A stretch of 61,525 nucleotides of DNA from a virus, in the IMG/VR virus record IMGVR_UViG_3300037279_000301, positions 1-61,525 of that record. One strand, 5' to 3'. Each line of letters opens with the position of its first letter. The first letter of the stretch is position 1. A program made the translations under genes and the position numbers. Shown here piece by piece: positions 1 through 61,525 of the stretch. The notes beneath the pieces are model-generated. The model ran no database searches and had not been told where the DNA came from. It saw only the letters and a list, made by a program, of their open reading frames with translations.

Positions 1-138
1 TGCATTTACAAACTGAGCCAACTCGTTATCGGATAATTTCCATTCTGCTGGTTTAAGAGCAATCCAATCTTTAAATTCGTAACGATTAGCCAATCTCTTA
101 TATACGTTTCTTAAATCAGCATCTAAATGTTCTTTCAT
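1..138 (-). CDS. hypothetical protein, N-terminal 46 codons (runs off the left edge)
   Basis: An open minus-strand frame starts at 138 and stays open to the window edge. A purine-rich GGGGGAGAT Shine-Dalgarno lies directly before the ATG. The visible part starts MKEHLDADLRNVYKRL and is charged and probably helical. It lies downstream of the 207-365 gene, separated by a terminator-like hairpin. I recognise no family. Confidence 0.6.
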   Translation of the reverse strand, partial: MKEHLDADLRNVYKRLANRYEFKDWIALKPAEWKLSDNELAQFVNA

Positions 139-157
139 ATCTCCCCCATAAAACGAA

Positions 158-183
158 AACCTTGACCAATGTGGCCAAGGTTT
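158..183 (-). terminator. hairpin terminator downstream of the 207-365 gene
   Basis: On the minus strand, AACCTTGGCC and GGTCAAGGTT pair with one mismatch around a 5-nt loop and are followed by a TTCGTTTT tract. This is a typical intrinsic terminator between the 207-365 gene and the gene starting at 138. Confidence 0.6.
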
Positions 184-206
184 ATAGAATCCTATTAAAC
201 CTCGAC

Positions 207-365
207 TCAATCGATTAAATTATTTACGGCCGTTTCTATCACTGGTGCGGCTATGTTGGAGTAATTCGAATAATCAATCAGCACATCGGCTTTCTTAAAT
301 ACATCGAATTTACGCTCAGTCAGCATATTCTTTGTTCCCGGTTTAGTTGTAAAAACATTTTGCAT
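207..365 (-). CDS. small hypothetical protein (52 aa) under a late promoter
   Basis: A 53-codon frame begins MQNVFTTKPGTKNMLTERK and ends TAVNNLID. A perfect TATAAATA late element lies only 6 nt upstream of the first ATG, so the transcript would start at or next to that codon. An internal ATG (codon 14) preceded by GGAACAAAGAAT is an alternative start giving 39 residues. No domain recognised. Confidence 0.5.
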   Translation of the reverse strand: MQNVFTTKPGTKNMLTERKFDVFKKADVLIDYSNYSNIAAPVIETAVNNLID

Positions 366-371
366 ATAATG

Positions 372-379
372 TATTTATA
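372..379 (-). promoter_or_regulatory. T4-type late promoter TATAAATA
   Basis: Perfect TATAAATA octamer on the minus strand, 6 nt before the ATG at 365. T4 late transcripts start a few nucleotides downstream of this box, so the mRNA should be leaderless or nearly so. Confidence 0.65.
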
Positions 380-417
380 CCTTAGAAAAAGTTTTTTCTG
401 CTTATTTTAAAATAATT

Positions 418-972
418 TTAAAATAAATCTTCATTACCAAGCCACTTAATCATGGGCATCAATAATCCGATACTTTTTGATAAATTTTTGTCGATGGCCT
501 CATTTAATGCATTTTTAGAAGAAAGAATTATTCCAATTTTACCACCATAGTTAAACCAATCATTATTCAATTCTTCTTTTGAAATTGGTCTATTATTATA
601 ATCGGTAATCGAAAAGTATTTATTAAGCTGTATCGAATGCAATAGCCAACGCAACCCCTCGGGTGTTAAATCTTCCGACGGCCTAATTTTTAATTGCTTT
701 TCGTTGTGCAGAATCGACAAAATAATTATTGTTATTAAGCCTTTTTTATGAGAAATATTTTCCATTCGAATGAGTTCGTTATTTAATGTTGTTATTGCTA
801 ATGCCGTTAAACATTCATTCTCATCGAGAGTAAAATACGAAATAAAAAATGCATCTATACTTTTGTAAATTTTTTCTAGATCTACTATCTTATATAACGT
901 AGAATTTTCTGGCTTCTTTTTCCCCTTTGCGCTCACTAATTCTACAGATCGAGTAATTTCATTTATTTTCAT
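418..972 (-). CDS. hypothetical protein with MKINEI leader; possible GNAT-like fold
   Basis: 184 residues. The N-terminus MKINEITRS is the same type of leader found on several late proteins in this window (MILTEI, MKITEL, MLITEF). A central Gly-Leu-(Ile)-rich segment (HKKGLITIIILSIL) followed by a LTPEGLRWL element resembles the layout of acetyltransferase-like phage proteins, but no acetyl-CoA loop is certain. A weak late-like AGTAAATA sits 5 nt before the ATG. Function unknown. Confidence 0.6.
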   Translation of the reverse strand: MKINEITRSVELVSAKGKKKPENSTLYKIVDLEKIYKSIDAFFISYFTLDENECLTALAITTLNNELIRMENISHKKGLITIIILSILHNEKQLKIRPSEDLTPEGLRWLLHSIQLNKYFSITDYNNRPISKEELNNDWFNYGGKIGIILSSKNALNEAIDKNLSKSIGLLMPMIKWLGNEDLF

Positions 973-1065
973 ATAATTATTTACTGTTTCTATCCCACAC
1001 CGGTATACTATAAGTTTCGATCTCGGGCATTACGTTTTCGTTCCGTATAAATTACTGAATCGAAA

Positions 1066-1380
1066 TTATTTTGAAATTAATTCTAACACAGTGTTAAATG
1101 GTTTAATTTTTTTCTTCATAATGGGTAGGGTATTAAACGTCCAATCTTCTGCGCCGTCATATTCAAGACGGCTTAACCACCAATTATTTCCGACTACGAC
1201 GAGATCCGCTGCAATTTCTTGACTGCCATATCCGCTATTGTAATTTACATTCCCTATTTTTTCAAACTCTTGCCATGAAATAACATATTTTCCGTCGCTT
1301 GACCCAACCCAATTAACATCCTCTACCGTCTTATCGCAAATAGTAAGATAACCAATTGTTTCTATGAGTAAATTTGTCAT
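1066..1380 (-). CDS. hypothetical protein (104 aa)
   Basis: The start is placed at MTNLLIETIGYL because this ATG follows the stop of the 1382-1618 gene by one base, indicating translational coupling; the longer open frame upstream overlaps that gene completely. The protein is rich in Trp and Gly (DVNWVGSSDGKYVISW) and soluble. No family recognised. Confidence 0.6.
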   Translation of the reverse strand: MTNLLIETIGYLTICDKTVEDVNWVGSSDGKYVISWQEFEKIGNVNYNSGYGSQEIAADLVVVGNNWWLSRLEYDGAEDWTFNTLPIMKKKIKPFNTVLELISK

Positions 1381-1381
1381 T

Positions 1382-1618
1382 TCATTGCCCCAACCTAAAA
1401 ATTTCGTCATTGGAAAGTTTTCGAACAGTCCGCAAAAATCGAAAAATCCTAAGGACATTGCCATCTTCAGACACATTAATGTAAACTATCGTTTCGGCTG
1501 GATCATATGGATCATGATAATCAATCTTACTCACAATTCCAATATTAATTGAATCGAGTAGACCCCACATTGTATCAAATTCAACATGATCCCCGGTCTT
1601 AATTTTTACGGTTTGCAT
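1382..1618 (-). CDS. SH3/KOW-like small protein, C-terminal Leu-rich tail family
   Basis: 78 residues. It contains the GDHVEF turn followed by short predicted strands, and ends with KLSNDEIFRLGQ. Both features match the array of small paralogues at 10.4-14.2 kb (GDW(V/I) turn, then a final ALIxRL-type tail). It is the first gene of a pair with 1066-1380. Function unknown; an SH3-like or KOW-like beta-barrel is inferred from the pattern only. Confidence 0.6.
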   Translation of the reverse strand: MQTVKIKTGDHVEFDTMWGLLDSINIGIVSKIDYHDPYDPAETIVYINVSEDGNVLRIFRFLRTVRKLSNDEIFRLGQ

Positions 1619-1619
1619 T

Positions 1620-1835
1620 CTATTCTGTCAAATTAACGTCGAGAATTGGAAATTTATCCTGCACCTTACCACAATCCATGCAGAGATTAAATTCAAGATA
1701 ATCGCCGCCGCCGATTCCTAAATTATCCGGAACATACCCATCATGCTCAAGCTCTCCAAAAGTAACAAAACATAAATCCGAACATTTTCCCGAAACCGTT
1801 AAAATACGATCACTACTGCACGAGTTGCAAATCAT
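1620..1835 (-). CDS. small zinc-ribbon-like protein (71 aa)
   Basis: Two Cys pairs (CNSC near the N-terminus and CMDC near residue 53) flank a Gly-rich middle, the arrangement of a small zinc ribbon. It lies between the deoxyribosyltransferase-like gene and the SH3-like gene with 1-2 nt gaps, so it belongs to the same operon. Partner and role unknown. Confidence 0.6.
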   Translation of the reverse strand: MICNSCSSDRILTVSGKCSDLCFVTFGELEHDGYVPDNLGIGGGDYLEFNLCMDCGKVQDKFPILDVNLTE

Positions 1836-2321
1836 TTAATATCTCCTAGTTGAAAATTTCGTTCGAATTGCGCCAATAAGATCATTAAGATTTTCATAAA
1901 GAGGAACATTGTATTTTTTGCAGACGATATCAATATTACCTTTACGATAGTACCCTTTTGGGCAGCATACTAAAACTTGCTGCGTTTTTGCCTGAAGGCC
2001 CAATTCCAATAAAGTAACAGGCGCCTTAGTTAATTTAGCCTGTTCTTCATCTGACCCAAATACATAAATGCACAAATTAGCTAAATCTTGCCCCGCTAAT
2101 TCCCATTCAACCTGTTGCCGAAATCGATGATCCTCGATGCTTTGCACCCATGAAGAATCCCAATCATCACGCCTGGGATTAAGAAAAATAACATTTAACT
2201 CGGTTAATGCATTGACGACTCGCTCTTGCCAATTTTCTGCTTTTCCTTGCTCGATCGCACCGCCAAGAAAAATGACTGGTCGATCGACGGTATAAGCATT
2301 CGGGGCCTTAACTTCAATCAT
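1836..2321 (-). CDS. nucleoside 2-deoxyribosyltransferase-like protein
   Basis: 161 residues. The N-terminal PVIFLGGAIEQG followed by W-Q, then FLNPRRDDWD and an acidic EWEL motif, is the signature of the nucleoside 2-deoxyribosyltransferase-like family (Nuc_deoxyrib_tr2 type), which cleaves N-glycosidic bonds and transfers deoxyribose. The second half carries LELGLQA and a strand LVCCPKGYYRKGN. It sits upstream of zinc-ribbon and SH3-like genes and a few kb from the NAD salvage genes, consistent with a nucleoside or nucleotide salvage role. The exact substrate cannot be inferred. Confidence 0.72.
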   Translation of the reverse strand: MIEVKAPNAYTVDRPVIFLGGAIEQGKAENWQERVVNALTELNVIFLNPRRDDWDSSWVQSIEDHRFRQQVEWELAGQDLANLCIYVFGSDEEQAKLTKAPVTLLELGLQAKTQQVLVCCPKGYYRKGNIDIVCKKYNVPLYENLNDLIGAIRTKFSTRRY

Positions 2322-2329
2322 TTTTAATT

Positions 2330-2527
2330 CTAACCTTTAATTTCAACTAAATGCCAATTATATGCATCGTCGCCTGGGCGGTAACAATACTTATATTGGA
2401 AATTACAGTACTCTAGCCAATAAATTATTCCGGATATTGGACACCGACGGGGGAGATACGTAAATCTCTTAACATTTTTAATATCACCAATAAGAGGCAA
2501 CGGCTTTGGCTTTGGATAAAATCTCAT
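2330..2527 (-). CDS. hypothetical protein (65 aa)
   Basis: Basic, aromatic-rich small protein with Pro-Lys repeats at the N-terminus (FYPKPKPLPL) and several Tyr and Cys residues in the second half. It ends 8 nt before the deoxyribosyltransferase-like gene. No family recognised. The 157-bp gap upstream (2528-2684) holds at most a 29-codon frame (2546-2635) that I do not call. Confidence 0.5.
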   Translation of the reverse strand: MRFYPKPKPLPLIGDIKNVKRFTYLPRRCPISGIIYWLEYCNFQYKYCYRPGDDAYNWHLVEIKG

Positions 2528-2684
2528 TTATTCTACCTTCAACTTCTAAAGTTGTTTAGCAAGTTTTAAAACTGCGGGACTTATATTCTCGATGAGTTTC
2601 AAATATTCCGAATCGACCAAATCTTCTATGTACATACTAATGAAATTAAGCGAGGCCGCTTCGGAAAATGAAATGTTCGCTGTC

Positions 2685-2888
2685 TTACTCTTCGTCTTCC
2701 CATTCTTCATAATCGTTATCTGGGGTCGTCGCCTGCTTCGTGAACATCGGAAAGAATAAAATTATGCTTCCCACTAACGAGAGTGCAATACCGATGCGTG
2801 GATTAAAACCGAAAATTAGGCAAGCGATAACGATTATAATTCCGCCAAGTCTAACAAAATTATTAAATGATTTATCCGAAAGTCTCAT
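2685..2888 (-). CDS. small two-helix membrane protein
   Basis: 67 residues with two hydrophobic helices (about residues 13-27 and 33-48) and an acidic tail ending EEWEDEE. It starts directly downstream of the nadV stop codon, so it is in the same transcript. Function unknown. Confidence 0.6.
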   Translation of the reverse strand: MRLSDKSFNNFVRLGGIIIVIACLIFGFNPRIGIALSLVGSIILFFPMFTKQATTPDNDYEEWEDEE

Positions 2889-4310
2889 TTATACCTCCGC
2901 CAATTCTCGGATCTCATCCAACGTCTGGTGACGCAGCACAACGCCGTTTCGGAAAACAAGCTCGAGTTGATTACCATATACACCTTCACCATTATCCTGC
3001 ACCGTACTGAATAACCCAGTATTCTCAGAATAAATTAGCGCTGGACGACCCTTGAAAGATGCCTTTGATGGATCGCCTTTCGGCGCCTTCCACACAGGAG
3101 TATCAATATTGTCGAATCGTACATTGCAGAACTTCATAGCAGACTTCATTGAATCGCGATTAATTCCCTTATGGAGTAGCCCACCGCCCATACCCACAAC
3201 AATGTTTTCGACACTCCACCCGGCGTTCTTAACCGTCTCATACAATTTACGGATGGAAAAAATATCCATCCCATCGCCCCAAAGCAGGCCAACACATGGA
3301 GTCAGTACCTTGTATCCTTTACTATTAACAGAATAACCAAACCGATCTCCGAGAATTTCAAGCAATACAGGAACCTTAACAGAAGGATCACCAGAATCTG
3401 GACGAGCAACAACTTTAGTTTTACCATGAAGAATTTGATCTCGGAAAGTACCACCTAAAATTTCACGAACAAAATATTCATCATCGTAACTGTCGATCAC
3501 GATACTAAGAACGGGCGCATCTTTATATGCTTCTAGAATTCGTGCAACGACATGTCGTTCACCTTCGGGGCCTTCAATAGTTTGCACAAAATGTTCGGTT
3601 GCCGGAACGCTAAATGCACTTACCCTATCTGCTCCGTAATATTGATGCAGCAGACTCATTCCAATAACGGTGTCTGTGCCCTTAAAATTCATAAGATGCG
3701 CGGCGCCGCCAATTGCAGCCTGATGGGGCCCTGAAACAGCACGGCCGCCAAAATCATGCAACATAAACGGTAAAGCAGCATAGGAATCGGAGGTCAGTGA
3801 GAGATATTCCTTGGCTAGTTTCTTAACTTCGCGACTTTGGGTAGCAACAATACTCCCATACCAATTTCGCATTAGTCGAGTTTCACACCAACCCGGCAAC
3901 CAGGCGCATTTTTCATCTGTGCTTTCAACGGTGAAGACGACATTGTTAATGCCATTATTGGCAATATTAAATGGGCGGCCCTCCTTGATTGCTCGAATTT
4001 CAATTGGCAATCGTCCATGATACCTATCCAGAATATACTGCCATTGTGCCTTAGGATAGGGAAAGCCGCCATAAAAATGAATCTGACTATCTGCATAAGC
4101 CTCATCAAGATTTTCCTGCGTAAAGAACTTGCCCTCGAATTCGGCCATTAGCTGATACTGCAATCCGAAAAATACTGCCTCGCTATAAATTCCACCGCGG
4201 TTGCAGTAGTAATTCATTGCCTCGGTTAGATTGCTGGGGAGAACCTGGGGATGAGTATTCTTGTAGCTATCGGTATCCAGCAGCGGATTAATTACTAGTG
4301 GGGTTGGCAT
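2889..4310 (-). CDS. nadV: nicotinamide phosphoribosyltransferase (NAMPT/NadV)
   Basis: 473 residues, the usual length for this family. It makes NMN from nicotinamide and PRPP in NAD salvage. Visible signatures are DTDSYKNTHPQ (residues 12-22), FKGTDT with the substrate-contacting Asp around 213, VPATEH with the catalytic His around 240, and ARPDSGDP (302-309) that binds the phosphoribosyl group. A sigma70-like promoter (TTGCAA, 17 bp, TATAAT) lies 24 nt upstream and a GGAAT-type ribosome site precedes the ATG. With the NadM-Nudix gene at 6611-7600 it forms a complete two-step route from nicotinamide to NAD, matching the phage NAD-reconstitution pathway described as NARP2. Confidence 0.95.
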   Translation of the reverse strand: MPTPLVINPLLDTDSYKNTHPQVLPSNLTEAMNYYCNRGGIYSEAVFFGLQYQLMAEFEGKFFTQENLDEAYADSQIHFYGGFPYPKAQWQYILDRYHGRLPIEIRAIKEGRPFNIANNGINNVVFTVESTDEKCAWLPGWCETRLMRNWYGSIVATQSREVKKLAKEYLSLTSDSYAALPFMLHDFGGRAVSGPHQAAIGGAAHLMNFKGTDTVIGMSLLHQYYGADRVSAFSVPATEHFVQTIEGPEGERHVVARILEAYKDAPVLSIVIDSYDDEYFVREILGGTFRDQILHGKTKVVARPDSGDPSVKVPVLLEILGDRFGYSVNSKGYKVLTPCVGLLWGDGMDIFSIRKLYETVKNAGWSVENIVVGMGGGLLHKGINRDSMKSAMKFCNVRFDNIDTPVWKAPKGDPSKASFKGRPALIYSENTGLFSTVQDNGEGVYGNQLELVFRNGVVLRHQTLDEIRELAEV

Positions 4311-4333
4311 TTTAATATTCCTTTCTTAATCTT

Positions 4334-4362
4334 ATTATATATTATTTTTGATAATATTGCAA
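4334..4362 (-). promoter_or_regulatory. sigma70-like promoter of nadV
   Basis: Minus strand TTGCAA (4357-4362), 17-bp spacer, TATAAT (4334-4339). The spacer is entirely A+T. Confidence 0.65.
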
Positions 4363-4365
4363 GAA

Positions 4366-4824
4366 TTATTTTGGCCATTTTGAAAAATCAAACGGTTCTT
4401 TCGGATTGGCCCAGTCATCGTCCGTTAATCCGTTTTCGGTATAATAACCGGCGAACGCAATTCGAAGATTTTGTACCAATGCATCCGGATCGAAGTCATT
4501 TTCAGTTCCATCCATTGTTGCACATTTAACGGCGTATCGTCCCGCAGCTACGATTGCTCGATCAAATTGTTCTCGGCTTAAGGTAATTGTTCTCCCGGGT
4601 TCCGATTCGTTCCAAATACTAATATGAATTTCACCGTTGCCGCCCATACGAAACGGCATAGGCGGCGCATTGTACCCAGTATCTGATTTCTTGTATAACC
4701 AATGATCTTTGGGAAGATCCATGGACATTACAGCAAATCCCGAGCCGTCCCCTAAGTCTTGGACTTCGTTAATTTTTCCATTGCAGTCTGTTGCGAGTTG
4801 TGTTAATGTATCCACGACGGCCAT
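4366..4824 (-). CDS. hypothetical protein (152 aa)
   Basis: The start is ATG at 4824 (MAVVDTLTQ), which has GGAGAG 5 nt upstream; the longer frame would need an unsupported TTG. The acidic protein contains FRMGGNGEIHISIWNE and ends FDFSKWPK. No family recognised. It lies directly upstream of the nadV promoter. Confidence 0.6.
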   Translation of the reverse strand: MAVVDTLTQLATDCNGKINEVQDLGDGSGFAVMSMDLPKDHWLYKKSDTGYNAPPMPFRMGGNGEIHISIWNESEPGRTITLSREQFDRAIVAAGRYAVKCATMDGTENDFDPDALVQNLRIAFAGYYTENGLTDDDWANPKEPFDFSKWPK

Positions 4825-4844
4825 TTCACTCTCCAATTTTAATT

Positions 4845-5081
4845 TTATTGTTCCAGCCGGTGTACTAATTCTTTCTCAATGAAATCTAATGCCCACAACC
4901 AGGCAAAATATTCGGCTTGGACTCCATTTTTATCCCATCGAGTATCGACCATACGCCGGTTGTCGGCATAAATAAATCCATCCGAAAAATAAGCCTTTGG
5001 ATAAGATTGCAACACGATATACTTATTTTTTTCTAATGCGGGAGTAAGCCACGAATTTAGAAAAGATTTATCAAATTTCAT
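4845..5081 (-). CDS. hypothetical protein (78 aa)
   Basis: Small aromatic-rich protein (WLTPALEKNKYIVL, QAEYFAWLWALDF) ending FIEKELVHRLEQ, a tail similar to the C-termini of the SH3-like family elsewhere in the window. Its ATG overlaps the stop of the 5078-5326 gene (ATGA). Confidence 0.55.
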   Translation of the reverse strand: MKFDKSFLNSWLTPALEKNKYIVLQSYPKAYFSDGFIYADNRRMVDTRWDKNGVQAEYFAWLWALDFIEKELVHRLEQ

Positions 5082-5326
5082 TTATAGATTTCTTTCATAC
5101 CGTAAGATAATTTTTCAGCAAGTGCTTTATTTTTATCGATAATTTTATTAATCTTCTCGAGTTTAGCGAGACGATCGACTGTTAGCTTTTCAATGGCGGA
5201 TGTTACACCATCCAATGAATCGGAATATCCGGCTGCATCTGCATTCTGAATTCTCCATCTCCACCCATCTCCGGTGTTGTCTGGCTCAATTATTACCTTT
5301 TCCCAAACAGATAAAAGATTTTTCAT
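5078..5326 (-). CDS. hypothetical protein (82 aa), C-terminal coiled coil
   Basis: The N-terminal half has GDGWRWRIQNADAAG, and the second half is a Lys/Leu/Ile heptad-like helix. It overlaps both neighbours by 4 nt (ATGA), so three genes are translationally coupled. No family recognised. Confidence 0.58.
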   Translation of the reverse strand: MKNLLSVWEKVIIEPDNTGDGWRWRIQNADAAGYSDSLDGVTSAIEKLTVDRLAKLEKINKIIDKNKALAEKLSYGMKEIYK

Positions 5327-5859
5327 TGCGCACCCTTCTTTAATTTTTCAATACAAATTAGACGATATTCATTCGCGGTGGTTTCATTAACAAATCCTGC
5401 AATCCTTTCATCGTCTAGATAAATAGCATATTCTTTAAAGAATATGCTGTTAACATCATATTCTTCCCCAGCAACAACCCTAACTCGATCTTCCGGAGTT
5501 TTTTCGGTTTCTACGAATTTATTGTATATCTTTTGTGCGAAGCCTACGGGGAAGACATATTCCTGGTAGTAGTTTAAAAGTTCTTCATCGAGAATAATTT
5601 TAAAGCGAGTAGCCGCGGTCAACATCGCTGCGGTCATCGAGCGCACTGCTAAAGATTCGGTATCATCTCTAAAATTTTTGCTATCATTTGCAGCAGCGAT
5701 CATATCTTTAACTAGGTCATGGCCCACAGCAGACAGCGTATTATCTGAATTTAAAATTCTTTTTAAATCATTAATTAGGTCTACAAACATATAAGAGTCA
5801 TCATCTTGATAGCGATAAACCAAATCTTGCGCGGCATCAAATTCTTCTATAATATTCAT
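5323..5859 (-). CDS. hypothetical protein (178 aa)
   Basis: The start is ATG at 5859 (MNIIEEFDAAQD) with GAGAGGAAAC immediately upstream; 12 extra codons upstream are not used. The protein is acidic and mostly helical, with RSMTAAMLTAATRFKIIL in the middle and EYDVNSIFFKEYAIYLDDER near the end. No family recognised. Confidence 0.62.
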   Translation of the reverse strand: MNIIEEFDAAQDLVYRYQDDDSYMFVDLINDLKRILNSDNTLSAVGHDLVKDMIAAANDSKNFRDDTESLAVRSMTAAMLTAATRFKIILDEELLNYYQEYVFPVGFAQKIYNKFVETEKTPEDRVRVVAGEEYDVNSIFFKEYAIYLDDERIAGFVNETTANEYRLICIEKLKKGAQ

Positions 5860-5872
5860 GTTTCCTCTCGTA

Positions 5873-6148
5873 TTACTCGATATTAATTTTTCCAAATAAA
5901 GAATATTTTGTTATTTTGTGCTTTCTATACATTGGCGAGATCTTTTTCTGGATCATTTTTAATAGGTCACTTAATAAGATGCAAATCACTCCAATAAGAA
6001 TAACCGCTAGAAAAAATGCCCACCAAATCGGAAAAATAATAACGCCGAACCAATATTCTGCAATGGTTAAATCTAATAGATTAGAACCATCCGATAATCC
6101 AAATATTGTCATAATTTTATAATGCCATGAATTTTTACGAATTTTCAT
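5873..6148 (-). CDS. small membrane protein (91 aa)
   Basis: The start is ATG at 6148 (MKIRKNSWHYK) preceded by AAGGATAA; it lies just after the stop of the 6150-6329 gene. One long hydrophobic segment or hairpin (VIIFPIWWAFFLAVILIGVI) is followed by a basic cytoplasmic-type tail. Role unknown. Confidence 0.6.
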   Translation of the reverse strand: MKIRKNSWHYKIMTIFGLSDGSNLLDLTIAEYWFGVIIFPIWWAFFLAVILIGVICILLSDLLKMIQKKISPMYRKHKITKYSLFGKINIE

Positions 6149-6149
6149 A

Positions 6150-6329
6150 TTATCCTTCCGTGTTCGTTTCCTTCCAACGCTGCTCCCAATTTTTGTCAAC
6201 CTGTATTGCTGCGTCCTCTGGATGTCCGGGACGAATCTGTGCGCCGGGATGCCATTGTGGTAATTCGACACTGCCATCTAGGCGGGCCTTAGGAACATAC
6301 TCAACCCCATCGATAACAACTTGTTTCAT
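6150..6329 (-). CDS. small hypothetical protein (59 aa)
   Basis: A 60-codon frame starts MKQVVIDGVEYVPKARLDG and ends WKETNTEG. It has a strong AGGAGA ribosome site 5 nt before the ATG, and its stop is 1 nt before the next start. The VVIDGVEYVPK opening is common on small phage proteins. No domain recognised. Confidence 0.62.
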   Translation of the reverse strand: MKQVVIDGVEYVPKARLDGSVELPQWHPGAQIRPGHPEDAAIQVDKNWEQRWKETNTEG

Positions 6330-6378
6330 CGTTTCTCCTGATATAACAGTAACAACAGTTGAGTGAATTAACGATAAT

Positions 6379-6609
6379 CTATCTTGCTAGTTTATCGAGT
6401 AATTTCTCATCGAAATATTCACGCCATTTACCAACTCGCCATTTACACGGCAAAATAACATTATAGATGTGATTCATAATATATTCAGGTTTACTACAAT
6501 CGATTACCTCTGCCACTCCGATGTGCATGATAACTTTTCCAAATCGCGTAACAATAATTTCGCTATTGTCATCGGAAAAATCCCAGTCGTATTCATTTTC
6601 GATTGGCAT
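6379..6609 (-). CDS. hypothetical protein (76 aa)
   Basis: Small soluble protein (MPIENEYDWDFSDDNSEI) in which the chosen ATG falls just after the NadM-Nudix stop. An ATG five codons earlier overlaps that gene and cannot be excluded. It ends LLDKLAR. No family recognised. Confidence 0.55.
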   Translation of the reverse strand: MPIENEYDWDFSDDNSEIIVTRFGKVIMHIGVAEVIDCSKPEYIMNHIYNVILPCKWRVGKWREYFDEKLLDKLAR

Positions 6610-6610
6610 T

Positions 6611-7600
6611 TTATACTTGCCCATATAGATGATTCTTTAACATTTTGAAAAGAATCTGATGTTCCTTTTCGAACATATCCTCTGTTACTGCTTCGATCGG
6701 GAAAAATCGTGTAGTACTAATATCGTCGCCGCCGGTAGTCTCGAGACTACCTACTTCGCCGAGAAAGAAAATGGTTTTAATCGTTTCGGAACTATCTCTA
6801 TATCGCCAATCGTCAATCTGGGTACTTCCAATATATTCTAATTTTCCGGGAGTGGTAAGCGTTTCTTCCATACTTTCCATAGTAGCATCAGATTCATAGC
6901 TAACATTTTGCGGGCGTAGTTTGCCCATCGCATGACCACCGGGAAATCTATATCCCTTTTCATCACTCCGCTTCGCTAACAACAGTTGAATATCATCTTC
7001 AACATTCAACGATACACGCTCTCCTGAAGCTACTCGGAAATCTGGATTCTTAATCTTACTACGATGAATAATTGCTACATCAACGGTTGGAATAACTCGA
7101 TCAAACGTGTTTCTTGTTGCGTAAATAACTCCAGCTCTGAATTCGGGACTATCCAATGCTTCGTTGGCCGCTACATTTCGAAGAGTGGTACCGGAAATTG
7201 TCTGATCTACCGGCATCGTCAATTCAACAACCTTACGACGGCCAGAATAAGATTTCAAGAAACTATCGCGACTTCCATACAAAGTGGCCTTGCCGTACGG
7301 CACCCTCTCTGTAATTAGTCGATCAAGATCCTGGCTCCATAATTCATCTGTCTTCCGATTATGAATCGGATAAACTTCATAATTAGGATATGCTGCATGA
7401 ATCATTTTTCGCCTAGTATCAAAATCAAGCGGATCATTTTTTGTCGGTGCTATTCCAACCGGCAGGCAGCCTAGGAAAACGATGACCCGTGGATGAATTC
7501 TACCTACTGCATCGAGTAATGCTCGATGACCCTCGTGCAATTCTGGTAATTGAAACCTAGCAACCAAAACACCATAATCGGGCTGTGTGATATTACTCAT
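6611..7600 (-). CDS. nadM: bifunctional NMN adenylyltransferase / Nudix hydrolase (NadM-Nudix)
   Basis: 329 residues from the ATG with AGGAAG upstream (five further codons in frame are not used). The N-terminal nucleotidyltransferase has a VARFQLPELHEGH segment containing the HxGH motif (22-25) and an ISGTTLR motif matching (I)SxTxxR, as in NMN adenylyltransferases that make NAD from NMN and ATP. The C-terminal half is a Nudix domain (GGHAMGKL, then ESMEET); the box keeps the metal-binding Glu pair but lacks the usual Arg and Gly, so Nudix activity is less certain. It acts after NadV to complete NAD salvage. Confidence 0.9.
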   Translation of the reverse strand: MSNITQPDYGVLVARFQLPELHEGHRALLDAVGRIHPRVIVFLGCLPVGIAPTKNDPLDFDTRRKMIHAAYPNYEVYPIHNRKTDELWSQDLDRLITERVPYGKATLYGSRDSFLKSYSGRRKVVELTMPVDQTISGTTLRNVAANEALDSPEFRAGVIYATRNTFDRVIPTVDVAIIHRSKIKNPDFRVASGERVSLNVEDDIQLLLAKRSDEKGYRFPGGHAMGKLRPQNVSYESDATMESMEETLTTPGKLEYIGSTQIDDWRYRDSSETIKTIFFLGEVGSLETTGGDDISTTRFFPIEAVTEDMFEKEHQILFKMLKNHLYGQV

Positions 7601-7886
7601 TGTTCTTCCTTTCACTGTCGGTTAAATAATTTTCATATTTTCCATTGTTAGCGTAATATGCGTCCCATGATTCTTTGGAAATTTGAGTGGTATATGAAGA
7701 TCCACGTCGCTTTTCCGAAAGAAGTGATCGCCGCTTTTCCCAATAATTAGCACGTAGCACAATAGCAAAAATGAAAATAGTTAAAAAAGCCAAATACCAA
7801 TAAAAATTACGATAAACGAAAAACAGTTGAACCGCCAACAGGCAAAATTCTACCGTTAGTACTGTCCAAATAAATTTACGCATCAT
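7593..7886 (-). CDS. small membrane protein (97 aa)
   Basis: Two adjacent hydrophobic helices (about 4-22 and 29-45) are followed by a basic cytoplasmic-type tail with Ser and Tyr. Its start overlaps the stop of the NADAR gene and its end overlaps the NadM start, so all three are one translationally coupled unit. Function unknown; the placement suggests expression with the NAD genes. Confidence 0.6.
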   Translation of the reverse strand: MMRKFIWTVLTVEFCLLAVQLFFVYRNFYWYLAFLTIFIFAIVLRANYWEKRRSLLSEKRRGSSYTTQISKESWDAYYANNGKYENYLTDSERKNNE

Positions 7887-8325
7887 TTTCTCTTTCTTGC
7901 AACTCTTTTCGAATTGCCATCAAAATTTTTCCAAGATGATTTTTACCGACACCCTTGCAAACGCCCCAAAATGTATCACCCCAGGTATTACCCTCGATAA
8001 GAATTGCATCTTCGGTCGCCAACAATTTTTGTCTTAATTCCGAATTCGTAAACTTTTGGCAAAGCAAATCAACCATTACATTAAGTTTAACGTCATTCCA
8101 ATCGGATCGGAGGGTAGTCAGCCGCCCTAATCTTTTTGCTTTACCGGGAGTAGTTGCGTCCCGTATTTCGATCCGTTGATCTAAATTAAAGGTTTTGCTC
8201 GCCTGATATGCGCGTTCAACATCTCGGTACCGAAAATTATCATCTTCGAGCCGAATGCCGCCGGGTACATAAGAAAAATTACTTAAAAACTCAAACTCCC
8301 CGACAAATTTATCAATAATTTTCAT
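7876..8325 (-). CDS. NADAR-domain protein (YbiA-like N-glycosidase family)
   Basis: 149 residues, full length for the family. Signatures are an FEFLSNF opening, RDVERAYQASK, a WNDVKLNVM segment and the closing GDTFWGVCKGVGKNHLGKILM. NADAR proteins cleave N-glycosidic bonds on phosphorylated riboflavin intermediates or ADP-ribose-linked substrates. Located first in the operon that also holds NadM-Nudix, it probably acts on ADP-ribosyl compounds, but this is inference. A TTGACT-17-TATAAT promoter ends 9 nt before the ATG. Confidence 0.85.
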   Translation of the reverse strand: MKIIDKFVGEFEFLSNFSYVPGGIRLEDDNFRYRDVERAYQASKTFNLDQRIEIRDATTPGKAKRLGRLTTLRSDWNDVKLNVMVDLLCQKFTNSELRQKLLATEDAILIEGNTWGDTFWGVCKGVGKNHLGKILMAIRKELQERENDA

Positions 8326-8334
8326 TACTCTTTT

Positions 8335-8363
8335 ATTATAATACTCGCAGTGAGAATAGTCAA
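8335..8363 (-). promoter_or_regulatory. sigma70-like promoter of the NADAR-NadM operon
   Basis: Minus strand TTGACT (8358-8363), 17-bp spacer, TATAAT (8335-8340). The -10 ends 9 nt before the start codon, so the leader can only be a few nucleotides long. Confidence 0.68.
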
Positions 8364-8366
8364 CAG

Positions 8367-8579
8367 TTAAATATGCAAATCAATTTTAATATTATCGCCA
8401 TCCTTATATTTTGCGAAAAATAGGCAAGGAAGCCATGCAACAACAATAATAAAAAAAATTACTGCCGGACCAAGATTCGGATATTTTGTAATTGTCGGGC
8501 CACTGACGGAACCGAAGTGAAAAACCATCCCAGCCAAGATTAAGCCAAAGACAATATAAACCAAAAAAATAATTCCCAT
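8367..8579 (-). CDS. small two-helix membrane protein (70 aa)
   Basis: Two hydrophobic helices (about 2-21 and 36-55) joined by a short Gly/Ser/Thr loop, with a short charged tail. It sits between the HD hydrolase gene and the NADAR promoter. Role unknown. Confidence 0.58.
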   Translation of the reverse strand: MGIIFLVYIVFGLILAGMVFHFGSVSGPTITKYPNLGPAVIFFIIVVAWLPCLFFAKYKDGDNIKIDLHI

Positions 8580-8587
8580 AAATCCTT

Positions 8588-9214
8588 TTATTCCGATGCT
8601 ATTCGGATTTTAAGTTCGGTAATGTAACGTGAAATATTTGTTCTAGCCGCTCGCTCCCAAATTGCACGAGTCTCTGAGCACCAGAAAATACAAGGTACCG
8701 ATAAAAATTTGTTCATTATTGCCATTTGCCCGGCATAAAAATCCTTATCAGTCATCCAGGCAAATTCTTTTCGAATATTCGAATTATTTTTCAAAAACGT
8801 TGTGTACGGGGCAGCCAACGAGCTGAGATCCAGATCAATAAAGAAATTTAAATCCTTGTTAAATCCTGTGTAAAATTCGTCGTACGATTTATGATTTAAA
8901 TGGTCGGCAGTACCCGAAATCATCAGGCTAATGATCTCGGCATCGGACTTCGATGTAAAATTCTGGTAGCGGTTGAACAACTGAACACTATCTTCAACAC
9001 TGAAATGATCTGGACGATAATTCCCATTATCAACAGTTTGATAAACTGCATCATGCCAAAAAATTGCGTGCATAATTAAATCTGACCGTGTACAGATGCC
9101 GGAAAAAATATCTAATTTTGTTAACATATCCTTAACATGACGCCAGCTATGATAGTAACGCAATTCATACCCGGACAATGCCGACCAGAATCCATCAAGA
9201 TAATCGGCCTGCAT
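8588..9214 (-). CDS. HD-domain metal-dependent phosphohydrolase
   Basis: 208 residues. YHSWRHVKDML (21-31) supplies the first His and HAIFWHDAVY (49-58) the HD pair, followed by an SVED helix. This is the pattern of the predicted metal-dependent HD phosphohydrolase family (COG4339 type). The substrate is unknown; nucleotides are likely from the family and from the neighbouring nucleotide-metabolism genes. Confidence 0.78.
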   Translation of the reverse strand: MQADYLDGFWSALSGYELRYYHSWRHVKDMLTKLDIFSGICTRSDLIMHAIFWHDAVYQTVDNGNYRPDHFSVEDSVQLFNRYQNFTSKSDAEIISLMISGTADHLNHKSYDEFYTGFNKDLNFFIDLDLSSLAAPYTTFLKNNSNIRKEFAWMTDKDFYAGQMAIMNKFLSVPCIFWCSETRAIWERAARTNISRYITELKIRIASE

Positions 9215-9246
9215 AAGACTCTTATATTTTTAAATTCATTCCACTC

Positions 9247-9450
9247 CTATTGGTGCGGCACCATATTTATAATAATTGCCGGCCAGCACAAAACAATTAC
9301 TAATAAAAGCGCAGCGGATAGTATCGACCTATCAGAGTTGGTTTTGCTCATTAATTCATCCAGCATTTGATTGATACTATCCCATTGCAAATGCAGTAAA
9401 TATCCTGCGATTAAAAAACCAGTTAGAAAATAAAATAAAAGAAAAAACAT
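9247..9450 (-). CDS. small membrane protein (67 aa)
   Basis: The start is ATG at 9450 (MFFLLFYFLTG), overlapping the stop of the nucleotidyltransferase gene and preceded by GGAGAAAT. Two hydrophobic helices flank a polar loop. Function unknown. Confidence 0.58.
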   Translation of the reverse strand: MFFLLFYFLTGFLIAGYLLHLQWDSINQMLDELMSKTNSDRSILSAALLLVIVLCWPAIIINMVPHQ

Positions 9451-10430
9451 TATTTCTCCAATCCGTAAAACTTTTTCAACCAAGGAAGAATCCATTCTTC
9501 ATATTCTTTTCGTAGTTCGACAGTCAATGCCGGTAACTTTGATTCTAGTGAAAGTGTCTTTAATGTATCTACCCCAACTAAAATCTGCTCACGAATTTTT
9601 TCAATAGGATGCTCTCCACGACGAATAGATTTTAAATACTCAGCGTAATCTGATGTGTACGGATATTTAAGTTTCTTTCCAGACAATAAATCAATGCCCT
9701 CATTAACGATCCTTAAAGCATGGGAAACTGCCTTCCAATCGGCGGTAGACTGCGCAGCATCTTTTGCTCGAGTTCCAAATTTTGCGACTTGAACATTTAC
9801 AATATCAAGATTAGTTTCAAATGCGCTCGAATACGGTAAAATCTTTTCCAATAATTTAATACACGGCCGCATATTTTGGCCGGCCGAATCAATAGCATAA
9901 TCGGTTATTGAAAAATATTTCGGATAATCTTTTTCAATTTCTACGGCAAGTTCCTCAAATTCAGCTTGATGATCTACAATACGATGCAATTTTGGAAATC
10001 TTTTAAATAAATCTCTAGCGTCCAGGGCCGCATTTAATCGGTCACCTTTATCAGAATACACTTGGGCCTGGTTGACCGCATATCCTACCATTGATTTAAT
10101 ATTAGCCGTCAAAAATTTATCGTGTAATTCGGTGCAAAACAATGGAAATCTTCCATCGTATATCGCCTGCTCACCGTCAACACACTCAACCGATGCAGCT
10201 AGCTCTAGCGCATATGTCTGCCCCTCCATAAAATCTCTTGCAAAAACCTGTAGAGGAACATTTTCACAATCGATATCGTTAATAACGGGCCTGGTATTTT
10301 TAATCGACTTACCAAGCAACAAGGAATCTAACTCAGGAAGTACAATGTATTTCATATCCCTATCCGATTCGGGTGTAGAAGTTCCATAAAGTTGTGATCC
10401 GTATAGACAAGAAAATAAAATCTTTTGCAT
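9450..10430 (-). CDS. Pol-beta-superfamily nucleotidyltransferase (RlaP-like)
   Basis: 326 residues. The N-terminal GSQLYGTSTPESDRD (11-25) is the nucleotidyltransferase Gly-Ser plus paired-Asp motif of the predicted nucleotidyltransferase family related to RlaP. The remainder is helical with many conserved-looking Trp/Tyr. Such proteins transfer a nucleotide to a protein or nucleic acid; the target here is unknown. It leads the transcript ending at the HD hydrolase region and is preceded by the SH3-like array. Confidence 0.78.
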   Translation of the reverse strand: MQKILFSCLYGSQLYGTSTPESDRDMKYIVLPELDSLLLGKSIKNTRPVINDIDCENVPLQVFARDFMEGQTYALELAASVECVDGEQAIYDGRFPLFCTELHDKFLTANIKSMVGYAVNQAQVYSDKGDRLNAALDARDLFKRFPKLHRIVDHQAEFEELAVEIEKDYPKYFSITDYAIDSAGQNMRPCIKLLEKILPYSSAFETNLDIVNVQVAKFGTRAKDAAQSTADWKAVSHALRIVNEGIDLLSGKKLKYPYTSDYAEYLKSIRRGEHPIEKIREQILVGVDTLKTLSLESKLPALTVELRKEYEEWILPWLKKFYGLEK

Positions 10431-10442
10431 ATTATATTCCTT

Positions 10443-10667
10443 TCAATGCGATAATTTCCAAACAAGTGCCTCGTTGTACGATATTTTAAAAAGTTTGATT
10501 CCCGCAACGTTATATACGTAAGTATTTCCGGAACGAACAGTCATTTTAAACATCAGATTGCCGCTGTTATCAACCTCAACTATTCTTCCAAGAAATTCTT
10601 CCCCAGTGTAGCTCCTATAAATTGCCCAATCACCCAACTCAAAAATATGTTCGTCGCGTTTAGCCAT
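10443..10667 (-). CDS. SH3/KOW-like small protein with C-terminal tail
   Basis: 74 residues. LGDWAIY, GRIVEVDNSG and a final NEALVWKLSH match its neighbours. A paralogue of the genes at 10669, 10899, 11484, 11903, 12130, 12363 and 13920, so it comes from tandem duplication. A beta-barrel fold is likely; function unknown. Confidence 0.65.
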   Translation of the reverse strand: MAKRDEHIFELGDWAIYRSYTGEEFLGRIVEVDNSGNLMFKMTVRSGNTYVYNVAGIKLFKISYNEALVWKLSH

Positions 10668-10668
10668 A

Positions 10669-10902
10669 TCATTTTTCCAAGTAATGAATTAAAATTTTAT
10701 CTATGGTTGCTTTTTCAACCCACCGCAGGCTTACAGAAGTCCTATAAGATACTCCTAAAATTTCGGCTGTTTCAAAAATAATAGACTCCGAGAATCCTAA
10801 ATCATCACCGAGGTATATTCCCAAATATCGGTTACCCGACATTCCGGTATAAAAAATAGCGTCCCCCGGATTTAATTCATCACCTGTCTTAGTGTAAATC
10901 AT
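10669..10902 (-). CDS. SH3/KOW-like small protein with C-terminal tail
   Basis: 77 residues. NPGDAIFYTGMSGNRYLGIYLG is the barrel-type opening and ATIDKILIHYLEK the shared tail. It overlaps the upstream 10899-11117 gene by 4 nt (ATGA). Part of the tandem array; function unknown. Confidence 0.65.
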   Translation of the reverse strand: MIYTKTGDELNPGDAIFYTGMSGNRYLGIYLGDDLGFSESIIFETAEILGVSYRTSVSLRWVEKATIDKILIHYLEK

Positions 10903-11117
10903 TTCGATAACCGATGAAGTAAAATCTTATCGGTGGGAACAATCACACATTTTTCGGTAACCATAATTCCGCCGTAGGCCCCACCCTCTTCAGTAACGAG
11001 TACTATTTTCTTTGGACGAATTTCAGATATTTGTAACAATATAAGAGTTTGCCCCTTATAGCCAGGTGTAAGAATCCAATCTCCTACTTTAAATTCATCA
11101 CCGAAAAAATCTACCAT
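10899..11117 (-). CDS. SH3/KOW-like small protein with C-terminal tail
   Basis: 72 residues with KVGDWILTPGYKGQ at the N-terminus, a Gly-rich centre and the tail PTDKILLHRLSK. Member of the same paralogous array, translationally coupled to the next gene. Function unknown. Confidence 0.65.
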   Translation of the reverse strand: MVDFFGDEFKVGDWILTPGYKGQTLILLQISEIRPKKIVLVTEEGGAYGGIMVTEKCVIVPTDKILLHRLSK

Positions 11118-11137
11118 TATTGCTCCAATTTATAAAT

Positions 11138-11467
11138 CTAATATCCCGAAATAACACCAGATTGCACCTCTAGATACCATGCACCAAAATCGTGATCTTT
11201 ATTAAGAATATCTTGTTCAGCTTCTGCGTCAAATAATACCTTAGCCTTACTAAGGTATTCATACATCTTCTTCTCATCGCATTCTTGAAGCATATCAAAA
11301 TTATGCTGAAATGCTAGGTAATGTCCGATAAGATTCTTTTGCAAGACGAGCTTAATTTCATGCTCGGTTAATTCACGGTATTTTAGAACGCGCTTAAGAG
11401 TTTCGAGTAACGGATAAAAAGTATTGCCAAAGTCATTATCGCCTAATACAATTGCAATTGTTCTCAT
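11138..11467 (-). CDS. hypothetical protein (109 aa)
   Basis: Helical, charged protein starting MRTIAIVLGDNDFG and ending WYLEVQSGVISGY. The 28 nt around its start (GACGGAGATAATATGAGA and flanks) are nearly identical to those before the 11680-11889 gene, so the translation start region was duplicated. No family recognised. Confidence 0.6.
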   Translation of the reverse strand: MRTIAIVLGDNDFGNTFYPLLETLKRVLKYRELTEHEIKLVLQKNLIGHYLAFQHNFDMLQECDEKKMYEYLSKAKVLFDAEAEQDILNKDHDFGAWYLEVQSGVISGY

Positions 11468-11483
11468 ATTATCTCCGTCGTTA

Positions 11484-11696
11484 TTATTCCTCTAGCCGAT
11501 AAATTAGTGCTTCCGCATCAGTTAATTTTGTTATTATTTCATCCCGTAAACTACACCAGCCAAGGTATTCTGGAAATCGAATAAGAAAACAATCACGCCG
11601 GTAATCGACTACCGAAATAACTATTCCTATTTCGCTAGGCAGTTCATTGAGTCCTTGAACCCGAACATAATCACCAATGTTAAACATTATCTTCAA
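11484..11696 (-). CDS. SH3/KOW-like small protein with C-terminal tail
   Basis: 70 residues. NIGDYVRVQGL, GIVISVVDYRRD and the final TDAEALIYRLEE identify it as a member of the paralogous array. Its start overlaps the end of the 11680-11889 gene by 17 nt. Function unknown. Confidence 0.65.
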   Translation of the reverse strand: MKIMFNIGDYVRVQGLNELPSEIGIVISVVDYRRDCFLIRFPEYLGWCSLRDEIITKLTDAEALIYRLEE

Positions 11697-11889
11697 AATG
11701 GAGCCGGTCAGTCAACCTCTTAATACCGGCGGTATATCTAATTACATCTGCAGAATATTTTGCATAATTATCAGCTGCAATACTCCACTCAATATCCGTC
11801 AAATTTTCGCCTTTGATACATGCAGAATAATAGGCTTTTTGCATTTCGACATATTTTAATTTCTGTGCCAACGTAGCAATTGCTCTCAT
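11680..11889 (-). CDS. hypothetical protein (69 aa)
   Basis: Helical small protein (MRAIATLAQKLKYVEMQKA) with no tail of the SH3-like family. It shares its ribosome-site region and first codons with the 11138-11467 gene. No family recognised. Confidence 0.58.
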   Translation of the reverse strand: MRAIATLAQKLKYVEMQKAYYSACIKGENLTDIEWSIAADNYAKYSADVIRYTAGIKRLTDRLHFEDNV

Positions 11890-11902
11890 ATTATCTCCGT
11901 CG

Positions 11903-12133
11903 TTATTGCCCGAGTCGCCAAATCAATGCTTCATCATCGGTTAATTTTCTTAATGCTTCCACCACTATTATGTCATAATAATCAAAACTATAATAAATTA
12001 TAGCATACATTCGTCCGCCATATTCATCCTGCCGAAAACGATTTATTTGGCCAACCGTAGTATTTTTAAAAGTATCGATAAATTCTACAAAATCATTAAC
12101 CCGAAGTTCAATTCCATTTTTATCACATATCAT
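11903..12133 (-). CDS. SH3/KOW-like small protein with C-terminal tail
   Basis: 76 residues. RVNDFVEFID, VGQINRFRQDEYGG and the final TDDEALIWRLGQ place it in the array. It overlaps the 12130-12363 gene by 4 nt (ATGA). Function unknown. Confidence 0.65.
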   Translation of the reverse strand: MICDKNGIELRVNDFVEFIDTFKNTTVGQINRFRQDEYGGRMYAIIYYSFDYYDIIVVEALRKLTDDEALIWRLGQ

Positions 12134-12363
12134 ATCGATAACTGGTAGATGAAAAGATCATCCGGTGTTAACTTAACAAGCGACTGAGAATACCAGATAT
12201 AATTTTCATCCTTAATCTCATATAAATTACAATAGGCAGCGCCAGTGCCATTATCTTTTCCAATAAATTTAACTTTTTTCGGTAAAATACCAAAAATCGA
12301 AACTACCGAAAAGACATAAACCCAGTCGCCTACCGAAAATTTAACGCCATTTCGATCGTGCAT
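12130..12363 (-). CDS. SH3/KOW-like small protein with C-terminal tail
   Basis: 77 residues. SVGDWVYVFSVVSIFG, PKKVKFIGKDNGTG and TPDDLFIYQLSI follow the family pattern. It overlaps both neighbours by 1-4 nt. Function unknown. Confidence 0.65.
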   Translation of the reverse strand: MHDRNGVKFSVGDWVYVFSVVSIFGILPKKVKFIGKDNGTGAAYCNLYEIKDENYIWYSQSLVKLTPDDLFIYQLSI

Positions 12364-12623
12364 TACAACCCCAGTCGATAAATTAGCATTTCATCCGGCG
12401 AGACCTTCATCAGATCCAAAGGTGACCAGGGAAACTTCGATCCATTTTCATTCTCTAAGATTGCAAGTTCAGGAAAAAATTCATTTGCTGCAGGTTTAAA
12501 AGAGACAACCTTTCTTGGTAAAAATTGATGCTGCCGTGAAAACGAAACAGAGCATACCCAATCACCAATTTTCAGTGGCGTATTTAACCGATCGCAAAAA
12601 GTAGTTGTAATCTTATTTGTCAT
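12363..12623 (-). CDS. SH3/KOW-like small protein with C-terminal tail
   Basis: 86 residues from the ATG that overlaps the upstream stop (ATGA at 12620-12623). KIGDWVCSVSFSRQH, PRKVVSFKPAANE and SPDEMLIYRLGL are the family elements. Function unknown. Confidence 0.65.
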   Translation of the reverse strand: MTNKITTTFCDRLNTPLKIGDWVCSVSFSRQHQFLPRKVVSFKPAANEFFPELAILENENGSKFPWSPLDLMKVSPDEMLIYRLGL

Positions 12624-12931
12624 TGACTCAACTTCCAAATTAAAAATTCAGCGGGTGAACACCCATGGAACTTCCGACCGTATTTCATGTTGCAATACAT
12701 TTCGTACCCGGAAAGAGGAGCATTCGTCCAAGACGAGGAAATATCTTTTCTATTAATCCTCTTTTCGACTCCGATATAACTGCCATCAACTAATTCACGA
12801 GAGAGCTCGTACGCAATGGCCTTGGCTCGTCGACGAGTACGTGTGAACCCTCGATAATCCAGCCAACGGCCATCTTTGTCGCACTCAAAAATACTCCACT
12901 TTCCGATAATTGCCCAGCTAGGCCGTCTCAT
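12620..12931 (-). CDS. hypothetical basic protein sharing the C-terminal tail
   Basis: 103 residues. Basic and Arg/Trp-rich (RTRRRAKAIAYELSREL), it lacks the GDWV turn but ends SPAEFLIWKLSQ, the same tail as the neighbouring SH3-like family. The tail on a different body suggests it is a mobile module. Function unknown. Confidence 0.6.
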   Translation of the reverse strand: MRRPSWAIIGKWSIFECDKDGRWLDYRGFTRTRRRAKAIAYELSRELVDGSYIGVEKRINRKDISSSWTNAPLSGYEMYCNMKYGRKFHGCSPAEFLIWKLSQ

Positions 12932-12938
12932 TATTTCC

Positions 12939-13352
12939 TCACAGTTTAATTTCTACCGGGTGGCCAAATTCGTTATAAAATCGTACACGACGAACACCAG
13001 AAAGTTTAATCAAATCCATACAATGCTTGCACGGCCGAGAACATCCAGGTCGTTCGGCGGTTTTACGCGAATTCATATTCGTGCGAGAAATATATAGAAT
13101 CAAATTATTCGGCCGATCATAATGAAATCTACGAACAAGTGCCATCATTTCAGCGTGAACATTTCCATTATAGGTTGAAGAGGACGAACGAGGGGTCGTT
13201 TTACCCCAAATATTGTGGCCGACTGAAAGCAAATTCGAACCAGCGTAAAGAGCTGCTCCCAACTGATAACCTACCTGCGGGCCGTTACTCAACAAACTCG
13301 CAGCTTTTGCTGCATCGAAACCTCTTTGCCAACTACCAGACAATGACGGCAT
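12939..13352 (-). CDS. cytidine/dCMP deaminase-like protein
   Basis: 137 residues. NVHAEMMAL supplies the zinc His and proton-shuttle Glu (H66, E68), and SRPCKHC supplies two zinc Cys (C108, C111), the core of the cytidine/deoxycytidylate deaminase fold. The ALYAGSNLLSVGHN opening also fits. It is shorter than T4 dCMP deaminase. It probably acts on a free nucleoside or nucleotide, but the substrate is uncertain. Confidence 0.78.
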   Translation of the reverse strand: MPSLSGSWQRGFDAAKAASLLSNGPQVGYQLGAALYAGSNLLSVGHNIWGKTTPRSSSSTYNGNVHAEMMALVRRFHYDRPNNLILYISRTNMNSRKTAERPGCSRPCKHCMDLIKLSGVRRVRFYNEFGHPVEIKL

Positions 13353-13368
13353 TCAACCCTTTCTACAG

Positions 13369-13602
13369 TTACGAATTCGTTTGATCCTTCACCGCGGCCA
13401 AAATAGCATGGGCCAGCGCAGTCGCCATTTCTGTACTAAGATTAAAATCGACCGGTCCCCAAAAACCTCGAGACGCATCATCTGGCGTACAAATACGAAT
13501 AGTATTGAGACTATCGCAATCCGGTACAACTTGAAAATGGGCACCGTCTGCACAGATATCTTCGGAATAAATGTTACGTACTACTTCAATTTCTACCGGC
13601 AT
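13369..13602 (-). CDS. hypothetical protein (77 aa)
   Basis: Starts MPVEIEVVRNIY with GGGAG upstream and ends with an amphipathic helix (EMATALAHAILAAVKDQ). Third frame of the unit driven by the promoter at 13835-13863. No family recognised. Confidence 0.6.
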   Translation of the reverse strand: MPVEIEVVRNIYSEDICADGAHFQVVPDCDSLNTIRICTPDDASRGFWGPVDFNLSTEMATALAHAILAAVKDQTNS

Positions 13603-13706
13603 ACTCGATCTCCCTTATCGTCAATTCCAAATTTTGTTTTCAACTTTTCACATTCGATATCGCCAAATTGTCGGCGATATGTAGCCAAAATGTATCGAGT
13701 TTTCAT
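13593..13706 (-). CDS. small basic protein (37 aa)
   Basis: A 38-codon frame starts MKTRYILATYRRQFGDIE and overlaps the start of the 13369-13602 gene by 10 nt. A weak purine stretch precedes it. It is probably expressed from the promoter at 13835-13863. No family recognised. Confidence 0.42.
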   Translation of the reverse strand: MKTRYILATYRRQFGDIECEKLKTKFGIDDKGDRVCR

Positions 13707-13744
13707 CTTTTGAAACTTGATCCTACACGAAAGCACAAACCATT

Positions 13745-13813
13745 TTATCCTATAATTATAGAATTAATCCTATAATAGGCAATCAGCACCCGAAGTGTGA
13801 ATTTTTCAATCAC
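13745..13813 (-). CDS. possible short leader ORF (22 aa, GTG start)
   Basis: First frame after the cassette promoter. GAGGAGAACACA precedes a GTG and the peptide is hydrophobic (LRVLIAYYRINSIIIG). The ribosome site is good but the length is short, so it could be a leader peptide or chance. Confidence 0.32.
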   Translation of the reverse strand: MIEKFTLRVLIAYYRINSIIIG

Positions 13814-13822
13814 TGTGTTCTC

Positions 13823-13863
13823 CTCACTGAAATAATTATAGCAAATCCCCCGGGGGAAGTCAA
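13823..13863 (-). promoter_or_regulatory. early promoter cassette copy
   Basis: Minus strand TTGACT (13858-13863), 17-bp spacer containing the palindrome TCCCCCGGGGGA, TTTGC-TATAAT (-10 at 13835-13840) and the conserved downstream TATTTCAGTGAGGAG. One of eight near-identical copies; the upstream side carries two AAAGGACTTA elements. Confidence 0.8.
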
Positions 13864-13919
13864 CCGAAATAAGTCCTTTAAAATCAGCAAAGTTAAGTCC
13901 TTTGTTTTCAAGGCACAAA

Positions 13920-14174
13920 TTAATAGGATAATTGGATGAGTAACGCATCGTTTTCGGTTATTTTTTCAATATTTTTAGAGGATCGACTTTTCATTACAAA
14001 ATCTATATTAGGAGAATCTAAAACGGCAATTTCATTTTCTCCATAATAATCATACGCAGCGGTGAAACGAATATTCTCAACATCCAATATTTTTCCTATT
14101 CGAATCGATGCACCCGGCGAATTATATTTAACCCAATCACCCTTGACAATTAAATTACCGAATTTATCCGTCAT
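13920..14174 (-). CDS. SH3/KOW-like small protein with C-terminal tail
   Basis: 84 residues. VKGDWVKYNSPGASIRIGKILDVE, split by a Gly-rich turn, and the closing ENDALLIQLSY match the array at 10.4-12.6 kb. It is separated from that array by the deaminase unit. Function unknown. Confidence 0.62.
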   Translation of the reverse strand: MTDKFGNLIVKGDWVKYNSPGASIRIGKILDVENIRFTAAYDYYGENEIAVLDSPNIDFVMKSRSSKNIEKITENDALLIQLSY

Positions 14175-14188
14175 TATTTTACCTCATT

Positions 14189-14223
14189 AAAATAGGGAGG
14201 CTTTAAAAAGCCTCCCTATTTTA
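14189..14223 (-). terminator. intrinsic terminator (bidirectional)
   Basis: AAAATAGGGAGGCTTT / AAAGCCTCCCTATTTT forms a nearly loopless stem with T-rich ends on both strands. It ends the LemA-like transcript at 14233. Confidence 0.8.
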
Positions 14224-14232
14224 TATCGAGAT

Positions 14233-14823
14233 TTACTTCTTGTGCCGGAGCTGGAGTGCATCCGCTTCGTGCTTCTGAAAGTCGGTTGTGGTCTTGCCGG
14301 ACGTCAGAATGGCAAAATCGTCCTGCGATCCATAAGGAATGCCTACACGTAAATGAGGATAATGACCAATCATATTATAAAATCGGCCAGCCGTGGTTGC
14401 GGTAATATATTGATTATACGACTGTTTAAGACTAATAATTCGAGTTTGACTGGTTGAAAACGTGCTATGAAATTCCTCAATCTTTTCCTGCACAGCTCGA
14501 TACAAACTGGGATCAAGATTCGGATTGCTTTCCTTAATAAATTGGAGAACTGCCTGGGAACCGCTTGCTCCGTATCGGCCAGTAAGAGCAGCTTGCCAAA
14601 CGGACTTCATATCATCCGTATAATTATCCGGCACCTGGGAAGTTTCCATCACTTCCTTCCAGCCGTTATCATACACATTCTTCATCTGTTCATATTGTGC
14701 AGGAATATCTGCTTCAAACTTATTAGCCTCATTGCTCCAACTAATATATCCGATAAGCAAGACTCCCACACATACCAAAGGAACTAATACGATTACCGCT
14801 AATCCAATTAATACATTCTTCAT
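14233..14823 (-). CDS. LemA-like membrane-anchored protein
   Basis: 196 residues. One N-terminal transmembrane helix (about 4-28) is followed by a long helical domain starting SWSNEANKFEADIPAQYEQ with GRYGASGS and NPNLDPSLY, a layout seen in LemA-like proteins of large phages. It would be anchored in the inner membrane facing the periplasm. The next two upstream genes encode a zinc-type protein and a three-helix membrane protein, probably partners. Function in phages unknown. Confidence 0.6.
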   Translation of the reverse strand: MKNVLIGLAVIVLVPLVCVGVLLIGYISWSNEANKFEADIPAQYEQMKNVYDNGWKEVMETSQVPDNYTDDMKSVWQAALTGRYGASGSQAVLQFIKESNPNLDPSLYRAVQEKIEEFHSTFSTSQTRIISLKQSYNQYITATTAGRFYNMIGHYPHLRVGIPYGSQDDFAILTSGKTTTDFQKHEADALQLRHKK

Positions 14824-14853
14824 AATTTTCTCTCTTTCTTCAAAGGTTAAAGA

Positions 14854-15162
14854 TTATTTTCTTTCAACTGGTTCGTGGCAAAATAAACAATTATCATGAC
14901 AGGAATCGTCACAATCATTATATACGCATATTCCTAATGGACCAGGGCATCCCCAAGTACGGTCAGTTACCAATTCCTCTTTATTTTCGCCGAGCAAAAC
15001 TGCCGCTCGGGAAAGTAAAATATTATTTGCTTCGTTTTCTTTAGAATTCGCTAGCAGCAAAATTCTATACGATTCCTTGCGTAAAACACTGGCTTCGTCT
15101 AAAAGAAGTTGCACATCGGTCGCTATCGGTGTTGCCGTTGGTTCCTTACGTTGTCTAGCCAT
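14854..15162 (-). CDS. hypothetical Cys-rich protein (102 aa)
   Basis: The start MARQRKEP overlaps the stop of the membrane-protein gene and has GAGGAT upstream. The C-terminal third has eight Cys/His in C-P-G-P-x-G-I-C, D-S-C-H-D-N-C and F-C-H order, a likely zinc site. Co-transcribed with the LemA-like gene. Function unknown. Confidence 0.58.
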   Translation of the reverse strand: MARQRKEPTATPIATDVQLLLDEASVLRKESYRILLLANSKENEANNILLSRAAVLLGENKEELVTDRTWGCPGPLGICVYNDCDDSCHDNCLFCHEPVERK

Positions 15163-16228
15163 TGTCATCCTCAGTCGCTATCATTTTAATTACGGGATAG
15201 GCAATGCTAACTAAAATACTGAGAACAAAAATAATTGTCATTGCTTTTCGAGACGGCTGATATGCACGAATAAGATATTTCATATCTTTCATATGCATTC
15301 GAACAAAATGGTCTCGAGTGGTATTGAAAATTGCATAATTAATCTGATTTCGCTGATCAAGTGTTCCGATATCCAAAATCTGATTCTTCAATGAAACTTT
15401 GAAGCTAGGATTTGTCGTCCAACTCATTACCTCAGCAAAATCAATCTTATGACCATCTTTTGAGCCAATGATAATGTCAATATCATTTTTCTTGCCGCCG
15501 AGCCACGCATCCTTAAGGGCAGCAACATAATCTCGATCTGCTAAAGGAACAAGAATTAAAATAATATTCGCTTGCTTCATCGGCCCTAAAATCTTGTTAT
15601 CCTCGCGGATCAACCAATTCCAGGTCGAAGCATCCAAATTAGGAATCATGTTAATTACTGGATCATGCTGATAATAATCGTAAACATGATCCGGATACTT
15701 TGGAATCCATTGCTTATATTTTTCTACGTCGCCAGTGGTGCCAAGTAGAACACTATCCGGATTTGCCTGAATATAATTAACAAATGAATGGGTACTTGAA
15801 AAGGGCTGACCGATATATGCGCTACCCCAACGAGCAGGCATATTTAATCCTTGCCGATCAACTCGACTGATAACAACGGATTCCCCGGTAGTTGATTTTA
15901 CTGCCCAGTCAATATCGTAATCATGCTCGTAGCAGGTAGAACAATGAAGAGTAGTATTTCCATCTTTGTCACTCGTAGTATAACAATTGCAATCATAACT
16001 ATGCGAACAACTCACATGATACGACGACTTCGAGCTTACCTTACCATTCCATACTTCGGTATCGGTGATGCTAGATTGATAACATACCGTCAGTGCAATT
16101 CCAATGAACCCAGCAACAATAGCCGATTGAATGCAAACATCGAGCCAGCCTACCCTCTTATGCAACAGAAAATGAAGAATCACCGCTAGCAAGAGGGGAA
16201 CAATAAACAAAATTAAAAAATTAATCAT
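15155..16228 (-). CDS. multi-helix membrane protein with Cys-rich loop
   Basis: 357 residues. Two N-terminal hydrophobic helices (about 4-22 and 31-50), then a Cys/His-rich segment (HVSCSHSYDCNCYTTS, LHCSTCYEH), a large soluble domain and a C-terminal helix (MTIIFVLSILVSIAYPVI). Placed directly upstream of the Cys-rich and LemA-like genes, it may form an envelope complex with them. No named family recognised. Confidence 0.6.
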   Translation of the reverse strand: MINFLILFIVPLLLAVILHFLLHKRVGWLDVCIQSAIVAGFIGIALTVCYQSSITDTEVWNGKVSSKSSYHVSCSHSYDCNCYTTSDKDGNTTLHCSTCYEHDYDIDWAVKSTTGESVVISRVDRQGLNMPARWGSAYIGQPFSSTHSFVNYIQANPDSVLLGTTGDVEKYKQWIPKYPDHVYDYYQHDPVINMIPNLDASTWNWLIREDNKILGPMKQANIILILVPLADRDYVAALKDAWLGGKKNDIDIIIGSKDGHKIDFAEVMSWTTNPSFKVSLKNQILDIGTLDQRNQINYAIFNTTRDHFVRMHMKDMKYLIRAYQPSRKAMTIIFVLSILVSIAYPVIKMIATEDDNG

Positions 16229-16242
16229 TTTACCTTTCTACC

Positions 16243-16569
16243 TTATTCCGGTGCAAAATCATAACATTTGACGCTGACCGATTTAATTGGTTTCCGCATA
16301 TGTTTCATACGATCGAATTCATCCCACGCAAAGGATTTTTCGAAGACCTTATTCAGCCGTTCGCCCACATCAACTGCCGCCCGAGTATAATTGTCGCTGA
16401 TCCCTCGTTGTTTTGACCGCAACGCAAGGGAAAACAAAATTGCCTCCGCTTCACGACTATCAATGTCAATTGTAATCTGCATATTTTTCCTCGACGGATC
16501 AATCTTCGCTGCTCGGTCAGCGACCTCATTTTTAAAGAGCAGAATAAGATTTTCAAGAGTGTATTTCAT
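16243..16569 (-). CDS. hypothetical protein (108 aa)
   Basis: Helical protein (MKYTLENLILLFKNEV) with ITIDIDSREAEAILFSL in the middle and a basic end. It is separated by 14 nt from the membrane-protein gene. No family recognised. Confidence 0.58.
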   Translation of the reverse strand: MKYTLENLILLFKNEVADRAAKIDPSRKNMQITIDIDSREAEAILFSLALRSKQRGISDNYTRAAVDVGERLNKVFEKSFAWDEFDRMKHMRKPIKSVSVKCYDFAPE

Positions 16570-16582
16570 TAAAATTCCTTTC

Positions 16583-16738
16583 TTAGTATTCGTCGTCTAC
16601 GTCAAACCGAAGTAAAAACCCATTGGTCTGAATAAATTGGTCGCCATATTCGAGACTGGCATCGAACTGATCTAAATCAAACTTCTGATCGGTCACCTGA
16701 TCAGAAAACATATTTTCAACAACAGTATCTTCGCGCAT
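16583..16738 (-). CDS. small acidic protein (51 aa)
   Basis: The start is ATG at 16738 (MREDTVVENMFSDQ) because GGAGGAA lies 3 nt upstream; the longer frame is not supported. Strongly acidic, ending FDVDDEY. No family recognised. Confidence 0.58.
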   Translation of the reverse strand: MREDTVVENMFSDQVTDQKFDLDQFDASLEYGDQFIQTNGFLLRFDVDDEY

Positions 16739-16789
16739 GATTCCTCCGTTGGTTATTGATTCAGTTTTTTCAAAAATACCCAATCTGGG

Positions 16790-17038
16790 CTAACCCCATG
16801 TTACCTGCATTGGCCCACGCCAACAGGTTTTATCGTTTGATTTGCAGTTATCTTGAAAAAATTCCCTAGTTAGCCGCAACCCAATTCCAGAACCATATTT
16901 CGCTTTCTCAAAATTTTTCACTTTGAATAACGCAACTTCACCTGCCGACCATACTGCGGTAACATAATCCCCAATTTCGACAGGATGGCCGATTGCATCA
17001 TCAATCTCCGAAATATTAAGTTACGTTTTCTCTGTCAT
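16790..17038 (-). pseudogene. SH3/KOW-like small gene with an in-frame ochre codon
   Basis: An 83-codon frame beginning MTEKT is interrupted by TAA at codon 6 (17021-17023) and then continues open for 76 codons: LNISEIDDAIGHPVEIGDYV through a Gly/Lys-rich centre to a Trp-Gly end. The GDYV turn resembles the SH3-like family. A TATACT -10-like box ends 6 nt before the ATG. No good alternative start follows the stop. It is either a recent pseudogene, a sequencing error, or translated from a non-standard start. Confidence 0.5.
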
Positions 17039-17076
17039 GTTTAAAGTATAGCACAGCCTTCGCTTCAAATAAAGAA

Positions 17077-17547
17077 TTATTTATACAATTCTAAATGGCC
17101 AATCGCATTTTCCAATATTTCTCGAGAAATCGGGCCAACAACGGTTGCGGTGTGCACCGTTTCGAATGTTCCGTAAACATCTTGATTTGTATCGTAAAAT
17201 TCTTCGTAGTATAGGCCGTCCCTCCCAATTAAATTCAATTGCCGATCCGATATCGTATTTTTAATTTCTGCACTAACTTTTTTTAATTCTTTGGTATTAC
17301 GCACGCTTAGATCAATCGCGGTGATTTCGGTATACGGCAGAAAGCCCACGGCACTCATAAGAGCTCGAGTATTTTCGATCTTTCGACCAATATGAAATGC
17401 CTGCGCAATCAGGCGCCCAGCACTCATCTTAACAGACTTGATATGTTCTTCATCCGAGGAATCACCCGTAAGAAGATCATAATGTGTAACTTTTGAGGTA
17501 ATCTGAACTGTTTCCGGCACCAAGATATAAAATCGCTTTTCTTCCAT
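17077..17547 (-). CDS. peptidyl-tRNA hydrolase 2-like protein
   Basis: 156 residues from the ATG with GGAGAAG upstream. SAGRLIAQAFHIGRKIE resembles the active-site helix of PTH2 proteins; the later SVRNTKELKKVS and TVHTATVVGPIS segments match the strand and T-x-A-x-G-P element of that fold. It would release tRNA from stalled peptides. The family assignment rests on pattern and is less sure than length alone suggests. The next gene downstream in transcription is the interrupted 16790-17038 frame. Confidence 0.6.
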   Translation of the reverse strand: MEEKRFYILVPETVQITSKVTHYDLLTGDSSDEEHIKSVKMSAGRLIAQAFHIGRKIENTRALMSAVGFLPYTEITAIDLSVRNTKELKKVSAEIKNTISDRQLNLIGRDGLYYEEFYDTNQDVYGTFETVHTATVVGPISREILENAIGHLELYK

Positions 17548-17548
17548 G

Positions 17549-17797
17549 TTATTCTTCTCCAATTTTAGCAATCAAATAATCAAGCAGGGTAGACATTGCG
17601 CCGAGGGCTGCATTTGCCCGTAACAGTAATGATTCTAATCTTTCATTTTCTTTGCGTAATTGCATAACTTCTGCATTACTATCGGGTGGTTGAATATATT
17701 CAGCCTCCGAAATATTATCATACGGCGGCACGACGCGCGGCTGAAAAATTGCAAGTTCTGTATCTCTATAATCACCAGCCGCGCTATTGAGAGGCAT
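17549..17797 (-). CDS. hypothetical protein with C-terminal coiled coil (82 aa)
   Basis: A Pro-rich N-terminal half (FQPRVVPPYDN) is followed by a Leu-rich heptad helix (LRKENERLESLLLRANAAL). Its ATG follows the stop of the 17798-17932 gene directly. A longer overlapping frame on the same strand is a shadow. Confidence 0.58.
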   Translation of the reverse strand: MPLNSAAGDYRDTELAIFQPRVVPPYDNISEAEYIQPPDSNAEVMQLRKENERLESLLLRANAALGAMSTLLDYLIAKIGEE

Positions 17798-17932
17798 TTA
17801 TTCCATCTCCACAATAATATTTGAGTCAGCAATTTTATGCTGCTCTTTTCGTATCGACTTCGCCGAAAACAAGTTGGCAATGTCATTCCACGTAGTTTCG
17901 TCACGCAATTCCATCGTTAAAGTCAATTTCAA
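17798..17932 (-). CDS. small hypothetical protein (44 aa, TTG start)
   Basis: Frame MKLTLTMELRDETTWNDI to IVEME. The TTG at 17932 has GAGG 8 nt upstream and falls 12 nt after a predicted transcription start; an ATG seven codons later is the alternative. It is first in the unit with the coiled-coil and PTH2-like genes. Confidence 0.5.
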   Translation of the reverse strand: MKLTLTMELRDETTWNDIANLFSAKSIRKEQHKIADSNIIVEME

Positions 17933-17950
17933 TTCATCACCTCAATTACA

Positions 17951-17979
17951 AGTATACAGTTTCGATCAGTAGATGTCAA
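17951..17979 (-). promoter_or_regulatory. sigma70-like promoter
   Basis: Minus strand TTGACA (17974-17979), 17-bp spacer, TATACT (17951-17956), upstream of the 17798-17932 gene. A full-consensus -35. Confidence 0.7.
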
Positions 17980-18005
17980 GAAAACAGCCGTTGAAAATAA
18001 AGGAC

Positions 18006-18164
18006 TTACAATTTATCACAGGAAAGAACCAAAAAATTTCCACTTTTCTTGCGATAAATCTTATTGATTTTAAAAGGTTTATCGACCTTTGTGGTGACGA
18101 TGATTCCCGAAAAAACACCGCTGATAAATTCACGTTTTACGCGATACTTCATCTTTTTAGGCAT
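18006..18164 (-). CDS. small basic protein (52 aa)
   Basis: Frame MPKKMKYRVKREFISGVF to LVLSCDKL, strongly basic. The TTGACA-17-TATCAT promoter ends 5 nt before the ATG with no ribosome site, so the mRNA should be leaderless. It runs divergently from the 18275 gene. No family recognised. Confidence 0.58.
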   Translation of the reverse strand: MPKKMKYRVKREFISGVFSGIIVTTKVDKPFKINKIYRKKSGNFLVLSCDKL

Positions 18165-18169
18165 AATTA

Positions 18170-18198
18170 ATGATAGCAAGAATTATTCACCCTGTCAA
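18170..18198 (-). promoter_or_regulatory. sigma70-like promoter, leaderless context
   Basis: Minus strand TTGACA (18193-18198), 17-bp spacer ending TTGC, TATCAT (18170-18175), 5 nt before the ATG at 18164. Confidence 0.65.
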
Positions 18199-18223
18199 TT
18201 GGTATTTTCTTTAAAGATTTCAC

Positions 18224-18264
18224 TTGTATTCGGTGCCGGAGTTTGCTATAATTATTTCAGTGAA
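18224..18264 (+). promoter_or_regulatory. early promoter cassette copy (plus strand)
   Basis: TTGTAT (18224-18229), 17-bp spacer with CGGTGCCG, TTTGC-TATAAT (-10 at 18247-18252), then TATTTCAGTGAAGGG. The plus-strand copy drives 18275-18505. Confidence 0.78.
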
Positions 18265-18274
18265 GGGAACAAAA

Positions 18275-18505
18275 ATGATTACAGAGGAAGCGGCTCGTGA
18301 TTTTCAGTTGGGGTTTATCGAAGGGATGATAACCGAAGCGGCAGAAAACGGAGGCACGACTATTCGTGTTACAGATCCGTTTTGGGTAGTAGATGGCCGA
18401 GTACAGAATAAAATTTTCGATATCCTTAGAAATGCAGGATACGTGGTAAAATTTAATCACATGCAAGGAGATGGGCCCGTACAGATTGTTAATATTTCCT
18501 GGTAA
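18275..18505 (+). CDS. hypothetical protein (76 aa)
   Basis: The start is ATG at 18275 (MITEEAARDFQLGF) just downstream of the cassette promoter, with AAGGGAAC upstream. A compact alpha/beta pattern with FWVVDGRV and a strand at the end (PVQIVNISW). No family recognised. Confidence 0.6.
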   Translation: MITEEAARDFQLGFIEGMITEAAENGGTTIRVTDPFWVVDGRVQNKIFDILRNAGYVVKFNHMQGDGPVQIVNISW

Positions 18506-18571
18506 CGAGAATTATATAAACCATGTGGGAATTGTATTGCAATTCCCACTGCTACTTCGATGTGTGGAGGA

Positions 18572-18760
18572 ATGATGGATGAGCCTAGGTGGTTGCAGCA
18601 GAATTATTATGATGGGTTGCGTGAGGCAAAACGCCTGATTTTACAAAACGGAAATGTTCAAGATGCTCTGAGCGAGATCGATGAAGCGTTGCAGAAATCT
18701 ATTCCTACACAGCTATCCGACTCATTGTCATTTGCACACCGTAAAGATCCAGTGATATAA
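18572..18760 (+). CDS. small hypothetical protein (62 aa)
   Basis: MMDEPRWLQQNYYDGLREA; GTGGAGGA precedes the first of two Met codons. A perfect stem GTGGGAATTG / CAATTCCCAC lies in the intergenic leader (about 18520-18549). It ends before the convergent terminator at 18809. Function unknown. Confidence 0.58.
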   Translation: MMDEPRWLQQNYYDGLREAKRLILQNGNVQDALSEIDEALQKSIPTQLSDSLSFAHRKDPVI

Positions 18761-18808
18761 CGAAAAGGATTATATACAAAACATTATATTCTATTCTTTA
18801 AATTTTAT

Positions 18809-18848
18809 AAACGAAAACGGTGAGCAGAGATGCTCACCGTTTTCGTTT
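18809..18848. terminator. bidirectional intrinsic terminator
   Basis: An 18-bp stem AAACGAAAACGGTGAGCA pairs with its complement around a GAGA loop and has T-rich ends in both directions. It separates the convergent 18572-18760 and 18847-19674 genes. Confidence 0.85.
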
Positions 18849-19674
18849 AATACATTAATTTTGCTAAAAATCGAGCTTGCGTACACGGCTGCTTAATAAA
18901 CATAATTGCGCTCTTTCTTCCTTGTACTGCCAGCATTTGAACTTCTTCATCTGGATTTTTAATGAATTGAATAGCGGTTGGCGCTTTTCGTACCGCGGCT
19001 AATTGAACATCCTTACTCGCGTTAGGAAATAGTGCTATTGTTCCACCAAACTTTGTAACCATCTCCAATTGAATCTCTTCTGCCGGATTATCAATATAAT
19101 GTATAGCATTCTTATTTTTTGCAATAGCCGCTCGTTGTACCTCAACACACGGATTCTTAATATATCTAATATTTTTCCCATTTTTATTCACAGCAGCAAA
19201 TTGCACAGGTAGCGATGGCGTAAAAAATTTCATTCTCTTTGGATCTTTTATAGCGCAATACTCTTGTACCGATTCTGGAATATCTTTAAGAAATTTCAAT
19301 GCGGCCATACTCTTTTTCACAGCAATTAATTGAAGAATTTCGCTAGGATTTTCGAACAATTGGAGTAATTCATAGTTTCGTTTTACTGCCAACCCGATAA
19401 GTTTATCACTGGGAGAATCAATAAATTTAATCGCATATCCTGTTTGTGATATCGCAGCGATTTTCATTTCTTCTGTTGGATTTTCTACATAACGAATAGC
19501 AAGACCCGTTTGCGTTAGCGCGGCCAATGTTACTCGAGGAGAAGGATTCGATATGAATTCTAGAAGAAGACCATTTTTCTGAACGGCTAAAAGTTGCGCC
19601 GCTTCGGACGGAGATTTATCGATAAGAATTGAATATGGATTTTTTGGTACTCGTTTCTTTTTTGAATATGCCAT
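18847..19674 (-). CDS. DUF4116-like tandem-repeat protein
   Basis: 275 residues built of about eleven repeats of roughly 23 residues with the theme NP(E/S)EEVQLAAVxKxGxAIxFIx, as in NPSPRVTLAAL, NPTEEMKIAAI, NPAEEIQLEM and NPDEEVQMLAV. This matches the DUF4116 helical-repeat family, expected to form a solenoid that binds a partner protein. The N-terminus is a basic MAYSKKKRVPKNP. No enzymatic motif. Confidence 0.7.
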   Translation of the reverse strand: MAYSKKKRVPKNPYSILIDKSPSEAAQLLAVQKNGLLLEFISNPSPRVTLAALTQTGLAIRYVENPTEEMKIAAISQTGYAIKFIDSPSDKLIGLAVKRNYELLQLFENPSEILQLIAVKKSMAALKFLKDIPESVQEYCAIKDPKRMKFFTPSLPVQFAAVNKNGKNIRYIKNPCVEVQRAAIAKNKNAIHYIDNPAEEIQLEMVTKFGGTIALFPNASKDVQLAAVRKAPTAIQFIKNPDEEVQMLAVQGRKSAIMFIKQPCTQARFLAKLMY

Positions 19675-19683
19675 TGATTACAT

Positions 19684-19715
19684 TAGGAGACACGATTTGA
19701 AAATCGTGCCTCCTA
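19684..19715. terminator. hairpin between nrdJ and the repeat-protein gene
   Basis: TAGGAGACACGATTT pairs with AAATCGTGCCTCCTA around a 2-base loop with one mismatch. No long T tract follows on the minus strand, so it may be a transcript-end or processing stem rather than a strong terminator. Confidence 0.5.
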
Positions 19716-19730
19716 TCCTTTATTAAGATA

Positions 19731-21320
19731 TTAAGAACACTTACTTGATCCGCAACTCGCGCAATGATAGCATCCGGATTCATATATTAACTGGCCGCCG
19801 CATTGGGTACATTTTTCGCCATCAACTTTTTCTCCATCTCGAATATATCCAGCAAGTAATTTTTTAACATGAAAAAGAAAACTAGCAAAAGTTACACCTT
19901 CAACTTTATCGAGCTCTGCAACAACATTCTTAATTCGAACGCCATGCCGTAATAATAGTCCGATAGTTCTAGCAATTTTTACACTGTTTGAATCATTGCC
20001 GCACTTTCGTACTGTTGATTCTATATATTGTGCGGGAATACCTTTTACTCGAGCTAAATTAATTAATCGATCGACCACATCGTTCGTAGTCACCGATTTT
20101 TCTATGGCATTAGTTTGCACAAAAATTGAAATTGGTGCCTTATTGGCATTCAACCCGATTGTACAATACCATTTTCTTGATCCGCCGGATTCATGATCTC
20201 TAAGAACTTTCATTTCGGCCGTGGTCGTATCCGGCAATTTAACATCATCTAGAATAATTTCTTCATCAGAACTTTCATCTTTTTGATCTACAGCCGAAAG
20301 AACTGAACTCATCGTTCCTGCGCGATATGTCGTAATTCCTTTTATATATCCTGTTTCAAAAGCATCAAGATAAATATTTTGAAATTTTTCAAACATATAA
20401 TCACTGGGTAAATTGACAGTTTTACTACAGGCAGAGTCCGCGCACTTGCACCAACCCTTAAGGTCAGTAATATGCTCTTCAACAGATAATTGGGTGGTGG
20501 TAGCCGCCCAATCCGCAGTTGGGTCCCACTCGCCGATCTTTGAGAGATATCGAACCCCATAATCCTGGCATAACACTTCCTTTGTTAATCCTCGATTTTT
20601 ATCAATTTTATAAACGGTACCATATTTATCTACGCCTCGTAAAATTTGCTCGTCGCCTTCTTGTGCAAATTTAAACATTTCCGTTTCAAAAAATTCACCT
20701 TGACTCCAAACCGGAGTAACTAATCGGATATGATCTGGCATATGTGAAACAATAACCGTTCGAGTATATTCTGGTAGGAAAGCGGGCTCAATCCCACCCG
20801 TAACAACCTGTGCTAAACAACCACTATTTCCATTCGGTTGATTCGAAAAAAGCGCCGAATTTCGTATACCATTCTTTTTCATACGATTTCGCAAGTTAAC
20901 TGGTAAATCAATATTATCCCAGAAAGGACTTAATACATGATTATCTGGTTCGCATAATGGGAACATTCCCTTTTCATCGGCGAGATTTAATGAGGCTTCA
21001 ACTCCGGCGTGAGTGAAAACTGTTAATAATTCATGCTGAATTTTAAGCGCCTCTTTTGATCCATATCGAATCTTCATCATAATAAGAGAACTACCCCAGC
21101 CCATTACGCCGCATCCTATCCGCCGTTTATTTCTCATAGTACTTACATATTCGGGTAATGGTGCATCACTATACTCATTTACATTATCTAGAAAACGAAC
21201 AAGGTAGCCTACATATTTTTTAACTCTATCTAAATCAAACCCAATTCTATCTTTATTTACAAATTGGGTAAGATTCATTGTGCCTAAACAGCAAACACCC
21301 CCGGGTGCTAACATTTGCTC
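19731..21320 (-). CDS. nrdJ: class II ribonucleotide reductase NrdJ, exon 2
   Basis: Codes for the last 529 of 869 residues, starting at EQML after the intron. GGVCCLGTMNLTQFV carries the second redox Cys of the reductase fold; the C-terminal domain ends CTQCGG...CASCGSSKCS, the Cys-rich tail typical of adenosylcobalamin-dependent (class II) enzymes. Reduces ribonucleotides for DNA synthesis. A Met codon (ATG, 21323-21321) one base before the exon lies inside the intron and is not used after splicing. Confidence 0.85.
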   Translation of the reverse strand, partial: EQMLAPGGVCCLGTMNLTQFVNKDRIGFDLDRVKKYVGYLVRFLDNVNEYSDAPLPEYVSTMRNKRRIGCGVMGWGSSLIMMKIRYGSKEALKIQHELLTVFTHAGVEASLNLADEKGMFPLCEPDNHVLSPFWDNIDLPVNLRNRMKKNGIRNSALFSNQPNGNSGCLAQVVTGGIEPAFLPEYTRTVIVSHMPDHIRLVTPVWSQGEFFETEMFKFAQEGDEQILRGVDKYGTVYKIDKNRGLTKEVLCQDYGVRYLSKIGEWDPTADWAATTTQLSVEEHITDLKGWCKCADSACSKTVNLPSDYMFEKFQNIYLDAFETGYIKGITTYRAGTMSSVLSAVDQKDESSDEEIILDDVKLPDTTTAEMKVLRDHESGGSRKWYCTIGLNANKAPISIFVQTNAIEKSVTTNDVVDRLINLARVKGIPAQYIESTVRKCGNDSNSVKIARTIGLLLRHGVRIKNVVAELDKVEGVTFASFLFHVKKLLAGYIRDGEKVDGEKCTQCGGQLIYESGCYHCASCGSSKCS

Positions 21321-21564
21321 CATCGGTTATTTCAACGCGCTTTATCGTTGATCTCCTCATTTCTAAGGAGTGTCGGACTATATCTTCATACTATGTATGT
21401 CGGGCGCTCGTGGTAGGATTATTGATTTAGTTTCTCACCTACTAGTCTCTACGCTTTTCAGAATACTGTTATACTATTTCTTCTGACTTAGCTCGGTATT
21501 TCCAGTTTAAAGGATTCACCGAATTCACCCAATGATTATACTGAGGCCAGCTTTACGCAATTTG
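21321..21564 (-). other. group I intron (244 nt, no ORF) in nrdJ
   Basis: Removing 244 nt joins AATCCCTGTGGT to GAGCAAATG and restores the continuous N-P-C-G-E-Q-M active-site sequence in frame. The 5' exon ends in U and the intron in G, as group I introns require. The intron's GGCCTCA segment can pair with the exon end TGTGGT including a U-G pair at the splice site (P1). The core has AGACTA followed by AAGATATAGTCC, matching the R and S elements of T4-type (IA2-like) introns. Confidence 0.85.
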
Positions 21565-22584
21565 ACCACAGGGATTCGTTGTCGCAATTTTCTCTAAATA
21601 ATTAAGTTGATTAAATTTATTTGAACGATCTAAAAATAAAATTCCTGGTTCGTTTCTATTATAGGTTGATTGAGTAATCAAATTCCATAACCATTCAACT
21701 TTAACCGTTTGATAAATTTTAATTGGATATCCTTTTGATACCCACGATGTTAGATCCCCAAACCATTCCTTTTTATATTGCGGATGAGTAGTTTCTGGAT
21801 AAACCAAATCCCAAGTAATTGCATTAATTTCATTTTGGGGTGCCCCATCACGTTTTAATTGAGATAAATTTAATACTTTTTCCATAAATTTATCGGTGCA
21901 ATTGACACTCATATTAAATTTGGATAATCTGCCGGGAGTTTGTTTTGCTGTAATAAATTCAATAATGTCCGGATTCCAAACAGACATACACAACATCTGG
22001 GCGCCTTTTCGGATTTTACCTTTTGCTTTTTTATTTAATGATTTTTTACCAGAGCCTGAAGTAATAATTTCTGAACTGCGGTCAAAGAGCTCGAAAAATT
22101 TAACAGCCCCAGGCGTTTCCACCCCTATACCATTGATAAATGTGCCGCGTGGTCGAATAAAATCTGCGACGGCTCCTGCTCCCCCTTCAGACTTAAGAGT
22201 GAATGATTGATATTTAAGATACTCTAAAATGCCTTCTAAACTATCGGCATCATATTTAGGATTCGGGAGAACAAAGCAATTAATTAAGGTTGTTCCCTTA
22301 AATTCTGTTCCGGCATTTGCCAAAATTCTACCACCGGGAACTACTTTGAATCCTGTAAGCATATCATAAAAATTGTATGCCCATTTAACTCGTAATTCTT
22401 CTGTTGCCTCCACGCTTGCAATTGCTTTTGCAACACGCCAAAAATTATCATTAATATCGGCGTCTTTATAATCTTTATAAGTAGCAGACCAGACCTCTTC
22501 ACTAAAGCTATCTTCAAATTTCGTTGTTTGTTCTGGTCTGGGGAGATAAGAAAGTCCTTTCATTGTTTCTTGTGTTGTGTTCAA
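21565..22584 (-). CDS. nrdJ: class II ribonucleotide reductase NrdJ, exon 1
   Basis: 340 codons from a TTG start with AGAGG 8 nt upstream; ATG at codon 8 is the alternative. It contains the N-terminal activity region, INCFVLP with the first redox Cys, the Gly-rich SEGGAGAVADFI region, and ends with NPCG carrying the thiyl-radical Cys. The frame runs into the intron and stops after three codons unless spliced. Confidence 0.85.
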
Positions 22585-22623
22585 AATTAAACCTCTATTT
22601 TGTATACTGAATTTGTCTTGTAT

Positions 22624-23187
22624 TTACCGCGGATAAACTACATATTGATAACATTTTTTTTCTTTTCCATAAAAACTTACCATTTCTTCTACCGACACTA
22701 TTTCATTCATATCGGGCGAAACCGACATCTTATATCCAGCATTTAGCAATGTTTGCCATGCCGTATTATCTTCGGATATCATGCTTTTACTACTTTTAAT
22801 TGCGCAGTTATCATTGTCTAAGATAGCGACATATAAATCGGCTAATTCCCCATATGTTATAAAAGAACTAATTCTGGCATTTATCACTTCTAGTTCAGTA
22901 CCGACTTTTTCCAATTCGACTATCTGCGTCATCGTTTCATTTTGCTCTGTCCAATAATAAACGCAGGTAGATAATTCTATTTTTCTAGTGGTATCATTAA
23001 TAATAATTGGTTGTTGCCCGAATTTTAATAAATCTCGAATATTATATTGTAAGATATCGAACATTCTAAATTGCCAAAAGCTTTTACCAGGCATCTCTAA
23101 AAAACTAACTTCCATTCGATGCATATCTTCGAGACAGTATAGCTTTTCATAATTGCACATATCTATTATATCTTGTTGACCTATCAT
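22624..23187 (-). CDS. conserved phage protein, paralogue of 23190-23798
   Basis: 187 residues. The element KIELSTCVYYWTE near residue 67-79, a preceding YNIRDLLKFGQ and a trailing AWQTLLNAGYKMSV recur in the upstream gene, so the two arose by tandem duplication and diverged. Likely an alpha/beta protein; function unknown. Confidence 0.62.
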   Translation of the reverse strand: MIGQQDIIDMCNYEKLYCLEDMHRMEVSFLEMPGKSFWQFRMFDILQYNIRDLLKFGQQPIIINDTTRKIELSTCVYYWTEQNETMTQIVELEKVGTELEVINARISSFITYGELADLYVAILDNDNCAIKSSKSMISEDNTAWQTLLNAGYKMSVSPDMNEIVSVEEMVSFYGKEKKCYQYVVYPR

Positions 23188-23189
23188 GT

Positions 23190-23798
23190 TTATACTCCAG
23201 CCAATTCTCGATATCTTTGGGTATTGAAAAAGTTTCTAGTCTCGGCTAATATTTTTGTTTCCGTTAAAATATATTGATAACGTTTATAATCGGTATTATC
23301 GTTCTCAAAATAATTATCAAAATCGTTAATTGTTAAAAATGTTTTAAAAGTTCTTCCCGGATTTAATGCGTCATAAATTGAAATCTTATGACCCATTTTA
23401 AACAACCTTTTCCAAATAGCATATCCTTCATCGGACAGGGATACGTCGCTCAAAATTCTTACACCTTTACCGCAATCTTTTAGAATAACATCGTATAAAG
23501 AGCTAGCATATGGCTTTCTTCCCCGCCAATTAGAATTTTTTCCTGTAATTCTAACTACTAATCCTTGAGGTTTCTTTTCTAATTCCGAGCCTAAAATAAT
23601 TTCATTATCTATTTCATACCAGTAATAGACACAAGTAGATAATTCTATTTTTCGATAACCATTGCCCATATCAATAGAAATCTGGCCGTTTCTTTTAAGA
23701 TCAGCAATATTATATATAAACATATCATATAGTTCGGTTTTACCGATTCCTTCCGGGGATTCGGTTAACCATGTTTCGTTGAATTCTAACTGGCTCAT
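23190..23798 (-). CDS. conserved phage protein, paralogue of 22624-23187
   Basis: 202 residues starting MSQLEFNETWLTESPEGIG, an opening seen on phage proteins of unknown function. YNIADLKRNGQ, RKIELSTCVYYWYE and IWKRLFKMGHKISIY align with the downstream paralogue. It extends further at the C-terminus with a basic helix. Function unknown. Confidence 0.65.
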   Translation of the reverse strand: MSQLEFNETWLTESPEGIGKTELYDMFIYNIADLKRNGQISIDMGNGYRKIELSTCVYYWYEIDNEIILGSELEKKPQGLVVRITGKNSNWRGRKPYASSLYDVILKDCGKGVRILSDVSLSDEGYAIWKRLFKMGHKISIYDALNPGRTFKTFLTINDFDNYFENDNTDYKRYQYILTETKILAETRNFFNTQRYRELAGV

Positions 23799-23813
23799 AA
23801 TGCTCCTATATAA

Positions 23814-24812
23814 TTATATATTCCAGCTCTCATATAATAACTGCGATCCTAAATTCTTTGATTTAAGTTCGCACATAATATCGGCCCAATTCCAATGGCC
23901 ATACGCCCAAGAATTAACCGCAGAATTAGTAAAATACTCACTGTGCCCACGTAATTGTTGTTTTTTAATACCGGAGGCTACTAAAATTGAAAGATCAGGT
24001 AACGAAGATAAACTTGAATTAACTACGTCCGGTCGGCATTGACTATAATGAATTACGGGACGAATTCCTCGCCAACTATCTTTAACTTTTGTAATTCGAG
24101 CATCGGATGGTAAAATATATTCTCCCGTTTTAATAAAATGATGATGCAGATCGATTACCAACGGAAGGCAATCTGCTAATTTTAAAGTATCATCTAAGCC
24201 CCAACTAATTTCGTCATTTTCAATAGTAAGTGTGTTTCTTGCAGTAGAACTTAATTTAGGTAATATGTTTCTAATCGCTGTTGGCCCTACGCGACCGCCA
24301 ACATGAATATTACATTTGAAATCCTGCCACGATTTTCCGTAACCCATCCAACGTATCATATCACTGTGGTATTCGATTTCTAGCCGACTATTCTCGACTA
24401 CTTCCGTTCGATCACTAGAAAGACAGCAAAATTGTCCAGGGTGCATACTTAGCCGAACATTTAGATTACGTGCTACTTCACCAATAATAGAAAAATTACT
24501 TTCACAATAATTCCGCACATCGGGTCGTTTCCAAAATGTTGACCAAACACCCTCCGTATACATCGGTAGAATATCAGACGATAATCGCACCATTCTTAAT
24601 TGATCCGTTAGCGATCCTACTTTTTTCACTAATTGCAATGATGCCGTTAAATTATGCTGCATTATATCCCAGAGTCGTTGCTCGGCATCTAACTTAGTTT
24701 GCCGATTTAGCCAAGATACCGTTGTTACTCGATTGTTCAGTTCGGCGACTGATTCGATCCTATTATTTGTATTTTTAACCCATTTACATGCAAATCCAAT
24801 GCGTTTAACCAT
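23814..24812 (-). CDS. uvsE: UV damage endonuclease (UvsE/UvdE family)
   Basis: 332 residues. RIGFACKW at the start, RLSSDILP, RLSMHPGQF, NIHVGG, IENDE and IDLHHH are the metal-ligand and TIM-barrel motifs of the UvsE/UvdE family, which nicks DNA beside pyrimidine dimers and other lesions. Length is near that of other UvsE enzymes. The promoter (TTGATT-17-TATAAT) ends 6 nt before the ATG, so its mRNA should be leaderless. Confidence 0.93.
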   Translation of the reverse strand: MVKRIGFACKWVKNTNNRIESVAELNNRVTTVSWLNRQTKLDAEQRLWDIMQHNLTASLQLVKKVGSLTDQLRMVRLSSDILPMYTEGVWSTFWKRPDVRNYCESNFSIIGEVARNLNVRLSMHPGQFCCLSSDRTEVVENSRLEIEYHSDMIRWMGYGKSWQDFKCNIHVGGRVGPTAIRNILPKLSSTARNTLTIENDEISWGLDDTLKLADCLPLVIDLHHHFIKTGEYILPSDARITKVKDSWRGIRPVIHYSQCRPDVVNSSLSSLPDLSILVASGIKKQQLRGHSEYFTNSAVNSWAYGHWNWADIMCELKSKNLGSQLLYESWNI

Positions 24813-24818
24813 ATCTTA

Positions 24819-24847
24819 ATTATACCAACTTTGTATTGGATAATCAA
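24819..24847 (-). promoter_or_regulatory. sigma70-like promoter of uvsE
   Basis: Minus strand TTGATT (24842-24847), 17-bp spacer, TATAAT (24819-24824). The -10 ends 6 nt before ATG at 24812. The -35 lies inside the terminator stem of the upstream gene. Confidence 0.72.
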
Positions 24848-24884
24848 ATGGCCGTTATATTTTAATATAACGGCCATTTGATTA
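24841..24884 (-). terminator. long hairpin ending the 605-aa membrane-protein transcript
   Basis: A perfect 19-bp inverted repeat (TAATCAAATGGCCGTTATA and complement) with a 6-nt loop. It includes the stop codon of the 24882 gene and the -35 box of uvsE, so termination and uvsE initiation share DNA. Confidence 0.8.
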
Positions 24885-26699
24885 CTTATTCGTTAACTTT
24901 TGGATTTGCTCGTCGCTCATATTATTAACCCGAGAGCGAATTGAATTTGCATCTTCGTGAGTTTCTTTCGCTGCTCTAGTATCATCAACTTTCGTCTCTA
25001 TAACTTGCTGATCTTGACTACTGCTTAACGGCAGACTTTCATTATCAAAATCATGAATCGGCAAAACCGATTGTTCCGAATAATAATAGGTTAACGTAAT
25101 TTTGTCACCGATATGTGATACCGGTAACTTAATCGATGTTGAGACGTCACCATTAAATAAATGATCTATACCTGCAACATGAATATAATAAATTGTTCCT
25201 GTATTTGTATTGTTAAAACCAATTCTATCGATTGAACCGGTAATTGAATTTAATTCTCGATTCTTGTCAAGAGAACTATTGATTCCTTTGCCCGATAGAC
25301 TCTTTTGGAATTGTGACATTGCGGCGGACATTGTTGAGCCAAACGATACCTGTTGGATATTATTAATCTCAACAATTGCAACGCCTTGAAACGCACTATT
25401 CTCATTTACCACCGGAAGAATATCAACCATCTCTCCATAAAGATTATAAAGTTGTGGATCAACGCCGGTTAACTTTCGATATGAAATATCTTGATTTCTA
25501 TTAACCGCATTTACTACTGCCTTATTGGTCCCGCCGCCTGGCACCTGATAAAAGATTGTCTTCCCGGTATGCGCATCGGTGTAAATTACACCTACCATAG
25601 AGTCGTCGTTGGCACTCATTGAGGTTACGTCGGTGACCCAGGTTGCATCTCCATTATTACCATAAATCAAGGTTGTATTACCTGGATGCAAACGCCCAAC
25701 CTTGCCGCCAAAAATTGAACTGTTCCACCACCCATTTTTCAGGTCGCCCCAGTATGCGATATTGTCGTTAACCACCGAATCTGGAACAACTCGATCAATC
25801 CATGCTGGTACACTGCCAATAGGATAAAAGGTGCTACTGCCCGATGCCGGATCTACAACTACAATACCATCAATCTTAATACCCCACCATCCAATTGTCG
25901 GGGTGAATACAGATACAACCCACCAAGGATGATAATTTTCGTCTAGCTCAAATGAAAAATCAGTTAATCCTTTGGAGAAATACCCATTAGTCCTTAGATG
26001 CCGTTCGAGATTATTACCGAAATAAGCGGATGGTGAATACACCATTTCGGCGCCGGATGCAAACTTTACAAACTTCGGCTGTTCCTCGGGATTTTCCGCT
26101 GACACCATCACGTAACCTGGAATTGAACCCGTTGAATTGGCAACCATCAGACCATCATATTCTAGAGGAAATACATACCAAAGTTCGCCCTTAATAAGTT
26201 GCAATGTCGACTCGCCTAGGTGAAACTGACTGCCAATCGATCCATCCTGACCCATTGCTTTAGTGGCGAGAAAATTAGCATTATTCGAACTAACAAGACG
26301 AATATGATTCGGATCCTTGGGTTGAATATCTTGACTCCATTGGCGGGTTTCAACATTACCAATAAGGGCTGAATAATGCGCGGCATTTAATGCCTCACCA
26401 GAACTAACTAGCATAAAAAGATACAAAAAAATTGTTGAGATACCTAATGCCCACACGATAGCATAATGGTCATCATCCATTGCGGTTAAAACAATGGAGT
26501 CGGTCAAAAATAAAATCGCAACAAATAGACCGGGCAAGCCGAATAATGGCCAAACCGTCGAAACATTATTTACGTAAAAAATCATCCATTGTAACGGCAA
26601 AAAGATCGATGCTACTATGGTCGCAGCCGGAATCCTCTTAAAGAGCAGAAGCGGCAAAATACCGATTAACGTGCTTACAAATGCAATCGCAAAAATCAT
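24882..26699 (-). CDS. large membrane protein of unknown function (605 aa)
   Basis: Four N-terminal hydrophobic helices (within residues 1-100) are followed by a roughly 400-residue extracytoplasmic-type beta-rich domain containing repeated Trp/Gly strands (FTPTIGWWGIKIDG) and an acidic, Gln-rich C-terminus. It resembles no family I can name with confidence. It has its own promoter with an inverted repeat around the -10. An envelope-associated role is inferred from topology only. Confidence 0.6.
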   Translation of the reverse strand: MIFAIAFVSTLIGILPLLLFKRIPAATIVASIFLPLQWMIFYVNNVSTVWPLFGLPGLFVAILFLTDSIVLTAMDDDHYAIVWALGISTIFLYLFMLVSSGEALNAAHYSALIGNVETRQWSQDIQPKDPNHIRLVSSNNANFLATKAMGQDGSIGSQFHLGESTLQLIKGELWYVFPLEYDGLMVANSTGSIPGYVMVSAENPEEQPKFVKFASGAEMVYSPSAYFGNNLERHLRTNGYFSKGLTDFSFELDENYHPWWVVSVFTPTIGWWGIKIDGIVVVDPASGSSTFYPIGSVPAWIDRVVPDSVVNDNIAYWGDLKNGWWNSSIFGGKVGRLHPGNTTLIYGNNGDATWVTDVTSMSANDDSMVGVIYTDAHTGKTIFYQVPGGGTNKAVVNAVNRNQDISYRKLTGVDPQLYNLYGEMVDILPVVNENSAFQGVAIVEINNIQQVSFGSTMSAAMSQFQKSLSGKGINSSLDKNRELNSITGSIDRIGFNNTNTGTIYYIHVAGIDHLFNGDVSTSIKLPVSHIGDKITLTYYYSEQSVLPIHDFDNESLPLSSSQDQQVIETKVDDTRAAKETHEDANSIRSRVNNMSDEQIQKLTNK

Positions 26700-26744
26700 T
26701 CTCTAACCTTTCAAAGTACACGACAAAATTTTGTCCACATATAC

Positions 26745-26773
26745 ATTGTAGCATATATGTGGGCAAAAATCAA
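26745..26773 (-). promoter_or_regulatory. sigma70-like promoter with operator-like repeats
   Basis: Minus strand TTGATT (26768-26773), 17-bp spacer, TACAAT (26745-26750). A perfect 9-bp inverted repeat CCACATATA/TATATGTGG (26735-26743 and 26754-26762) straddles the -10, and GACAAAATTTTGTC (26722-26735) lies just downstream of the start. Possible repressor site. Confidence 0.65.
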
Positions 26774-26782
26774 GAATTTAAA

Positions 26783-27745
26783 TTATTTAACCGAGTGAAA
26801 TTGTTCAAACTTACGATTGTAGAAAGAACAAACATCTAAACATTGCTTCGAACAAATCGGATCAGTTTTGGTATTATGTGTCTTATACCATTCAGCCCGT
26901 TCTTCTCGCATATGAGGTCCGACTTTTCCGATCGGCCGACCACCTTCTCGAAAATAAATTACACAGGGAAAGTGATAGTTACCGTTGACAATCATATCAT
27001 CATGCACAAGGCCGCATTTCGAAACATCTGAGTCTAATAATCCTCTTACGGTTGTGCCTTCTTTTAGATTTGCAATTCGATATGCTAAAATAGGATGTCT
27101 AGACAAGATATCAGGCGATACTACGACATTGCTCAACTTATTCGATTCTTGAGCGGCAGGAATAATTCGAATATCCGCAACCCCTAAGCTATCGGCAAAC
27201 GTAATAATCTCATTCACCTTTTCAGCATTAATTCCGGCATTTAAAACAACTCCGACCGAAACATATGTCTTAGCCGACAAATATCGAATATTCTCTACGA
27301 CTGTTTCCCATTTGCCAGCTCCCCCATCAAGAATGTCGCCGTCTGATGCGCAACAGGCATCGAGCGAAATGCTCAGATCATTTGCACCGGCAGCAAGCAA
27401 CGAATCATACAATTCCTTTGATGCCGAGCCATTCGTTGAAATTGCAATACGTTCACACCCTACTTCCTTTGCAATCGCAATCAACTTATCCAATCCCTTA
27501 TATAATGTGGGTTCCCCACCGGAGAATCGAATATTCTTAAGATGCTGCGCGCCCCATAGACGAACAATGTTTTCTGCATCTACAAAAGGAATATCCGGCC
27601 CGCCTACCCGCCTACAATAGGGGCATCGAAAATTACAGGCCGAGGAAACGATAAGTTCACATCGCTGTAAATCAGAAGATACCGATGCATTACGGCAACG
27701 ATTGTTGCTAAGAGTATAAAATCCAATTTGTGTTAAGTCTTCCAT
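26783..27745 (-). CDS. radical SAM protein with SPASM-like C-terminal Cys cluster
   Basis: 320 residues. CNFRCPYC (C37, C41, C44) is the CxxxCxxC iron-sulfur motif, followed by RFSGGEPTLY and ISTNGSA, the SAM-binding elements. A Cys cluster near the end (CGLVHDD, C259-type FPCVIYF, CSKQCLDVC) suggests an auxiliary cluster domain. The reaction cannot be told from sequence; peptide or RNA modification are common in this family. Confidence 0.85.
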   Translation of the reverse strand: MEDLTQIGFYTLSNNRCRNASVSSDLQRCELIVSSACNFRCPYCRRVGGPDIPFVDAENIVRLWGAQHLKNIRFSGGEPTLYKGLDKLIAIAKEVGCERIAISTNGSASKELYDSLLAAGANDLSISLDACCASDGDILDGGAGKWETVVENIRYLSAKTYVSVGVVLNAGINAEKVNEIITFADSLGVADIRIIPAAQESNKLSNVVVSPDILSRHPILAYRIANLKEGTTVRGLLDSDVSKCGLVHDDMIVNGNYHFPCVIYFREGGRPIGKVGPHMREERAEWYKTHNTKTDPICSKQCLDVCSFYNRKFEQFHSVK

Positions 27746-27762
27746 CTATCTTTCCTTTCTAA

Positions 27763-28074
27763 TTAATCAACGTGAATACTTTGAGATCCACTCATATCAC
27801 CGCATACTACACCAGTTACATTCTCACCATTTGGAGCAACAGCTCGGAATGCCGTTTTAGTGAATGCACTATCACAACCAAGATATCGATGTCCAGTAAT
27901 TTGAATATTATGATAATTATTAATCGTTAATACATGAGTTGCCGCAGCAGGATTAATATATGGATAGCAGGCTGCGATAATAATACCTACACAAACTGCT
28001 ACTATACCGGCTAATACTAGAAAGGATGAAATACCTTCCATTATCGAATTATCTTTTTCTACAGACTCAAACAT
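27763..28074 (-). CDS. small membrane-anchored protein (103 aa)
   Basis: The start is ATG at 28074 (MFESVEKDNSIMEG) with AAAGGAAT upstream. One hydrophobic helix (about 18-37), then a domain with Cys pairs (LGCDSAF, VVCGDMSG). It may be exported. Function unknown. Confidence 0.58.
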   Translation of the reverse strand: MFESVEKDNSIMEGISSFLVLAGIVAVCVGIIIAACYPYINPAAATHVLTINNYHNIQITGHRYLGCDSAFTKTAFRAVAPNGENVTGVVCGDMSGSQSIHVD

Positions 28075-28075
28075 A

Positions 28076-28348
28076 TTATTCCTTTTCTTGAAAAATCTTT
28101 TCGAATTCATAATCTCTAAGGTGAAACCAAAATTCCTTATAATCTTTAAAAAACATAACGGCGATATGGTTTGCCTTAGGACGGCAGATTAAATTTTCAC
28201 CATAGCACCAACCAACTGCATACTTCTTAAGAATTTCACGATTTTCGATAAGAGCATTCGTGCGGCAAGGAATGTGAAATTCATTCCACACATCGCCACT
28301 TCTCCAAGTGCTCCAATCAAACGCGCTTGAATCCAATTTTTCGATCAT
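28076..28348 (-). CDS. hypothetical protein (90 aa)
   Basis: Trp-rich soluble protein (FDWSTWRSGDVWNEFHIP) ending KIFQEKE. It directly precedes the membrane-anchored gene and follows the 28354 gene. No family recognised. Confidence 0.57.
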   Translation of the reverse strand: MIEKLDSSAFDWSTWRSGDVWNEFHIPCRTNALIENREILKKYAVGWCYGENLICRPKANHIAVMFFKDYKEFWFHLRDYEFEKIFQEKE

Positions 28349-28353
28349 TAATT

Positions 28354-28656
28354 TTACTTTCGAGGAATTTTAATTTTACGTTTAGAGGTAATAACCGGCG
28401 GATTCGGATCGTAATCTTTTTTGTAAATTCTTTTATACTCTTCCAAAAAATTAAATGGGCCGATCACCTTAACAAAATTTTCCGGAGGTATAATCCGGGT
28501 GGTCCGATAATGACGATTAATATTCGAAAATGGATCATTCGAAATATCATACGGATCATCGAGTTTAACGGTAATTACGTAGTAATCAGGAAAATGCATT
28601 GATTCTTTATATTGCCATTTTCGAGCTGAAATATGAGCGAAGGCATACCTTACCAA
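28354..28656 (-). CDS. hypothetical protein (100 aa)
   Basis: Basic and aromatic, starting MVRYAFAHISARKWQY and ending KRKIKIPRK. The next upstream gene stops 6 nt before its start. No family recognised. Confidence 0.57.
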   Translation of the reverse strand: MVRYAFAHISARKWQYKESMHFPDYYVITVKLDDPYDISNDPFSNINRHYRTTRIIPPENFVKVIGPFNFLEEYKRIYKKDYDPNPPVITSKRKIKIPRK

Positions 28657-28662
28657 TATCTA

Positions 28663-28899
28663 TTACTTCTTGCTGCAAGTCTCACCTTCTAATTTGTATT
28701 TGCCCCATTCCGGGGTATCATTATGCGTTCGAAACCTTCGTTCCGCATGTCCACGAGTTTTCTCTAGAATGATAAAAAATGAATCGGATTGCCAATTATA
28801 TTCCCACCATCCGTTAAGAGTAGTTTTTCCATCTGTCCATTTCGCAGTCTTCATCCTATCGGTTATTGGTCGAAACATCATTCCAGCAAAATCAACCAT
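28663..28899 (-). CDS. hypothetical protein (78 aa)
   Basis: Small Trp- and Gly-containing protein (LNGWWEYNWQSDSFF) whose ATG overlaps the ligA stop (TAATG). It is therefore translated with ligA. No family recognised. Confidence 0.58.
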   Translation of the reverse strand: MVDFAGMMFRPITDRMKTAKWTDGKTTLNGWWEYNWQSDSFFIILEKTRGHAERRFRTHNDTPEWGKYKLEGETCSKK

Positions 28900-30947
28900 T
28901 ACTTTCCCAAAGCCTCAGTTAACCAATCATCTCCAACGATGTTGATACCCAACTTCTGTGCCTTTGCAAGTTTTGATCCCGCCGCCTCTCCGCAAATCAA
29001 AAGGTTAACATCCTTTGTTACGGAACTATGCGCAATTGCACCCAACTTTTCTAAATCAGCCGTGATACCAGGACGGGAACCACGAGCAAACGATCCAGTA
29101 ATGCAAAAGTCGACTCCCTCTAACTTCTTACCGGCTGTTGGAACTGTAACCAACCCAGTAGGACGAACGCCCGCCGCATGAAGCCGATTGCACAAATTAA
29201 CGTTATTCTTATTCTTTGCCCAATCAACAATTGAAGCGGTCTTTACAGGACCGAGTTTTTCAATATTCAGCGCAGGTAAAGTAAGTAGCAACTTGGGCAA
29301 CTTACCCATATCGTCGGAGGTAAGATTCAATGCCTTTGAGATGTCTTCCCCAAGCGAATGTCCAACCATTGGAATGTTAAGTGACGCAATCCAACGTTCC
29401 CAAGTTGCGGTCTTTGCAACTTCTAAACTCTTAACCATCTTCAGAGTGTTAACACCGGAACGAAAGCCGGCATTTTTAAATGAGGATACCAGAGCAAGAT
29501 CATTTTGCTTCGACTTCGAAAAACTTGCAGCGGAATTTAATGATGCATTTCCAAATTCAAATAAATCCGCAATATTAGTAATATCGAAATCAACTAATTC
29601 AGCCGACATACTAGCGCCGAGATTATCAATTTCTAAAGTATCACGATGGCCAATGTAAACAAACTGTTGTGCCGCCTTTCCTGGGCACGCACTATTATCG
29701 CAAAATCGTTGCGCAATACCGGAATCATTTTGAATTCGCAAAATGGAATTGCAAGAGGGGCAATGTGTCGGAAACGGCAATTTCCTTGCTCCCTTATTAT
29801 TCACAACACCGGTGATATAGGGAATCACGTCGCCCGAACGCAAAATCTTGACTATTGATCCAATCATTATGTCAAGATTTTCCATGTAAGTTTCGTTACA
29901 AAGATTAGCGCGTGAAATCATCGCACCGCCGAGGTCAACCGGCTCCAAAATTGCCACCGGAGTGACCTTTCCCGTGCGGCCTAGGCCAAATTCGATGCCC
30001 GCCAACTTTGTTTGGGCAGACAAATTTTGGGGCTTAAAGCAATGCTGATAGCGGGTAAATTTTTCAGCGACCCCAAGTGTATTTCGAACTTTGTGTGAAT
30101 CGGCTTTAATTACTACACCATCGCAAACAACGTCGGTAGTCTTAATAAATTCGAGCAGCTTGTTTAGTGCACCTTCAATCGCACCTTTTGCAGAAGTTGC
30201 AACCGCAATGCCTTCATACTTAGGAAAGCCCAGAGCATATGCGAGATTCATACGCGCAATAGCGCTATCCGGGAGCAAATCATCTTGATCTGGGCTATAC
30301 ATATCCCAGGGCATTAGCAGAATTTCGCGACTTGCAACAATAGACATATCTTGCTGTTTCATTGTGCCCGCAACAAGATTTCGTGTGTTTGAATACTGCT
30401 TACCTCCCAATGCGTTAATGCGAGCTAGTTCACTCTTTCGCATCACTAGTTCACCGCGAATTCGAAGATCGCTGGGCAAATTCTTCGGAAGATTTTTCCC
30501 ACCAAAGTATTGCGGAATATACTTGCAGGCATGAACCTGCTCGGTCATATCTTCTCCGGCTTCTCCATCGCCGCGTGTTACAGCACGGATCAGCCGGCCA
30601 TTCTTGTAAGAAAGCTCGCAGCTAATCCCATCCCGTTTCGGCTCCTCGAGAACAACATCACCATAATTCTTGGCAGCGGCAATATAACTTTCGGGCGTGT
30701 AATAATTCTCAATACTCAACATTGGCCGATCGTGCTTAATCCGAGTAAGAGAATTCTTTGAATCCCCCACACGAGTGAGGACGGTCGCAAGATTCGCAAA
30801 ATTCGAATTTGCATTAACCAGCGAAATCAACTGCGCTTCTAGCGCATCATATTCACCATCGCTCAAAATTGGATCGCCGGCGTAATAGGCTACCTGCGCG
30901 TCAATCAACTGCGAATTAAGTGTTTCAATCAACTTGCCTGCTTGCAT
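28899..30947 (-). CDS. ligA: NAD-dependent DNA ligase
   Basis: 682 residues from the ATG at 30947, which has GAGGAAAAC upstream; the open frame farther upstream only covers the promoter repeat. EPKRDG (102-107) is the adenylated-Lys KxDG motif. Then follow RGDG, the four-Cys zinc finger (CPSC ... CDNSAC), a helix-hairpin-helix region, and a C-terminal BRCT domain (GVDFCITGSF). It seals nicks with NAD as cofactor. A phage using NAD for DNA ligation fits with the NAD salvage genes in this window. Confidence 0.93.
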   Translation of the reverse strand: MQAGKLIETLNSQLIDAQVAYYAGDPILSDGEYDALEAQLISLVNANSNFANLATVLTRVGDSKNSLTRIKHDRPMLSIENYYTPESYIAAAKNYGDVVLEEPKRDGISCELSYKNGRLIRAVTRGDGEAGEDMTEQVHACKYIPQYFGGKNLPKNLPSDLRIRGELVMRKSELARINALGGKQYSNTRNLVAGTMKQQDMSIVASREILLMPWDMYSPDQDDLLPDSAIARMNLAYALGFPKYEGIAVATSAKGAIEGALNKLLEFIKTTDVVCDGVVIKADSHKVRNTLGVAEKFTRYQHCFKPQNLSAQTKLAGIEFGLGRTGKVTPVAILEPVDLGGAMISRANLCNETYMENLDIMIGSIVKILRSGDVIPYITGVVNNKGARKLPFPTHCPSCNSILRIQNDSGIAQRFCDNSACPGKAAQQFVYIGHRDTLEIDNLGASMSAELVDFDITNIADLFEFGNASLNSAASFSKSKQNDLALVSSFKNAGFRSGVNTLKMVKSLEVAKTATWERWIASLNIPMVGHSLGEDISKALNLTSDDMGKLPKLLLTLPALNIEKLGPVKTASIVDWAKNKNNVNLCNRLHAAGVRPTGLVTVPTAGKKLEGVDFCITGSFARGSRPGITADLEKLGAIAHSSVTKDVNLLICGEAAGSKLAKAQKLGINIVGDDWLTEALGK

Positions 30948-30958
30948 ACCTGTTTTCC

Positions 30959-30998
30959 TCACTGAAATAATTATAGCAAACGCCGGGTTAAGTGTCAA
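30959..30998 (-). promoter_or_regulatory. early promoter cassette copy (ligA)
   Basis: Minus strand TTGACA (30993-30998), 17-bp spacer, TTTGC-TATAAT (-10 at 30970-30975), then TATTTCAGTGAGGA. The -35 overlaps the stop codon of the 30995-31171 gene. Confidence 0.82.
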
Positions 30999-31171
30999 CC
31001 GATAAATTTGTAGGTGCCGTCCGGGTTCTGTTCAAATGTTCCACGGCGAACACCGGTAGCAATAACCAATTTTGCAAACCACCCCCAATGAAAAGGATAA
31101 ATTAGCTCCACAATTTCATTGAACGTTATATGCTCGGTATCCATCTTGCTCAACGTGTCTGCAATTCTCAT
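30995..31171 (-). CDS. small hypothetical protein (58 aa)
   Basis: Frame MRIADTLSKMDTEHITFNE to TYKFIG, with a winged-helix-like pattern of small helices and a basic RRGTFEQ. GAGGAG lies too far from the ATG but 5 nt before an in-frame CTG five codons earlier, which may be the true start. It is driven by the cassette promoter at 31207-31235. Confidence 0.55.
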   Translation of the reverse strand: MRIADTLSKMDTEHITFNEIVELIYPFHWGWFAKLVIATGVRRGTFEQNPDGTYKFIG

Positions 31172-31192
31172 ATACCGTTTATTCAGCCGAGC

Positions 31193-31235
31193 TCCTCACT
31201 GAAATAATTATAGCAAAATCCGGTACCGAATGCAA
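31193..31235 (-). promoter_or_regulatory. early promoter cassette copy
   Basis: Minus strand TTGCAT (31230-31235), 17-bp spacer with CGGTACCG palindrome, TTTGC-TATAAT (31207-31212), then TATTTCAGTGAGGAG. Drives 30995-31171. Confidence 0.82.
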
Positions 31236-31252
31236 GAAAAAAGTAATCGCTG

Positions 31253-31286
31253 AAAACAAAGGGCTTATTCGATGAGGAATAAGCCC
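31253..31286 (-). terminator. intrinsic terminator with TTTGTTTTC tail
   Basis: Minus strand GGGCTTATTC / GAATAAGCCC stem, 6-nt loop, followed by TTTGTTTTC. It ends the 31302-31532 transcript and shares its tail with the AAAACAAAGG element found upstream of most cassette promoters. Confidence 0.8.
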
Positions 31287-31301
31287 GTTGTAATCAAAGT
31301 A

Positions 31302-31532
31302 TTACTCCTTGGTCTTAAGACGACTCTTATTTGCTTCCAGAAATTCATCGAGCTTAGGGGTTGCTTCAATCAGCCGCTTCCACTGACTGTAATATAGCGT
31401 AACGGGGAAACGCCCCATTCCGTAAACCGAAACCCCGCCCTTTTCGCCGACCTTAAACGTTAATGCCTTAACGGATTTTTCGGCCTGTAACGCCTCGAGC
31501 TGCGCTTTCAATTCTTCGTAAGTTGGTTCCAT
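31302..31532 (-). CDS. hypothetical protein (76 aa)
   Basis: The start is ATG at 31532 (MEPTYEELKAQLEALQ), after the promoter and AAAGG. N-terminal coiled coil, then a short Gly-containing strand region (GEKGGVSVYGMGRFP) and a basic end. A small monocistronic unit with its own terminator. Function unknown. Confidence 0.62.
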   Translation of the reverse strand: MEPTYEELKAQLEALQAEKSVKALTFKVGEKGGVSVYGMGRFPVTLYYSQWKRLIEATPKLDEFLEANKSRLKTKE

Positions 31533-31548
31533 TTTAACAACCTTTCTT

Positions 31549-31589
31549 CCCACTGAAATAATTATAGCAAAGTTAGCCATCAAATGCAA
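31549..31589 (-). promoter_or_regulatory. early promoter cassette copy
   Basis: Minus strand TTGCAT (31584-31589), 17-bp spacer, TTTGC-TATAAT (31561-31566), then TATTTCAGTGGGAAG. Drives 31302-31532. Confidence 0.82.
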
Positions 31590-31609
31590 GAAAAAGTTTG
31601 TACTCAAAA

Positions 31610-31646
31610 CAAAGAACTTAACGATTTTTACTCGTTAAGTTCTTTG
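31610..31646 (-). terminator. intrinsic terminator with TTTGTTTTGA tail
   Basis: A 15-bp stem (CAAAGAACTTAACGA and complement) with a 7-nt loop, followed on the minus strand by TTTTGAG. It ends the 31654-32355 transcript. Confidence 0.82.
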
Positions 31647-31653
31647 TAATCAG

Positions 31654-32355
31654 CTATTTTGCCAGTTTAACGAAATTAAGCTGGGTTGTGTTCCCGGTGA
31701 ATCGCTTAACTTTTCCGGTAACCTGATATATTTGACCAGGATTCCAGCCGTTTCCGTTAAAAAAGAATAGTAGATGTGTACCAGACGTTGCATTAATTAC
31801 ATTTACATTGTATTTTGCGCTGAACGAGCACGAAATAACCGTAATCTGCAGGGCAACTTTAGAACCTACTATTACCCCAGGAAGTGGAGAACTAGCAGAC
31901 TCGGCATCAATTTTGGTGTTCTGCGCTATCTGACGCTTCACATCTCGTTCATACCATGAGGGTAAGCAAGCCGTAAGGCCAAAATTGAGGCCACGATCTC
32001 CAAGCTCTAAGAGTTGAGTGATTGCGACAACCTTTTTAGTAAACTCATTTGCGGTATCGTCAAAAATCTGGGTCAGCATTCCAGAATAATGCAGGCGAAT
32101 CGCTTCACCCTGTTCAAAATCTTCCTTGGTAAGATCTGTAGGATTAGCGAGCAGGGTGCGCATCAGTTTAGAATTGAGCGGCTTCGTTCCCCCGGCCTCG
32201 CCAATTGCGGACGCAGACCCCCACTTTACATATTCCCCATTGATTCTCTGGGCAGCTACCGCAGCAGCGAAAACCGTGCTAATCGGGAACATTTTGCTAG
32301 GAACGTTCATTGGTCCTGACTTCCGTACGGGATGCCGATAATAACCATAACTCAT
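31654..32355 (-). CDS. hypothetical protein with possible OB-fold C-terminus (233 aa)
   Basis: A helical N-terminal two thirds is followed by a C-terminal region of about 65 residues of alternating strands (VALQITVISCSFSAKYNV, QIYQVTGKVKRFTG) that could be an OB fold. It has a promoter, AAAGAGG ribosome site and terminator of its own. Possibly a nucleic-acid-binding protein, but this is inference. Confidence 0.5.
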   Translation of the reverse strand: MSYGYYRHPVRKSGPMNVPSKMFPISTVFAAAVAAQRINGEYVKWGSASAIGEAGGTKPLNSKLMRTLLANPTDLTKEDFEQGEAIRLHYSGMLTQIFDDTANEFTKKVVAITQLLELGDRGLNFGLTACLPSWYERDVKRQIAQNTKIDAESASSPLPGVIVGSKVALQITVISCSFSAKYNVNVINATSGTHLLFFFNGNGWNPGQIYQVTGKVKRFTGNTTQLNFVKLAK

Positions 32356-32382
32356 AACCGCCTCTTTCTCATCAACATATTC

Positions 32383-32411
32383 AGTTTAACGTACTCGGAT
32401 GCAAAAGTCAA
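32383..32411 (-). promoter_or_regulatory. sigma70-like promoter
   Basis: Minus strand TTGACT (32406-32411), 17-bp spacer, TAAACT (32383-32388), with a 27-nt leader containing AAAGAGG before the 32355 ATG. The -10 is weak. Confidence 0.5.
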
Positions 32412-32418
32412 CCGAAAA

Positions 32419-32583
32419 TTAGAGTGTTTTTGAATTTTGGCTGATCTGGCGAGCGACTACTTTCAAAAACGCCGCGATCGCTGGGTTCTGTTCAGCATAG
32501 CTCTCAACCACCCTAATCGCAGCGGAAATGCCCGCGTTATATGCATAAAACTGATCGATTTCGCGCATTGAATGTTTAGCCAT
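32419..32583 (-). CDS. small hypothetical protein (54 aa)
   Basis: The start is ATG at 32583 (MAKHSMREIDQFYAY), just after the cassette promoter; the frame upstream only translates the promoter repeat. Mostly helical. No family recognised. Confidence 0.6.
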   Translation of the reverse strand: MAKHSMREIDQFYAYNAGISAAIRVVESYAEQNPAIAAFLKVVARQISQNSKTL

Positions 32584-32591
32584 ATCTGAGC

Positions 32592-32634
32592 TCCTCACTG
32601 AAATAATTATAGCAAAGTTCGGTACCGAATGCAA
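32592..32634 (-). promoter_or_regulatory. early promoter cassette copy
   Basis: Minus strand TTGCAT (32629-32634), 17-bp spacer with TCGGTACCGA palindrome, TTTGC-TATAAT (32606-32611), then TATTTCAGTGAGGAG. Upstream, AAGTCCTTTGTTTTCAA and CAAGATTTTTGGTATTTTC match the copy at 60735-60780 nearly base for base. Confidence 0.82.
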
Positions 32635-32690
32635 GCGAAATCAGCCGAAAATACCAAAAATCTTGTTTTTGAAAACAAAGGACTTATATC

Positions 32691-32750
32691 GCCCCAATAT
32701 GACCCCACTATAATGATGGTACTCAGCTACTCCTGGGGTCATATTGGGGC
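32691..32750. repeat. 17-bp perfect inverted repeat with 26-nt loop
   Basis: GCCCCAATATGACCCCA (32691-32707) and its exact complement (32734-32750) flank a loop with TATAATGATGGTACT. It lies in a 225-bp gene-free stretch (32636-32860), next to GGCCATACGGCGCC that recurs inverted at 60659-60672. It has no T tract. Possible replication, packaging or regulatory element. I see no gene in this stretch. Confidence 0.7.
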
Positions 32751-32860
32751 CATACGGCGCCATTTTCGTTAAATCCCCCCTTTAAAATCAACGCTTTACA
32801 AAACTTTTTAAGAGGATCGTGCTCGCGTGCTGTATATAGTGCCAATTCTTTTTATTGCTA

Positions 32861-32998
32861 TTAACGAGCGGCAAGTAGGGCTTCGATCAGAAAATGAGCT
32901 CTTAACGCATCGAAATCGCTCAATTTGCAGAGCAATGTATCCAATTCCTTGCGGGCATCTTCACTTGAAATTATTCGCCGCTTAACCTTGATCTCCAT
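32861..32998 (-). CDS. small hypothetical protein (45 aa)
   Basis: Frame MEIKVKRRIISSEDARKEL to EALLAAR, with an excellent GGAGGAAAC ribosome site. Helical after a short basic strand. The 195-bp stretch upstream (33000-33194) holds no frame I can support. Confidence 0.6.
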   Translation of the reverse strand: MEIKVKRRIISSEDARKELDTLLCKLSDFDALRAHFLIEALLAAR

Positions 32999-33194
32999 GT
33001 TTCCTCCTATCGCCACCGTGCATACAGTTCAAATCCTTATTTTTGATTAATAGGCAAAGCATTTTCAGGCGCTTATCTCATTGTCACAACTAGTGCCTAC
33101 GACAATCCTAGCGGCATCGCTGTTGGCGGCCGAGTGAATGTTCGATAAGTGGGCGATTTATCGGCAACCGCCTCAACCGCTCTTTGCGCATCGG

Positions 33195-33440
33195 CTAATG
33201 AGTTGGCGTATCCAGACTAACGTTTTGCTCGGGCGGCAATGCGGGTTTAACCGTCTGCGCATCTCGTGGATTCTTACCGGGATGCCACGAGCAATCGTTG
33301 ACCTCGTAATAAGCGCCCAGACCGTGACCGGCTATAACAGCGGCCTTTGCTTGCTCAGTCAGGTCTACATTGGTATGACAATTCTGCGCCGAGCATACGC
33401 TCGTAGCCAATACAAACAGAATAATTGATAGATACTTTAT
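33195..33440 (-). CDS. small exported protein with signal peptide, apparent ATA start
   Basis: 81 residues if read from ATA at 33438-33440, preceded at 7 nt by AAGGAG. The first 19 residues form a signal peptide (KYLSIILFVLATSVCSA), then QNCHTNVDL and two more Cys. The first canonical alternative (TTG at 33410) would cut the signal peptide. A 34-nt tandem duplication covers the start: the other copy has ATG at the same place but leads to a 12-codon frame. No family recognised. Confidence 0.5.
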   Translation of the reverse strand: MKYLSIILFVLATSVCSAQNCHTNVDLTEQAKAAVIAGHGLGAYYEVNDCSWHPGKNPRDAQTVKPALPPEQNVSLDTPTH

Positions 33441-33510
33441 TGCTGTGCTCCTTTTGATATTAATAGATACTTCATTGCTGGGCCCGATTTTAGAGCGGCC
33501 AAATCTTCCA

Positions 33511-33741
33511 CTATGTCCAATCCTCTGGTATATCCCTACTCCGAAGTTGCCTCCGGAATTCGACCCAATCTTCGTCTTCTTCGAACTGGACCGTAATCAT
33601 CTCAGCCGCTTTGTCTACGGCGGTGTGAACAATAAAAGTTGTCCCAAATAGTTCCCCCCTTCGTTCGAGGAACGACCCGGCAAACAGGACAATATCCGAA
33701 AGTGGGTCATTATTTCTCAAGCTGAATTCGCTTATTAACAT
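33511..33741 (-). CDS. hypothetical protein (76 aa)
   Basis: Starts MLISEFSLRNN with ATAGGAGACAAT upstream. The N-terminus resembles the MxITEL leaders of late genes, though this one is in an early-type region. Acidic, with a Phe/Glu-rich second half. No family recognised. Confidence 0.6.
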   Translation of the reverse strand: MLISEFSLRNNDPLSDIVLFAGSFLERRGELFGTTFIVHTAVDKAAEMITVQFEEDEDWVEFRRQLRSRDIPEDWT

Positions 33742-33749
33742 ATTGTCTC

Positions 33750-33839
33750 CTATTCCGCCTTCACATATCCATTGTCTTCTGCCCAGCTTTCGAGTACTCG
33801 AAAGTCATTGTTTAGCGCATTACTTAAATCAGGTCGCAT
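33750..33839 (-). CDS. very small protein (29 aa)
   Basis: Frame MRPDLSNALNNDFRVLESW to GYVKAE, with AGAGGAAGT directly upstream of the ATG and 8 nt before the next start. It may be a real small protein because the ribosome site is strong and the gene spacing is tight. Confidence 0.48.
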   Translation of the reverse strand: MRPDLSNALNNDFRVLESWAEDNGYVKAE

Positions 33840-33848
33840 ACTTCCTCT

Positions 33849-34130
33849 TTAAACGTAAACTGCGGATTCAACAGCAACGAATGATAAAGTCAGTTCTTCC
33901 GGGTCTCGGAAAAAATCAGCACGGAACCCACCAGTTGACGCCCATTGGGTCTGGCTGCCGGCAACCTCTGCAAGCAAACGTCGGGCAAGCTTCTTAAGGT
34001 CTTCGATAGTAGGAGTGGTTTTCCCCGAATCATGGTATGTCCATCCCGTCAAGGCCATATAAATATGCACCTTTTCGAAATCGAAAGTGTCGATCACCTG
34101 ATCGATTGCCTTTTGGTATTTGTCTATCAT
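33849..34130 (-). CDS. hypothetical protein (93 aa)
   Basis: The start is ATG at 34130 (MIDKYQKAIDQVID), which has AGGAGGAAGT upstream. A helical half is followed by TGGFRADFFRDPEELTLSFV, a strand pair common on small phage proteins. The leader upstream resembles the one before 33195-33440, so the two leaders are duplicated. Function unknown. Confidence 0.6.
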   Translation of the reverse strand: MIDKYQKAIDQVIDTFDFEKVHIYMALTGWTYHDSGKTTPTIEDLKKLARRLLAEVAGSQTQWASTGGFRADFFRDPEELTLSFVAVESAVYV

Positions 34131-34206
34131 ACTTCCTCCTTGTGCTTCTAGTGATATTGATATATACTTCACCGCGCTTCTTTTATCTTACTCAACGAGA
34201 AGGGTT

Positions 34207-34438
34207 TCACTCCTCAAATTTCTTAATTAACTCGTTTTGAATATTTTCATATGCCAATTTCCATATATGCCTACTGTATTCATTCTTGTATACATATGTG
34301 TACTCACTCGGCTATCAAACGTCCGTCATACTTCGATTTATGAGGCGTAATCCATACATAGACACCAAAAACTGTATCTGTTTGCCATAGTTTCGCATAT
34401 GGATAAATTGTTTTAACAAGCGTTTTATAATTTATCAT
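34207..34438 (-). pseudogene. frameshifted paralogue of the 34435-34686 gene
   Basis: From ATG at 34438 (overlapping the upstream stop as ATGA) the frame reads INYKTLVKTIYPYAKLW to RLIAE and stops at TGA. A +1 shift restores SEYTYVYKNEYSRHIWKLAYENIQ (read in two parts) ending KKFEE. Both halves match the neighbour (INYETLVKNVYPDAK and PNLWKLAWDKIQREL). It is a decayed or sequencing-error copy. Confidence 0.6.
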
Positions 34439-34686
34439 TCTGACAATTTCCAGATTAGTTCTCGTTGAATTTTATCCCACGCCAACTTCCATAAATTTGG
34501 ACGATCCTTTGGTGACATATAATCGTATCTAATAGGCGCTGTTATAAAACGAGATCGATGCCAATCGATTGATAACAAAGTATCGCACCAACCGTTAGAA
34601 TAATCCCATGCAGAATAAATCTTGGCATCGGGGTAAACATTTTTCACTAATGTTTCATAATTAATTGAAGAAATTATATTTACCAT
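34435..34686 (-). CDS. hypothetical protein (83 aa) with C-terminal tail
   Basis: Starts MVNIISSINYETLVKNVY and ends KIQRELIWKLSE, again the Leu-Ile-x-x-Leu tail of the SH3-like family on an unrelated body. The start is uncertain by a few codons; it overlaps the previous gene by 26 nt. A frameshifted copy follows. Function unknown. Confidence 0.55.
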   Translation of the reverse strand: MVNIISSINYETLVKNVYPDAKIYSAWDYSNGWCDTLLSIDWHRSRFITAPIRYDYMSPKDRPNLWKLAWDKIQRELIWKLSE

Positions 34687-34885
34687 TAGTTTCGATCTCG
34701 ACCATAGCATTTTGCCAGGCCAGTTTCAGTTTGTGCATATTACGCATCCAGATCATCTTTGCATCCGGATTGGTCGTATTTTTTAGAAGGCGTTCGGTTT
34801 TTTCAATAGCCTTAGCAATCGAGTCGACATCGATAATTGTGGAAGAGATCTGGGCAACTTGTTGCTTGTGAAGTTTAATCATCAT
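34661..34885 (-). CDS. hypothetical protein (74 aa)
   Basis: Start at the first of two Met codons (MMIKLHKQQVAQ); the TTGACA-17-TATTAT promoter ends 6 nt before it, so the transcript should be leaderless. Helical, basic. It leads the unit containing the 34435 gene and its broken copy. Confidence 0.58.
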   Translation of the reverse strand: MMIKLHKQQVAQISSTIIDVDSIAKAIEKTERLLKNTTNPDAKMIWMRNMHKLKLAWQNAMVEIETNGKYNFFN

Positions 34886-34891
34886 ATAATT

Positions 34892-34920
34892 ATAATAGCA
34901 AAGAAAAAAGGAATTGTCAA
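34892..34920 (-). promoter_or_regulatory. sigma70-like promoter, leaderless context
   Basis: Minus strand TTGACA (34915-34920), 17-bp spacer ending TTTGC, TATTAT (34892-34897), 6 nt before the ATG at 34885. Confidence 0.68.
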
Positions 34921-34939
34921 CCGACAATTCCCAATAATT

Positions 34940-35380
34940 TTATGTTTTTGAAAAAAATTGCATTCGTCCAATTTTACAATAAAAATGATATTTTCGAGAT
35001 CGAAATCGAAAATTGTTAAAATACAAAATATTTCGTGGCAATCGAATTGGATCCGATCTTTTTAAAATTGTCGCTGCCAAACTAAAAAATTTTGATTGTG
35101 TTTTGAAATTAACCTGATGTTGGGAAAACTTATGAAATCCAAATTGCCAGTGGTTACCAACGTGGTCGTTAACAATTGAACACACAGTAGCCTTTGGTAA
35201 GGTGTTAAGCCGATTCATAATTACTTCGCCGACAGCGTATTGTCCTAGTAATGGTTCTCCACCGGCTTCTCGAAAAATAGCATTCGCCAAACAAGTTTGA
35301 TCACGCGAAGGTGGCTCTGCATATAAAACCGCAGAGACAAATAGAACCCCGCATAGTATGGTAGTTGTTATTTTAGTCAT
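34940..35380 (-). CDS. SleB-like cell-wall hydrolase with signal peptide (lysis candidate)
   Basis: 146 residues. The signal peptide (1-21, ending LYA) is followed by CLANAIFREAGGEPLLGQYAV, VIMNRL and TVCSIV, the conserved core of the SleB/cell-wall-hydrolase-2 family with its catalytic Glu (REAGGE), then a basic C-terminal half. It acts on peptidoglycan in the periplasm; export via the Sec signal suggests an endolysin. A late promoter 7 nt before the ATG sets late timing. Confidence 0.8.
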   Translation of the reverse strand: MTKITTTILCGVLFVSAVLYAEPPSRDQTCLANAIFREAGGEPLLGQYAVGEVIMNRLNTLPKATVCSIVNDHVGNHWQFGFHKFSQHQVNFKTQSKFFSLAATILKRSDPIRLPRNILYFNNFRFRSRKYHFYCKIGRMQFFSKT

Positions 35381-35387
35381 AGTATAT

Positions 35388-35395
35388 ATTTATAC
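35388..35395 (-). promoter_or_regulatory. T4-type late promoter TATAAATA
   Basis: Perfect TATAAATA on the minus strand 7 nt before the ATG of the SleB-like hydrolase. Confidence 0.7.
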
Positions 35396-35486
35396 CAAAA
35401 ATAACAACTTATGTCAAGTGATTAATTAGTATCGAAATGCATCCTCTAGCGTAGTGAACTTCCGGGGTATCTTTTTCTTTCTGGCT

Positions 35487-37487
35487 TTACCCTTTTATTA
35501 ATCCCCCGCCTAGCGTATTAATTCCTGTGGGCAATGTCGGCAAAATATTTGAATTTGGCATTAATGATGTAGGTATTAATCCGGAGGCCGATAGCGTCTG
35601 ATTATTGACCGCTTCGGTTATCGTCGCGGATAATGCTTGCCCAGAAATCGTTGTTTTATCTATTAAATTTGAAGTCAACCCTAAACCGGTAGTCTCGTCA
35701 ATCCCGGGAATTTGCGAAAGTGCCGATAAACTCGGCAGGGCGGATAGATTAGTTTGTGAAGCAACCGATGCCGCCATACTAGATAATTGGGAGGGAAATG
35801 CGGTTAACGCCGATGGACTAGGAGTCTGTAAAAATATAGCCGACTGGGAAGGTAAATCAATATTAGTCTTTGTACTCGGAGCATGAAAGCGCTGTACAAC
35901 ACTCATAATAATTCCGGTTAATCCTGATAATTTAGTAATTGCTGCCAATGAATCTGAGGCGAACCCAGCAATATTTGCCGGCGTTAACCCAACAGTCGGA
36001 GCCAACGCAATACTATTATTATGGGTTTCCGCAATACCATTATACGCCGATAACAACGAAACATTTGCCAATGTTGGGGCAACATTTTCTAAACTAGCAG
36101 ATGTACTATTAATTAGAACTACACCATTAGCACAGAGCGAATTAATATCAGAATAACTATTGCCGTTACTCAGATATACCGGGGTTGAAATTCCATTCAC
36201 CAAAGCATTCGCAATATTACCGGTATCAGAACTAATATTGCCGTACTGAGTTGTTCCCATTAATTGTTTAATAACCTGAATGGTCGAATATAATGCGTCG
36301 TTATAATTAGTCGACCCTAATATATCATCAACTGTTGGATTACCATTCGCACCAGAACCCGGACCCACCGATGCCTTAAGATTTGAAAAATCAGACACCG
36401 ATACGGGGGCAGGCATTGCCGAAATATTCGGTGTGCCAATCAATGGAATAATTTTATACATCGTTCGTCCTAAATCACCAATTGACGCAATATTATTAAG
36501 TCCGGTTATATTTACACTTAATGCTTTAAGTAACGCATATGAATCGAGAGGAGTCACACCGATAGAAGTTTCGATAGAATTTGTAGCCGCGCTTCCTAAA
36601 ATTATTGGTAACGATAAACAATCCGTCCACACATTAATTTGCGATCCCGACACTCCGAAAAAAGTTATAACGGCATCTAGATCGTTTGTATCTACTAACG
36701 CTGCGTTTGCCGCAATTCCAACCAATGCATCAAATGGATTTAGGGAAGCTACCTGAAAAGTATCATCCGGTGTTTTTCCCATCGGAGCATCTAAAATCAT
36801 AGTAAATAAATCTTTATCAATTATATATGAATTTCCTGTCGATGGATCAACAATAGATTTTCCGAAGAAATTAAGATGTAAATTACCAATTGTATTATCC
36901 CCAGCATTTAATAATTGTAAAAAACAGCCTGCATTACTAAACCCATCGAGCCCATTATATATATCTGACGGTGTCATAAGAGACCCGCATTGTATAAAGG
37001 CTTCCGCTACACCAGATATATTATTACCGGCTATTTCTGAAAACCCACCCGTGACAGATGCATTTGCTCCATTCGGCCATTGAGCCGAAGCTGCGCTGTT
37101 AATTGTTAATGCTGCCTGAGCCGCATAACTTTGAGCCTGACCTAGCGTTTGTAGGAACACATTGGCCGTAGAACTACCCGCAAATAAATTTGAAGTACGA
37201 GCACTTGTTATACTAATTAGTGGTCCGGTTCCTAGGTTAGAACTAAAATCATTGGGAACTTGCCCAAATAACTGGGGAAAAGAATTTGATCCAATACTAC
37301 GCAACGCGATAGTATTGCTGGCAGTAACCCCTACTTCGGCCGCATTGTTATAGATAATATTCCAATTATTAACTGTTTGAATGGAATTATATGCAGAAAG
37401 ATTGGCGCTAATATTCGGCGGCGCCAATCCTTCACCTGCTTGTAATCCTGCGGCTGCTATTAATTGCACACCTGATAATGAGTTCAT
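35487..37487 (-). CDS. putative virion structural protein, Ser/Asn/Ala-rich (666 aa)
   Basis: Low-charge, Ser/Thr/Asn/Ala/Leu-rich throughout, without Lys-rich segments and nearly without Cys, typical of long structural proteins. It ends with Pro/Leu/Ser repeats (PSLSALSQIPG, PTLPTGINTLGGG). It lies in the late block just upstream of the lysis gene in transcription order. A tail, neck or baseplate component is plausible; I cannot name it. Confidence 0.55.
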   Translation of the reverse strand: MNSLSGVQLIAAAGLQAGEGLAPPNISANLSAYNSIQTVNNWNIIYNNAAEVGVTASNTIALRSIGSNSFPQLFGQVPNDFSSNLGTGPLISITSARTSNLFAGSSTANVFLQTLGQAQSYAAQAALTINSAASAQWPNGANASVTGGFSEIAGNNISGVAEAFIQCGSLMTPSDIYNGLDGFSNAGCFLQLLNAGDNTIGNLHLNFFGKSIVDPSTGNSYIIDKDLFTMILDAPMGKTPDDTFQVASLNPFDALVGIAANAALVDTNDLDAVITFFGVSGSQINVWTDCLSLPIILGSAATNSIETSIGVTPLDSYALLKALSVNITGLNNIASIGDLGRTMYKIIPLIGTPNISAMPAPVSVSDFSNLKASVGPGSGANGNPTVDDILGSTNYNDALYSTIQVIKQLMGTTQYGNISSDTGNIANALVNGISTPVYLSNGNSYSDINSLCANGVVLINSTSASLENVAPTLANVSLLSAYNGIAETHNNSIALAPTVGLTPANIAGFASDSLAAITKLSGLTGIIMSVVQRFHAPSTKTNIDLPSQSAIFLQTPSPSALTAFPSQLSSMAASVASQTNLSALPSLSALSQIPGIDETTGLGLTSNLIDKTTISGQALSATITEAVNNQTLSASGLIPTSLMPNSNILPTLPTGINTLGGGLIKG

Positions 37488-37494
37488 ATTGTAT

Positions 37495-37806
37495 TTACCC
37501 CATTAAATTTTGCTTACCAGGCAAAACAATATTACTAATAGCACTAAGATAAGCAGTCTTAAGAGCGTCCCTTACATTAGCCGTGTAGCAAACAATCGCT
37601 GACTTCTTAAGAATAATCGGCTTATCTGGATTGGCACCTATTAATGCCAAGCCTAAACTTAGTCTATCATTAACTGGCATAATTGACCGTGGATTATCCA
37701 AGGAAAAAGTATCGGTGTTCGGTTCCATATAATCTAGGGCAGGAGTAAGGCGTGAAATAATCTCTTCACCGGTTACTAACTTAAAACAATAAATTGTATC
37801 TTCCAT
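37495..37806 (-). CDS. Sm-like fold candidate (103 aa)
   Basis: FKLVTGEEIISRLT near the start followed by NPRSIMPVND and short strands is the pattern of the Sm-like small proteins found in cyanophage-type T4 relatives. It lies directly upstream of the large structural gene. Probably oligomeric; RNA binding is not established. Confidence 0.5.
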   Translation of the reverse strand: MEDTIYCFKLVTGEEIISRLTPALDYMEPNTDTFSLDNPRSIMPVNDRLSLGLALIGANPDKPIILKKSAIVCYTANVRDALKTAYLSAISNIVLPGKQNLMG

Positions 37807-37807
37807 A

Positions 37808-38239
37808 TTATCCCTCTAACTTCTTTAAAATATTTTCTCTTTTAATCATAGTCACTACATTCAAATTTGTCAATGGAAAATTATCCAACACAATTGCACC
37901 ATTTATACCCTGAATTACATCATCGATAATGGCTAAACTAAAATCATGTTTTTTGACGTGTTCTGATAATAGTAATGTATAGAATGCGCCTACCACCTGA
38001 GAGTTAGCACAAAAAATTGTCTGACTGAATAATTCCCACGGCGTTGGCCAATGGGTAATATCTTGTAATTCAAATTGAAACTTTTTGATCTTTGGACTAT
38101 TGTTCCAATTTTTTTGAACTAACTTTACAGCTTCCTCAAACGAAATGGTATCGATATATTTACGAAAGGCTCTGATACTTAAAATCCGCGCCTCAGGTTT
38201 GCCTAGCCAGGCCACTTTAACTTCTTTATTTTTTTCCAT
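37808..38239 (-). CDS. hypothetical protein (143 aa)
   Basis: The start is ATG at 38239 (MEKNKEVKVAWLGK) with AAGGAAAT upstream; the frame upstream overlaps the nuclease gene. It contains WPTPWELFSQTIFCANSQVV and ends LKKLEG. Conserved-looking but unrecognised. Confidence 0.58.
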   Translation of the reverse strand: MEKNKEVKVAWLGKPEARILSIRAFRKYIDTISFEEAVKLVQKNWNNSPKIKKFQFELQDITHWPTPWELFSQTIFCANSQVVGAFYTLLLSEHVKKHDFSLAIIDDVIQGINGAIVLDNFPLTNLNVVTMIKRENILKKLEG

Positions 38240-38249
38240 ATTTCCTTTT

Positions 38250-38936
38250 TCACCACGGAATATTATAATATTCTGCGACTCTAATCCACCACTGGTCGCT
38301 ATATTTGTCAAAATTTGTTTCATCAACTTCAAATCTTTGAAACTCTAAATCACCAGAACACATTAAAATTATACCACGACGTATATTAGTTCCGTATAAT
38401 TCATTATGAGCCAATGCGTATGCGCATAATTGACATCGATAATCTTCAACCCAGGCTTCCTTCTTCGGCCTGTTGGTTTGCTTGTAGTCTAAGATGGCTA
38501 ATTCGCCATCTTTCATTTTTCCGACTAAGTCGGTTGCGCCGGCAAAAAGACCAGGAAAATACAAACTAACTTCCGAACCCAAAAAAATATCTACATCGGA
38601 TAATCCTTTTTCTACAATAACTTTTGCCATATGATAGGCTTGAATTGAATAAGGATTGGTTCCGGGTTCACCCATATAATCGGTTTGCACATAATTTTCA
38701 AGATATTTGTGCATTCTTGTGCCCCTAGAACCCGCGATGGCCGTAATCTCGGCCGGTTTCTCGGCACCTTTATATTTTCGCCAATTATTTAATGCTTGTA
38801 TTGACTCTTCAGATTTTGTTGCGGAAAGTATCGTAGTAACTGATGGGAGACGTTCTCCGTTAGGGCAAGAATATAATCTCTTGCCATTAACAGATTCGCG
38901 ATGCAATGTTTTATAAGGGAACTTTTCAACAACCAT
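38250..38936 (-). CDS. PD-(D/E)XK exonuclease (RecB/Cas4-like)
   Basis: 228 residues. LPSVTTILSATK with GSRGTRMHKYLE (the His of RecB-type nucleases), GATDLVGKM (Asp), and LAILDYKQ (D-x-K catalytic pair) followed by YRCQLCAYALAH are the RecB-family motifs. Related to exonucleases of T4-like cyanophages. It probably degrades or processes DNA ends in replication or recombination. The promoter ends 5 nt before the ATG (leaderless). Confidence 0.85.
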   Translation of the reverse strand: MVVEKFPYKTLHRESVNGKRLYSCPNGERLPSVTTILSATKSEESIQALNNWRKYKGAEKPAEITAIAGSRGTRMHKYLENYVQTDYMGEPGTNPYSIQAYHMAKVIVEKGLSDVDIFLGSEVSLYFPGLFAGATDLVGKMKDGELAILDYKQTNRPKKEAWVEDYRCQLCAYALAHNELYGTNIRRGIILMCSGDLEFQRFEVDETNFDKYSDQWWIRVAEYYNIPW

Positions 38937-38941
38937 AAGTA

Positions 38942-38970
38942 ATTATAGCAGTTCTGTTAGAGATATACAA
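38942..38970 (-). promoter_or_regulatory. sigma70-like promoter of the nuclease gene
   Basis: Minus strand TTGTAT (38965-38970), 17-bp spacer ending CTGC, TATAAT (38942-38947), 5 nt before the ATG. Confidence 0.7.
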
Positions 38971-38971
38971 G

Positions 38972-39454
38972 CTACTTTCTAGAGGCCGCGCGTTTGGCCA
39001 TAGATTGAACCAAACCACCGGATGATATACTAACGTCTTCTCGCTCTTGATCTTCATCAGAAGTATCTGCCGATGCACTTTCTCCCTCGTCCGGGGCCTG
39101 AAAATCTTCAGGATTAAATTCTTCCTCGGATTCCTCTGGAACTTCATCTGAAGGTTCATTTTCAAAATCATTTGGAGAAAATTCATCAGGTACTGCCATC
39201 GGAATTTCCTCTTCCCCTAAGGAAAGGGTAACCTGATTCTTATTAATAGATTTAATTTCGTGGGAAATACTAGGGTCCTTAGTTAACTCGGCCAATTGGG
39301 AATACGTAATATGTATTCCCAAAAGATCGATTAATTTCTTGACCGAAATCACCGGCTCTAACCCCTTATCTTCGGCTTTATGCTTCAAAAATGACAAGAC
39401 AGTAATTAGTTTATTCCGTAATAATGGATCAGTTTTAGTTTGCGGCATTGGCAT
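38972..39454 (-). CDS. acidic protein with disordered tail (160 aa)
   Basis: The N-terminal 90 residues are structured (NKLITVLSFLKHKAEDKG, SVKKLIDLLGI), then a long Asp/Glu/Ser/Pro tail ends in basic AKRAASRK. AAGGATAAAAATC precedes the start. It follows the 680-residue late gene. Possibly a scaffold-like or DNA-mimic protein, but unrecognised. Confidence 0.55.
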   Translation of the reverse strand: MPMPQTKTDPLLRNKLITVLSFLKHKAEDKGLEPVISVKKLIDLLGIHITYSQLAELTKDPSISHEIKSINKNQVTLSLGEEEIPMAVPDEFSPNDFENEPSDEVPEESEEEFNPEDFQAPDEGESASADTSDEDQEREDVSISSGGLVQSMAKRAASRK

Positions 39455-39465
39455 GATTTTTATCC

Positions 39466-41508
39466 TTACTTCTTTTCAATCTTTTTTTGATGAATGGCCT
39501 TGCTTTTTGCTCCTAGGCAAATTTTGCAATTTTTTGCAAATGTTTTTCCAGGAACAAACGCATGTGGCTTATCCGATGATGCGTTCTTGTTCTCCGTTTT
39601 AACTGCTTCCGTTGCAAGCTGTCTAATAGCTTCAGCTAATCTACGAGCAGCCTTGGGATTTTTCTTAACATCGGTTTTCTTTAATGCCTCATTAAGAGCG
39701 ACAATTTTAGCATCTATTGTTTTCTTTGATTCAATCAACTTTTTAGTTTTAACTTTCATACCAAGACATTCCGCTAATTCTTTTTCAAGGTTAATAAGAC
39801 TTTCTGATGCAGGCATACGAGTCTCTCTTCCTAAAGGATTCTTTTTCTTAGTAACCGGGGCATCAAAAGCAGATGAATCAATATCTTCATCGCCTTCTGC
39901 CGGTACTTCCTCAGGTAATGCTAAATCGGTAGCAGCAGTTGGCTCGTCGCCCGATAAAACAAGAGTTGCGTTTTCTAATTCAGTCTTCTTTTCCTTAACT
40001 GAAGTTAATAAATCATTAATAACTGTATTTGCAGTCGTCTGATACCTATCCGCTTGTTCTGCTCCTAAACTAGTTCGAATTGAATCTACTAGGGCAGGTA
40101 ATTCATCGTTAGACATCTTACCCAATTCAGAAATAGTATCGGCTAATCTATCAACCAAATCTTTTGCCGCTAGTACAGATTGCGCAGATTCAATCTCGCC
40201 TTCTTTTAATAATTTTCTAGCTCGGGACTTCAGGGCATTTTCTACAATCTTTGTCTTTTTCATATAGATGCTTTCTCCAACTTTATTTACCGGCTGATTT
40301 TCAGTTCGGCCGCCGTGCAATGCTACTTTGAATAATTCGTTAAAATTATTTGCTGCTTCCGGATTTGATTTAATTGCGGCATCAATAGCTCGAGCAGCAT
40401 CTTGCTTTTTAAAGCCTTGATTACACAATGCACTATACACATCCTTTTCTATCTTTGTCGGAACATGTTTAGTGGGAGCGGGATTACTATTTGCGGCTGG
40501 CGCCTTAGCCGGGGGGTTATTTGCCTGCGTGGTTGCTGCCGGAGGCGTGGGGGCCGCGGGTGAAGCTGCGTTCGGAACGGGAGCGGCTGGTGTTTTCGAG
40601 GTAAGATAATCTGTTACTTTTTCAAGTTCGGTTGTTACTGATTTTTTTTCATTGGGAGTTGCTCTAGAAAACGCCGGATCCCTTTGCAATAACGTAGTAA
40701 TATCATTAGGGTTTGGCGCAGTCCGAGTTTTGGCGATTCGAGAAATATAATCTGATAATTTTTGTTTAGCAGCCTGAGACAAATTTTTAAAAGAAGGATC
40801 CTGTAAAATCTTAGTTGTGTACGAAGAAATTTCAGTAGTTGTCCTCGGCGGTCTAATGGGATTTCCAGCAGCATCAGTGTTAACAACCTTACCCCAATCT
40901 TTATGAATTGTATTGCCCTTCATTCCTTGTACAAATGCTCCTAATGCAGAGCCCGCAGTGTGAGCAATTCTAGAAATAGCTGGGCTCGCTACCGCGTGTG
41001 CTGCAGAAGCGGCCGACTTAACTCTATTTCCTAAAGTTGGTCGTATCGAGCCTGTAGTGGGAGTCTGAGTTTCTACGCCGGTGGGCTCGGGTTGAGTTTC
41101 TGGCGCGGGCTCTTGCTGCGCCGGCGCAGCAGCCACCGGTTGATTTCCTTCAGGCGCAGCCGTAGGAGGTGTTCCTTCTGGCTCGGCTGAAGTTTCTGCA
41201 GGGGATTCCGGCTGAGCCGCTTGCTCATCGGGAATAGCTTGAGTAGCAGGATTAATTGATCGGCGCGCGGCGTACTTCCCAGGAGATCGCTCAGTTAGCA
41301 AATTTTCCAGTGTTAATAATCCCATGTAAGTTTTATCGCGCTCACTTGTATGGAATCTATTACTATTTCTAATAACATCTAATTTTTGTCGTGTCGTTTC
41401 CAAAAGGTGGCTAATCTTATTAGGAGTAAGATTGGATACCGAAATATCGAAATATTCTGTCAACAATGATTCTAAATTAACGGGTTTTTGTAATTCATTT
41501 AATATCAT
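39466..41508 (-). CDS. long Pro/Ala-rich protein with MILNEL leader (680 aa)
   Basis: MILNELQKPVNLESLL opens like other leader-bearing late proteins in this window. Residues about 80-170 and 310-350 are Pro/Ala/Thr/Glu linkers (repeated PEPTG, PAAPTPPAA), separating helical segments. It ends with a Lys-rich CLGAKSKAIHQKKIEKK containing two Cys. A late virion-associated or internal head protein is plausible by position and composition only. Confidence 0.55.
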   Translation of the reverse strand: MILNELQKPVNLESLLTEYFDISVSNLTPNKISHLLETTRQKLDVIRNSNRFHTSERDKTYMGLLTLENLLTERSPGKYAARRSINPATQAIPDEQAAQPESPAETSAEPEGTPPTAAPEGNQPVAAAPAQQEPAPETQPEPTGVETQTPTTGSIRPTLGNRVKSAASAAHAVASPAISRIAHTAGSALGAFVQGMKGNTIHKDWGKVVNTDAAGNPIRPPRTTTEISSYTTKILQDPSFKNLSQAAKQKLSDYISRIAKTRTAPNPNDITTLLQRDPAFSRATPNEKKSVTTELEKVTDYLTSKTPAAPVPNAASPAAPTPPAATTQANNPPAKAPAANSNPAPTKHVPTKIEKDVYSALCNQGFKKQDAARAIDAAIKSNPEAANNFNELFKVALHGGRTENQPVNKVGESIYMKKTKIVENALKSRARKLLKEGEIESAQSVLAAKDLVDRLADTISELGKMSNDELPALVDSIRTSLGAEQADRYQTTANTVINDLLTSVKEKKTELENATLVLSGDEPTAATDLALPEEVPAEGDEDIDSSAFDAPVTKKKNPLGRETRMPASESLINLEKELAECLGMKVKTKKLIESKKTIDAKIVALNEALKKTDVKKNPKAARRLAEAIRQLATEAVKTENKNASSDKPHAFVPGKTFAKNCKICLGAKSKAIHQKKIEKK

Positions 41509-41515
41509 GATACAC

Positions 41516-41791
41516 CTATTTACCTAAAAACAACGGAATAAGAACTTTTAAGATTAATGCGCCGAGTGTTGCTAATAACGAAATAATTATTGCACTTCCC
41601 CATCTTATTAACTGAGCATTTCTATTTTCTTCTATGGTGTCAATTCTAGAACTTAACCCCGATATTTGTACAGTTAAATCATCTATCCGAGATGTGTGGC
41701 TAGTTAATTCTTCATGAATCGAGATTATTCGCATATCGGCTAGCTCGACATGCACTTCAAGGTTTTTCTTCTCTAGTTCGGTTGTCCCCAT
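41516..41791 (-). CDS. holin-like protein: coiled coil plus C-terminal transmembrane helix (XhlA-like)
   Basis: 91 residues. The N-terminal 65 residues form a heptad coiled coil (IDDLTVQISGLSSRID), followed by one hydrophobic helix (IRWGSAIIISLLATLGALIL region) and a short basic end, as in XhlA-type holin-associated proteins. The ATG overlaps the TGA of a 10-codon frame starting at 41823, so translation is coupled. Candidate holin, anti-holin or spanin accessory; a structural role is possible. Confidence 0.5.
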   Translation of the reverse strand: MGTTELEKKNLEVHVELADMRIISIHEELTSHTSRIDDLTVQISGLSSRIDTIEENRNAQLIRWGSAIIISLLATLGALILKVLIPLFLGK

Positions 41792-41826
41792 CACTCACCC
41801 CATACCACCAATGCGACGTTCATATA

Positions 41827-41834
41827 TATTTATG
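41827..41834 (-). promoter_or_regulatory. late-type promoter CATAAATA
   Basis: CATAAATA on the minus strand, one mismatch from TATAAATA, 3 nt before the ATG at 41823 of the short leader frame that overlaps the holin-like gene. The position matches other late boxes here. Confidence 0.45.
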
Positions 41835-42243
41835 GAAAATACAAATTAATGGATAAATTTGTATTGGGTCCGCTAGTTGAAAAAATAGGAGAAGATATTT
41901 TCACCGATTCGTTTAACGACGTTATAATAGGTATATTATTAAAATCTTCAAGTAACAAATGTATGGGTATATAATGCTCAAATGAAACAAAAAATTTCCA
42001 TACTGATAATTTTTGATTATTATATGCACTAAATTTATAATCTGAATTTTCTAATAAAATAGGATCGGTAATGTTATTTGGCTGCGAACGTAGGCCTAAT
42101 AATTGAACTACTACGTCCCAATTACGTTGTTGATTTCGAAGGAAATCCCATTGTATCTGCGTTAGAGGTGAGCCCTGAGATTTAAAATTTCTCGTAATAT
42201 TTGTTTTAGTTATATCAACCAAGGTATAAATTTCTAATTCCAT
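41830..42243 (-). CDS. conserved T4-like phage protein (137 aa)
   Basis: The start is ATG at 42243 (MELEIYTLVDITKTN), 8 nt after AATAAATA; 14 further codons upstream are open but lie in the promoter and terminator region. The opening, FLRNQQRNWDVVVQLLGLR and the strand-rich second half resemble conserved proteins of cyanophage-type T4 relatives. Possibly a virion component. Confidence 0.6.
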   Translation of the reverse strand: MELEIYTLVDITKTNITRNFKSQGSPLTQIQWDFLRNQQRNWDVVVQLLGLRSQPNNITDPILLENSDYKFSAYNNQKLSVWKFFVSFEHYIPIHLLLEDFNNIPIITSLNESVKISSPIFSTSGPNTNLSINLYFP

Positions 42244-42251
42244 TATAATGA

Positions 42252-42259
42252 TATTTATT
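42252..42259 (-). promoter_or_regulatory. late-type promoter AATAAATA
   Basis: AATAAATA on the minus strand, one mismatch to TATAAATA, 8 nt before the 42243 ATG, directly downstream of the terminator at 42286-42317. Confidence 0.45.
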
Positions 42260-42285
42260 ATATCAGAATCAATTATTGCGGGCAT

Positions 42286-42317
42286 AAAAATTGGGAGCCG
42301 TCAGGCTCCCAATTTTT
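42286..42317. terminator. bidirectional intrinsic terminator
   Basis: A perfect 14-bp stem (AAAAATTGGGAGCC and complement) with a 4-nt loop and T-rich ends. It isolates the 42333-42734 gene as a monocistronic late unit. Confidence 0.88.
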
Positions 42318-42332
42318 ATATATTCGGTTAGA

Positions 42333-42734
42333 TTAAAAAGTAAAATATGAAACGGTAGTAGCCGCAAGGTTAACATTTGAAAACCCGACTGTAGAATTAC
42401 CAACCACATAGTTTCCTAGTGACTGAATAGCGGTCTGAACAGTTGCGGGAAGAGCTGCATCAACACCAGAAGTTAGCATACGAACACCAACATTACCGTT
42501 TGCACCATTTTGACTAACTAATGCAATATTTGCAGTTAGCTGGCCAAGCATTTCGATGGTAGCTACCTGTTCGACTTGCTGAATAACCGCATCCCATGCA
42601 CCGGTAGGGCCAGTTGAAGTTAGAATGCCATTACCTGTTGGACCAAAGTTAAACTCTAAACCATCTACTGCCTTACCAAAAAAACTACCTGCATTGCCGT
42701 CAATTGCCGGATTTACCTTATTCCATTGAGCCAT
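42333..42734 (-). CDS. putative virion structural protein (133 aa), monocistronic late gene
   Basis: Low-charge, Gly/Asn/Ala/Val-rich small protein (MAQWNKVNPAIDGNAGSF, NGNVGVRMLTSG) ending VSYFTF. It has a perfect late promoter 51 nt upstream and a strong terminator, so it is a separate, probably highly expressed unit. Its composition suggests a virion component such as a decoration or tail protein. Not recognised by name. Confidence 0.55.
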   Translation of the reverse strand: MAQWNKVNPAIDGNAGSFFGKAVDGLEFNFGPTGNGILTSTGPTGAWDAVIQQVEQVATIEMLGQLTANIALVSQNGANGNVGVRMLTSGVDAALPATVQTAIQSLGNYVVGNSTVGFSNVNLAATTVSYFTF

Positions 42735-42785
42735 TATAATTCTCCATTACCACATTAATTTTGAATTTTTCAATTCATTTGATAG

Positions 42786-42793
42786 TATTTATA
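42786..42793 (-). promoter_or_regulatory. T4-type late promoter TATAAATA
   Basis: Perfect TATAAATA on the minus strand, 51 nt upstream of the 42734 ATG. Unlike most others here, this late transcript would carry a real leader. Confidence 0.7.
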
Positions 42794-42845
42794 CAGATCA
42801 ATTAAAAACTACTATTTAAGTGATTTTACACCACTTCGGTTTAAT

Positions 42846-43400
42846 CTATTCTTCACGTGTATCCATCAATTTTTGTAGTAACACTAGAACATCGCATCGA
42901 TAATTTTGCTTACGTAATTGCTGATATAATCTATCTCCTTTTTGCTTTTTTTCTGACCATGTTAGATATTCGCCGCTATCAACAATATCACGCCTCAGGG
43001 AAATCAATGTATTATTTTTAATCTTTAAAATACTTTGCAATTTAATAAAAAGTGTGCGTTTCATTGTATTCGGCATAGTATCATACTTAAAATTTTTAAG
43101 ATACCTCTTCAACTCTAATACCGGAATAGAAACATCGCGTTCATCAAGATATTGTTTTGCATTCTTCAACGTTGCAATTACATTACATAGATCGGTTCCG
43201 GAAAGATAAATTCTATCGAACATTGGATATTTAACCGAATCAAGTGCATAGGCGTCGGTTTCACGAATAAATCTTGTTAGCCCCAATAAATGCAACGTTA
43301 GCAGCATTGTAAAAAATATTTCGGATAATTCAGCAACCGAATAATTTTCCATTGTTTGCTCGTTACGAAATGCTTTAGATTCAGAAATAAATTCAAACAT
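42846..43400 (-). CDS. hypothetical protein (184 aa)
   Basis: The ATG overlaps the stop of the DUF6267-like gene (TAATG). Helical protein with LLGLTRFIRETDAYAL, SGTDLCNVIATLKNAKQYLDE and a basic end. Seen as a conserved companion in T4-like phages from general appearance; no function known. Confidence 0.6.
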   Translation of the reverse strand: MFEFISESKAFRNEQTMENYSVAELSEIFFTMLLTLHLLGLTRFIRETDAYALDSVKYPMFDRIYLSGTDLCNVIATLKNAKQYLDERDVSIPVLELKRYLKNFKYDTMPNTMKRTLFIKLQSILKIKNNTLISLRRDIVDSGEYLTWSEKKQKGDRLYQQLRKQNYRCDVLVLLQKLMDTREE

Positions 43401-44551
43401 TAAAGATGCCTCATAAACGTCGGACGATCAACTAATTTAATCTTACCGTAAGGAGTAGAACTTACAAACCCCTCGTGACCGGGAATTCCATTTAATGATG
43501 CGGTAATGTTTCCTGGAACCTTATCAAATTCGTGTTTAATAATATTCTTAATCATTACTGTTGCTAGAATTATTTTGCAAATTGCCAGGTACCCATCTTT
43601 ATTTTCTAGTAAATATTTTTTAATATTTTCGGCTTTTGTTTTAGATACCTTTCTATCCAAAAAAGATTTAAATTCAAAAGTAATATTTTTATCTGGCTTT
43701 TTTCCTTGACTAGCTAAATTTGCTAAAAACGATTTTAACAAACTGCCTAAATCAGTTATTTTTAAACTACTAAGAAGGGTCTTATTAAGAAATGCATCAA
43801 TTACGGTCTGCTTTGAGTTAATAAATTGTAATAAATCCCGGCAGGGTTTTAACGCAGACGGAACAATTTTTTCTCCGACCGTAGTTGGGCCAAGTATAAC
43901 TAGTCCGGGAGAGGGGTTAAGGTGCAATTCTTTTAAGTCTGTTATTGCAATTGGTTCCATTTCTAGAGGGGAATTAAAATAACTATGCACCACAATTCCC
44001 ATCTGAGAATTAGCTATTTTAATTCCCATCTCAGAATTTACAGGCACTGAGTAATTAATTTTATTTGGTTTAAATTTAAAGGTTCTATTATCATCTTTTC
44101 CATACTGTATCGGACGAGTGAACCATAGAACATCAAACTGAATAAACCCCTTAAAGTTAACAGGTAATGCTCGATCCAATAAAGGAAATAATCCTGCAAA
44201 ACTTTTACTAAAAATATCTCTGCCGGGTGAACCGGGAAATCGATCAAACATCATATTATATAAATCTTTTTCGGACATAGGCAAGCCGCCCATATCATAT
44301 TTTGCAAATCCTTTTTTATCGGTAAGTGTAAATTTTCCGTGTACTCTTCCTGCAATTCCAGCAGGGGCGCCGTCCCACTTAATTTGAGATAATTTTGGAG
44401 TTGTCGCCGCAGCAAGTAAGGAATTAACAGCGGACTTAGCGCCCAACGAACCATCGCTGCATACTAAATCTTCCGGATGTTCTATTCTCGATTTCGCTTC
44501 GAATAATATTTGCTTCGGCCCATATTGTTTTTGTATCTCTGTTAGTATCAT
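43400..44551 (-). CDS. DUF6267-like protein with ligase-type KxDG motif
   Basis: 383 residues with leader MILTEIQKQYG. QIKWDGAPAG places K58 in a KxDG motif, followed by TLTDKKGFAKYD, FIQFDVLWF, the FKPNKINYSVPVNSEMG segment and, near the end, HEGFVSS and KIKLVD. This order matches motifs I, III, IV and V of ATP-dependent ligases and other covalent nucleotidyltransferases, with a large insertion. The opening and KWDGAPA segment resemble the DUF6267 family of T4-like phages. Catalytic activity is inferred, not shown. Confidence 0.6.
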   Translation of the reverse strand: MILTEIQKQYGPKQILFEAKSRIEHPEDLVCSDGSLGAKSAVNSLLAAATTPKLSQIKWDGAPAGIAGRVHGKFTLTDKKGFAKYDMGGLPMSEKDLYNMMFDRFPGSPGRDIFSKSFAGLFPLLDRALPVNFKGFIQFDVLWFTRPIQYGKDDNRTFKFKPNKINYSVPVNSEMGIKIANSQMGIVVHSYFNSPLEMEPIAITDLKELHLNPSPGLVILGPTTVGEKIVPSALKPCRDLLQFINSKQTVIDAFLNKTLLSSLKITDLGSLLKSFLANLASQGKKPDKNITFEFKSFLDRKVSKTKAENIKKYLLENKDGYLAICKIILATVMIKNIIKHEFDKVPGNITASLNGIPGHEGFVSSTPYGKIKLVDRPTFMRHL

Positions 44552-44800
44552 TTACTTGCTCTCTTGAATTTTCTTGATTCCACGACAAAACTTATTAGAA
44601 TTTCTATGACGAATACTGCTCAATAAATTCTTTTCTAATTCTTCCGAGGTGGCAGCATCATAACATTCGGCAATAGTATCTAATAATGCAATTGCGCTAG
44701 CGATAATGTGAGATCCGCGAGATTCAATTACAAAAGAATTATCTCGTTCGGAAGATAACTCGATGAGTGACTCAAGAAGTGATTTGGTTTGACTATGCAT
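44552..44800 (-). CDS. hypothetical protein (82 aa)
   Basis: Helical protein ending RHRNSNKFCRGIKKIQESK, a tail common to a small conserved family of T4-like phages. A TATAAATA late promoter ends 5 nt before its ATG; it leads the DUF6267-like transcript. Confidence 0.6.
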   Translation of the reverse strand: MHSQTKSLLESLIELSSERDNSFVIESRGSHIIASAIALLDTIAECYDAATSEELEKNLLSSIRHRNSNKFCRGIKKIQESK

Positions 44801-44805
44801 AATTG

Positions 44806-44813
44806 TATTTATA
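44806..44813 (-). promoter_or_regulatory. T4-type late promoter TATAAATA
   Basis: Perfect TATAAATA on the minus strand, 5 nt before the ATG at 44800. Confidence 0.7.
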
Positions 44814-44824
44814 TTAGCAAATGA

Positions 44825-44854
44825 AAAAGGACAACCAGTACTGGTTGTCCTTTT
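44825..44854. terminator. bidirectional intrinsic terminator (perfect palindrome)
   Basis: A 30-nt perfect palindrome, AAAAGGACAACCAGT and its complement, with T-rich ends on both strands. It ends the FkbM transcript. Confidence 0.85.
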
Positions 44855-44867
44855 GTTGAAATTTAAA

Positions 44868-45722
44868 TTATTTTTCGAAAAATGTATCGATAACTCCAGA
44901 TGCTATATTAAGTCTAGGATGATCTTTATGCACAAAAAATCTATCAACCGTTCCTTTAACCAATTCAAACTTATCCGGCAAAACTGTTCCGTCTCTCAAA
45001 AGCATCTTGTAATCTCGGTCAACGAAAAATTTAACAATTTCGTCAACGGTATGACCATACCTCTTAAACTGAGCAGGAATCATTTCGGCTTGAACAATTG
45101 GCTTCCACTTGGCAATAGTATCTTCCGCACCCTGTAATACATTATACTCGAATCCTTCAACATCCATCTTAATTATATCAACATCTTGAAAATTATATGA
45201 ATCTAAAGTTTCGATTGTAATCGTATACTTTTCTGGCTCTACTTTTGGTGCTCGAGAATTAATTCTCGACGGTGTTACAAAATTATGGCCAGAATTATTC
45301 TTTTGCACAACAATTTCTGAAGTCGTATGTGTATTTCCAACACCAACCTGGTATGTATGGATATTAGCGGTGATTGTCATATCAGCCCAACTTTCTCCGA
45401 CTTTATACCAACCCTTTTTAAAATCTGATTGCGGTTGCGCTTTAGCAATATCGATATTTGCCCTAGCAATATCGTACGTTTGCGGTGTTGGTTCAAAACT
45501 ATGAACATCCTTGGCCCATGTACCATATTCAATGGTATTAGTTCCGATGTTCATGCCAACATCAATAATAGTTCTTGCGTCAGGGCAAAAATCACGCAAA
45601 AATTTTAAATTTTTACCCTGAAACGGGCCGCCCGCTAATCGCTGCCTAAAAAATGTATCGTTCTGATAGAACCAGAATTTTCTACCGCATGAATTTGTTA
45701 TTTGATCAATTAGTTCCTGCAT
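44868..45722 (-). CDS. FkbM-family methyltransferase
   Basis: 284 residues. IIDVGMNIGTNTIEYG is the SAM-binding loop, followed by VHSFEPTPQTYDIARANI, ETLDSY, and IIKMDVEGFEYNVLQGA, the diagnostic FkbM motifs. Such enzymes methylate hydroxyls, often on sugars. Phage copies occur in cyanophages; the target (LPS, glycan or virion sugar) is unknown. Its own terminator follows. Confidence 0.9.
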   Translation of the reverse strand: MQELIDQITNSCGRKFWFYQNDTFFRQRLAGGPFQGKNLKFLRDFCPDARTIIDVGMNIGTNTIEYGTWAKDVHSFEPTPQTYDIARANIDIAKAQPQSDFKKGWYKVGESWADMTITANIHTYQVGVGNTHTTSEIVVQKNNSGHNFVTPSRINSRAPKVEPEKYTITIETLDSYNFQDVDIIKMDVEGFEYNVLQGAEDTIAKWKPIVQAEMIPAQFKRYGHTVDEIVKFFVDRDYKMLLRDGTVLPDKFELVKGTVDRFFVHKDHPRLNIASGVIDTFFEK

Positions 45723-45737
45723 TTATCTCCTAATGAA

Positions 45738-46028
45738 TTACAATTTGCCTACGATTATCACACCCGGTCCCAAATAAATTAACTCCTTTTTGCGAATAAG
45801 ATCTACAATCGTCTGTGGATTATTTTCAAAATATAGCCACAGATCATCTTCCGTTAAGTCGAGACTTGTGCTTATCGAATAAATTTCATAACTACGTTGA
45901 CCATTAAATCTTGCTCGCAGCTTAAGCATATGAATTATTTCGCTTCGTTCTCGAGTATATTTATCATATACAATTGGAGGCTCATCCGATGGTAGCCCAT
46001 CAGAACAGTCTTCCGAAAAAACGAGCAA
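45738..46028 (-). CDS. hypothetical protein (96 aa), start uncertain
   Basis: Soluble protein with SISTSLDLTEDDLWLYFE and a closing IYLGPGVIIVGKL. The TTG at 46028 overlaps the end of the previous gene; no good ribosome site is visible and an internal ATG at 45929 is possible. No family recognised. Confidence 0.45.
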   Translation of the reverse strand: MLVFSEDCSDGLPSDEPPIVYDKYTRERSEIIHMLKLRARFNGQRSYEIYSISTSLDLTEDDLWLYFENNPQTIVDLIRKKELIYLGPGVIIVGKL

Positions 46029-46134
46029 TAAGGAGTTGGGATTCTTCTTCCTTGATAATATTCATATCAATCGGAACAATAGCATCGAGCCCCTCTTCGC
46101 ACCACATTACAACAAATAGATTTTCAGTTTTCAT
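46000..46134 (-). CDS. small conserved protein (44 aa)
   Basis: MKTENLFVVMWCEEGLDAIVP opens like small proteins of T4-like phages. GAAAGAAAA precedes the ATG. The frame is open for 59 more codons upstream to a TTG at 46311, but without a ribosome site, so the short form is preferred. Confidence 0.5.
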   Translation of the reverse strand: MKTENLFVVMWCEEGLDAIVPIDMNIIKEEESQLLIARFFGRLF

Positions 46135-46354
46135 AATTTTCTTTCTATATTCAAGAGGTAAGTAATAAGCAGGACAACAATCAGTCGACGAGATATTTCG
46201 TCTTTCAACAGCCAAAATGCAATAAACAACGATGTGCGTATTCCTAGGAGCAATAATCAAATTTTTATTTGGCCTAGATATTGCACGCAAGTTGAATTCA
46301 TCGTATCCCAAAGGATCGAAGATAGCCTATCCTCATCCCCTCTTAAATATATCG

Positions 46355-46370
46355 CGGCAGTAAACTGCCG
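46355..46370 (-). terminator. short hairpin, possible weak terminator
   Basis: CGGCAGT / ACTGCCG with a 2-nt loop, just after the stop of the 46377-46937 gene. No strong T tract, so termination is uncertain. Confidence 0.4.
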
Positions 46371-46376
46371 AGATGT

Positions 46377-46937
46377 CTAAATGATATTATACTTCGATAA
46401 TAACGCAGCGGTTTCTACCGAAAGATCGATAGAATTAATAATATTAATCCCGAGAATTTCGTCATTCAATTTCTGCTTTTCTTTAGTAAAGGTTGCGATA
46501 TTAGCTTCAAACTCAGCAATCTTACTCTGGGTAAGAACGCCGGTTTGTAGAGTATCCCGATACGCATAATTTACCGAGTCGGCATTTTTAAGACGGGACA
46601 ATTTTCCGTCAACCACGGTGGAATCCTCTCTAGCCGAGGATGCTGCGAGCAATCGATACATTAGAATTTTCTTTTCAAGTGAGACTAATGCAGCTAACTT
46701 TCGATTAACACCATACGATGCATTAGCGCTTCCCAATGAGGTTCGAATCTCGTAAAACGCATCGAATAGATCCTCTTTTAGCTTAATGTTGGCCAGCAAC
46801 TTATCCGAAGCGGCACGAATTACTTCCCCCGGTGCTTGAAACTCATTAATCGATACAGTCGTTGCGAGCTCGATCGAATTAATTTTATCCATAATTACTG
46901 CCTGAACTGCTGAAGCCTTACGCAAGGTCAAATTCAT
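46377..46937 (-). CDS. conserved helical phage protein (186 aa)
   Basis: Nearly all-helical, with LASLEKKIL, FEANIATFTKEKQKLND and INIINSIDLSVETAALL. AGGAGAATAAC precedes the start. Such small helical proteins occur in many large phages and bacteria; no function can be assigned. It has a TTGACA-17-TATACT promoter with a 25-nt leader. Confidence 0.6.
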   Translation of the reverse strand: MNLTLRKASAVQAVIMDKINSIELATTVSINEFQAPGEVIRAASDKLLANIKLKEDLFDAFYEIRTSLGSANASYGVNRKLAALVSLEKKILMYRLLAASSAREDSTVVDGKLSRLKNADSVNYAYRDTLQTGVLTQSKIAEFEANIATFTKEKQKLNDEILGINIINSIDLSVETAALLSKYNII

Positions 46938-46962
46938 GTTATTCTCCTAAACTTATGAAATA

Positions 46963-46991
46963 AGTATACATCATGTTAATTGATTTGTCAA
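46963..46991 (-). promoter_or_regulatory. sigma70-like promoter
   Basis: Minus strand TTGACA (46986-46991), 17-bp spacer, TATACT (46963-46968), 25 nt upstream of the 46937 ATG. The -35 overlaps the end of the helicase gene. Confidence 0.68.
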
Positions 46992-48364
46992 GAATTAGAT
47001 TTATTAATCTGTGCCATTAATGTTTTAAGCAAATCTTTTTTATCGCCCATCGACGTAACCTGCGGTGTCGATTTTGGCGCATTCTTTATCTGTGCTAAAA
47101 TATTGGTTCCAGTCATTGCCGATTCGGATGGCTGCCCACCAGTGGCATCGGTAATTCTGAGTGAATCGACGTTAAAATCTAAATCAACCTTATTGCCTAC
47201 ACCAGAACTATTTCTAGTTTTAAGCATCTGGAGTTGAATTAATCCTCTTTCTTTCATTATTCTGCTGGTATAGATACCGAACATGTTATCGCATGAATTT
47301 GCTTTGGAAATACCACCGGCAACATTACCAAGATTAAAATCGATCTCGTCAAACGAACTACGATTTAATTGGCTCGCTGAAGCGATGACTGCTTTTAATT
47401 CAATCCCAAAATTACGAAGCCCTTCCGACACAAGTTTGTCCTTAACAAAAAAATCCCCAAGATCAATTTTTGAGTTTGGATTAATCAAATCAAGATAATC
47501 GACACAAATAAAATCAGGTTTATAATTTTCTTGAATCATTAATTCTTTTACATAAGCCCGAATATCATTTACCGTACTACCGGATGGTAAAAATTTAATC
47601 TTTAACCTTCCTGATTTTTTACCGGCTATTGCAACTTTTAACTCAACATCATCCAATTTGCGGAAAATTTCCTTACTACTAATACCGGTAATCATACTAT
47701 CAATGCGCATTGCAACTAATTCTTGGCTTAGTTCGAGCGTAATATAAATTCCGTTCATGCCTTTAGATATCCAATTACATGCTAGATTTTGAAGCACGAC
47801 GGATTTTCCACTTCCAGGTCCACCACAAAAAATTTCTAGCTCGCCGCGATTAAATCCACCAAAAATAAAACGATCAATTTCAGTCCAACCGGTTGACACC
47901 TGCCCATTACTGTCTTTCAATTTTAATAGTCTAGCCTTGGGATCCTCAAAATAATTAATGCCCAAATCTCTAGTAAGACTAATTTGAACTGCGTCTTTAA
48001 TTAATTTTTCTACGGATCCAAAATCATCTTTATCTAATAGATCAACTGATTTAACAATAGCTCTAGTTAATTCTGCTTTTTTTGTAAATTGCTCAAAATC
48101 ATCTAGTAAAAAATTTTCAGCCGATTCTTGAATATTATCAATCAAGGTCAGATTCGTTCCGGTTTTAACTAATACCTGTTCAACCGACGGAATAGCCGAA
48201 TATTTTTGTGTATATTCTTGTATAAAGGTGGCTGCACCTTTAAGAGATCTATCAAAATTTTCAGGGTTAAAAATATTTTGAGCCCGTGTAAAAAGTTCGC
48301 CGCTACTAAGAAAAAAGTCTAAATAATATTTTTGTGTCTCAACATTGGTTTCTTTTACTGCCAT
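46988..48364 (-). CDS. replicative DNA helicase (DnaB/gp41-like)
   Basis: 458 residues. GGPGSGKS (181-188) is Walker A, YITLELS and FICVDYLDL match motifs 1a and 2, and ASQLNRS is motif 3 of the RecA-fold DnaB family. The N-terminal 130 residues are the helical primase-interaction region. It is close to T4 gp41 in length. Its start overlaps the primase stop by 10 nt, so helicase and primase are produced together. No intein in this copy. Confidence 0.92.
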   Translation of the reverse strand: MAVKETNVETQKYYLDFFLSSGELFTRAQNIFNPENFDRSLKGAATFIQEYTQKYSAIPSVEQVLVKTGTNLTLIDNIQESAENFLLDDFEQFTKKAELTRAIVKSVDLLDKDDFGSVEKLIKDAVQISLTRDLGINYFEDPKARLLKLKDSNGQVSTGWTEIDRFIFGGFNRGELEIFCGGPGSGKSVVLQNLACNWISKGMNGIYITLELSQELVAMRIDSMITGISSKEIFRKLDDVELKVAIAGKKSGRLKIKFLPSGSTVNDIRAYVKELMIQENYKPDFICVDYLDLINPNSKIDLGDFFVKDKLVSEGLRNFGIELKAVIASASQLNRSSFDEIDFNLGNVAGGISKANSCDNMFGIYTSRIMKERGLIQLQMLKTRNSSGVGNKVDLDFNVDSLRITDATGGQPSESAMTGTNILAQIKNAPKSTPQVTSMGDKKDLLKTLMAQINKSNS

Positions 48365-49359
48365 TCGTTTTTGCCCGCCCGCAATCGATTCAACATTAAT
48401 TTCTGAGTTACCTTAATTTTTGTTGGACTGTTAGTTGCATTATTCAAAATATGCTTTATAACAAACAGCCGTCCATATTTAACATATGCTTTATTAATAT
48501 CTTTAAAATCCCATTCCGGAAAAGATACAGCCCAATCATTGTCAATTGCGGTTTCAATTAAACTTGTTTTTGTATTTGATAATCCCGTGATATCTAAATC
48601 AGGAACTACAATAATTCTAGTGTGTAAATCATGAATAAGATTTGTTTGCGCATCATTAATTTCGTTATGCATTACCGCCAACCCATTAACGCTTAATGCG
48701 TCGAATAACCCTTCCGACAAAATTACCCATTCATATTTGGGTTTTACAAAATCTAACCCAAATACAAAATCAGTGGTTTGTTTCATTATGAAACGTTTTT
48801 TATCGGCTGGTATAATGGATCTAGCAGAATATCCAATGATAGTATCTTGCAAAATAAAAGGAAGTATAACTCGATTTCGATACCCTACATCATCGGAAAC
48901 TAAGAACGGGAAATCATCGTACGAAAATCCGCGCGATTCTAAATATTCAATGTGCTTCTTATATGCTGATGGGTTTTCGTATAATAATGAAGAATTTGGC
49001 AAATCAATCGATTTGATTTGCTGTGTTGGTTTAACAACAACTGCATTTGAGCCAACGATCTTAAGATTTGCTAATTTTAACTGAGCAATAGTATTTTCAT
49101 CTACACCGAGCCAAGTTAGAAATTTTTCAAACTTAGGATATAATGATCTGCCCGATTGATAAGAACAAGAATAAGAACAGTTAAAACAGTGGTAAACTAT
49201 TGTATCGCCATCTATCTTTAACCCGCCACGACCTCGTTTATCAATGGTCTGGCCACGATGTTCGCAGCAAACAGCATTACGGCAACTCCACCCATTCGGA
49301 CTGGTTTTAACTTTTGCATTATTCCAGTAATTCAACACGGTCTGAGTTATTGCGTTCAT
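48355..49359 (-). CDS. DNA primase (gp61-like, zinc finger plus TOPRIM)
   Basis: 334 residues. The zinc-binding cysteines are around C26, C31-C32 and HCFNC (57-61). The TOPRIM part has VILSEGLFDALS with its Glu and IIVVPDLDITG with the paired Asp. It makes RNA primers for lagging-strand synthesis. Overlap with the helicase gene and the order primase-helicase support a T4-like primosome. Confidence 0.88.
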   Translation of the reverse strand: MNAITQTVLNYWNNAKVKTSPNGWSCRNAVCCEHRGQTIDKRGRGGLKIDGDTIVYHCFNCSYSCSYQSGRSLYPKFEKFLTWLGVDENTIAQLKLANLKIVGSNAVVVKPTQQIKSIDLPNSSLLYENPSAYKKHIEYLESRGFSYDDFPFLVSDDVGYRNRVILPFILQDTIIGYSARSIIPADKKRFIMKQTTDFVFGLDFVKPKYEWVILSEGLFDALSVNGLAVMHNEINDAQTNLIHDLHTRIIVVPDLDITGLSNTKTSLIETAIDNDWAVSFPEWDFKDINKAYVKYGRLFVIKHILNNATNSPTKIKVTQKLMLNRLRAGKNEWQ

Positions 49360-49395
49360 TTAACAATGATAACATAACTCAGTAACAGAAGTCTA

Positions 49396-50187
49396 TTAAA
49401 TTCTTATATTACCATTGGTAACAAAAGTTGAAACAATAACGTTACCGTTACCAGTTGGATCCGCGCTATCTAGAAGAAATCTAGTCCAGGCAAACGACCC
49501 GATAACTGATTGCATCACATAACCAGATGTATTCGAATAATATGTAGCCGAAACATTACCCCAATCTAAATTCGTTGGAATTGATGTTAGTGTTCCTTGT
49601 GCTACCACATTTCCGGTATAAGCGATCAGATTGCAAGACATTGTAGCAACTGTCGAATTTATAGGTCTAGTCATTAAATTAATTTGATTACTAACTACCC
49701 CTATGCCCGGGGTATCAAGAAAAGTTAATGGCATTGGATCCTGCATTCCCATCGTGGGCCCTTTCCGGAGAGATGTCTTTAATCTACTGCCAAAGAAATC
49801 ATTAATATAAACTGGATAAACATTTCCGGTATTATCTAGAGCAGACAATGCAATCTCATAATCACCTACTTCAAACGGTGCGAGATCAGAGGAGGTCAAC
49901 GTTGCTTGAACAACGCCGTTTGCAGTATCTATCGGAGATGCAATAATTGAAACTAATTCATTCTCGGTATTCGGTTCAAATAGGCCAAACTGAATTGACA
50001 CATTCGACACATCGATTTTCTTTTGATCAGAATTTAAACAAGTAATTTTAATAGGATTATTCACGCCCGTATAAATTACAATAGGATTCGAATACATAAA
50101 CACCTCTGAGCACTCTGCAATATTATCGAAACCGACCACCTGAGCTCTTATATGGTTCTTCTCGGGATATACCTTAATCGTTTGCAT
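49396..50187 (-). CDS. putative virion structural protein (263 aa)
   Basis: Strand-rich protein without long helices, with Ig-like segments (GDYEIALSALDNTGNVYPV) and PTGNGNVIVSTF at the end. Late promoter GATAAATA lies 4 nt before its ATG. Probably a tail or baseplate protein; not identified. Confidence 0.58.
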   Translation of the reverse strand: MQTIKVYPEKNHIRAQVVGFDNIAECSEVFMYSNPIVIYTGVNNPIKITCLNSDQKKIDVSNVSIQFGLFEPNTENELVSIIASPIDTANGVVQATLTSSDLAPFEVGDYEIALSALDNTGNVYPVYINDFFGSRLKTSLRKGPTMGMQDPMPLTFLDTPGIGVVSNQINLMTRPINSTVATMSCNLIAYTGNVVAQGTLTSIPTNLDWGNVSATYYSNTSGYVMQSVIGSFAWTRFLLDSADPTGNGNVIVSTFVTNGNIRI

Positions 50188-50191
50188 ATAT

Positions 50192-50199
50192 TATTTATC
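50192..50199 (-). promoter_or_regulatory. late-type promoter GATAAATA
   Basis: GATAAATA on the minus strand (one mismatch from TATAAATA), 4 nt before the ATG at 50187, predicting a leaderless late mRNA. Confidence 0.5.
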
Positions 50200-50222
50200 C
50201 AAACAAAATTTTAAATGACAGA

Positions 50223-50230
50223 TATAAATA
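50223..50230 (+). promoter_or_regulatory. T4-type late promoter TATAAATA
   Basis: Perfect plus-strand TATAAATA, 39 nt upstream of the 50270 ATG. Divergent from the GATAAATA box at 50192. Confidence 0.68.
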
Positions 50231-50269
50231 CTTCGGTTACACATTAAATCTTAATTATAACGGAAGATA

Positions 50270-50647
50270 ATGAATCCTAATCTATTTGAAACCCTTACCG
50301 CAAAATTTCCATTCCTATCGGTTATTTTATATGGGGTAAAGCAAGACGAATTTATCGGTATTGTGCAAAACATCGATACATCTATTACTAGTTTCTATGA
50401 TGTTAACAAATTAAAAACAGATGACGAAAAACGTTTATTTCTGTTACTCGGAGAGAAATGGTATTTTGAATCTAATCGGCAACTGCCTATTAATATCTAT
50501 CTTAAAGATGAATGGCTACCATTTAAAAAAATATTTCGAACTTTTATATCTAAAGAAGTCACCATAATTCATGGGCCAGTTACGAGTTTATCAAATCTTG
50601 CGCAAAAGAAACGGCGACGCAATATAACAGTTATCAAAAAATTATAA
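50270..50647 (+). CDS. hypothetical protein (125 aa)
   Basis: MNPNLFETLTAKFPFLSVI, alpha/beta pattern with HGPVTSLSNLAQ and a strongly basic tail (KKRRRN). One of three plus-strand genes in the late block. It runs convergent with 50642-51214. Function unknown; a nucleic-acid contact is suggested only by the tail. Confidence 0.58.
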   Translation: MNPNLFETLTAKFPFLSVILYGVKQDEFIGIVQNIDTSITSFYDVNKLKTDDEKRLFLLLGEKWYFESNRQLPINIYLKDEWLPFKKIFRTFISKEVTIIHGPVTSLSNLAQKKRRRNITVIKKL

Positions 50648-51214
50648 CTCTTGCTCTTCTAATAATCGAATATTTAAACCAACGAGTATGGAGTATGCTA
50701 GACCGTGACTACGTTTAAACATATATCCATCGGCATCTCTGTCCCATACGGTCTTTTCAACCTCGGACCAAGGTTTACCTAGCAAATGTTTTTTGCCAGG
50801 TCGGATACACGAAAGAAACATCGATAATTTTTCTATAGAATTAATCGGCTCCGGCAATCGTTGAATAATTTCTGCATAATTACCGATATGAATAAGTTTA
50901 GATACAAAGTTCTTATCCAATAATTTTTCCCAATGAATCGGACGTGCAAGCAATTCATCTAAGTGTTCTGGATTTTTAACTAAACTATATAAATGATTAT
51001 TAAGTATATCTAATTTTACATATCCTAACTCTTCAGCTACCTTATAATTAATACTAGCTGTTCCGGTTATAATATTTTGTGGAATAATCGTTACATAAAT
51101 TCCGGAATTGTGTCGCTCGCCGTTCTCTAACGACGCCGGAGTATAATCAATACAAGATAAAATCTTATTTCGATCACCGAAATCAAGATCGACATCGCTA
51201 CTAAAATGGGTCAT
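50642..51214 (-). CDS. DNA polymerase III alpha-like minidomain (190 aa)
   Basis: The ATG overlaps the upstream stop (ATGA). SSDVDLDFGDRNKIL resembles the PDxDxDF catalytic motif of C-family polymerases, and LGYVKLDILNNHLY resembles the later Gly-x-x-Lys-x-Asp-Leu motif with the third Asp. It is only 190 residues, without PHP, fingers or thumb. It may be a derived non-catalytic replication protein. Start and fold are supported; activity is inference. Confidence 0.4.
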   Translation of the reverse strand: MTHFSSDVDLDFGDRNKILSCIDYTPASLENGERHNSGIYVTIIPQNIITGTASINYKVAEELGYVKLDILNNHLYSLVKNPEHLDELLARPIHWEKLLDKNFVSKLIHIGNYAEIIQRLPEPINSIEKLSMFLSCIRPGKKHLLGKPWSEVEKTVWDRDADGYMFKRSHGLAYSILVGLNIRLLEEQEL

Positions 51215-51999
51215 AATCCCGCTTCTGAACATATGGCAGTTATCTGGTTTTTTGAATCTTTTAAATTATTAAATCGAAAATTCCATCGTTCAATATTAAT
51301 AACCGGCCAAATAATCTCTAAATCATTAGAAGTAATTGTAGAAAGCCATCCTTGCCCGCTTTGGCAACAATACACAACCCACCCACTAACAAGTGCGCGT
51401 GATATATCAAATAAAATTCTAGCGCCTCCTGCTAGGCGAAAATAATTTTCGTATGGTTGCTTATTTTCTTCTGCCCACACGATCATAGTCTTGATCGACC
51501 TATCTAATGCATCCCATTCATCTTCAATGAATACCATATCTTGTAGCCAGCAATTATATATTGCATCTAAATTCCATCGATCGATAGATACTTTCGAATC
51601 TATAAGCCATTTAAGATACGATGTAGGATTGAAACAATGCACGTCAATAATAAATCTACCCCATCTCATGCAGGCAAGATAAAATTCACTATGGCGGAAT
51701 TCTTCCTCGGTAAAATTGTCATTACCGTGAAAAGAACGGATCGCCATGTAGGCTTGACGACCATATCGACCATGTACAGTATCTTTTTGATCAAATCGTC
51801 TTCGCTGCTCACATAAATGAACAATTAACGTTTTTTCCTGGGAAAAAGATCTTTTGCAAAATTTACAGGTAAATTTTCCATCCTGCCCTAGTACAACGGG
51901 AGATTTTTTAACTTTTGGGTTAATATATTTAGGCTTACGTATCTTTACCTCAATTTTTTCAGCGTCTCCGGCTGAATTCCCTGCTCTTCGTCCAGCCAT
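51211..51999 (-). CDS. conserved zinc-finger protein (262 aa)
   Basis: FTCKFCKRSFSQEKTLIVHLC (read as C45, C48, H61, C63) is a C2HC-type finger after a basic N-terminus. The rest is helical and aromatic (FNPTSYLKWLIDSKVSIDRW). Overlaps both neighbours by 4-55 nt. The linkage with the polymerase-like gene and a possible clamp-loader gene suggests a role at the replisome. Family not named. Confidence 0.6.
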   Translation of the reverse strand: MAGRRAGNSAGDAEKIEVKIRKPKYINPKVKKSPVVLGQDGKFTCKFCKRSFSQEKTLIVHLCEQRRRFDQKDTVHGRYGRQAYMAIRSFHGNDNFTEEEFRHSEFYLACMRWGRFIIDVHCFNPTSYLKWLIDSKVSIDRWNLDAIYNCWLQDMVFIEDEWDALDRSIKTMIVWAEENKQPYENYFRLAGGARILFDISRALVSGWVVYCCQSGQGWLSTITSNDLEIIWPVINIERWNFRFNNLKDSKNQITAICSEAGL

Positions 52000-52436
52000 T
52001 TAATAATTTCCTCTTTACTCTTAATCTTAAGAATCAAATCAATATCGCTTGTTTTACTCATTGGTAATAATTCTAGCAATAACTTTTTCAATGGATTAAT
52101 TGAATCCCGCTTGTTTGCGCCAAGCCAATAATGTTTCTGCTTACCCAATCCTGGAGATATCGCGCATAAACTCAACCAACCAATTTTCTTATCTTTACTT
52201 AAATCCCAAAAATTCTGATTTGAAAATGTGTTCGCCGCCATGACATAATATTTTGATAATTCATCCCCGCCTTGAACTGACGCAGCCCAACGTAGCAGAA
52301 TATACGGTGAAAAGATTTTCTTTTCCTCGTCAGTTAATCGATCATAAAAAGTGTAATCCTTTTTATCTAAAGCCGACATTTCGTTCCAAATTGCAAGTGG
52401 AGAATTGGAATCTTGTTTGCCTTTTTCTTTTGCCAT
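51945..52436 (-). CDS. conserved phage protein, possible clamp-loader small subunit
   Basis: 163 residues. ALDKKDYTFYDRLTDEEKK, FSPYILLRWAASV, YYVMAANTFSN and a basic ISPGLGKQKHYWLGA helix resemble the small clamp-loader-type proteins annotated in several T4-like relatives, but similarity to T4 gp62 itself is not evident. The promoter TTGACG-17-TATAAT ends 6 nt before the ATG (leaderless). Confidence 0.45.
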   Translation of the reverse strand: MAKEKGKQDSNSPLAIWNEMSALDKKDYTFYDRLTDEEKKIFSPYILLRWAASVQGGDELSKYYVMAANTFSNQNFWDLSKDKKIGWLSLCAISPGLGKQKHYWLGANKRDSINPLKKLLLELLPMSKTSDIDLILKIKSKEEIIKWLDEEQGIQPETLKKLR

Positions 52437-52442
52437 ATACTA

Positions 52443-52471
52443 ATTATAACTAATTCCTTTTTCTACGTCAA
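52443..52471 (-). promoter_or_regulatory. sigma70-like promoter, leaderless context
   Basis: Minus strand TTGACG (52466-52471), 17-bp spacer, TATAAT (52443-52448), 6 nt before ATG at 52436. Directly back to back with the plus-strand late box at 52474. Confidence 0.7.
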
Positions 52472-52473
52472 GA

Positions 52474-52481
52474 GATAAATA
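52474..52481 (+). promoter_or_regulatory. late-type promoter GATAAATA
   Basis: GATAAATA on the plus strand, 7 nt before the ATG at 52489. Confidence 0.5.
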
Positions 52482-52488
52482 TTGTATA

Positions 52489-53106
52489 ATGAAAATTACC
52501 GAATTATATCGACCAAAACTCGGAAAAAATTTAGAAGCCCCGGCATTTGATTATTTTAAAAAGAGCCACAAAACATCAGACTATGACTATGAGAAGCGAC
52601 AAGACCTTCAACAAGAGTTGAGAGATAAATTAAAATCCCTCGGGTGGAAACATTTAAATTCCGGAGTCTATAGTTCAGTGTTTTCAAATCCAACAAAATC
52701 TTTTGTACTTAAAATTAATAAGCGCCCAGATCCCGGCTATCAACGATACGTTAATATTGTTAAATCTCATCGAAATAAACATTTTCCAATTATAAGCGAT
52801 ATTAAAAAGATGGAAATAGCCGGTAATATCTATTATGTTTATTTAATTGAAAAATTAATATCCATTCCAGCTAAAATGGCATTTAATTATGAACGCTGGT
52901 TCGACTCTATTATAACAAAACCCGGTATTCCATTGGAAAAATTATTTTGGAATAATGTTCCAATTATATTTAAAAAACAACCAGGATTATTGAAAGCACT
53001 TCAAATAGTAGAACAATCGGCTATCTCGGAAAGCATTGACCTACACAGTAAAAACATGATGAAAAGGGCCGATGGCACTATTATTATTACTGATCCATAT
53101 GTTTAG
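52489..53106 (+). CDS. protein-kinase-like protein, copy 1 (MKITEL leader)
   Basis: 205 residues. After the MKITELYRPK leader, HLNSGVYSSVFS resembles a kinase Gly-rich loop and FVLKIN (K75) the VAIK lysine. IDLHSKNMM supplies an HxD-type catalytic loop (D184, N189), and ITDPY (D202) the metal-binding Asp. A small kinase-fold protein that probably phosphorylates or binds nucleotide; targets unknown. Paralogous to 53668-54288. Under a late promoter. Confidence 0.65.
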   Translation: MKITELYRPKLGKNLEAPAFDYFKKSHKTSDYDYEKRQDLQQELRDKLKSLGWKHLNSGVYSSVFSNPTKSFVLKINKRPDPGYQRYVNIVKSHRNKHFPIISDIKKMEIAGNIYYVYLIEKLISIPAKMAFNYERWFDSIITKPGIPLEKLFWNNVPIIFKKQPGLLKALQIVEQSAISESIDLHSKNMMKRADGTIIITDPYV

Positions 53107-53627
53107 ATTGCATTTCCAATATTAATTATTTCTAAAGACTTCGGAATGTCCCGTACTAGATAAATACACGGCGGTCGATAACCGCCACACAACGGAATAC
53201 AGAGTAACTGGCCCGGAACGGTCTTAGGCACAAACCACTTTGTTGTCTGATAAACATCTTCAACATCCACAGACAAATAATCCGCAGTAAATGAACTCAT
53301 TGGATTTAAAGAAAATGCGCTAAATCCCCTGCCACTTATACTGGTAACCGGATTAATTTCTAAATCGCCGTGAGTAGATTCCCCAATCAAAATCTGATGA
53401 TCTGCAGGAACATTAAGAAAATATGTTTCCTTCTTTCGGCCCAACGATAAATCAAAGCGTAATTTAAGAGTTGCCGCATAGAATGACTCTAACATAATTA
53501 ATGGTTGACAATAATAATCCGCTTCTTCTTTCTTAACCGAATTTTGATAAACCCAAAAGTGAATATCAGCTTGCTCTGGAATAAGATTTAAATCTACAGC
53601 AATATTATTTTCGTCTAAAATATACAA
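53103..53627 (-). CDS. conserved T4-like phage protein (174 aa)
   Basis: The start is TTG at 53627 with AGGAGAAC upstream. MYILDENNIAVDLN, HFWVYQN, PLIMLESF, FSAFSLNPMSSF and a closing YLVRDIPKSL resemble a conserved protein of cyanophage-type T4 relatives. Beta-rich. It lies between the two plus-strand kinase-like genes on the opposite strand. Function unknown. Confidence 0.6.
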   Translation of the reverse strand: MYILDENNIAVDLNLIPEQADIHFWVYQNSVKKEEADYYCQPLIMLESFYAATLKLRFDLSLGRKKETYFLNVPADHQILIGESTHGDLEINPVTSISGRGFSAFSLNPMSSFTADYLSVDVEDVYQTTKWFVPKTVPGQLLCIPLCGGYRPPCIYLVRDIPKSLEIINIGNAI

Positions 53628-53651
53628 AATTGTTCTCCTGTGTGAACCTGT

Positions 53652-53659
53652 TATAAATA
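53652..53659 (+). promoter_or_regulatory. T4-type late promoter TATAAATA
   Basis: Perfect plus-strand TATAAATA, 8 nt before the ATG at 53668. Confidence 0.68.
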
Positions 53660-53667
53660 ATTATATC

Positions 53668-54288
53668 ATGCTTATTACTGAATTCGCGCCAAATAAATTA
53701 CGCCCCGCTATTGTCGCTCCAACCTACGATTATTTTACTTCGATTCCGCGGTGGAATGATGTAGATTATAATACCAAAAAAGCGGACGCCAACAAAAAGT
53801 TACGAGACTCATTGAAAAGAAATGGCTGGACATATCTCGACGAAGGCTATTATAGTATGGTTTTTGCCAATCCTAAAAAGTCATTTGTTCTAAAAATTAA
53901 CAGCAAACCCGATACCGGGTATGAAAGATATGTTTCTGTTATTAAAAAACATAAAAATAAGCATTTTCCAATAATTAGCGATATGAAAATTGTGAAGATT
54001 GACGATCAAAATTATTACATTTATCTCATTGAAAAATTAACTAAACTACCAGCTCTTCAGGCTTTGAGCAATTCAGATTTTTTCGCTATAATAATACGGC
54101 GGGCATATAGCTCATTAGACGTTATATTTAACCACGATATACCTACAATTTTTAAAACCGATCCATCTTTAGTTAGAGCCCTACGTATTGTAGGTCAGTG
54201 TGCAGATGATTGCGGCCTTGATATGCACAGCGGAAATATCATGCAACGAACAAATGGGACTATTGTTATTACCGATCCATATTCTTAA
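53668..54288 (+). CDS. protein-kinase-like protein, copy 2 (MLITEF leader)
   Basis: 206 residues, paralogue of the copy at 52489. MLITEFAPNKLRP leader, YYSMVFANPKKSFVLKI loop plus lysine, LDMHSGNIM catalytic loop (D185, N190) and ITDPYS (D203). It ends just before the uvsW C-half on the other strand. The two copies probably arose by duplication of a plus-strand cassette with its own late promoter. Function unknown; kinase fold inferred. Confidence 0.65.
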   Translation: MLITEFAPNKLRPAIVAPTYDYFTSIPRWNDVDYNTKKADANKKLRDSLKRNGWTYLDEGYYSMVFANPKKSFVLKINSKPDTGYERYVSVIKKHKNKHFPIISDMKIVKIDDQNYYIYLIEKLTKLPALQALSNSDFFAIIIRRAYSSLDVIFNHDIPTIFKTDPSLVRALRIVGQCADDCGLDMHSGNIMQRTNGTIVITDPYS

Positions 54289-54289
54289 A

Positions 54290-55720
54290 TTATTTTTGCC
54301 ACTCAATCTTCTCAATCTTAAAGGGAAATAACTGTTCCTTATAATATTTTTTCCGAGAGGTAAGGTGATTTTTTGAAAATTTGCATGTACTAGTAATATC
54401 CCATATCTGCGCAAAATTTTTATCTTTTGCGATACGTATCGCCCGGCCAACGCTCTGAATTGTACGAACGAAACTCTTTCCCACCTCAATTAAAAATAAA
54501 TGATTAATTCTAGGAATATCTAGGCCGACCGCAGCAATTCCTGATGTAGCAATAATAACTTTATCATCAGAAGTAGCCACTAAATCATATTGCTCTTTAC
54601 GCAATGTTGAATTTGAAGCACCTGATAAGAAAATTGACCCAGGTATTAATTCTTCTAACAATACTCCTGATTTCTTTCTACCAACCAATACAAGAACATT
54701 GCCGGTTTTCGCCGCATCTGTAATTAACGTAGAGATGAACTCAATTCTATCCGGATCGGTGACTAGATAAGTTAACTCGGCAGGATAATCATTAAATGAC
54801 ATTGTATCAATTAATTGTAATATCTTCACATCACATTTGCTGATTAATCCCTTATCCTGTAGTGTGGCGGTAGTTAACCGATGCAAAACTTCTCCCATTG
54901 AAATAGTAAGATTTACTAAATCAAAATCTTCCTTTGGTATAGTTCCTGTAAATGCCCATCGAATTGGAATTTTATTTAATACTGTATCGCAAAGTATCGA
55001 TTTAAGAATATTTCCTTTCAGGCCGTGACATTCATCCACAATTACTGCAACAACGCCTTGTACAAATTTTTCAAATGTAATCGGCTCTGGTAATCCAATA
55101 TCGATCGGAGAATCTTTTAATCTTGACAAACTTTGCCAGGTGCAAATCGTATGAGTCTTAAAAAAATCTTTTCGATCGCCATAATAAACACCCACGTCCA
55201 TGCCAAGGTCGATATAATATTTTTCTGTCTGTGTAATCAGATCTTTATTAGGAACAATGACAATACTTCGACCATATTTTTCAACTTTTTTAGACAAAAC
55301 CGCCGTCAAAAGACTATTATGATGGATGATTCCTATATGATCCACATAGACATGCGGAGATGGCAAGGTTACGTCATAAAAATCTTGCTCCGGAACCGAC
55401 TCAATTTTGTCAATACGTAAAATTCCAGTTCTAGTTCGAATAATATCTCCCGCCACTAATGCGCTCGCATGTATCGGTAAATAAAATTTATTATACAAAA
55501 TATGTTTATCTGCACATATTAAGTGCGATTTATCAAACGTTAATTTAACTCCCTCGCTTTGCTTTTTAATAATATATTGAATTGGAACATATTCATCGGA
55601 TGGGCTTTTAATTCTGACCGTTAATTCATCCACCGATAACTCTTCATTATAAATTAATGAAGAATTTTTATACGATTGCATTGCTGACAATAAGGTGCCA
55701 ATTTTCATCGACAATTTCAT
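54290..55720 (-). CDS. uvsW: UvsW-like helicase, C-terminal half carrying the C-intein
   Basis: 476 residues with AGGAG 6 nt upstream of the ATG. Residues 1-135 are the C-part of an intein: VKLTFDKSHLI matches block B with its His, FYDVTLPSPHVYVD block F, and GIIHHN block G; Ser follows as the +1 residue. From Ser-136 the helicase continues: IVIVPNKDLI (Ia), VIVDECHG (motif II, DECH), AFTGTIP (III) and QSVGRAIR (VI). Joined to the N-half it restores a PTSSGKS Walker A. The predicted spliced product is about 493 residues, close to T4 UvsW. Confidence 0.88.
   Translation of the reverse strand: MKLSMKIGTLLSAMQSYKNSSLIYNEELSVDELTVRIKSPSDEYVPIQYIIKKQSEGVKLTFDKSHLICADKHILYNKFYLPIHASALVAGDIIRTRTGILRIDKIESVPEQDFYDVTLPSPHVYVDHIGIIHHNSLLTAVLSKKVEKYGRSIVIVPNKDLITQTEKYYIDLGMDVGVYYGDRKDFFKTHTICTWQSLSRLKDSPIDIGLPEPITFEKFVQGVVAVIVDECHGLKGNILKSILCDTVLNKIPIRWAFTGTIPKEDFDLVNLTISMGEVLHRLTTATLQDKGLISKCDVKILQLIDTMSFNDYPAELTYLVTDPDRIEFISTLITDAAKTGNVLVLVGRKKSGVLLEELIPGSIFLSGASNSTLRKEQYDLVATSDDKVIIATSGIAAVGLDIPRINHLFLIEVGKSFVRTIQSVGRAIRIAKDKNFAQIWDITSTCKFSKNHLTSRKKYYKEQLFPFKIEKIEWQK
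55316..55720 (-). other. C-intein segment (about 135 residues)
   Basis: Codons 1-135 of the C-half gene, from Met to the terminal Asn of IIHHN just before Ser. It keeps block B, F and G elements but lacks block A and has no endonuclease domain inside. The length and split position resemble atypical split inteins with a very short N-part, such as AceL-TerL. Confidence 0.82.
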
Positions 55721-56061
55721 ATAACTCCTGTAATTGTTCTACTGTATAATCTGATCGTGGTCCTTTTGAATGATTTTCTTTAGCTGAAATTACTCTTAAA
55801 TTTATATATGACCCTATTATTTCGGGTGGGATCGAAAACATAAATCCGTGATGTCTTGAAAATATATGATCTACATGATTATCGTTGTATGATATTTTTA
55901 AATTCTCGGGATTCACGGTATCATAAAAATAAGTTAATGATTGTGCGGTAAACCTTACTTCCTAAATAATCTACTAGATCCCAGCAATCAATATTATTTC
56001 TTCGACAAATATTCAGCCAAATTTTCTCACTATATTTTTTAATTAATTCGCTAATTTCCAT
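55668..56061 (-). pseudogene. HNH endonuclease gene between the uvsW halves, with a frameshift
   Basis: From ATG at 56061 (GGAG and AGGAAGAT upstream) the frame reads MEISELIKKYSEKIW to RTIINLFL and stops at 55921-55923. Dropping one T of the T5 run at 55925-55929 gives INLFYDTVNPENLK continuing into VDHIFSRHHGF, then IPPEIIGSYINLRVISAKEN, an HNH fold (His-Asn core with DH). Total about 130 residues. The downstream part alone is open from a GTG at 55916. It overlaps the start of the C-half by 53 nt. A sequencing error in the T run or a real frameshift are both possible. Confidence 0.72.
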
Positions 56062-56091
56062 ATCTTCCTGCTCCTGTTGGTAATAATGCTA

Positions 56092-56181
56092 TTAAGCAGG
56101 ATTAATAAAATTTAATAAATATTTGCCAAAATCAGAATTTTCATCAATTTCAATATCGAGCAGGGTATCAAAATCTAAACA
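56092..56181 (-). other. N-intein segment (29 residues plus stop)
   Basis: Begins with Cys after PTSSGK and reads CLDFDTLLDIE, consistent with intein block A, then a short acidic linker ending at TAA. An N-part this short is the hallmark of atypically split inteins. Confidence 0.82.
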
Positions 56182-56637
56182 TTTCCCGGAACTCGTTGGT
56201 AATTGGGAAATTCCTTGTAAATTTTGTAAGAAAATATTAATTGCGGTAGTCTGATGATCTCTTAAAATGACCGTCTCGCCTGCCATTTGATGCTCTTTCG
56301 GCCATACTTGTCCAGCGAAAAAATTATTATCAATAGGATCAAATTGAAAATCACGATTATATGTTCGTTTATCTTCAATTTCAACATCATATCCTTTATA
56401 TATCAGATATTCAAGTTGCTTCGGTAGCAAATTAACAAACGTTTTCCCGCCCATAGTAAAAAAGGCTTGCTTACCATCAAAGCGTCCCATTCGTACGGCA
56501 GGAATCCAACGATTTGCTGGATTAAAAATCTTGCTTTTTTCGTATAAATATTTTCTAATTTCTGGAGGCAATCCAATAAAGGTGCATTCCACCTCATTAT
56601 GAATTTGCAAAATGCAATGTTTATTTTCTGCTGTCAT
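56092..56637 (-). CDS. uvsW: UvsW-like helicase, N-terminal half carrying the N-intein
   Basis: 181 residues from ATG at 56637; the longer frame lies in the promoter. Residues 1-152 are the N-extein: HNEVECTFIGLP, GRFDGKQAFFTMGG, and VILRDHQTTAINIFL (Q-motif) up to PTSSGK. Then CLDFDTLLDIEID starts a 29-residue N-intein with block A, ending NFINPA. The gene stops within the intein. A TTGACA-17-TATAAT promoter ends 7 nt before the ATG, so this half is expressed from a leaderless mRNA while the C-half has a strong ribosome site. Confidence 0.88.
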   Translation of the reverse strand: MTAENKHCILQIHNEVECTFIGLPPEIRKYLYEKSKIFNPANRWIPAVRMGRFDGKQAFFTMGGKTFVNLLPKQLEYLIYKGYDVEIEDKRTYNRDFQFDPIDNNFFAGQVWPKEHQMAGETVILRDHQTTAINIFLQNLQGISQLPTSSGKCLDFDTLLDIEIDENSDFGKYLLNFINPA

Positions 56638-56644
56638 GTTATTA

Positions 56645-56673
56645 ATTATAACATTCATGTACTACTATGTCAA
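56645..56673 (-). promoter_or_regulatory. consensus sigma70-like promoter of the uvsW N-half
   Basis: Minus strand TTGACA (56668-56673), 17-bp spacer, TATAAT (56645-56650). The -10 ends 7 nt before the ATG at 56637. Full consensus in both boxes. Confidence 0.78.
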
Positions 56674-56718
56674 GACGTTATACATAGAGGTGGGCGGCTC
56701 ACAAAATATTAAGAAAGT

Positions 56719-56750
56719 AAAATGCCAGTGATTAACTCACTGGCATTTTT
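56719..56750. terminator. bidirectional intrinsic terminator
   Basis: AAAATGCCAGTGA and its complement with a 5-nt loop and T-rich ends; ends the 56753-57544 transcript. Confidence 0.85.
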
Positions 56751-56752
56751 AA

Positions 56753-57544
56753 TTAGAATAAAATTAAAGAAGTACCGCATTCGGAACAAAATTTATTTGT
56801 TGCTCTATTTAATTTACCGCAAGTAATACAAGTAGGTTTAACATCAACGGTAATAGGGTTAACAACTTCTTGATTTGAAATTTTTCCAACTAATTGAAAA
56901 ACAAATACGACCGATTCCTGTTCCGTTTCGAACCAAGCACCTTCAACAAATTTCTGATCGCTCTTACTACCGGGCACGGTTATTCCTTGTGCAGTAATAG
57001 TGCTAGCCGAAGATGAAAAATTTTGTGTGGAAAGAGTGGTAGATTGCTCATCCGCACATTTTGCATAAACATAATCCGCTTGGGGAATTACTGACCGGCA
57101 CATTGTATATCTACCCCAATGTGGATAGTTAGGATAATCTGTATTTTTAGTGGACCAAATATCTGAGTTCCACTGCGGAATTGGCTTAATTTTTTCTGTC
57201 CAAAATTCAATTCGAATCAGGCCATCAGAAGCACCGATACCTCGATTTTTCTCGATAGTCTCTGTTCTTTCAATAAATTTAAATTTATTGCCAGCATCGA
57301 AATTTCGATTTCGAATAGTTCGTTCAAAATCTAATTCAGAATTTGGTTGAAGGATTAATTTTTCCCCACCGGTAGCTGATTCACCATCGATTGTTACTTC
57401 AACAAGTGCTCGCACAGATTTCAAGTTCTTAAGCAAAATTGTATATTCTGCTCCGAACGGGAGAGCTACGGTTGAATTGTTTTCTCTTAGAATTTTTCCA
57501 TGAACTTTAATTGCAGATACAAATTGATTACTATAAGACATCAT
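56753..57544 (-). CDS. conserved beta-rich protein with C-terminal zinc ribbon (263 aa)
   Basis: MMSYSNQFVSAIKVHGKIL, PFGAEYTILLKNL, strand-rich middle, and a C-terminal CITCGKLNRATNKFCSECG zinc ribbon (read as two Cys pairs). AAAGGAGC precedes the start. Proteins with this opening occur in T4-like and jumbo phages; it may be a virion or membrane-associated protein. Function not known. Confidence 0.6.
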   Translation of the reverse strand: MMSYSNQFVSAIKVHGKILRENNSTVALPFGAEYTILLKNLKSVRALVEVTIDGESATGGEKLILQPNSELDFERTIRNRNFDAGNKFKFIERTETIEKNRGIGASDGLIRIEFWTEKIKPIPQWNSDIWSTKNTDYPNYPHWGRYTMCRSVIPQADYVYAKCADEQSTTLSTQNFSSSASTITAQGITVPGSKSDQKFVEGAWFETEQESVVFVFQLVGKISNQEVVNPITVDVKPTCITCGKLNRATNKFCSECGTSLILF

Positions 57545-57628
57545 ACCGCTCCTTTAGCATTCCGAATAAAATGCTTATACAAACTTTAATTCGATTTTTA
57601 TTTTGACACACTCTATTTAGCTTTTAGT

Positions 57629-57916
57629 TTACTCCGACAGTCTAAAAATTAAAACGTCATTATTTAAAATATCAATATCAGTTGAAATTTTCCGATAATT
57701 AATATTCCGATCTTTTTTGCTCATATTGCAGCATGTTCGAAAAAACTTATCGGCACTTTTTTTGTGTGTCATAAATCTTTCAAAAAGAATATGCTTCCTC
57801 CACAGAGAAATTTTCACGCCGGTTTCCCAATAATAGGTGGGGCAAATTAGCCGAATGCTTTTTTCTAGGTCATTAACTTTACTACGCAATTCCTGGAGGT
57901 GTTCTTTTTTTACCAT
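57629..57916 (-). CDS. hypothetical basic protein with C-terminal tail (95 aa)
   Basis: Helical and basic (LRSKVNDLEKSIRLI), ends LNNDVLIFRLSE, the Leu-Ile-x-x-Leu tail of the SH3-like family on another unrelated body. Ribosome site AAAGG-type. Overlaps the next gene by 7 nt. Function unknown. Confidence 0.57.
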   Translation of the reverse strand: MVKKEHLQELRSKVNDLEKSIRLICPTYYWETGVKISLWRKHILFERFMTHKKSADKFFRTCCNMSKKDRNINYRKISTDIDILNNDVLIFRLSE

Positions 57917-58137
57917 TGCATCCTTTCAATTAATATTTTGCTATACAGGTCGGCAATAATTGAATTAATATATTCGATATCGTATGGGCTGATAAGATTG
58001 AACAATCTGCATTTCGAAATTACGCATGTAATTTTATATAAATCGGTATTAATAAATAGCACGCCATCCGCAATTTCGAGTAAATTATGTAAGATTGCCG
58101 GCCAGTCTGATAAGTTGGTAATTGTATAATTTGTCAT
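57910..58137 (-). CDS. hypothetical protein (75 aa)
   Basis: MTNYTITNLSDWPAILHNL, ending KILIERMQW, overlaps both the next gene and the stop of the 58134-58214 gene. No family recognised. Confidence 0.55.
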   Translation of the reverse strand: MTNYTITNLSDWPAILHNLLEIADGVLFINTDLYKITCVISKCRLFNLISPYDIEYINSIIADLYSKILIERMQW

Positions 58138-58214
58138 GTTGATAATTTTGCAACGAGAAATTCAGAAAGTTCGATAATCATAACTTCCTTTGCAATTCGA
58201 ATAAGTAGCAGCAT
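58134..58214 (-). CDS. very small protein (26 aa)
   Basis: MLLLIRIAKEVMIIELSEF to KLST with AAGGATAT upstream and its stop overlapping the next ATG (ATGA). Hydrophobic. The operon packing supports it; the length limits certainty. Confidence 0.45.
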   Translation of the reverse strand: MLLLIRIAKEVMIIELSEFLVAKLST

Positions 58215-58224
58215 CGCTATATCC

Positions 58225-59082
58225 TTATTCTGTAAATCCGGCAATAGTCTTCAGCCGAATTCGATCGCCCAATGAACGATTATCGAATTGCTTTACAGAA
58301 GTACGAGGGGGTGAGCCAAACATTCCATTGTCAACGCAAATACAATCACCGATGTTATCCTTCAACGCTTGCACGGCTTCTTCCTTGGTCCATAAATACA
58401 AATCGTTAACCGGATTTCTTACTTCTCGTGCCAGCCCCAATGAATTAAGGAAGGAGGCATGTTCTTCATCATTCTTCCAATCAATATTTTCACCATGCCG
58501 ATACTTCCAGACATTTCCGCGCCGAACAAGAGTTAGTTGCAATTCTTCTGCATGATTAATTCCCGAAGTCCAACTATTTGGCTCGTTTGTGAGACTATAC
58601 GTAGGCATGGGTGTTACCCCGTCTGCGCAAAATTGACCGATATAATCGTAATGAACCTGGGCAATAATAGCTTCATTGTTGGGATAGTCAACTGATGCAA
58701 TAATATCCGGGGAAGTTACAAAATCTCCCTCAATGAAAGCGGTCATGGGAAGATCGCTTAATCGCTTCTTAACATATTGCAGCCGACCTTTAGTATCACG
58801 CATGGATTTGTCGCGACGTTTGGCTTCGGCGGCATCGAGCATTTCAGCTCTTCCGGTATATTCGCAAATTTCCTCACAATTTTTTCGAAAATATGCCCAC
58901 GATGTATTTTCATACATTCCAGGCTCAACGCCATAAAAGTTTGCCCAGCCGTAAGCAATTTCAGAAAATCTGAGAAATGTAGCGATGGTGCCATCAGGAT
59001 AGGGATTATATCCCCATTCACGATTTTCCTGCGGCACGTTAAGAACAACCATATCTCCGACTTGTAAAATTTCGCCTAGCAT
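58225..59082 (-). CDS. hypothetical protein with N-terminal SH3-like region (285 aa)
   Basis: MLGEILQVGDMVVLNVP is the GD(x)V turn seen in the small SH3-like family, here on a 285-residue protein containing GDFVTSPDIIASV and WTKEEAVQALK. It overlaps the previous gene by 7 nt. Function unknown. Confidence 0.58.
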   Translation of the reverse strand: MLGEILQVGDMVVLNVPQENREWGYNPYPDGTIATFLRFSEIAYGWANFYGVEPGMYENTSWAYFRKNCEEICEYTGRAEMLDAAEAKRRDKSMRDTKGRLQYVKKRLSDLPMTAFIEGDFVTSPDIIASVDYPNNEAIIAQVHYDYIGQFCADGVTPMPTYSLTNEPNSWTSGINHAEELQLTLVRRGNVWKYRHGENIDWKNDEEHASFLNSLGLAREVRNPVNDLYLWTKEEAVQALKDNIGDCICVDNGMFGSPPRTSVKQFDNRSLGDRIRLKTIAGFTE

Positions 59083-59354
59083 TCTATTTCCTTTTCAATT
59101 CGAATATGTAAAATATTAGCGTCCGATACATCGGTATGCACTATCGCATATAACCCGCAATGAGAAAAAACTCGTACAAATCCAAACAACGCTTTTCTTT
59201 TAGATATCCGCTTCCAGTATCGTTCTTGAAAAACAAAACCATTAGCAACCCAGTCTACGTGACCGCCCATTAGCTCGCAAGCTAGTCGATTAACCTCATC
59301 TGGTTCACTCCTACAGGTATCGACAATAATTCTCTTAATTTCGTTCGAAGTCAT
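59076..59354 (-). CDS. hypothetical protein (92 aa)
   Basis: The ATG at 59354 overlaps the previous stop (TAATG). MTSNEIKRIIVDTC then LACELMGGHVDWVANG, alpha/beta. The longer frame is not needed. No family recognised. Confidence 0.57.
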   Translation of the reverse strand: MTSNEIKRIIVDTCRSEPDEVNRLACELMGGHVDWVANGFVFQERYWKRISKRKALFGFVRVFSHCGLYAIVHTDVSDANILHIRIEKEIEC

Positions 59355-59620
59355 TACTTCATCCCCATTGCTAGAAAAACTTTGAGAGAACGACGATATG
59401 CCTTTTCGTATCTCGCCTGCCAAATCGATTTATCCCAATGATACACTTCTCCTGAATAAAGGTGGTCAAAAATGTTAGCAACAAACGCCGCATATTCGGT
59501 TGCCGCCTTTTTTGCGGATACGTATGGGCCAATCGTACACAAATGCCCCGGTTCGTTAGTTCGATAATGATAAGATCGCAAAGCAAATCTTACAGAAAGT
59601 GCAGAATGCATTTTTGCCAT
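59354..59620 (-). CDS. hypothetical basic protein (88 aa)
   Basis: MAKMHSALSVRFALRSYHY, basic and helical, ending FLAMGMK. Its ATG overlaps the stop of the 59620-60033 gene. No family recognised. Confidence 0.57.
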   Translation of the reverse strand: MAKMHSALSVRFALRSYHYRTNEPGHLCTIGPYVSAKKAATEYAAFVANIFDHLYSGEVYHWDKSIWQARYEKAYRRSLKVFLAMGMK

Positions 59621-60033
59621 TACTTCACCAGTCCATTCCGAACCTGTTCAGCGGTGAACTTAAAACGGCGGCCAGTAGAACTAACGGCACTAACAGGATA
59701 CTTACGCCGAGAAGATTTCAATCCAGCAATAGTAAACATCTTGCCCAGCGACATAAACGTCTTTCCCAACCCATCCTTTGGCAAGTTGAACATATATGCG
59801 AGCGACTGATATTCACGCGCTTCCGGTGAATCTACAACCGAGGAGGACCCGGCAGTTACGATAGTAGCAATCGATTTCGGATGAACGATCAACTTTGCAA
59901 AACGTGCTTCGGTTAACGTGAACCGACAATTGCCCAACGAAATATTAACCCCGTGCTTTGCGGCAACAGCAACAAGGGCAGCATCAATATCACGCCGAAG
60001 AGTTTGCACATCGTACCTTGAAAAAGAGTTCAT
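59620..60033 (-). CDS. conserved hypothetical protein (137 aa)
   Basis: MNSFSRYDVQTLRRDIDAAL, NISLGNCRFTLTEARFA and a basic GRRFKF end. AAAGG precedes the ATG. A GCTGC-AGAA-GCAGC hairpin with a tetraloop lies in the leader just before the ribosome site and may modulate it. First gene of the operon running to 57629. No family recognised. Confidence 0.6.
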   Translation of the reverse strand: MNSFSRYDVQTLRRDIDAALVAVAAKHGVNISLGNCRFTLTEARFAKLIVHPKSIATIVTAGSSSVVDSPEAREYQSLAYMFNLPKDGLGKTFMSLGKMFTIAGLKSSRRKYPVSAVSSTGRRFKFTAEQVRNGLVK

Positions 60034-60090
60034 TTTGAAACCTTTCTGCTGCTTCTGCAGCAATTACCGTGTTACCCAATCAACATAATC

Positions 60091-60119
60091 AGTATAGCAA
60101 ACTACCGATTAAATGTCAA
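60091..60119 (-). promoter_or_regulatory. sigma70-like promoter (cassette-related)
   Basis: Minus strand TTGACA (60114-60119), 17-bp spacer ending TTTGC, TATACT (60091-60096). Drives 59620-60033. Confidence 0.72.
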
Positions 60120-60310
60120 GCTCGATCAGTGCAATATGACCAGGATTTTCGATTTGTTGAATATCTTGCTCGGCCAATTCTCATTTCGTGCTCTAATCTC
60201 AACATTGCAAGTTCGGAGCCAAAAGCATACACCACGCCCCCGATAATATTGACTTCGATCGGCTCTTTTGCAAGTGGTTCCCAGGAGTCTTTTACTTTGG
60301 CAAGCGTCAT
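60116..60310 (-). CDS. small hypothetical protein (64 aa)
   Basis: The start is ATG at 60310 (MTLAKVKDSWEPLAK) after the cassette promoter with GAGGAGATC upstream. SH3-like pattern (PIEVNIIGGVVYAFG). Monocistronic. Function unknown. Confidence 0.6.
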   Translation of the reverse strand: MTLAKVKDSWEPLAKEPIEVNIIGGVVYAFGSELAMLRLEHEMRIGRARYSTNRKSWSYCTDRA

Positions 60311-60321
60311 ATCTGATCTCC

Positions 60322-60361
60322 TCACTGAAATAATTATAGCAAATACCGGTACCGAATGCAA
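60322..60361 (-). promoter_or_regulatory. early promoter cassette copy
   Basis: Minus strand TTGCAT (60356-60361), 17-bp spacer with CGGTACCG, TTTGC-TATAAT (60333-60338), then TATTTCAGTGAGGAG. Confidence 0.82.
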
Positions 60362-60370
60362 CCGAAAAGT

Positions 60371-60568
60371 TTACCAGGCCATATACGCCCTGGCTTCTTC
60401 ATCAGTAATAATCATATCGCAATCCACATCCATATATGCGTGGTTTCCTGTTCTGGGCTGGTACATATATTGCAATCGTTTTCCAGAGCGTGAAATGAAT
60501 GGGGTTTCGGTACCACCGCAAGCAGGATACCAATTGCCTTGTTCCGGAGACTTCATATCAATGACCAT
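60371..60568 (-). CDS. small hypothetical protein (65 aa)
   Basis: The start is ATG at 60568 (MVIDMKSPEQGNW), directly after the promoter -10 with no ribosome site, so the mRNA is probably leaderless. Contains TETPFISRSGKR and ends EEARAYMAW. No family recognised. Confidence 0.57.
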   Translation of the reverse strand: MVIDMKSPEQGNWYPACGGTETPFISRSGKRLQYMYQPRTGNHAYMDVDCDMIITDEEARAYMAW

Positions 60569-60574
60569 ATAAAA

Positions 60575-60603
60575 AGTATAGCGCACTTCGATACCGTTTG
60601 CAA
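60575..60603 (-). promoter_or_regulatory. sigma70-like promoter, leaderless context
   Basis: Minus strand TTGCAA (60598-60603), 17-bp spacer, TATACT (60575-60580), 6 nt before ATG at 60568. Upstream, GAAAACAAAGG is the cassette element in inverted orientation. Confidence 0.65.
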
Positions 60604-60786
60604 CCGTTATTTTTCGGATTGCAGGTTGTTGAAAACAAAGGCCCGATTTCACGAATATGGCGCCGTATGGCCCTTTAAGGGGTCTGGGCATGGCTAGGTA
60701 CTGCTAAAATAGCAGGGGCGCATTAGGGCGATTTAAGTCCTTTGTTTTCAAGGGCAAGATTTTTTGGTATTTTTCTTTGTTTTCGG

Positions 60787-60828
60787 TTGCATTTGGTACC
60801 GGTATTTGCTATAATTATTTCAGTGAGA
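60787..60828 (+). promoter_or_regulatory. early promoter cassette copy (plus strand)
   Basis: TTGCAT (60787-60792), 17-bp spacer with GGTACCGG, TTTGC-TATAAT (60810-60815), then TATTTCAGTGAGAGG. Upstream AAGTCCTTTGTTTTCAA (60735-60751). Drives the plus-strand genes to the right edge. Confidence 0.82.
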
Positions 60829-60843
60829 GGAAAGAAGGCGTAT

Positions 60844-61224
60844 ATGAGCAATTCGAGAATTGACCCAATGAGTCGTGAAATTTTAACAAATCCCAATTTT
60901 GATTTTTCCCAGGTTACCTGGGAAAATATTGTTGAGATGACCTCTTTCTGGCGGTGCCGATTTGCGAAACCCTCTCGTGCTTGCAGAGCCTGGGTAGTTA
61001 TGATACGGTCGAAATGTCCAACCTTATATAATCGGCTCGGTGGCGCCTTGCTAGACGGCATCACTATTCAACAACGAGAAGATTACAATAAATATTTTTC
61101 TCATCTATGGAGAAAGAAATTCTACTCAACGCATAGCAAGGACCAAGTACCCGTTCTCGAAGATTTCGATGAAGTCGAAGCCGAAAAGCAATATGGAATT
61201 TGGATAATTCAGGAGGTTAACTAA
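60844..61224 (+). CDS. hypothetical protein (126 aa)
   Basis: The start is ATG at 60844 (MSNSRIDPMSREILTN); the frame upstream only reads the promoter. Basic and aromatic, with RKKFYSTHSKDQV and an acidic end. First gene of a plus-strand early unit. No family recognised. Confidence 0.6.
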   Translation: MSNSRIDPMSREILTNPNFDFSQVTWENIVEMTSFWRCRFAKPSRACRAWVVMIRSKCPTLYNRLGGALLDGITIQQREDYNKYFSHLWRKKFYSTHSKDQVPVLEDFDEVEAEKQYGIWIIQEVN

Positions 61225-61416
61225 ATGAATAATGGAAAATGCGGCTATGTATGTTTTTATGGAAGCAAGCGAATTGAAATCTATGCCAATTCAACGTACG
61301 AAGCGCAAAAACTTGCCGCCGAGCAATTGAAAGTAAAGCCCAAGTTCGCTTATAAGATCAGCGTTAATCTTTGCGAACGGGCCGATGGCAGTGAAGTAAT
61401 TCATACCACTAGTTAA
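61225..61416 (+). CDS. small hypothetical protein (63 aa)
   Basis: MNNGKCGYVCFYGSKRIEI, compact alpha/beta; KLAAEQLKVKPK helix in the middle. GGAGG lies upstream and the start directly follows the previous stop. The opening, ending in VIHTTS, resembles small host-takeover proteins only in size. Function unknown. Confidence 0.58.
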   Translation: MNNGKCGYVCFYGSKRIEIYANSTYEAQKLAAEQLKVKPKFAYKISVNLCERADGSEVIHTTS

Positions 61417-61429
61417 GAAAGGAATAGAA

Positions 61430-61525
61430 ATGCCTGACGATTTTCTCAATGGAATGAAAAATTTTGTTAACGGCTGGTGTGAGCGTGAAGCTCGAATTCG
61501 GCGTGATAATGAAGGTCGGCGGCGA
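61430..61525 (+). CDS. hypothetical protein, 32 codons (runs off the right edge)
   Basis: MPDDFLNGMKNFVNGW then Arg-rich. GAAAGGAAT precedes the ATG. Third gene of the plus-strand early unit. Confidence 0.5.
   Translation, partial: MPDDFLNGMKNFVNGWCEREARIRRDNEGRRR

Follow-up and report, generated by a model that had tools for sequence, protein, structure and literature searches.

The phage pathway NARP2 (Osterman et al. 2024), as presented in PMC11984713 and PMC12300627, restores NAD+ in the face of NAD-depleting defences: a NAMPT-type NadV and an NMN adenylyltransferase produce the cofactor out of nicotinamide, PRPP and ATP. In NARP1, Adps and Namat use ADP-ribose directly, and the feeding of this pathway by the glycosidase RyDEP has been demonstrated (PMC13232231). 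A Nudix ADP-ribose pyrophosphatase fused to the adenylyltransferase NadM ties NAD use to re-synthesis, and the route put forward for bacteria leads from ADP-ribose, via the NadM-fused Nudix domain, to AMP and ribose-5-phosphate and from there to PRPP (PMC3680494). NADARs, in turn, strip ADP-ribose from guanine (PMC11543638, PMC11125620), and it was proposed earlier that phage NADARs target soluble ADP-ribose derivatives, with Nudix domains processing the ADP-ribose that is freed (PMC9503650, PMC7824862). The grouping of NadM, NadV and NADAR is itself not new, as a published survey (Iyer et al. 2022; PMC9503650, section 3.4.3) found phage NadM always with NadV, and phage NADARs in neighbourhoods with both.

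Here we describe a locus carrying these three domains in a 61,525-base contig of an uncultured virus (~34-43% G+C), hereafter the window, in which no end repeats were detected. Since the window encodes a primase, a DnaB-like helicase, a DNA polymerase, an exonuclease, ribonucleotide reductase, an NAD-dependent DNA ligase (28899-30998; phrog_3869, 1.3e-140) and virion-protein families, it is most likely a fragment of a tailed phage. Its first 12 kb had no DNA-level relatives among 50,697 INPHARED phage records, and no bacterial relative of its NadV turned up in the genome contigs searched. IMG/VR yielded two close relatives, G001 (3300028854_000008, 127 kb) and G002 (3300028909_000017, 125 kb), hereafter the sisters, whose NadV proteins are 82 and 84% and NadM proteins 70 and 73.5% identical to those of the window. 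On the minus strand, the genes run in the order NADAR, a 97-aa membrane protein gene, NadM-Nudix, small genes, NadV and a nucleoside 2-deoxyribosyltransferase-like gene, family profiles having confirmed the four (NADAR, NadM-Nudix, NadV and the deoxyribosyltransferase-like gene) that a sequence-only reading of this DNA had named. Compared with the neighbourhoods of the published survey, which likewise join the three domains in large phages, what is new here is the phage lineage, the coupled gene order and an altered Nudix box. We consider it likely that the locus serves NAD salvage in a large tailed phage, a predicted NARP2-type NadV and NadM being accompanied by a NADAR coupled upstream.

NadV (2889..4310, minus strand; 473 aa) was readily assigned as a nicotinamide phosphoribosyltransferase of the NAMPT type, matching PF04095 (6e-31), PF18127 (4e-21) and phrog_448 (4e-127), and scoring 442 bits against an NCBIfam equivalog model with a cut-off of 405. 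At each of the 17 active-site positions of human NAMPT that we compared, the window and both sisters have the human residue, among them H240 (human H247) and D213 (human D219), which we take to be the catalytic histidine and the aspartate that favours nicotinamide. The protein scored 336 bits against human NAMPT and 311 against the bacterial NAMPT 7yqo, about twice the 160 bits obtained with Namat (9W5X/9W5W), and its loop between strands 1 and 2 is short and NAMPT-like, without the adenine clamp of Namat. The score pattern and the short loop thus identify it as an enzyme of the NARP2 type and rule out membership in NARP1; moreover, no Adps-like family was found among the window proteins scanned.

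The adenylyltransferase half of NadM-Nudix (6611..7600, minus strand) was harder to recognize. The best start is the ATG at 7600, the frame extending to a less likely GTG at 7615. While the Nudix domain exceeded its profile cut-off, the single sequence reached only 15.5 bits against PF01467 (cut-off 21) and a PDB search with it gave no match, so a profile of ten relatives was needed; this matched, over the full length, the NadM-Nudix proteins of Francisella (2QJT, 4.6e-34) and Synechocystis (2QJO, 1.8e-28). As in these bifunctional enzymes, the two domains stand in the same order, the HxGH and SxTxxR motifs are present (here HEGH and ISGTTLR, the latter of the SGTxxR form), and the acidic Nudix residues are kept. 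The outer histidines of HxGH are retained in 64/68 and 65/68 aligned sequences, and the adenylyltransferase half is, judging by these motifs, probably active.

The Nudix half differs from the bifunctional enzymes in its Nudix box and loop. Taking GX5EX7REUXEEXGU as the canonical box, the three catalytic glutamates are present (E247/E250/E251); however, the residue before the first of them, the Arg of REXXEE, is Met. A basic residue occupies this position in 63 of the 68 sequences (Arg in 58, Lys in 5), and Met occurs in exactly three, namely the window and both sisters, which have also lost the final Gly of the box; the loop contains a four-residue insertion. Because of the exchanged Arg and the missing Gly, hydrolysis of ADP-ribose may be weak or lost, and the activity of this half is uncertain. 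The catalytic residues, on which the sequence-only reading had staked its proposal, thus proved intact in NadV, in the HxGH and SGTxxR motifs of NadM, in NADAR and at the Nudix glutamates; the usual Arg and the final Gly of the Nudix box are not kept.

NADAR (7876..8325, minus strand; 149 aa) belongs to the YbiA-type ADP-ribosyl N-glycosidase family, with matches to PF08719 (90 bits, cut-off 35.1), phrog_1017 (6e-40) and the YbiA structure (PDB 2B3W, 1.9e-14). Its E37, K44 and E111, the equivalents of which were studied previously (PMC11543638), are invariant among 15 aligned proteins including YbiA, and the third catalytic position carries the Glu of the YbiA type, as opposed to the His of T4 gp30.3. 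Four NADAR subtypes, YbiA and a phage NADAR among them, were all active on guanine-ADP-ribose in vitro, yet YbiA and T4 gp30.3 failed to rescue cells from DarT1 (PMC11125620). Unlike DarT1-associated NADARs, that of the window adjoins no ADP-ribosyltransferase, which rules out a DarT1-NADAR toxin-antitoxin pair: a 70-aa ORF and a phosphohydrolase-like gene border it at one end, the membrane gene and NadM at the opposite end, and profile searches of its surroundings found no ART family. Judged at the level of its family, this NADAR would remove ADP-ribose, most likely by cleaving it off guanine bases or small ADP-ribosyl compounds.

We read the gene junctions directly in the DNA. The ATG of the membrane gene (7886) sits within the end of NADAR and overlaps its stop codon, and the ATG of NadM (7600) overlaps the stop of the membrane gene as ATGAGTAA and is preceded by a strong ribosome-binding site, AAAGGAAG. 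These overlapping frames confirm the translational coupling of NADAR, the membrane gene and NadM that had been claimed. The product of the middle gene (7593..7886, minus strand; 97 aa) is a putative small membrane protein, hydrophobic by eye in its N-terminal half and matching no family in domain and phrog profile searches; the gene is missing at the equivalent place in G002, where NADAR directly precedes NadM. On the other side of NadM, a gene for an 81-aa protein (6379..6624, minus strand) runs across the NadM stop with a 14-nt overlap, and its homologue in G002 (62% identity) lies 0.7 kb after NadM. Upstream of the block, a nucleotidyltransferase of the RlaP/phrog_388 type (9450..10430, minus strand) is kept as a neighbour in both sisters.

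The block as a whole is less compact than its coupled end. The span 1836-8325 holds ~13 genes, so the four named genes are not contiguous; 2.3 kb and six small ORFs separate NadM from NadV, and the gene content of this gap varies between the sisters. NadV has a promoter-like site of its own, TTGCAA-17-TATAAT (4334..4362, minus strand), together with a good ribosome-binding site, and the position of this site is kept in the sisters as TTGCTT/TATAAT and TTGACA/TATACT. A second site, TTGACT-17-TATAAT (8335..8363, minus strand), is the best promoter match within the first 12.5 kb (11/12 positions), but as it ends just 9 nt from the NADAR ATG it is a candidate only, and no such site was seen ahead of NADAR in G002. 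The conserved site before NadV and the changing intervening genes led us to reject a single operon from 8325 to 1836, and the stretch probably comprises at least two transcription units. Set against NARP2, the locus differs in that its predicted adenylyltransferase is a NadM-Nudix fusion, in that 2.3 kb lie between NadM and NadV, each with a promoter-like site of its own further upstream, and in the NADAR coupled upstream.

The neighbourhood was then compared across viruses. NadV lay within 10 kb of NadM on the same strand in 71/80 viral NadM loci (61 distinct sequences), usually directly after NadM, and the same succession was found in both sisters, in huge-phage records, in Tunturi_5 and in Vibrio phage PG07. 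NadM-NadV is a conserved core; this adjacency, the family assignments, the full-length structural homologues and the catalytic residues together uphold the earlier proposal of a NARP2-type pair. NADAR is a looser companion, found within 10 kb in 23/80 viral NadM loci. Of 44 contigs entered in a whole-contig test, 23 bear NADAR, and in 8 of these 23 the gene lay no more than 5 kb from the pair, against 2.2 expected under uniform placement on the contig; the p-value (~0.0005) is inflated in significance because seven of the eight close cases share one NADAR clade, in which NADAR stands downstream of NadV. In the NADAR tree, the window and G002 form a separate, supported pair, and the starred branches require the linked state to have changed at least twice. 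The distance to NadM varies, from adjacency in G002 to ~40 kb in G001 and >85 kb in the huge phages W01 and W03. NADAR beside NadM-NadV is therefore recurrent yet optional, occurring in at least two lineages, and the claim that it is linked to the pair holds for a recurrent neighbour, not for a fixed component.

For the NadM-NadV pair, the preferred reading is that NadV would convert nicotinamide and PRPP to NMN, which the adenylyltransferase half of NadM-Nudix would then join to ATP to give NAD+, the two together refilling NAD+ that is consumed by host NADase defences or by infection. No PRPP synthetase was seen, which weighs against this explanation. The window holds no Tad2-like anti-Thoeris protein. 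The same pair might instead be a general metabolic supply, raising NAD+ for the phage's NAD-using enzymes and for redox reactions independently of host defence. The window's NAD-dependent DNA ligase, ribonucleotide reductase and replication set speak for such a role, but the ligase occurs in only 4/45 contigs with the pair and is missing from the examined G002 sequence, so supplying it is unsupported as the general reason for keeping NadM-NadV; in addition, phage NARP2 is reported as restoring NAD+ against defences (PMC11984713, PMC12300627). We regard metabolic supply as the less probable purpose, though the most credible of the alternatives weighed here. A separate doubt concerns NADAR, which could be a YbiA-type N-glycosidase of riboflavin damage control with no tie to NAD or ADP-ribose, standing beside NadM by chance. 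The protein does pass TIGR02464 (riboflavin biosynthesis intermediates N-glycosidase) with 76.2 bits against a cut-off of 73.7, and NADAR genes are widespread among large phages (447 INPHARED records), so that chance neighbours occur. Yet every NADAR tested, including YbiA and T4 gp30.3, de-ADP-ribosylates guanine in vitro (PMC11125620), the NADAR frame overlaps the gene preceding NadM, and the adjacency to NadM is common to G002 and recurs elsewhere, all of which makes this account unlikely.

The sequence-only reading had further linked the deoxyribosyltransferase-like gene (1836..2321, minus strand) to the block. Its family is clear (PF15891, 106 bits against a cut-off of 30; PDB 4mcj, 1.7e-20), and a single ADP-ribose/NAD module spanning 1836-8325 could draw on the common strand of its genes within 6.5 kb, as well as on the placement of PF15891 elsewhere: in three further contigs (G011, G024, G039) it lies at most 1 kb from NADAR, against 0.34 such contigs expected, and in L133 and L160 no more than a few kb separate it from NadM-NadV. 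However, PF15891 occurs in neither sister nor in W01 and was not enriched near NadM-NadV (4/24 within 5 kb against 2.2 expected in the whole-contig test), the intervening genes vary between the sisters, and NadV has its own promoter-like site. One module of this extent is very improbable; the deoxyribosyltransferase is ruled out as a component of the conserved unit and should not be counted within it.

Returning to the NAD-salvage reading, the coupled NADAR might also feed the NARP2-type pair, an idea that we hold only tentatively and think rather doubtful. NADAR would free ADP-ribose from guanine adducts or from cyclic ADP-ribose signals, which the Nudix half would split into AMP and ribose-5-phosphate; from the latter and nicotinamide, NAD+ would be regained by way of host PRPP synthetase, NadV and NadM. 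The arrangement resembles NARP1 with RyDEP (PMC13232231), where a glycosidase gene likewise adjoins an NAD-rebuilding pathway and the released ADP-ribose can be recycled. It differs in that the window NADAR belongs to another family than RyDEP, and in that the NAMPT-type pair, in contrast to Adps and Namat with their direct use of ADP-ribose, would need the Nudix half and a host PRPP synthetase. The altered Nudix box weakens the case for a joint NADAR-Nudix-NadV-NadM circuit in this phage.

Taken together, the locus presents an intact NAD-rebuilding pair with a coupled, predicted ADP-ribosyl glycosidase, from outside the isolated phages. Since its relatives carry NADAR next to the pair, far from it or downstream of it, the contribution of NADAR to the reconstitution of NAD+ becomes testable. 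If the coupled NADAR does feed the pair, a single phage region would not only wipe out an ADP-ribose attack or signal but also salvage its material, comparable to what RyDEP and NARP1 accomplish.

The ribonucleotide reductase large-subunit gene of the window (19731-22584, minus strand) is interrupted by a group I intron, with the break point at the NPCG active-site motif. The intron match itself (21353-21648; RF00028, 59.8 bits against a gathering threshold of 50) was not picked up by a fast scan of the whole window. In the sister phage G001, the corresponding gene (40093-41676 plus upstream sequence; locus L162) bears an in-frame insertion of ~360 aa at this same NPCG motif, which begins with C and ends in SN, followed by CGEQ. 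Judging by these sequence features, the insertion looks like an intein, so that almost the same site in the sister phages is occupied by an intron in the window and by an apparent intein in G001.

The RecD-like DNA helicase of the window (54290-56658, minus strand) is divided between two ORFs (54290-55720 and 56092-56658). In the 372-nt gap separating them there is a reading frame whose product, on visual inspection, looks similar to an HNH endonuclease. A search for group I introns gave no match at this place. Two adjacent genes on the plus strand (52489-53106 and 53668-54288), opposite to the majority of the window's genes, are paralogues of each other and match phrog_15752, a family of T7 0.7-like protein kinases. 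Small paralogue-like proteins of 70-90 aa with similar C-terminal ends are encoded in series on the minus strand (10443-12638, also 1382-1618), and a 32-nt DNA repeat is present at 11454 and 11876 (copies 97% identical); those of the proteins that were scanned in a family search gave no match.

The window also encodes an NAD-dependent DNA ligase (28899-30998, minus strand; phrog_3869), which is present in G001, was not found in the other sister phage, G002, and occurs in only 4 of the 45 contigs bearing NadM-NadV.

Outside the window, the large 1278-aa ORF of Tunturiibacter phage Tunturi_5 (L003:495-4331), annotated as a MutT/NUDIX hydrolase and directly followed by the portal gene, includes a domain with 44% identity to the window's deoxyribosyltransferase-like protein. 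In three contigs (G011, G024 and G039, those of loci L097, L120 and L145) a gene of this deoxyribosyltransferase-like family, PF15891, and a NADAR gene are less than 1 kb apart, where 0.34 such contigs were expected, hinting at a NADAR-deoxyribosyltransferase link separate from NAD salvage.
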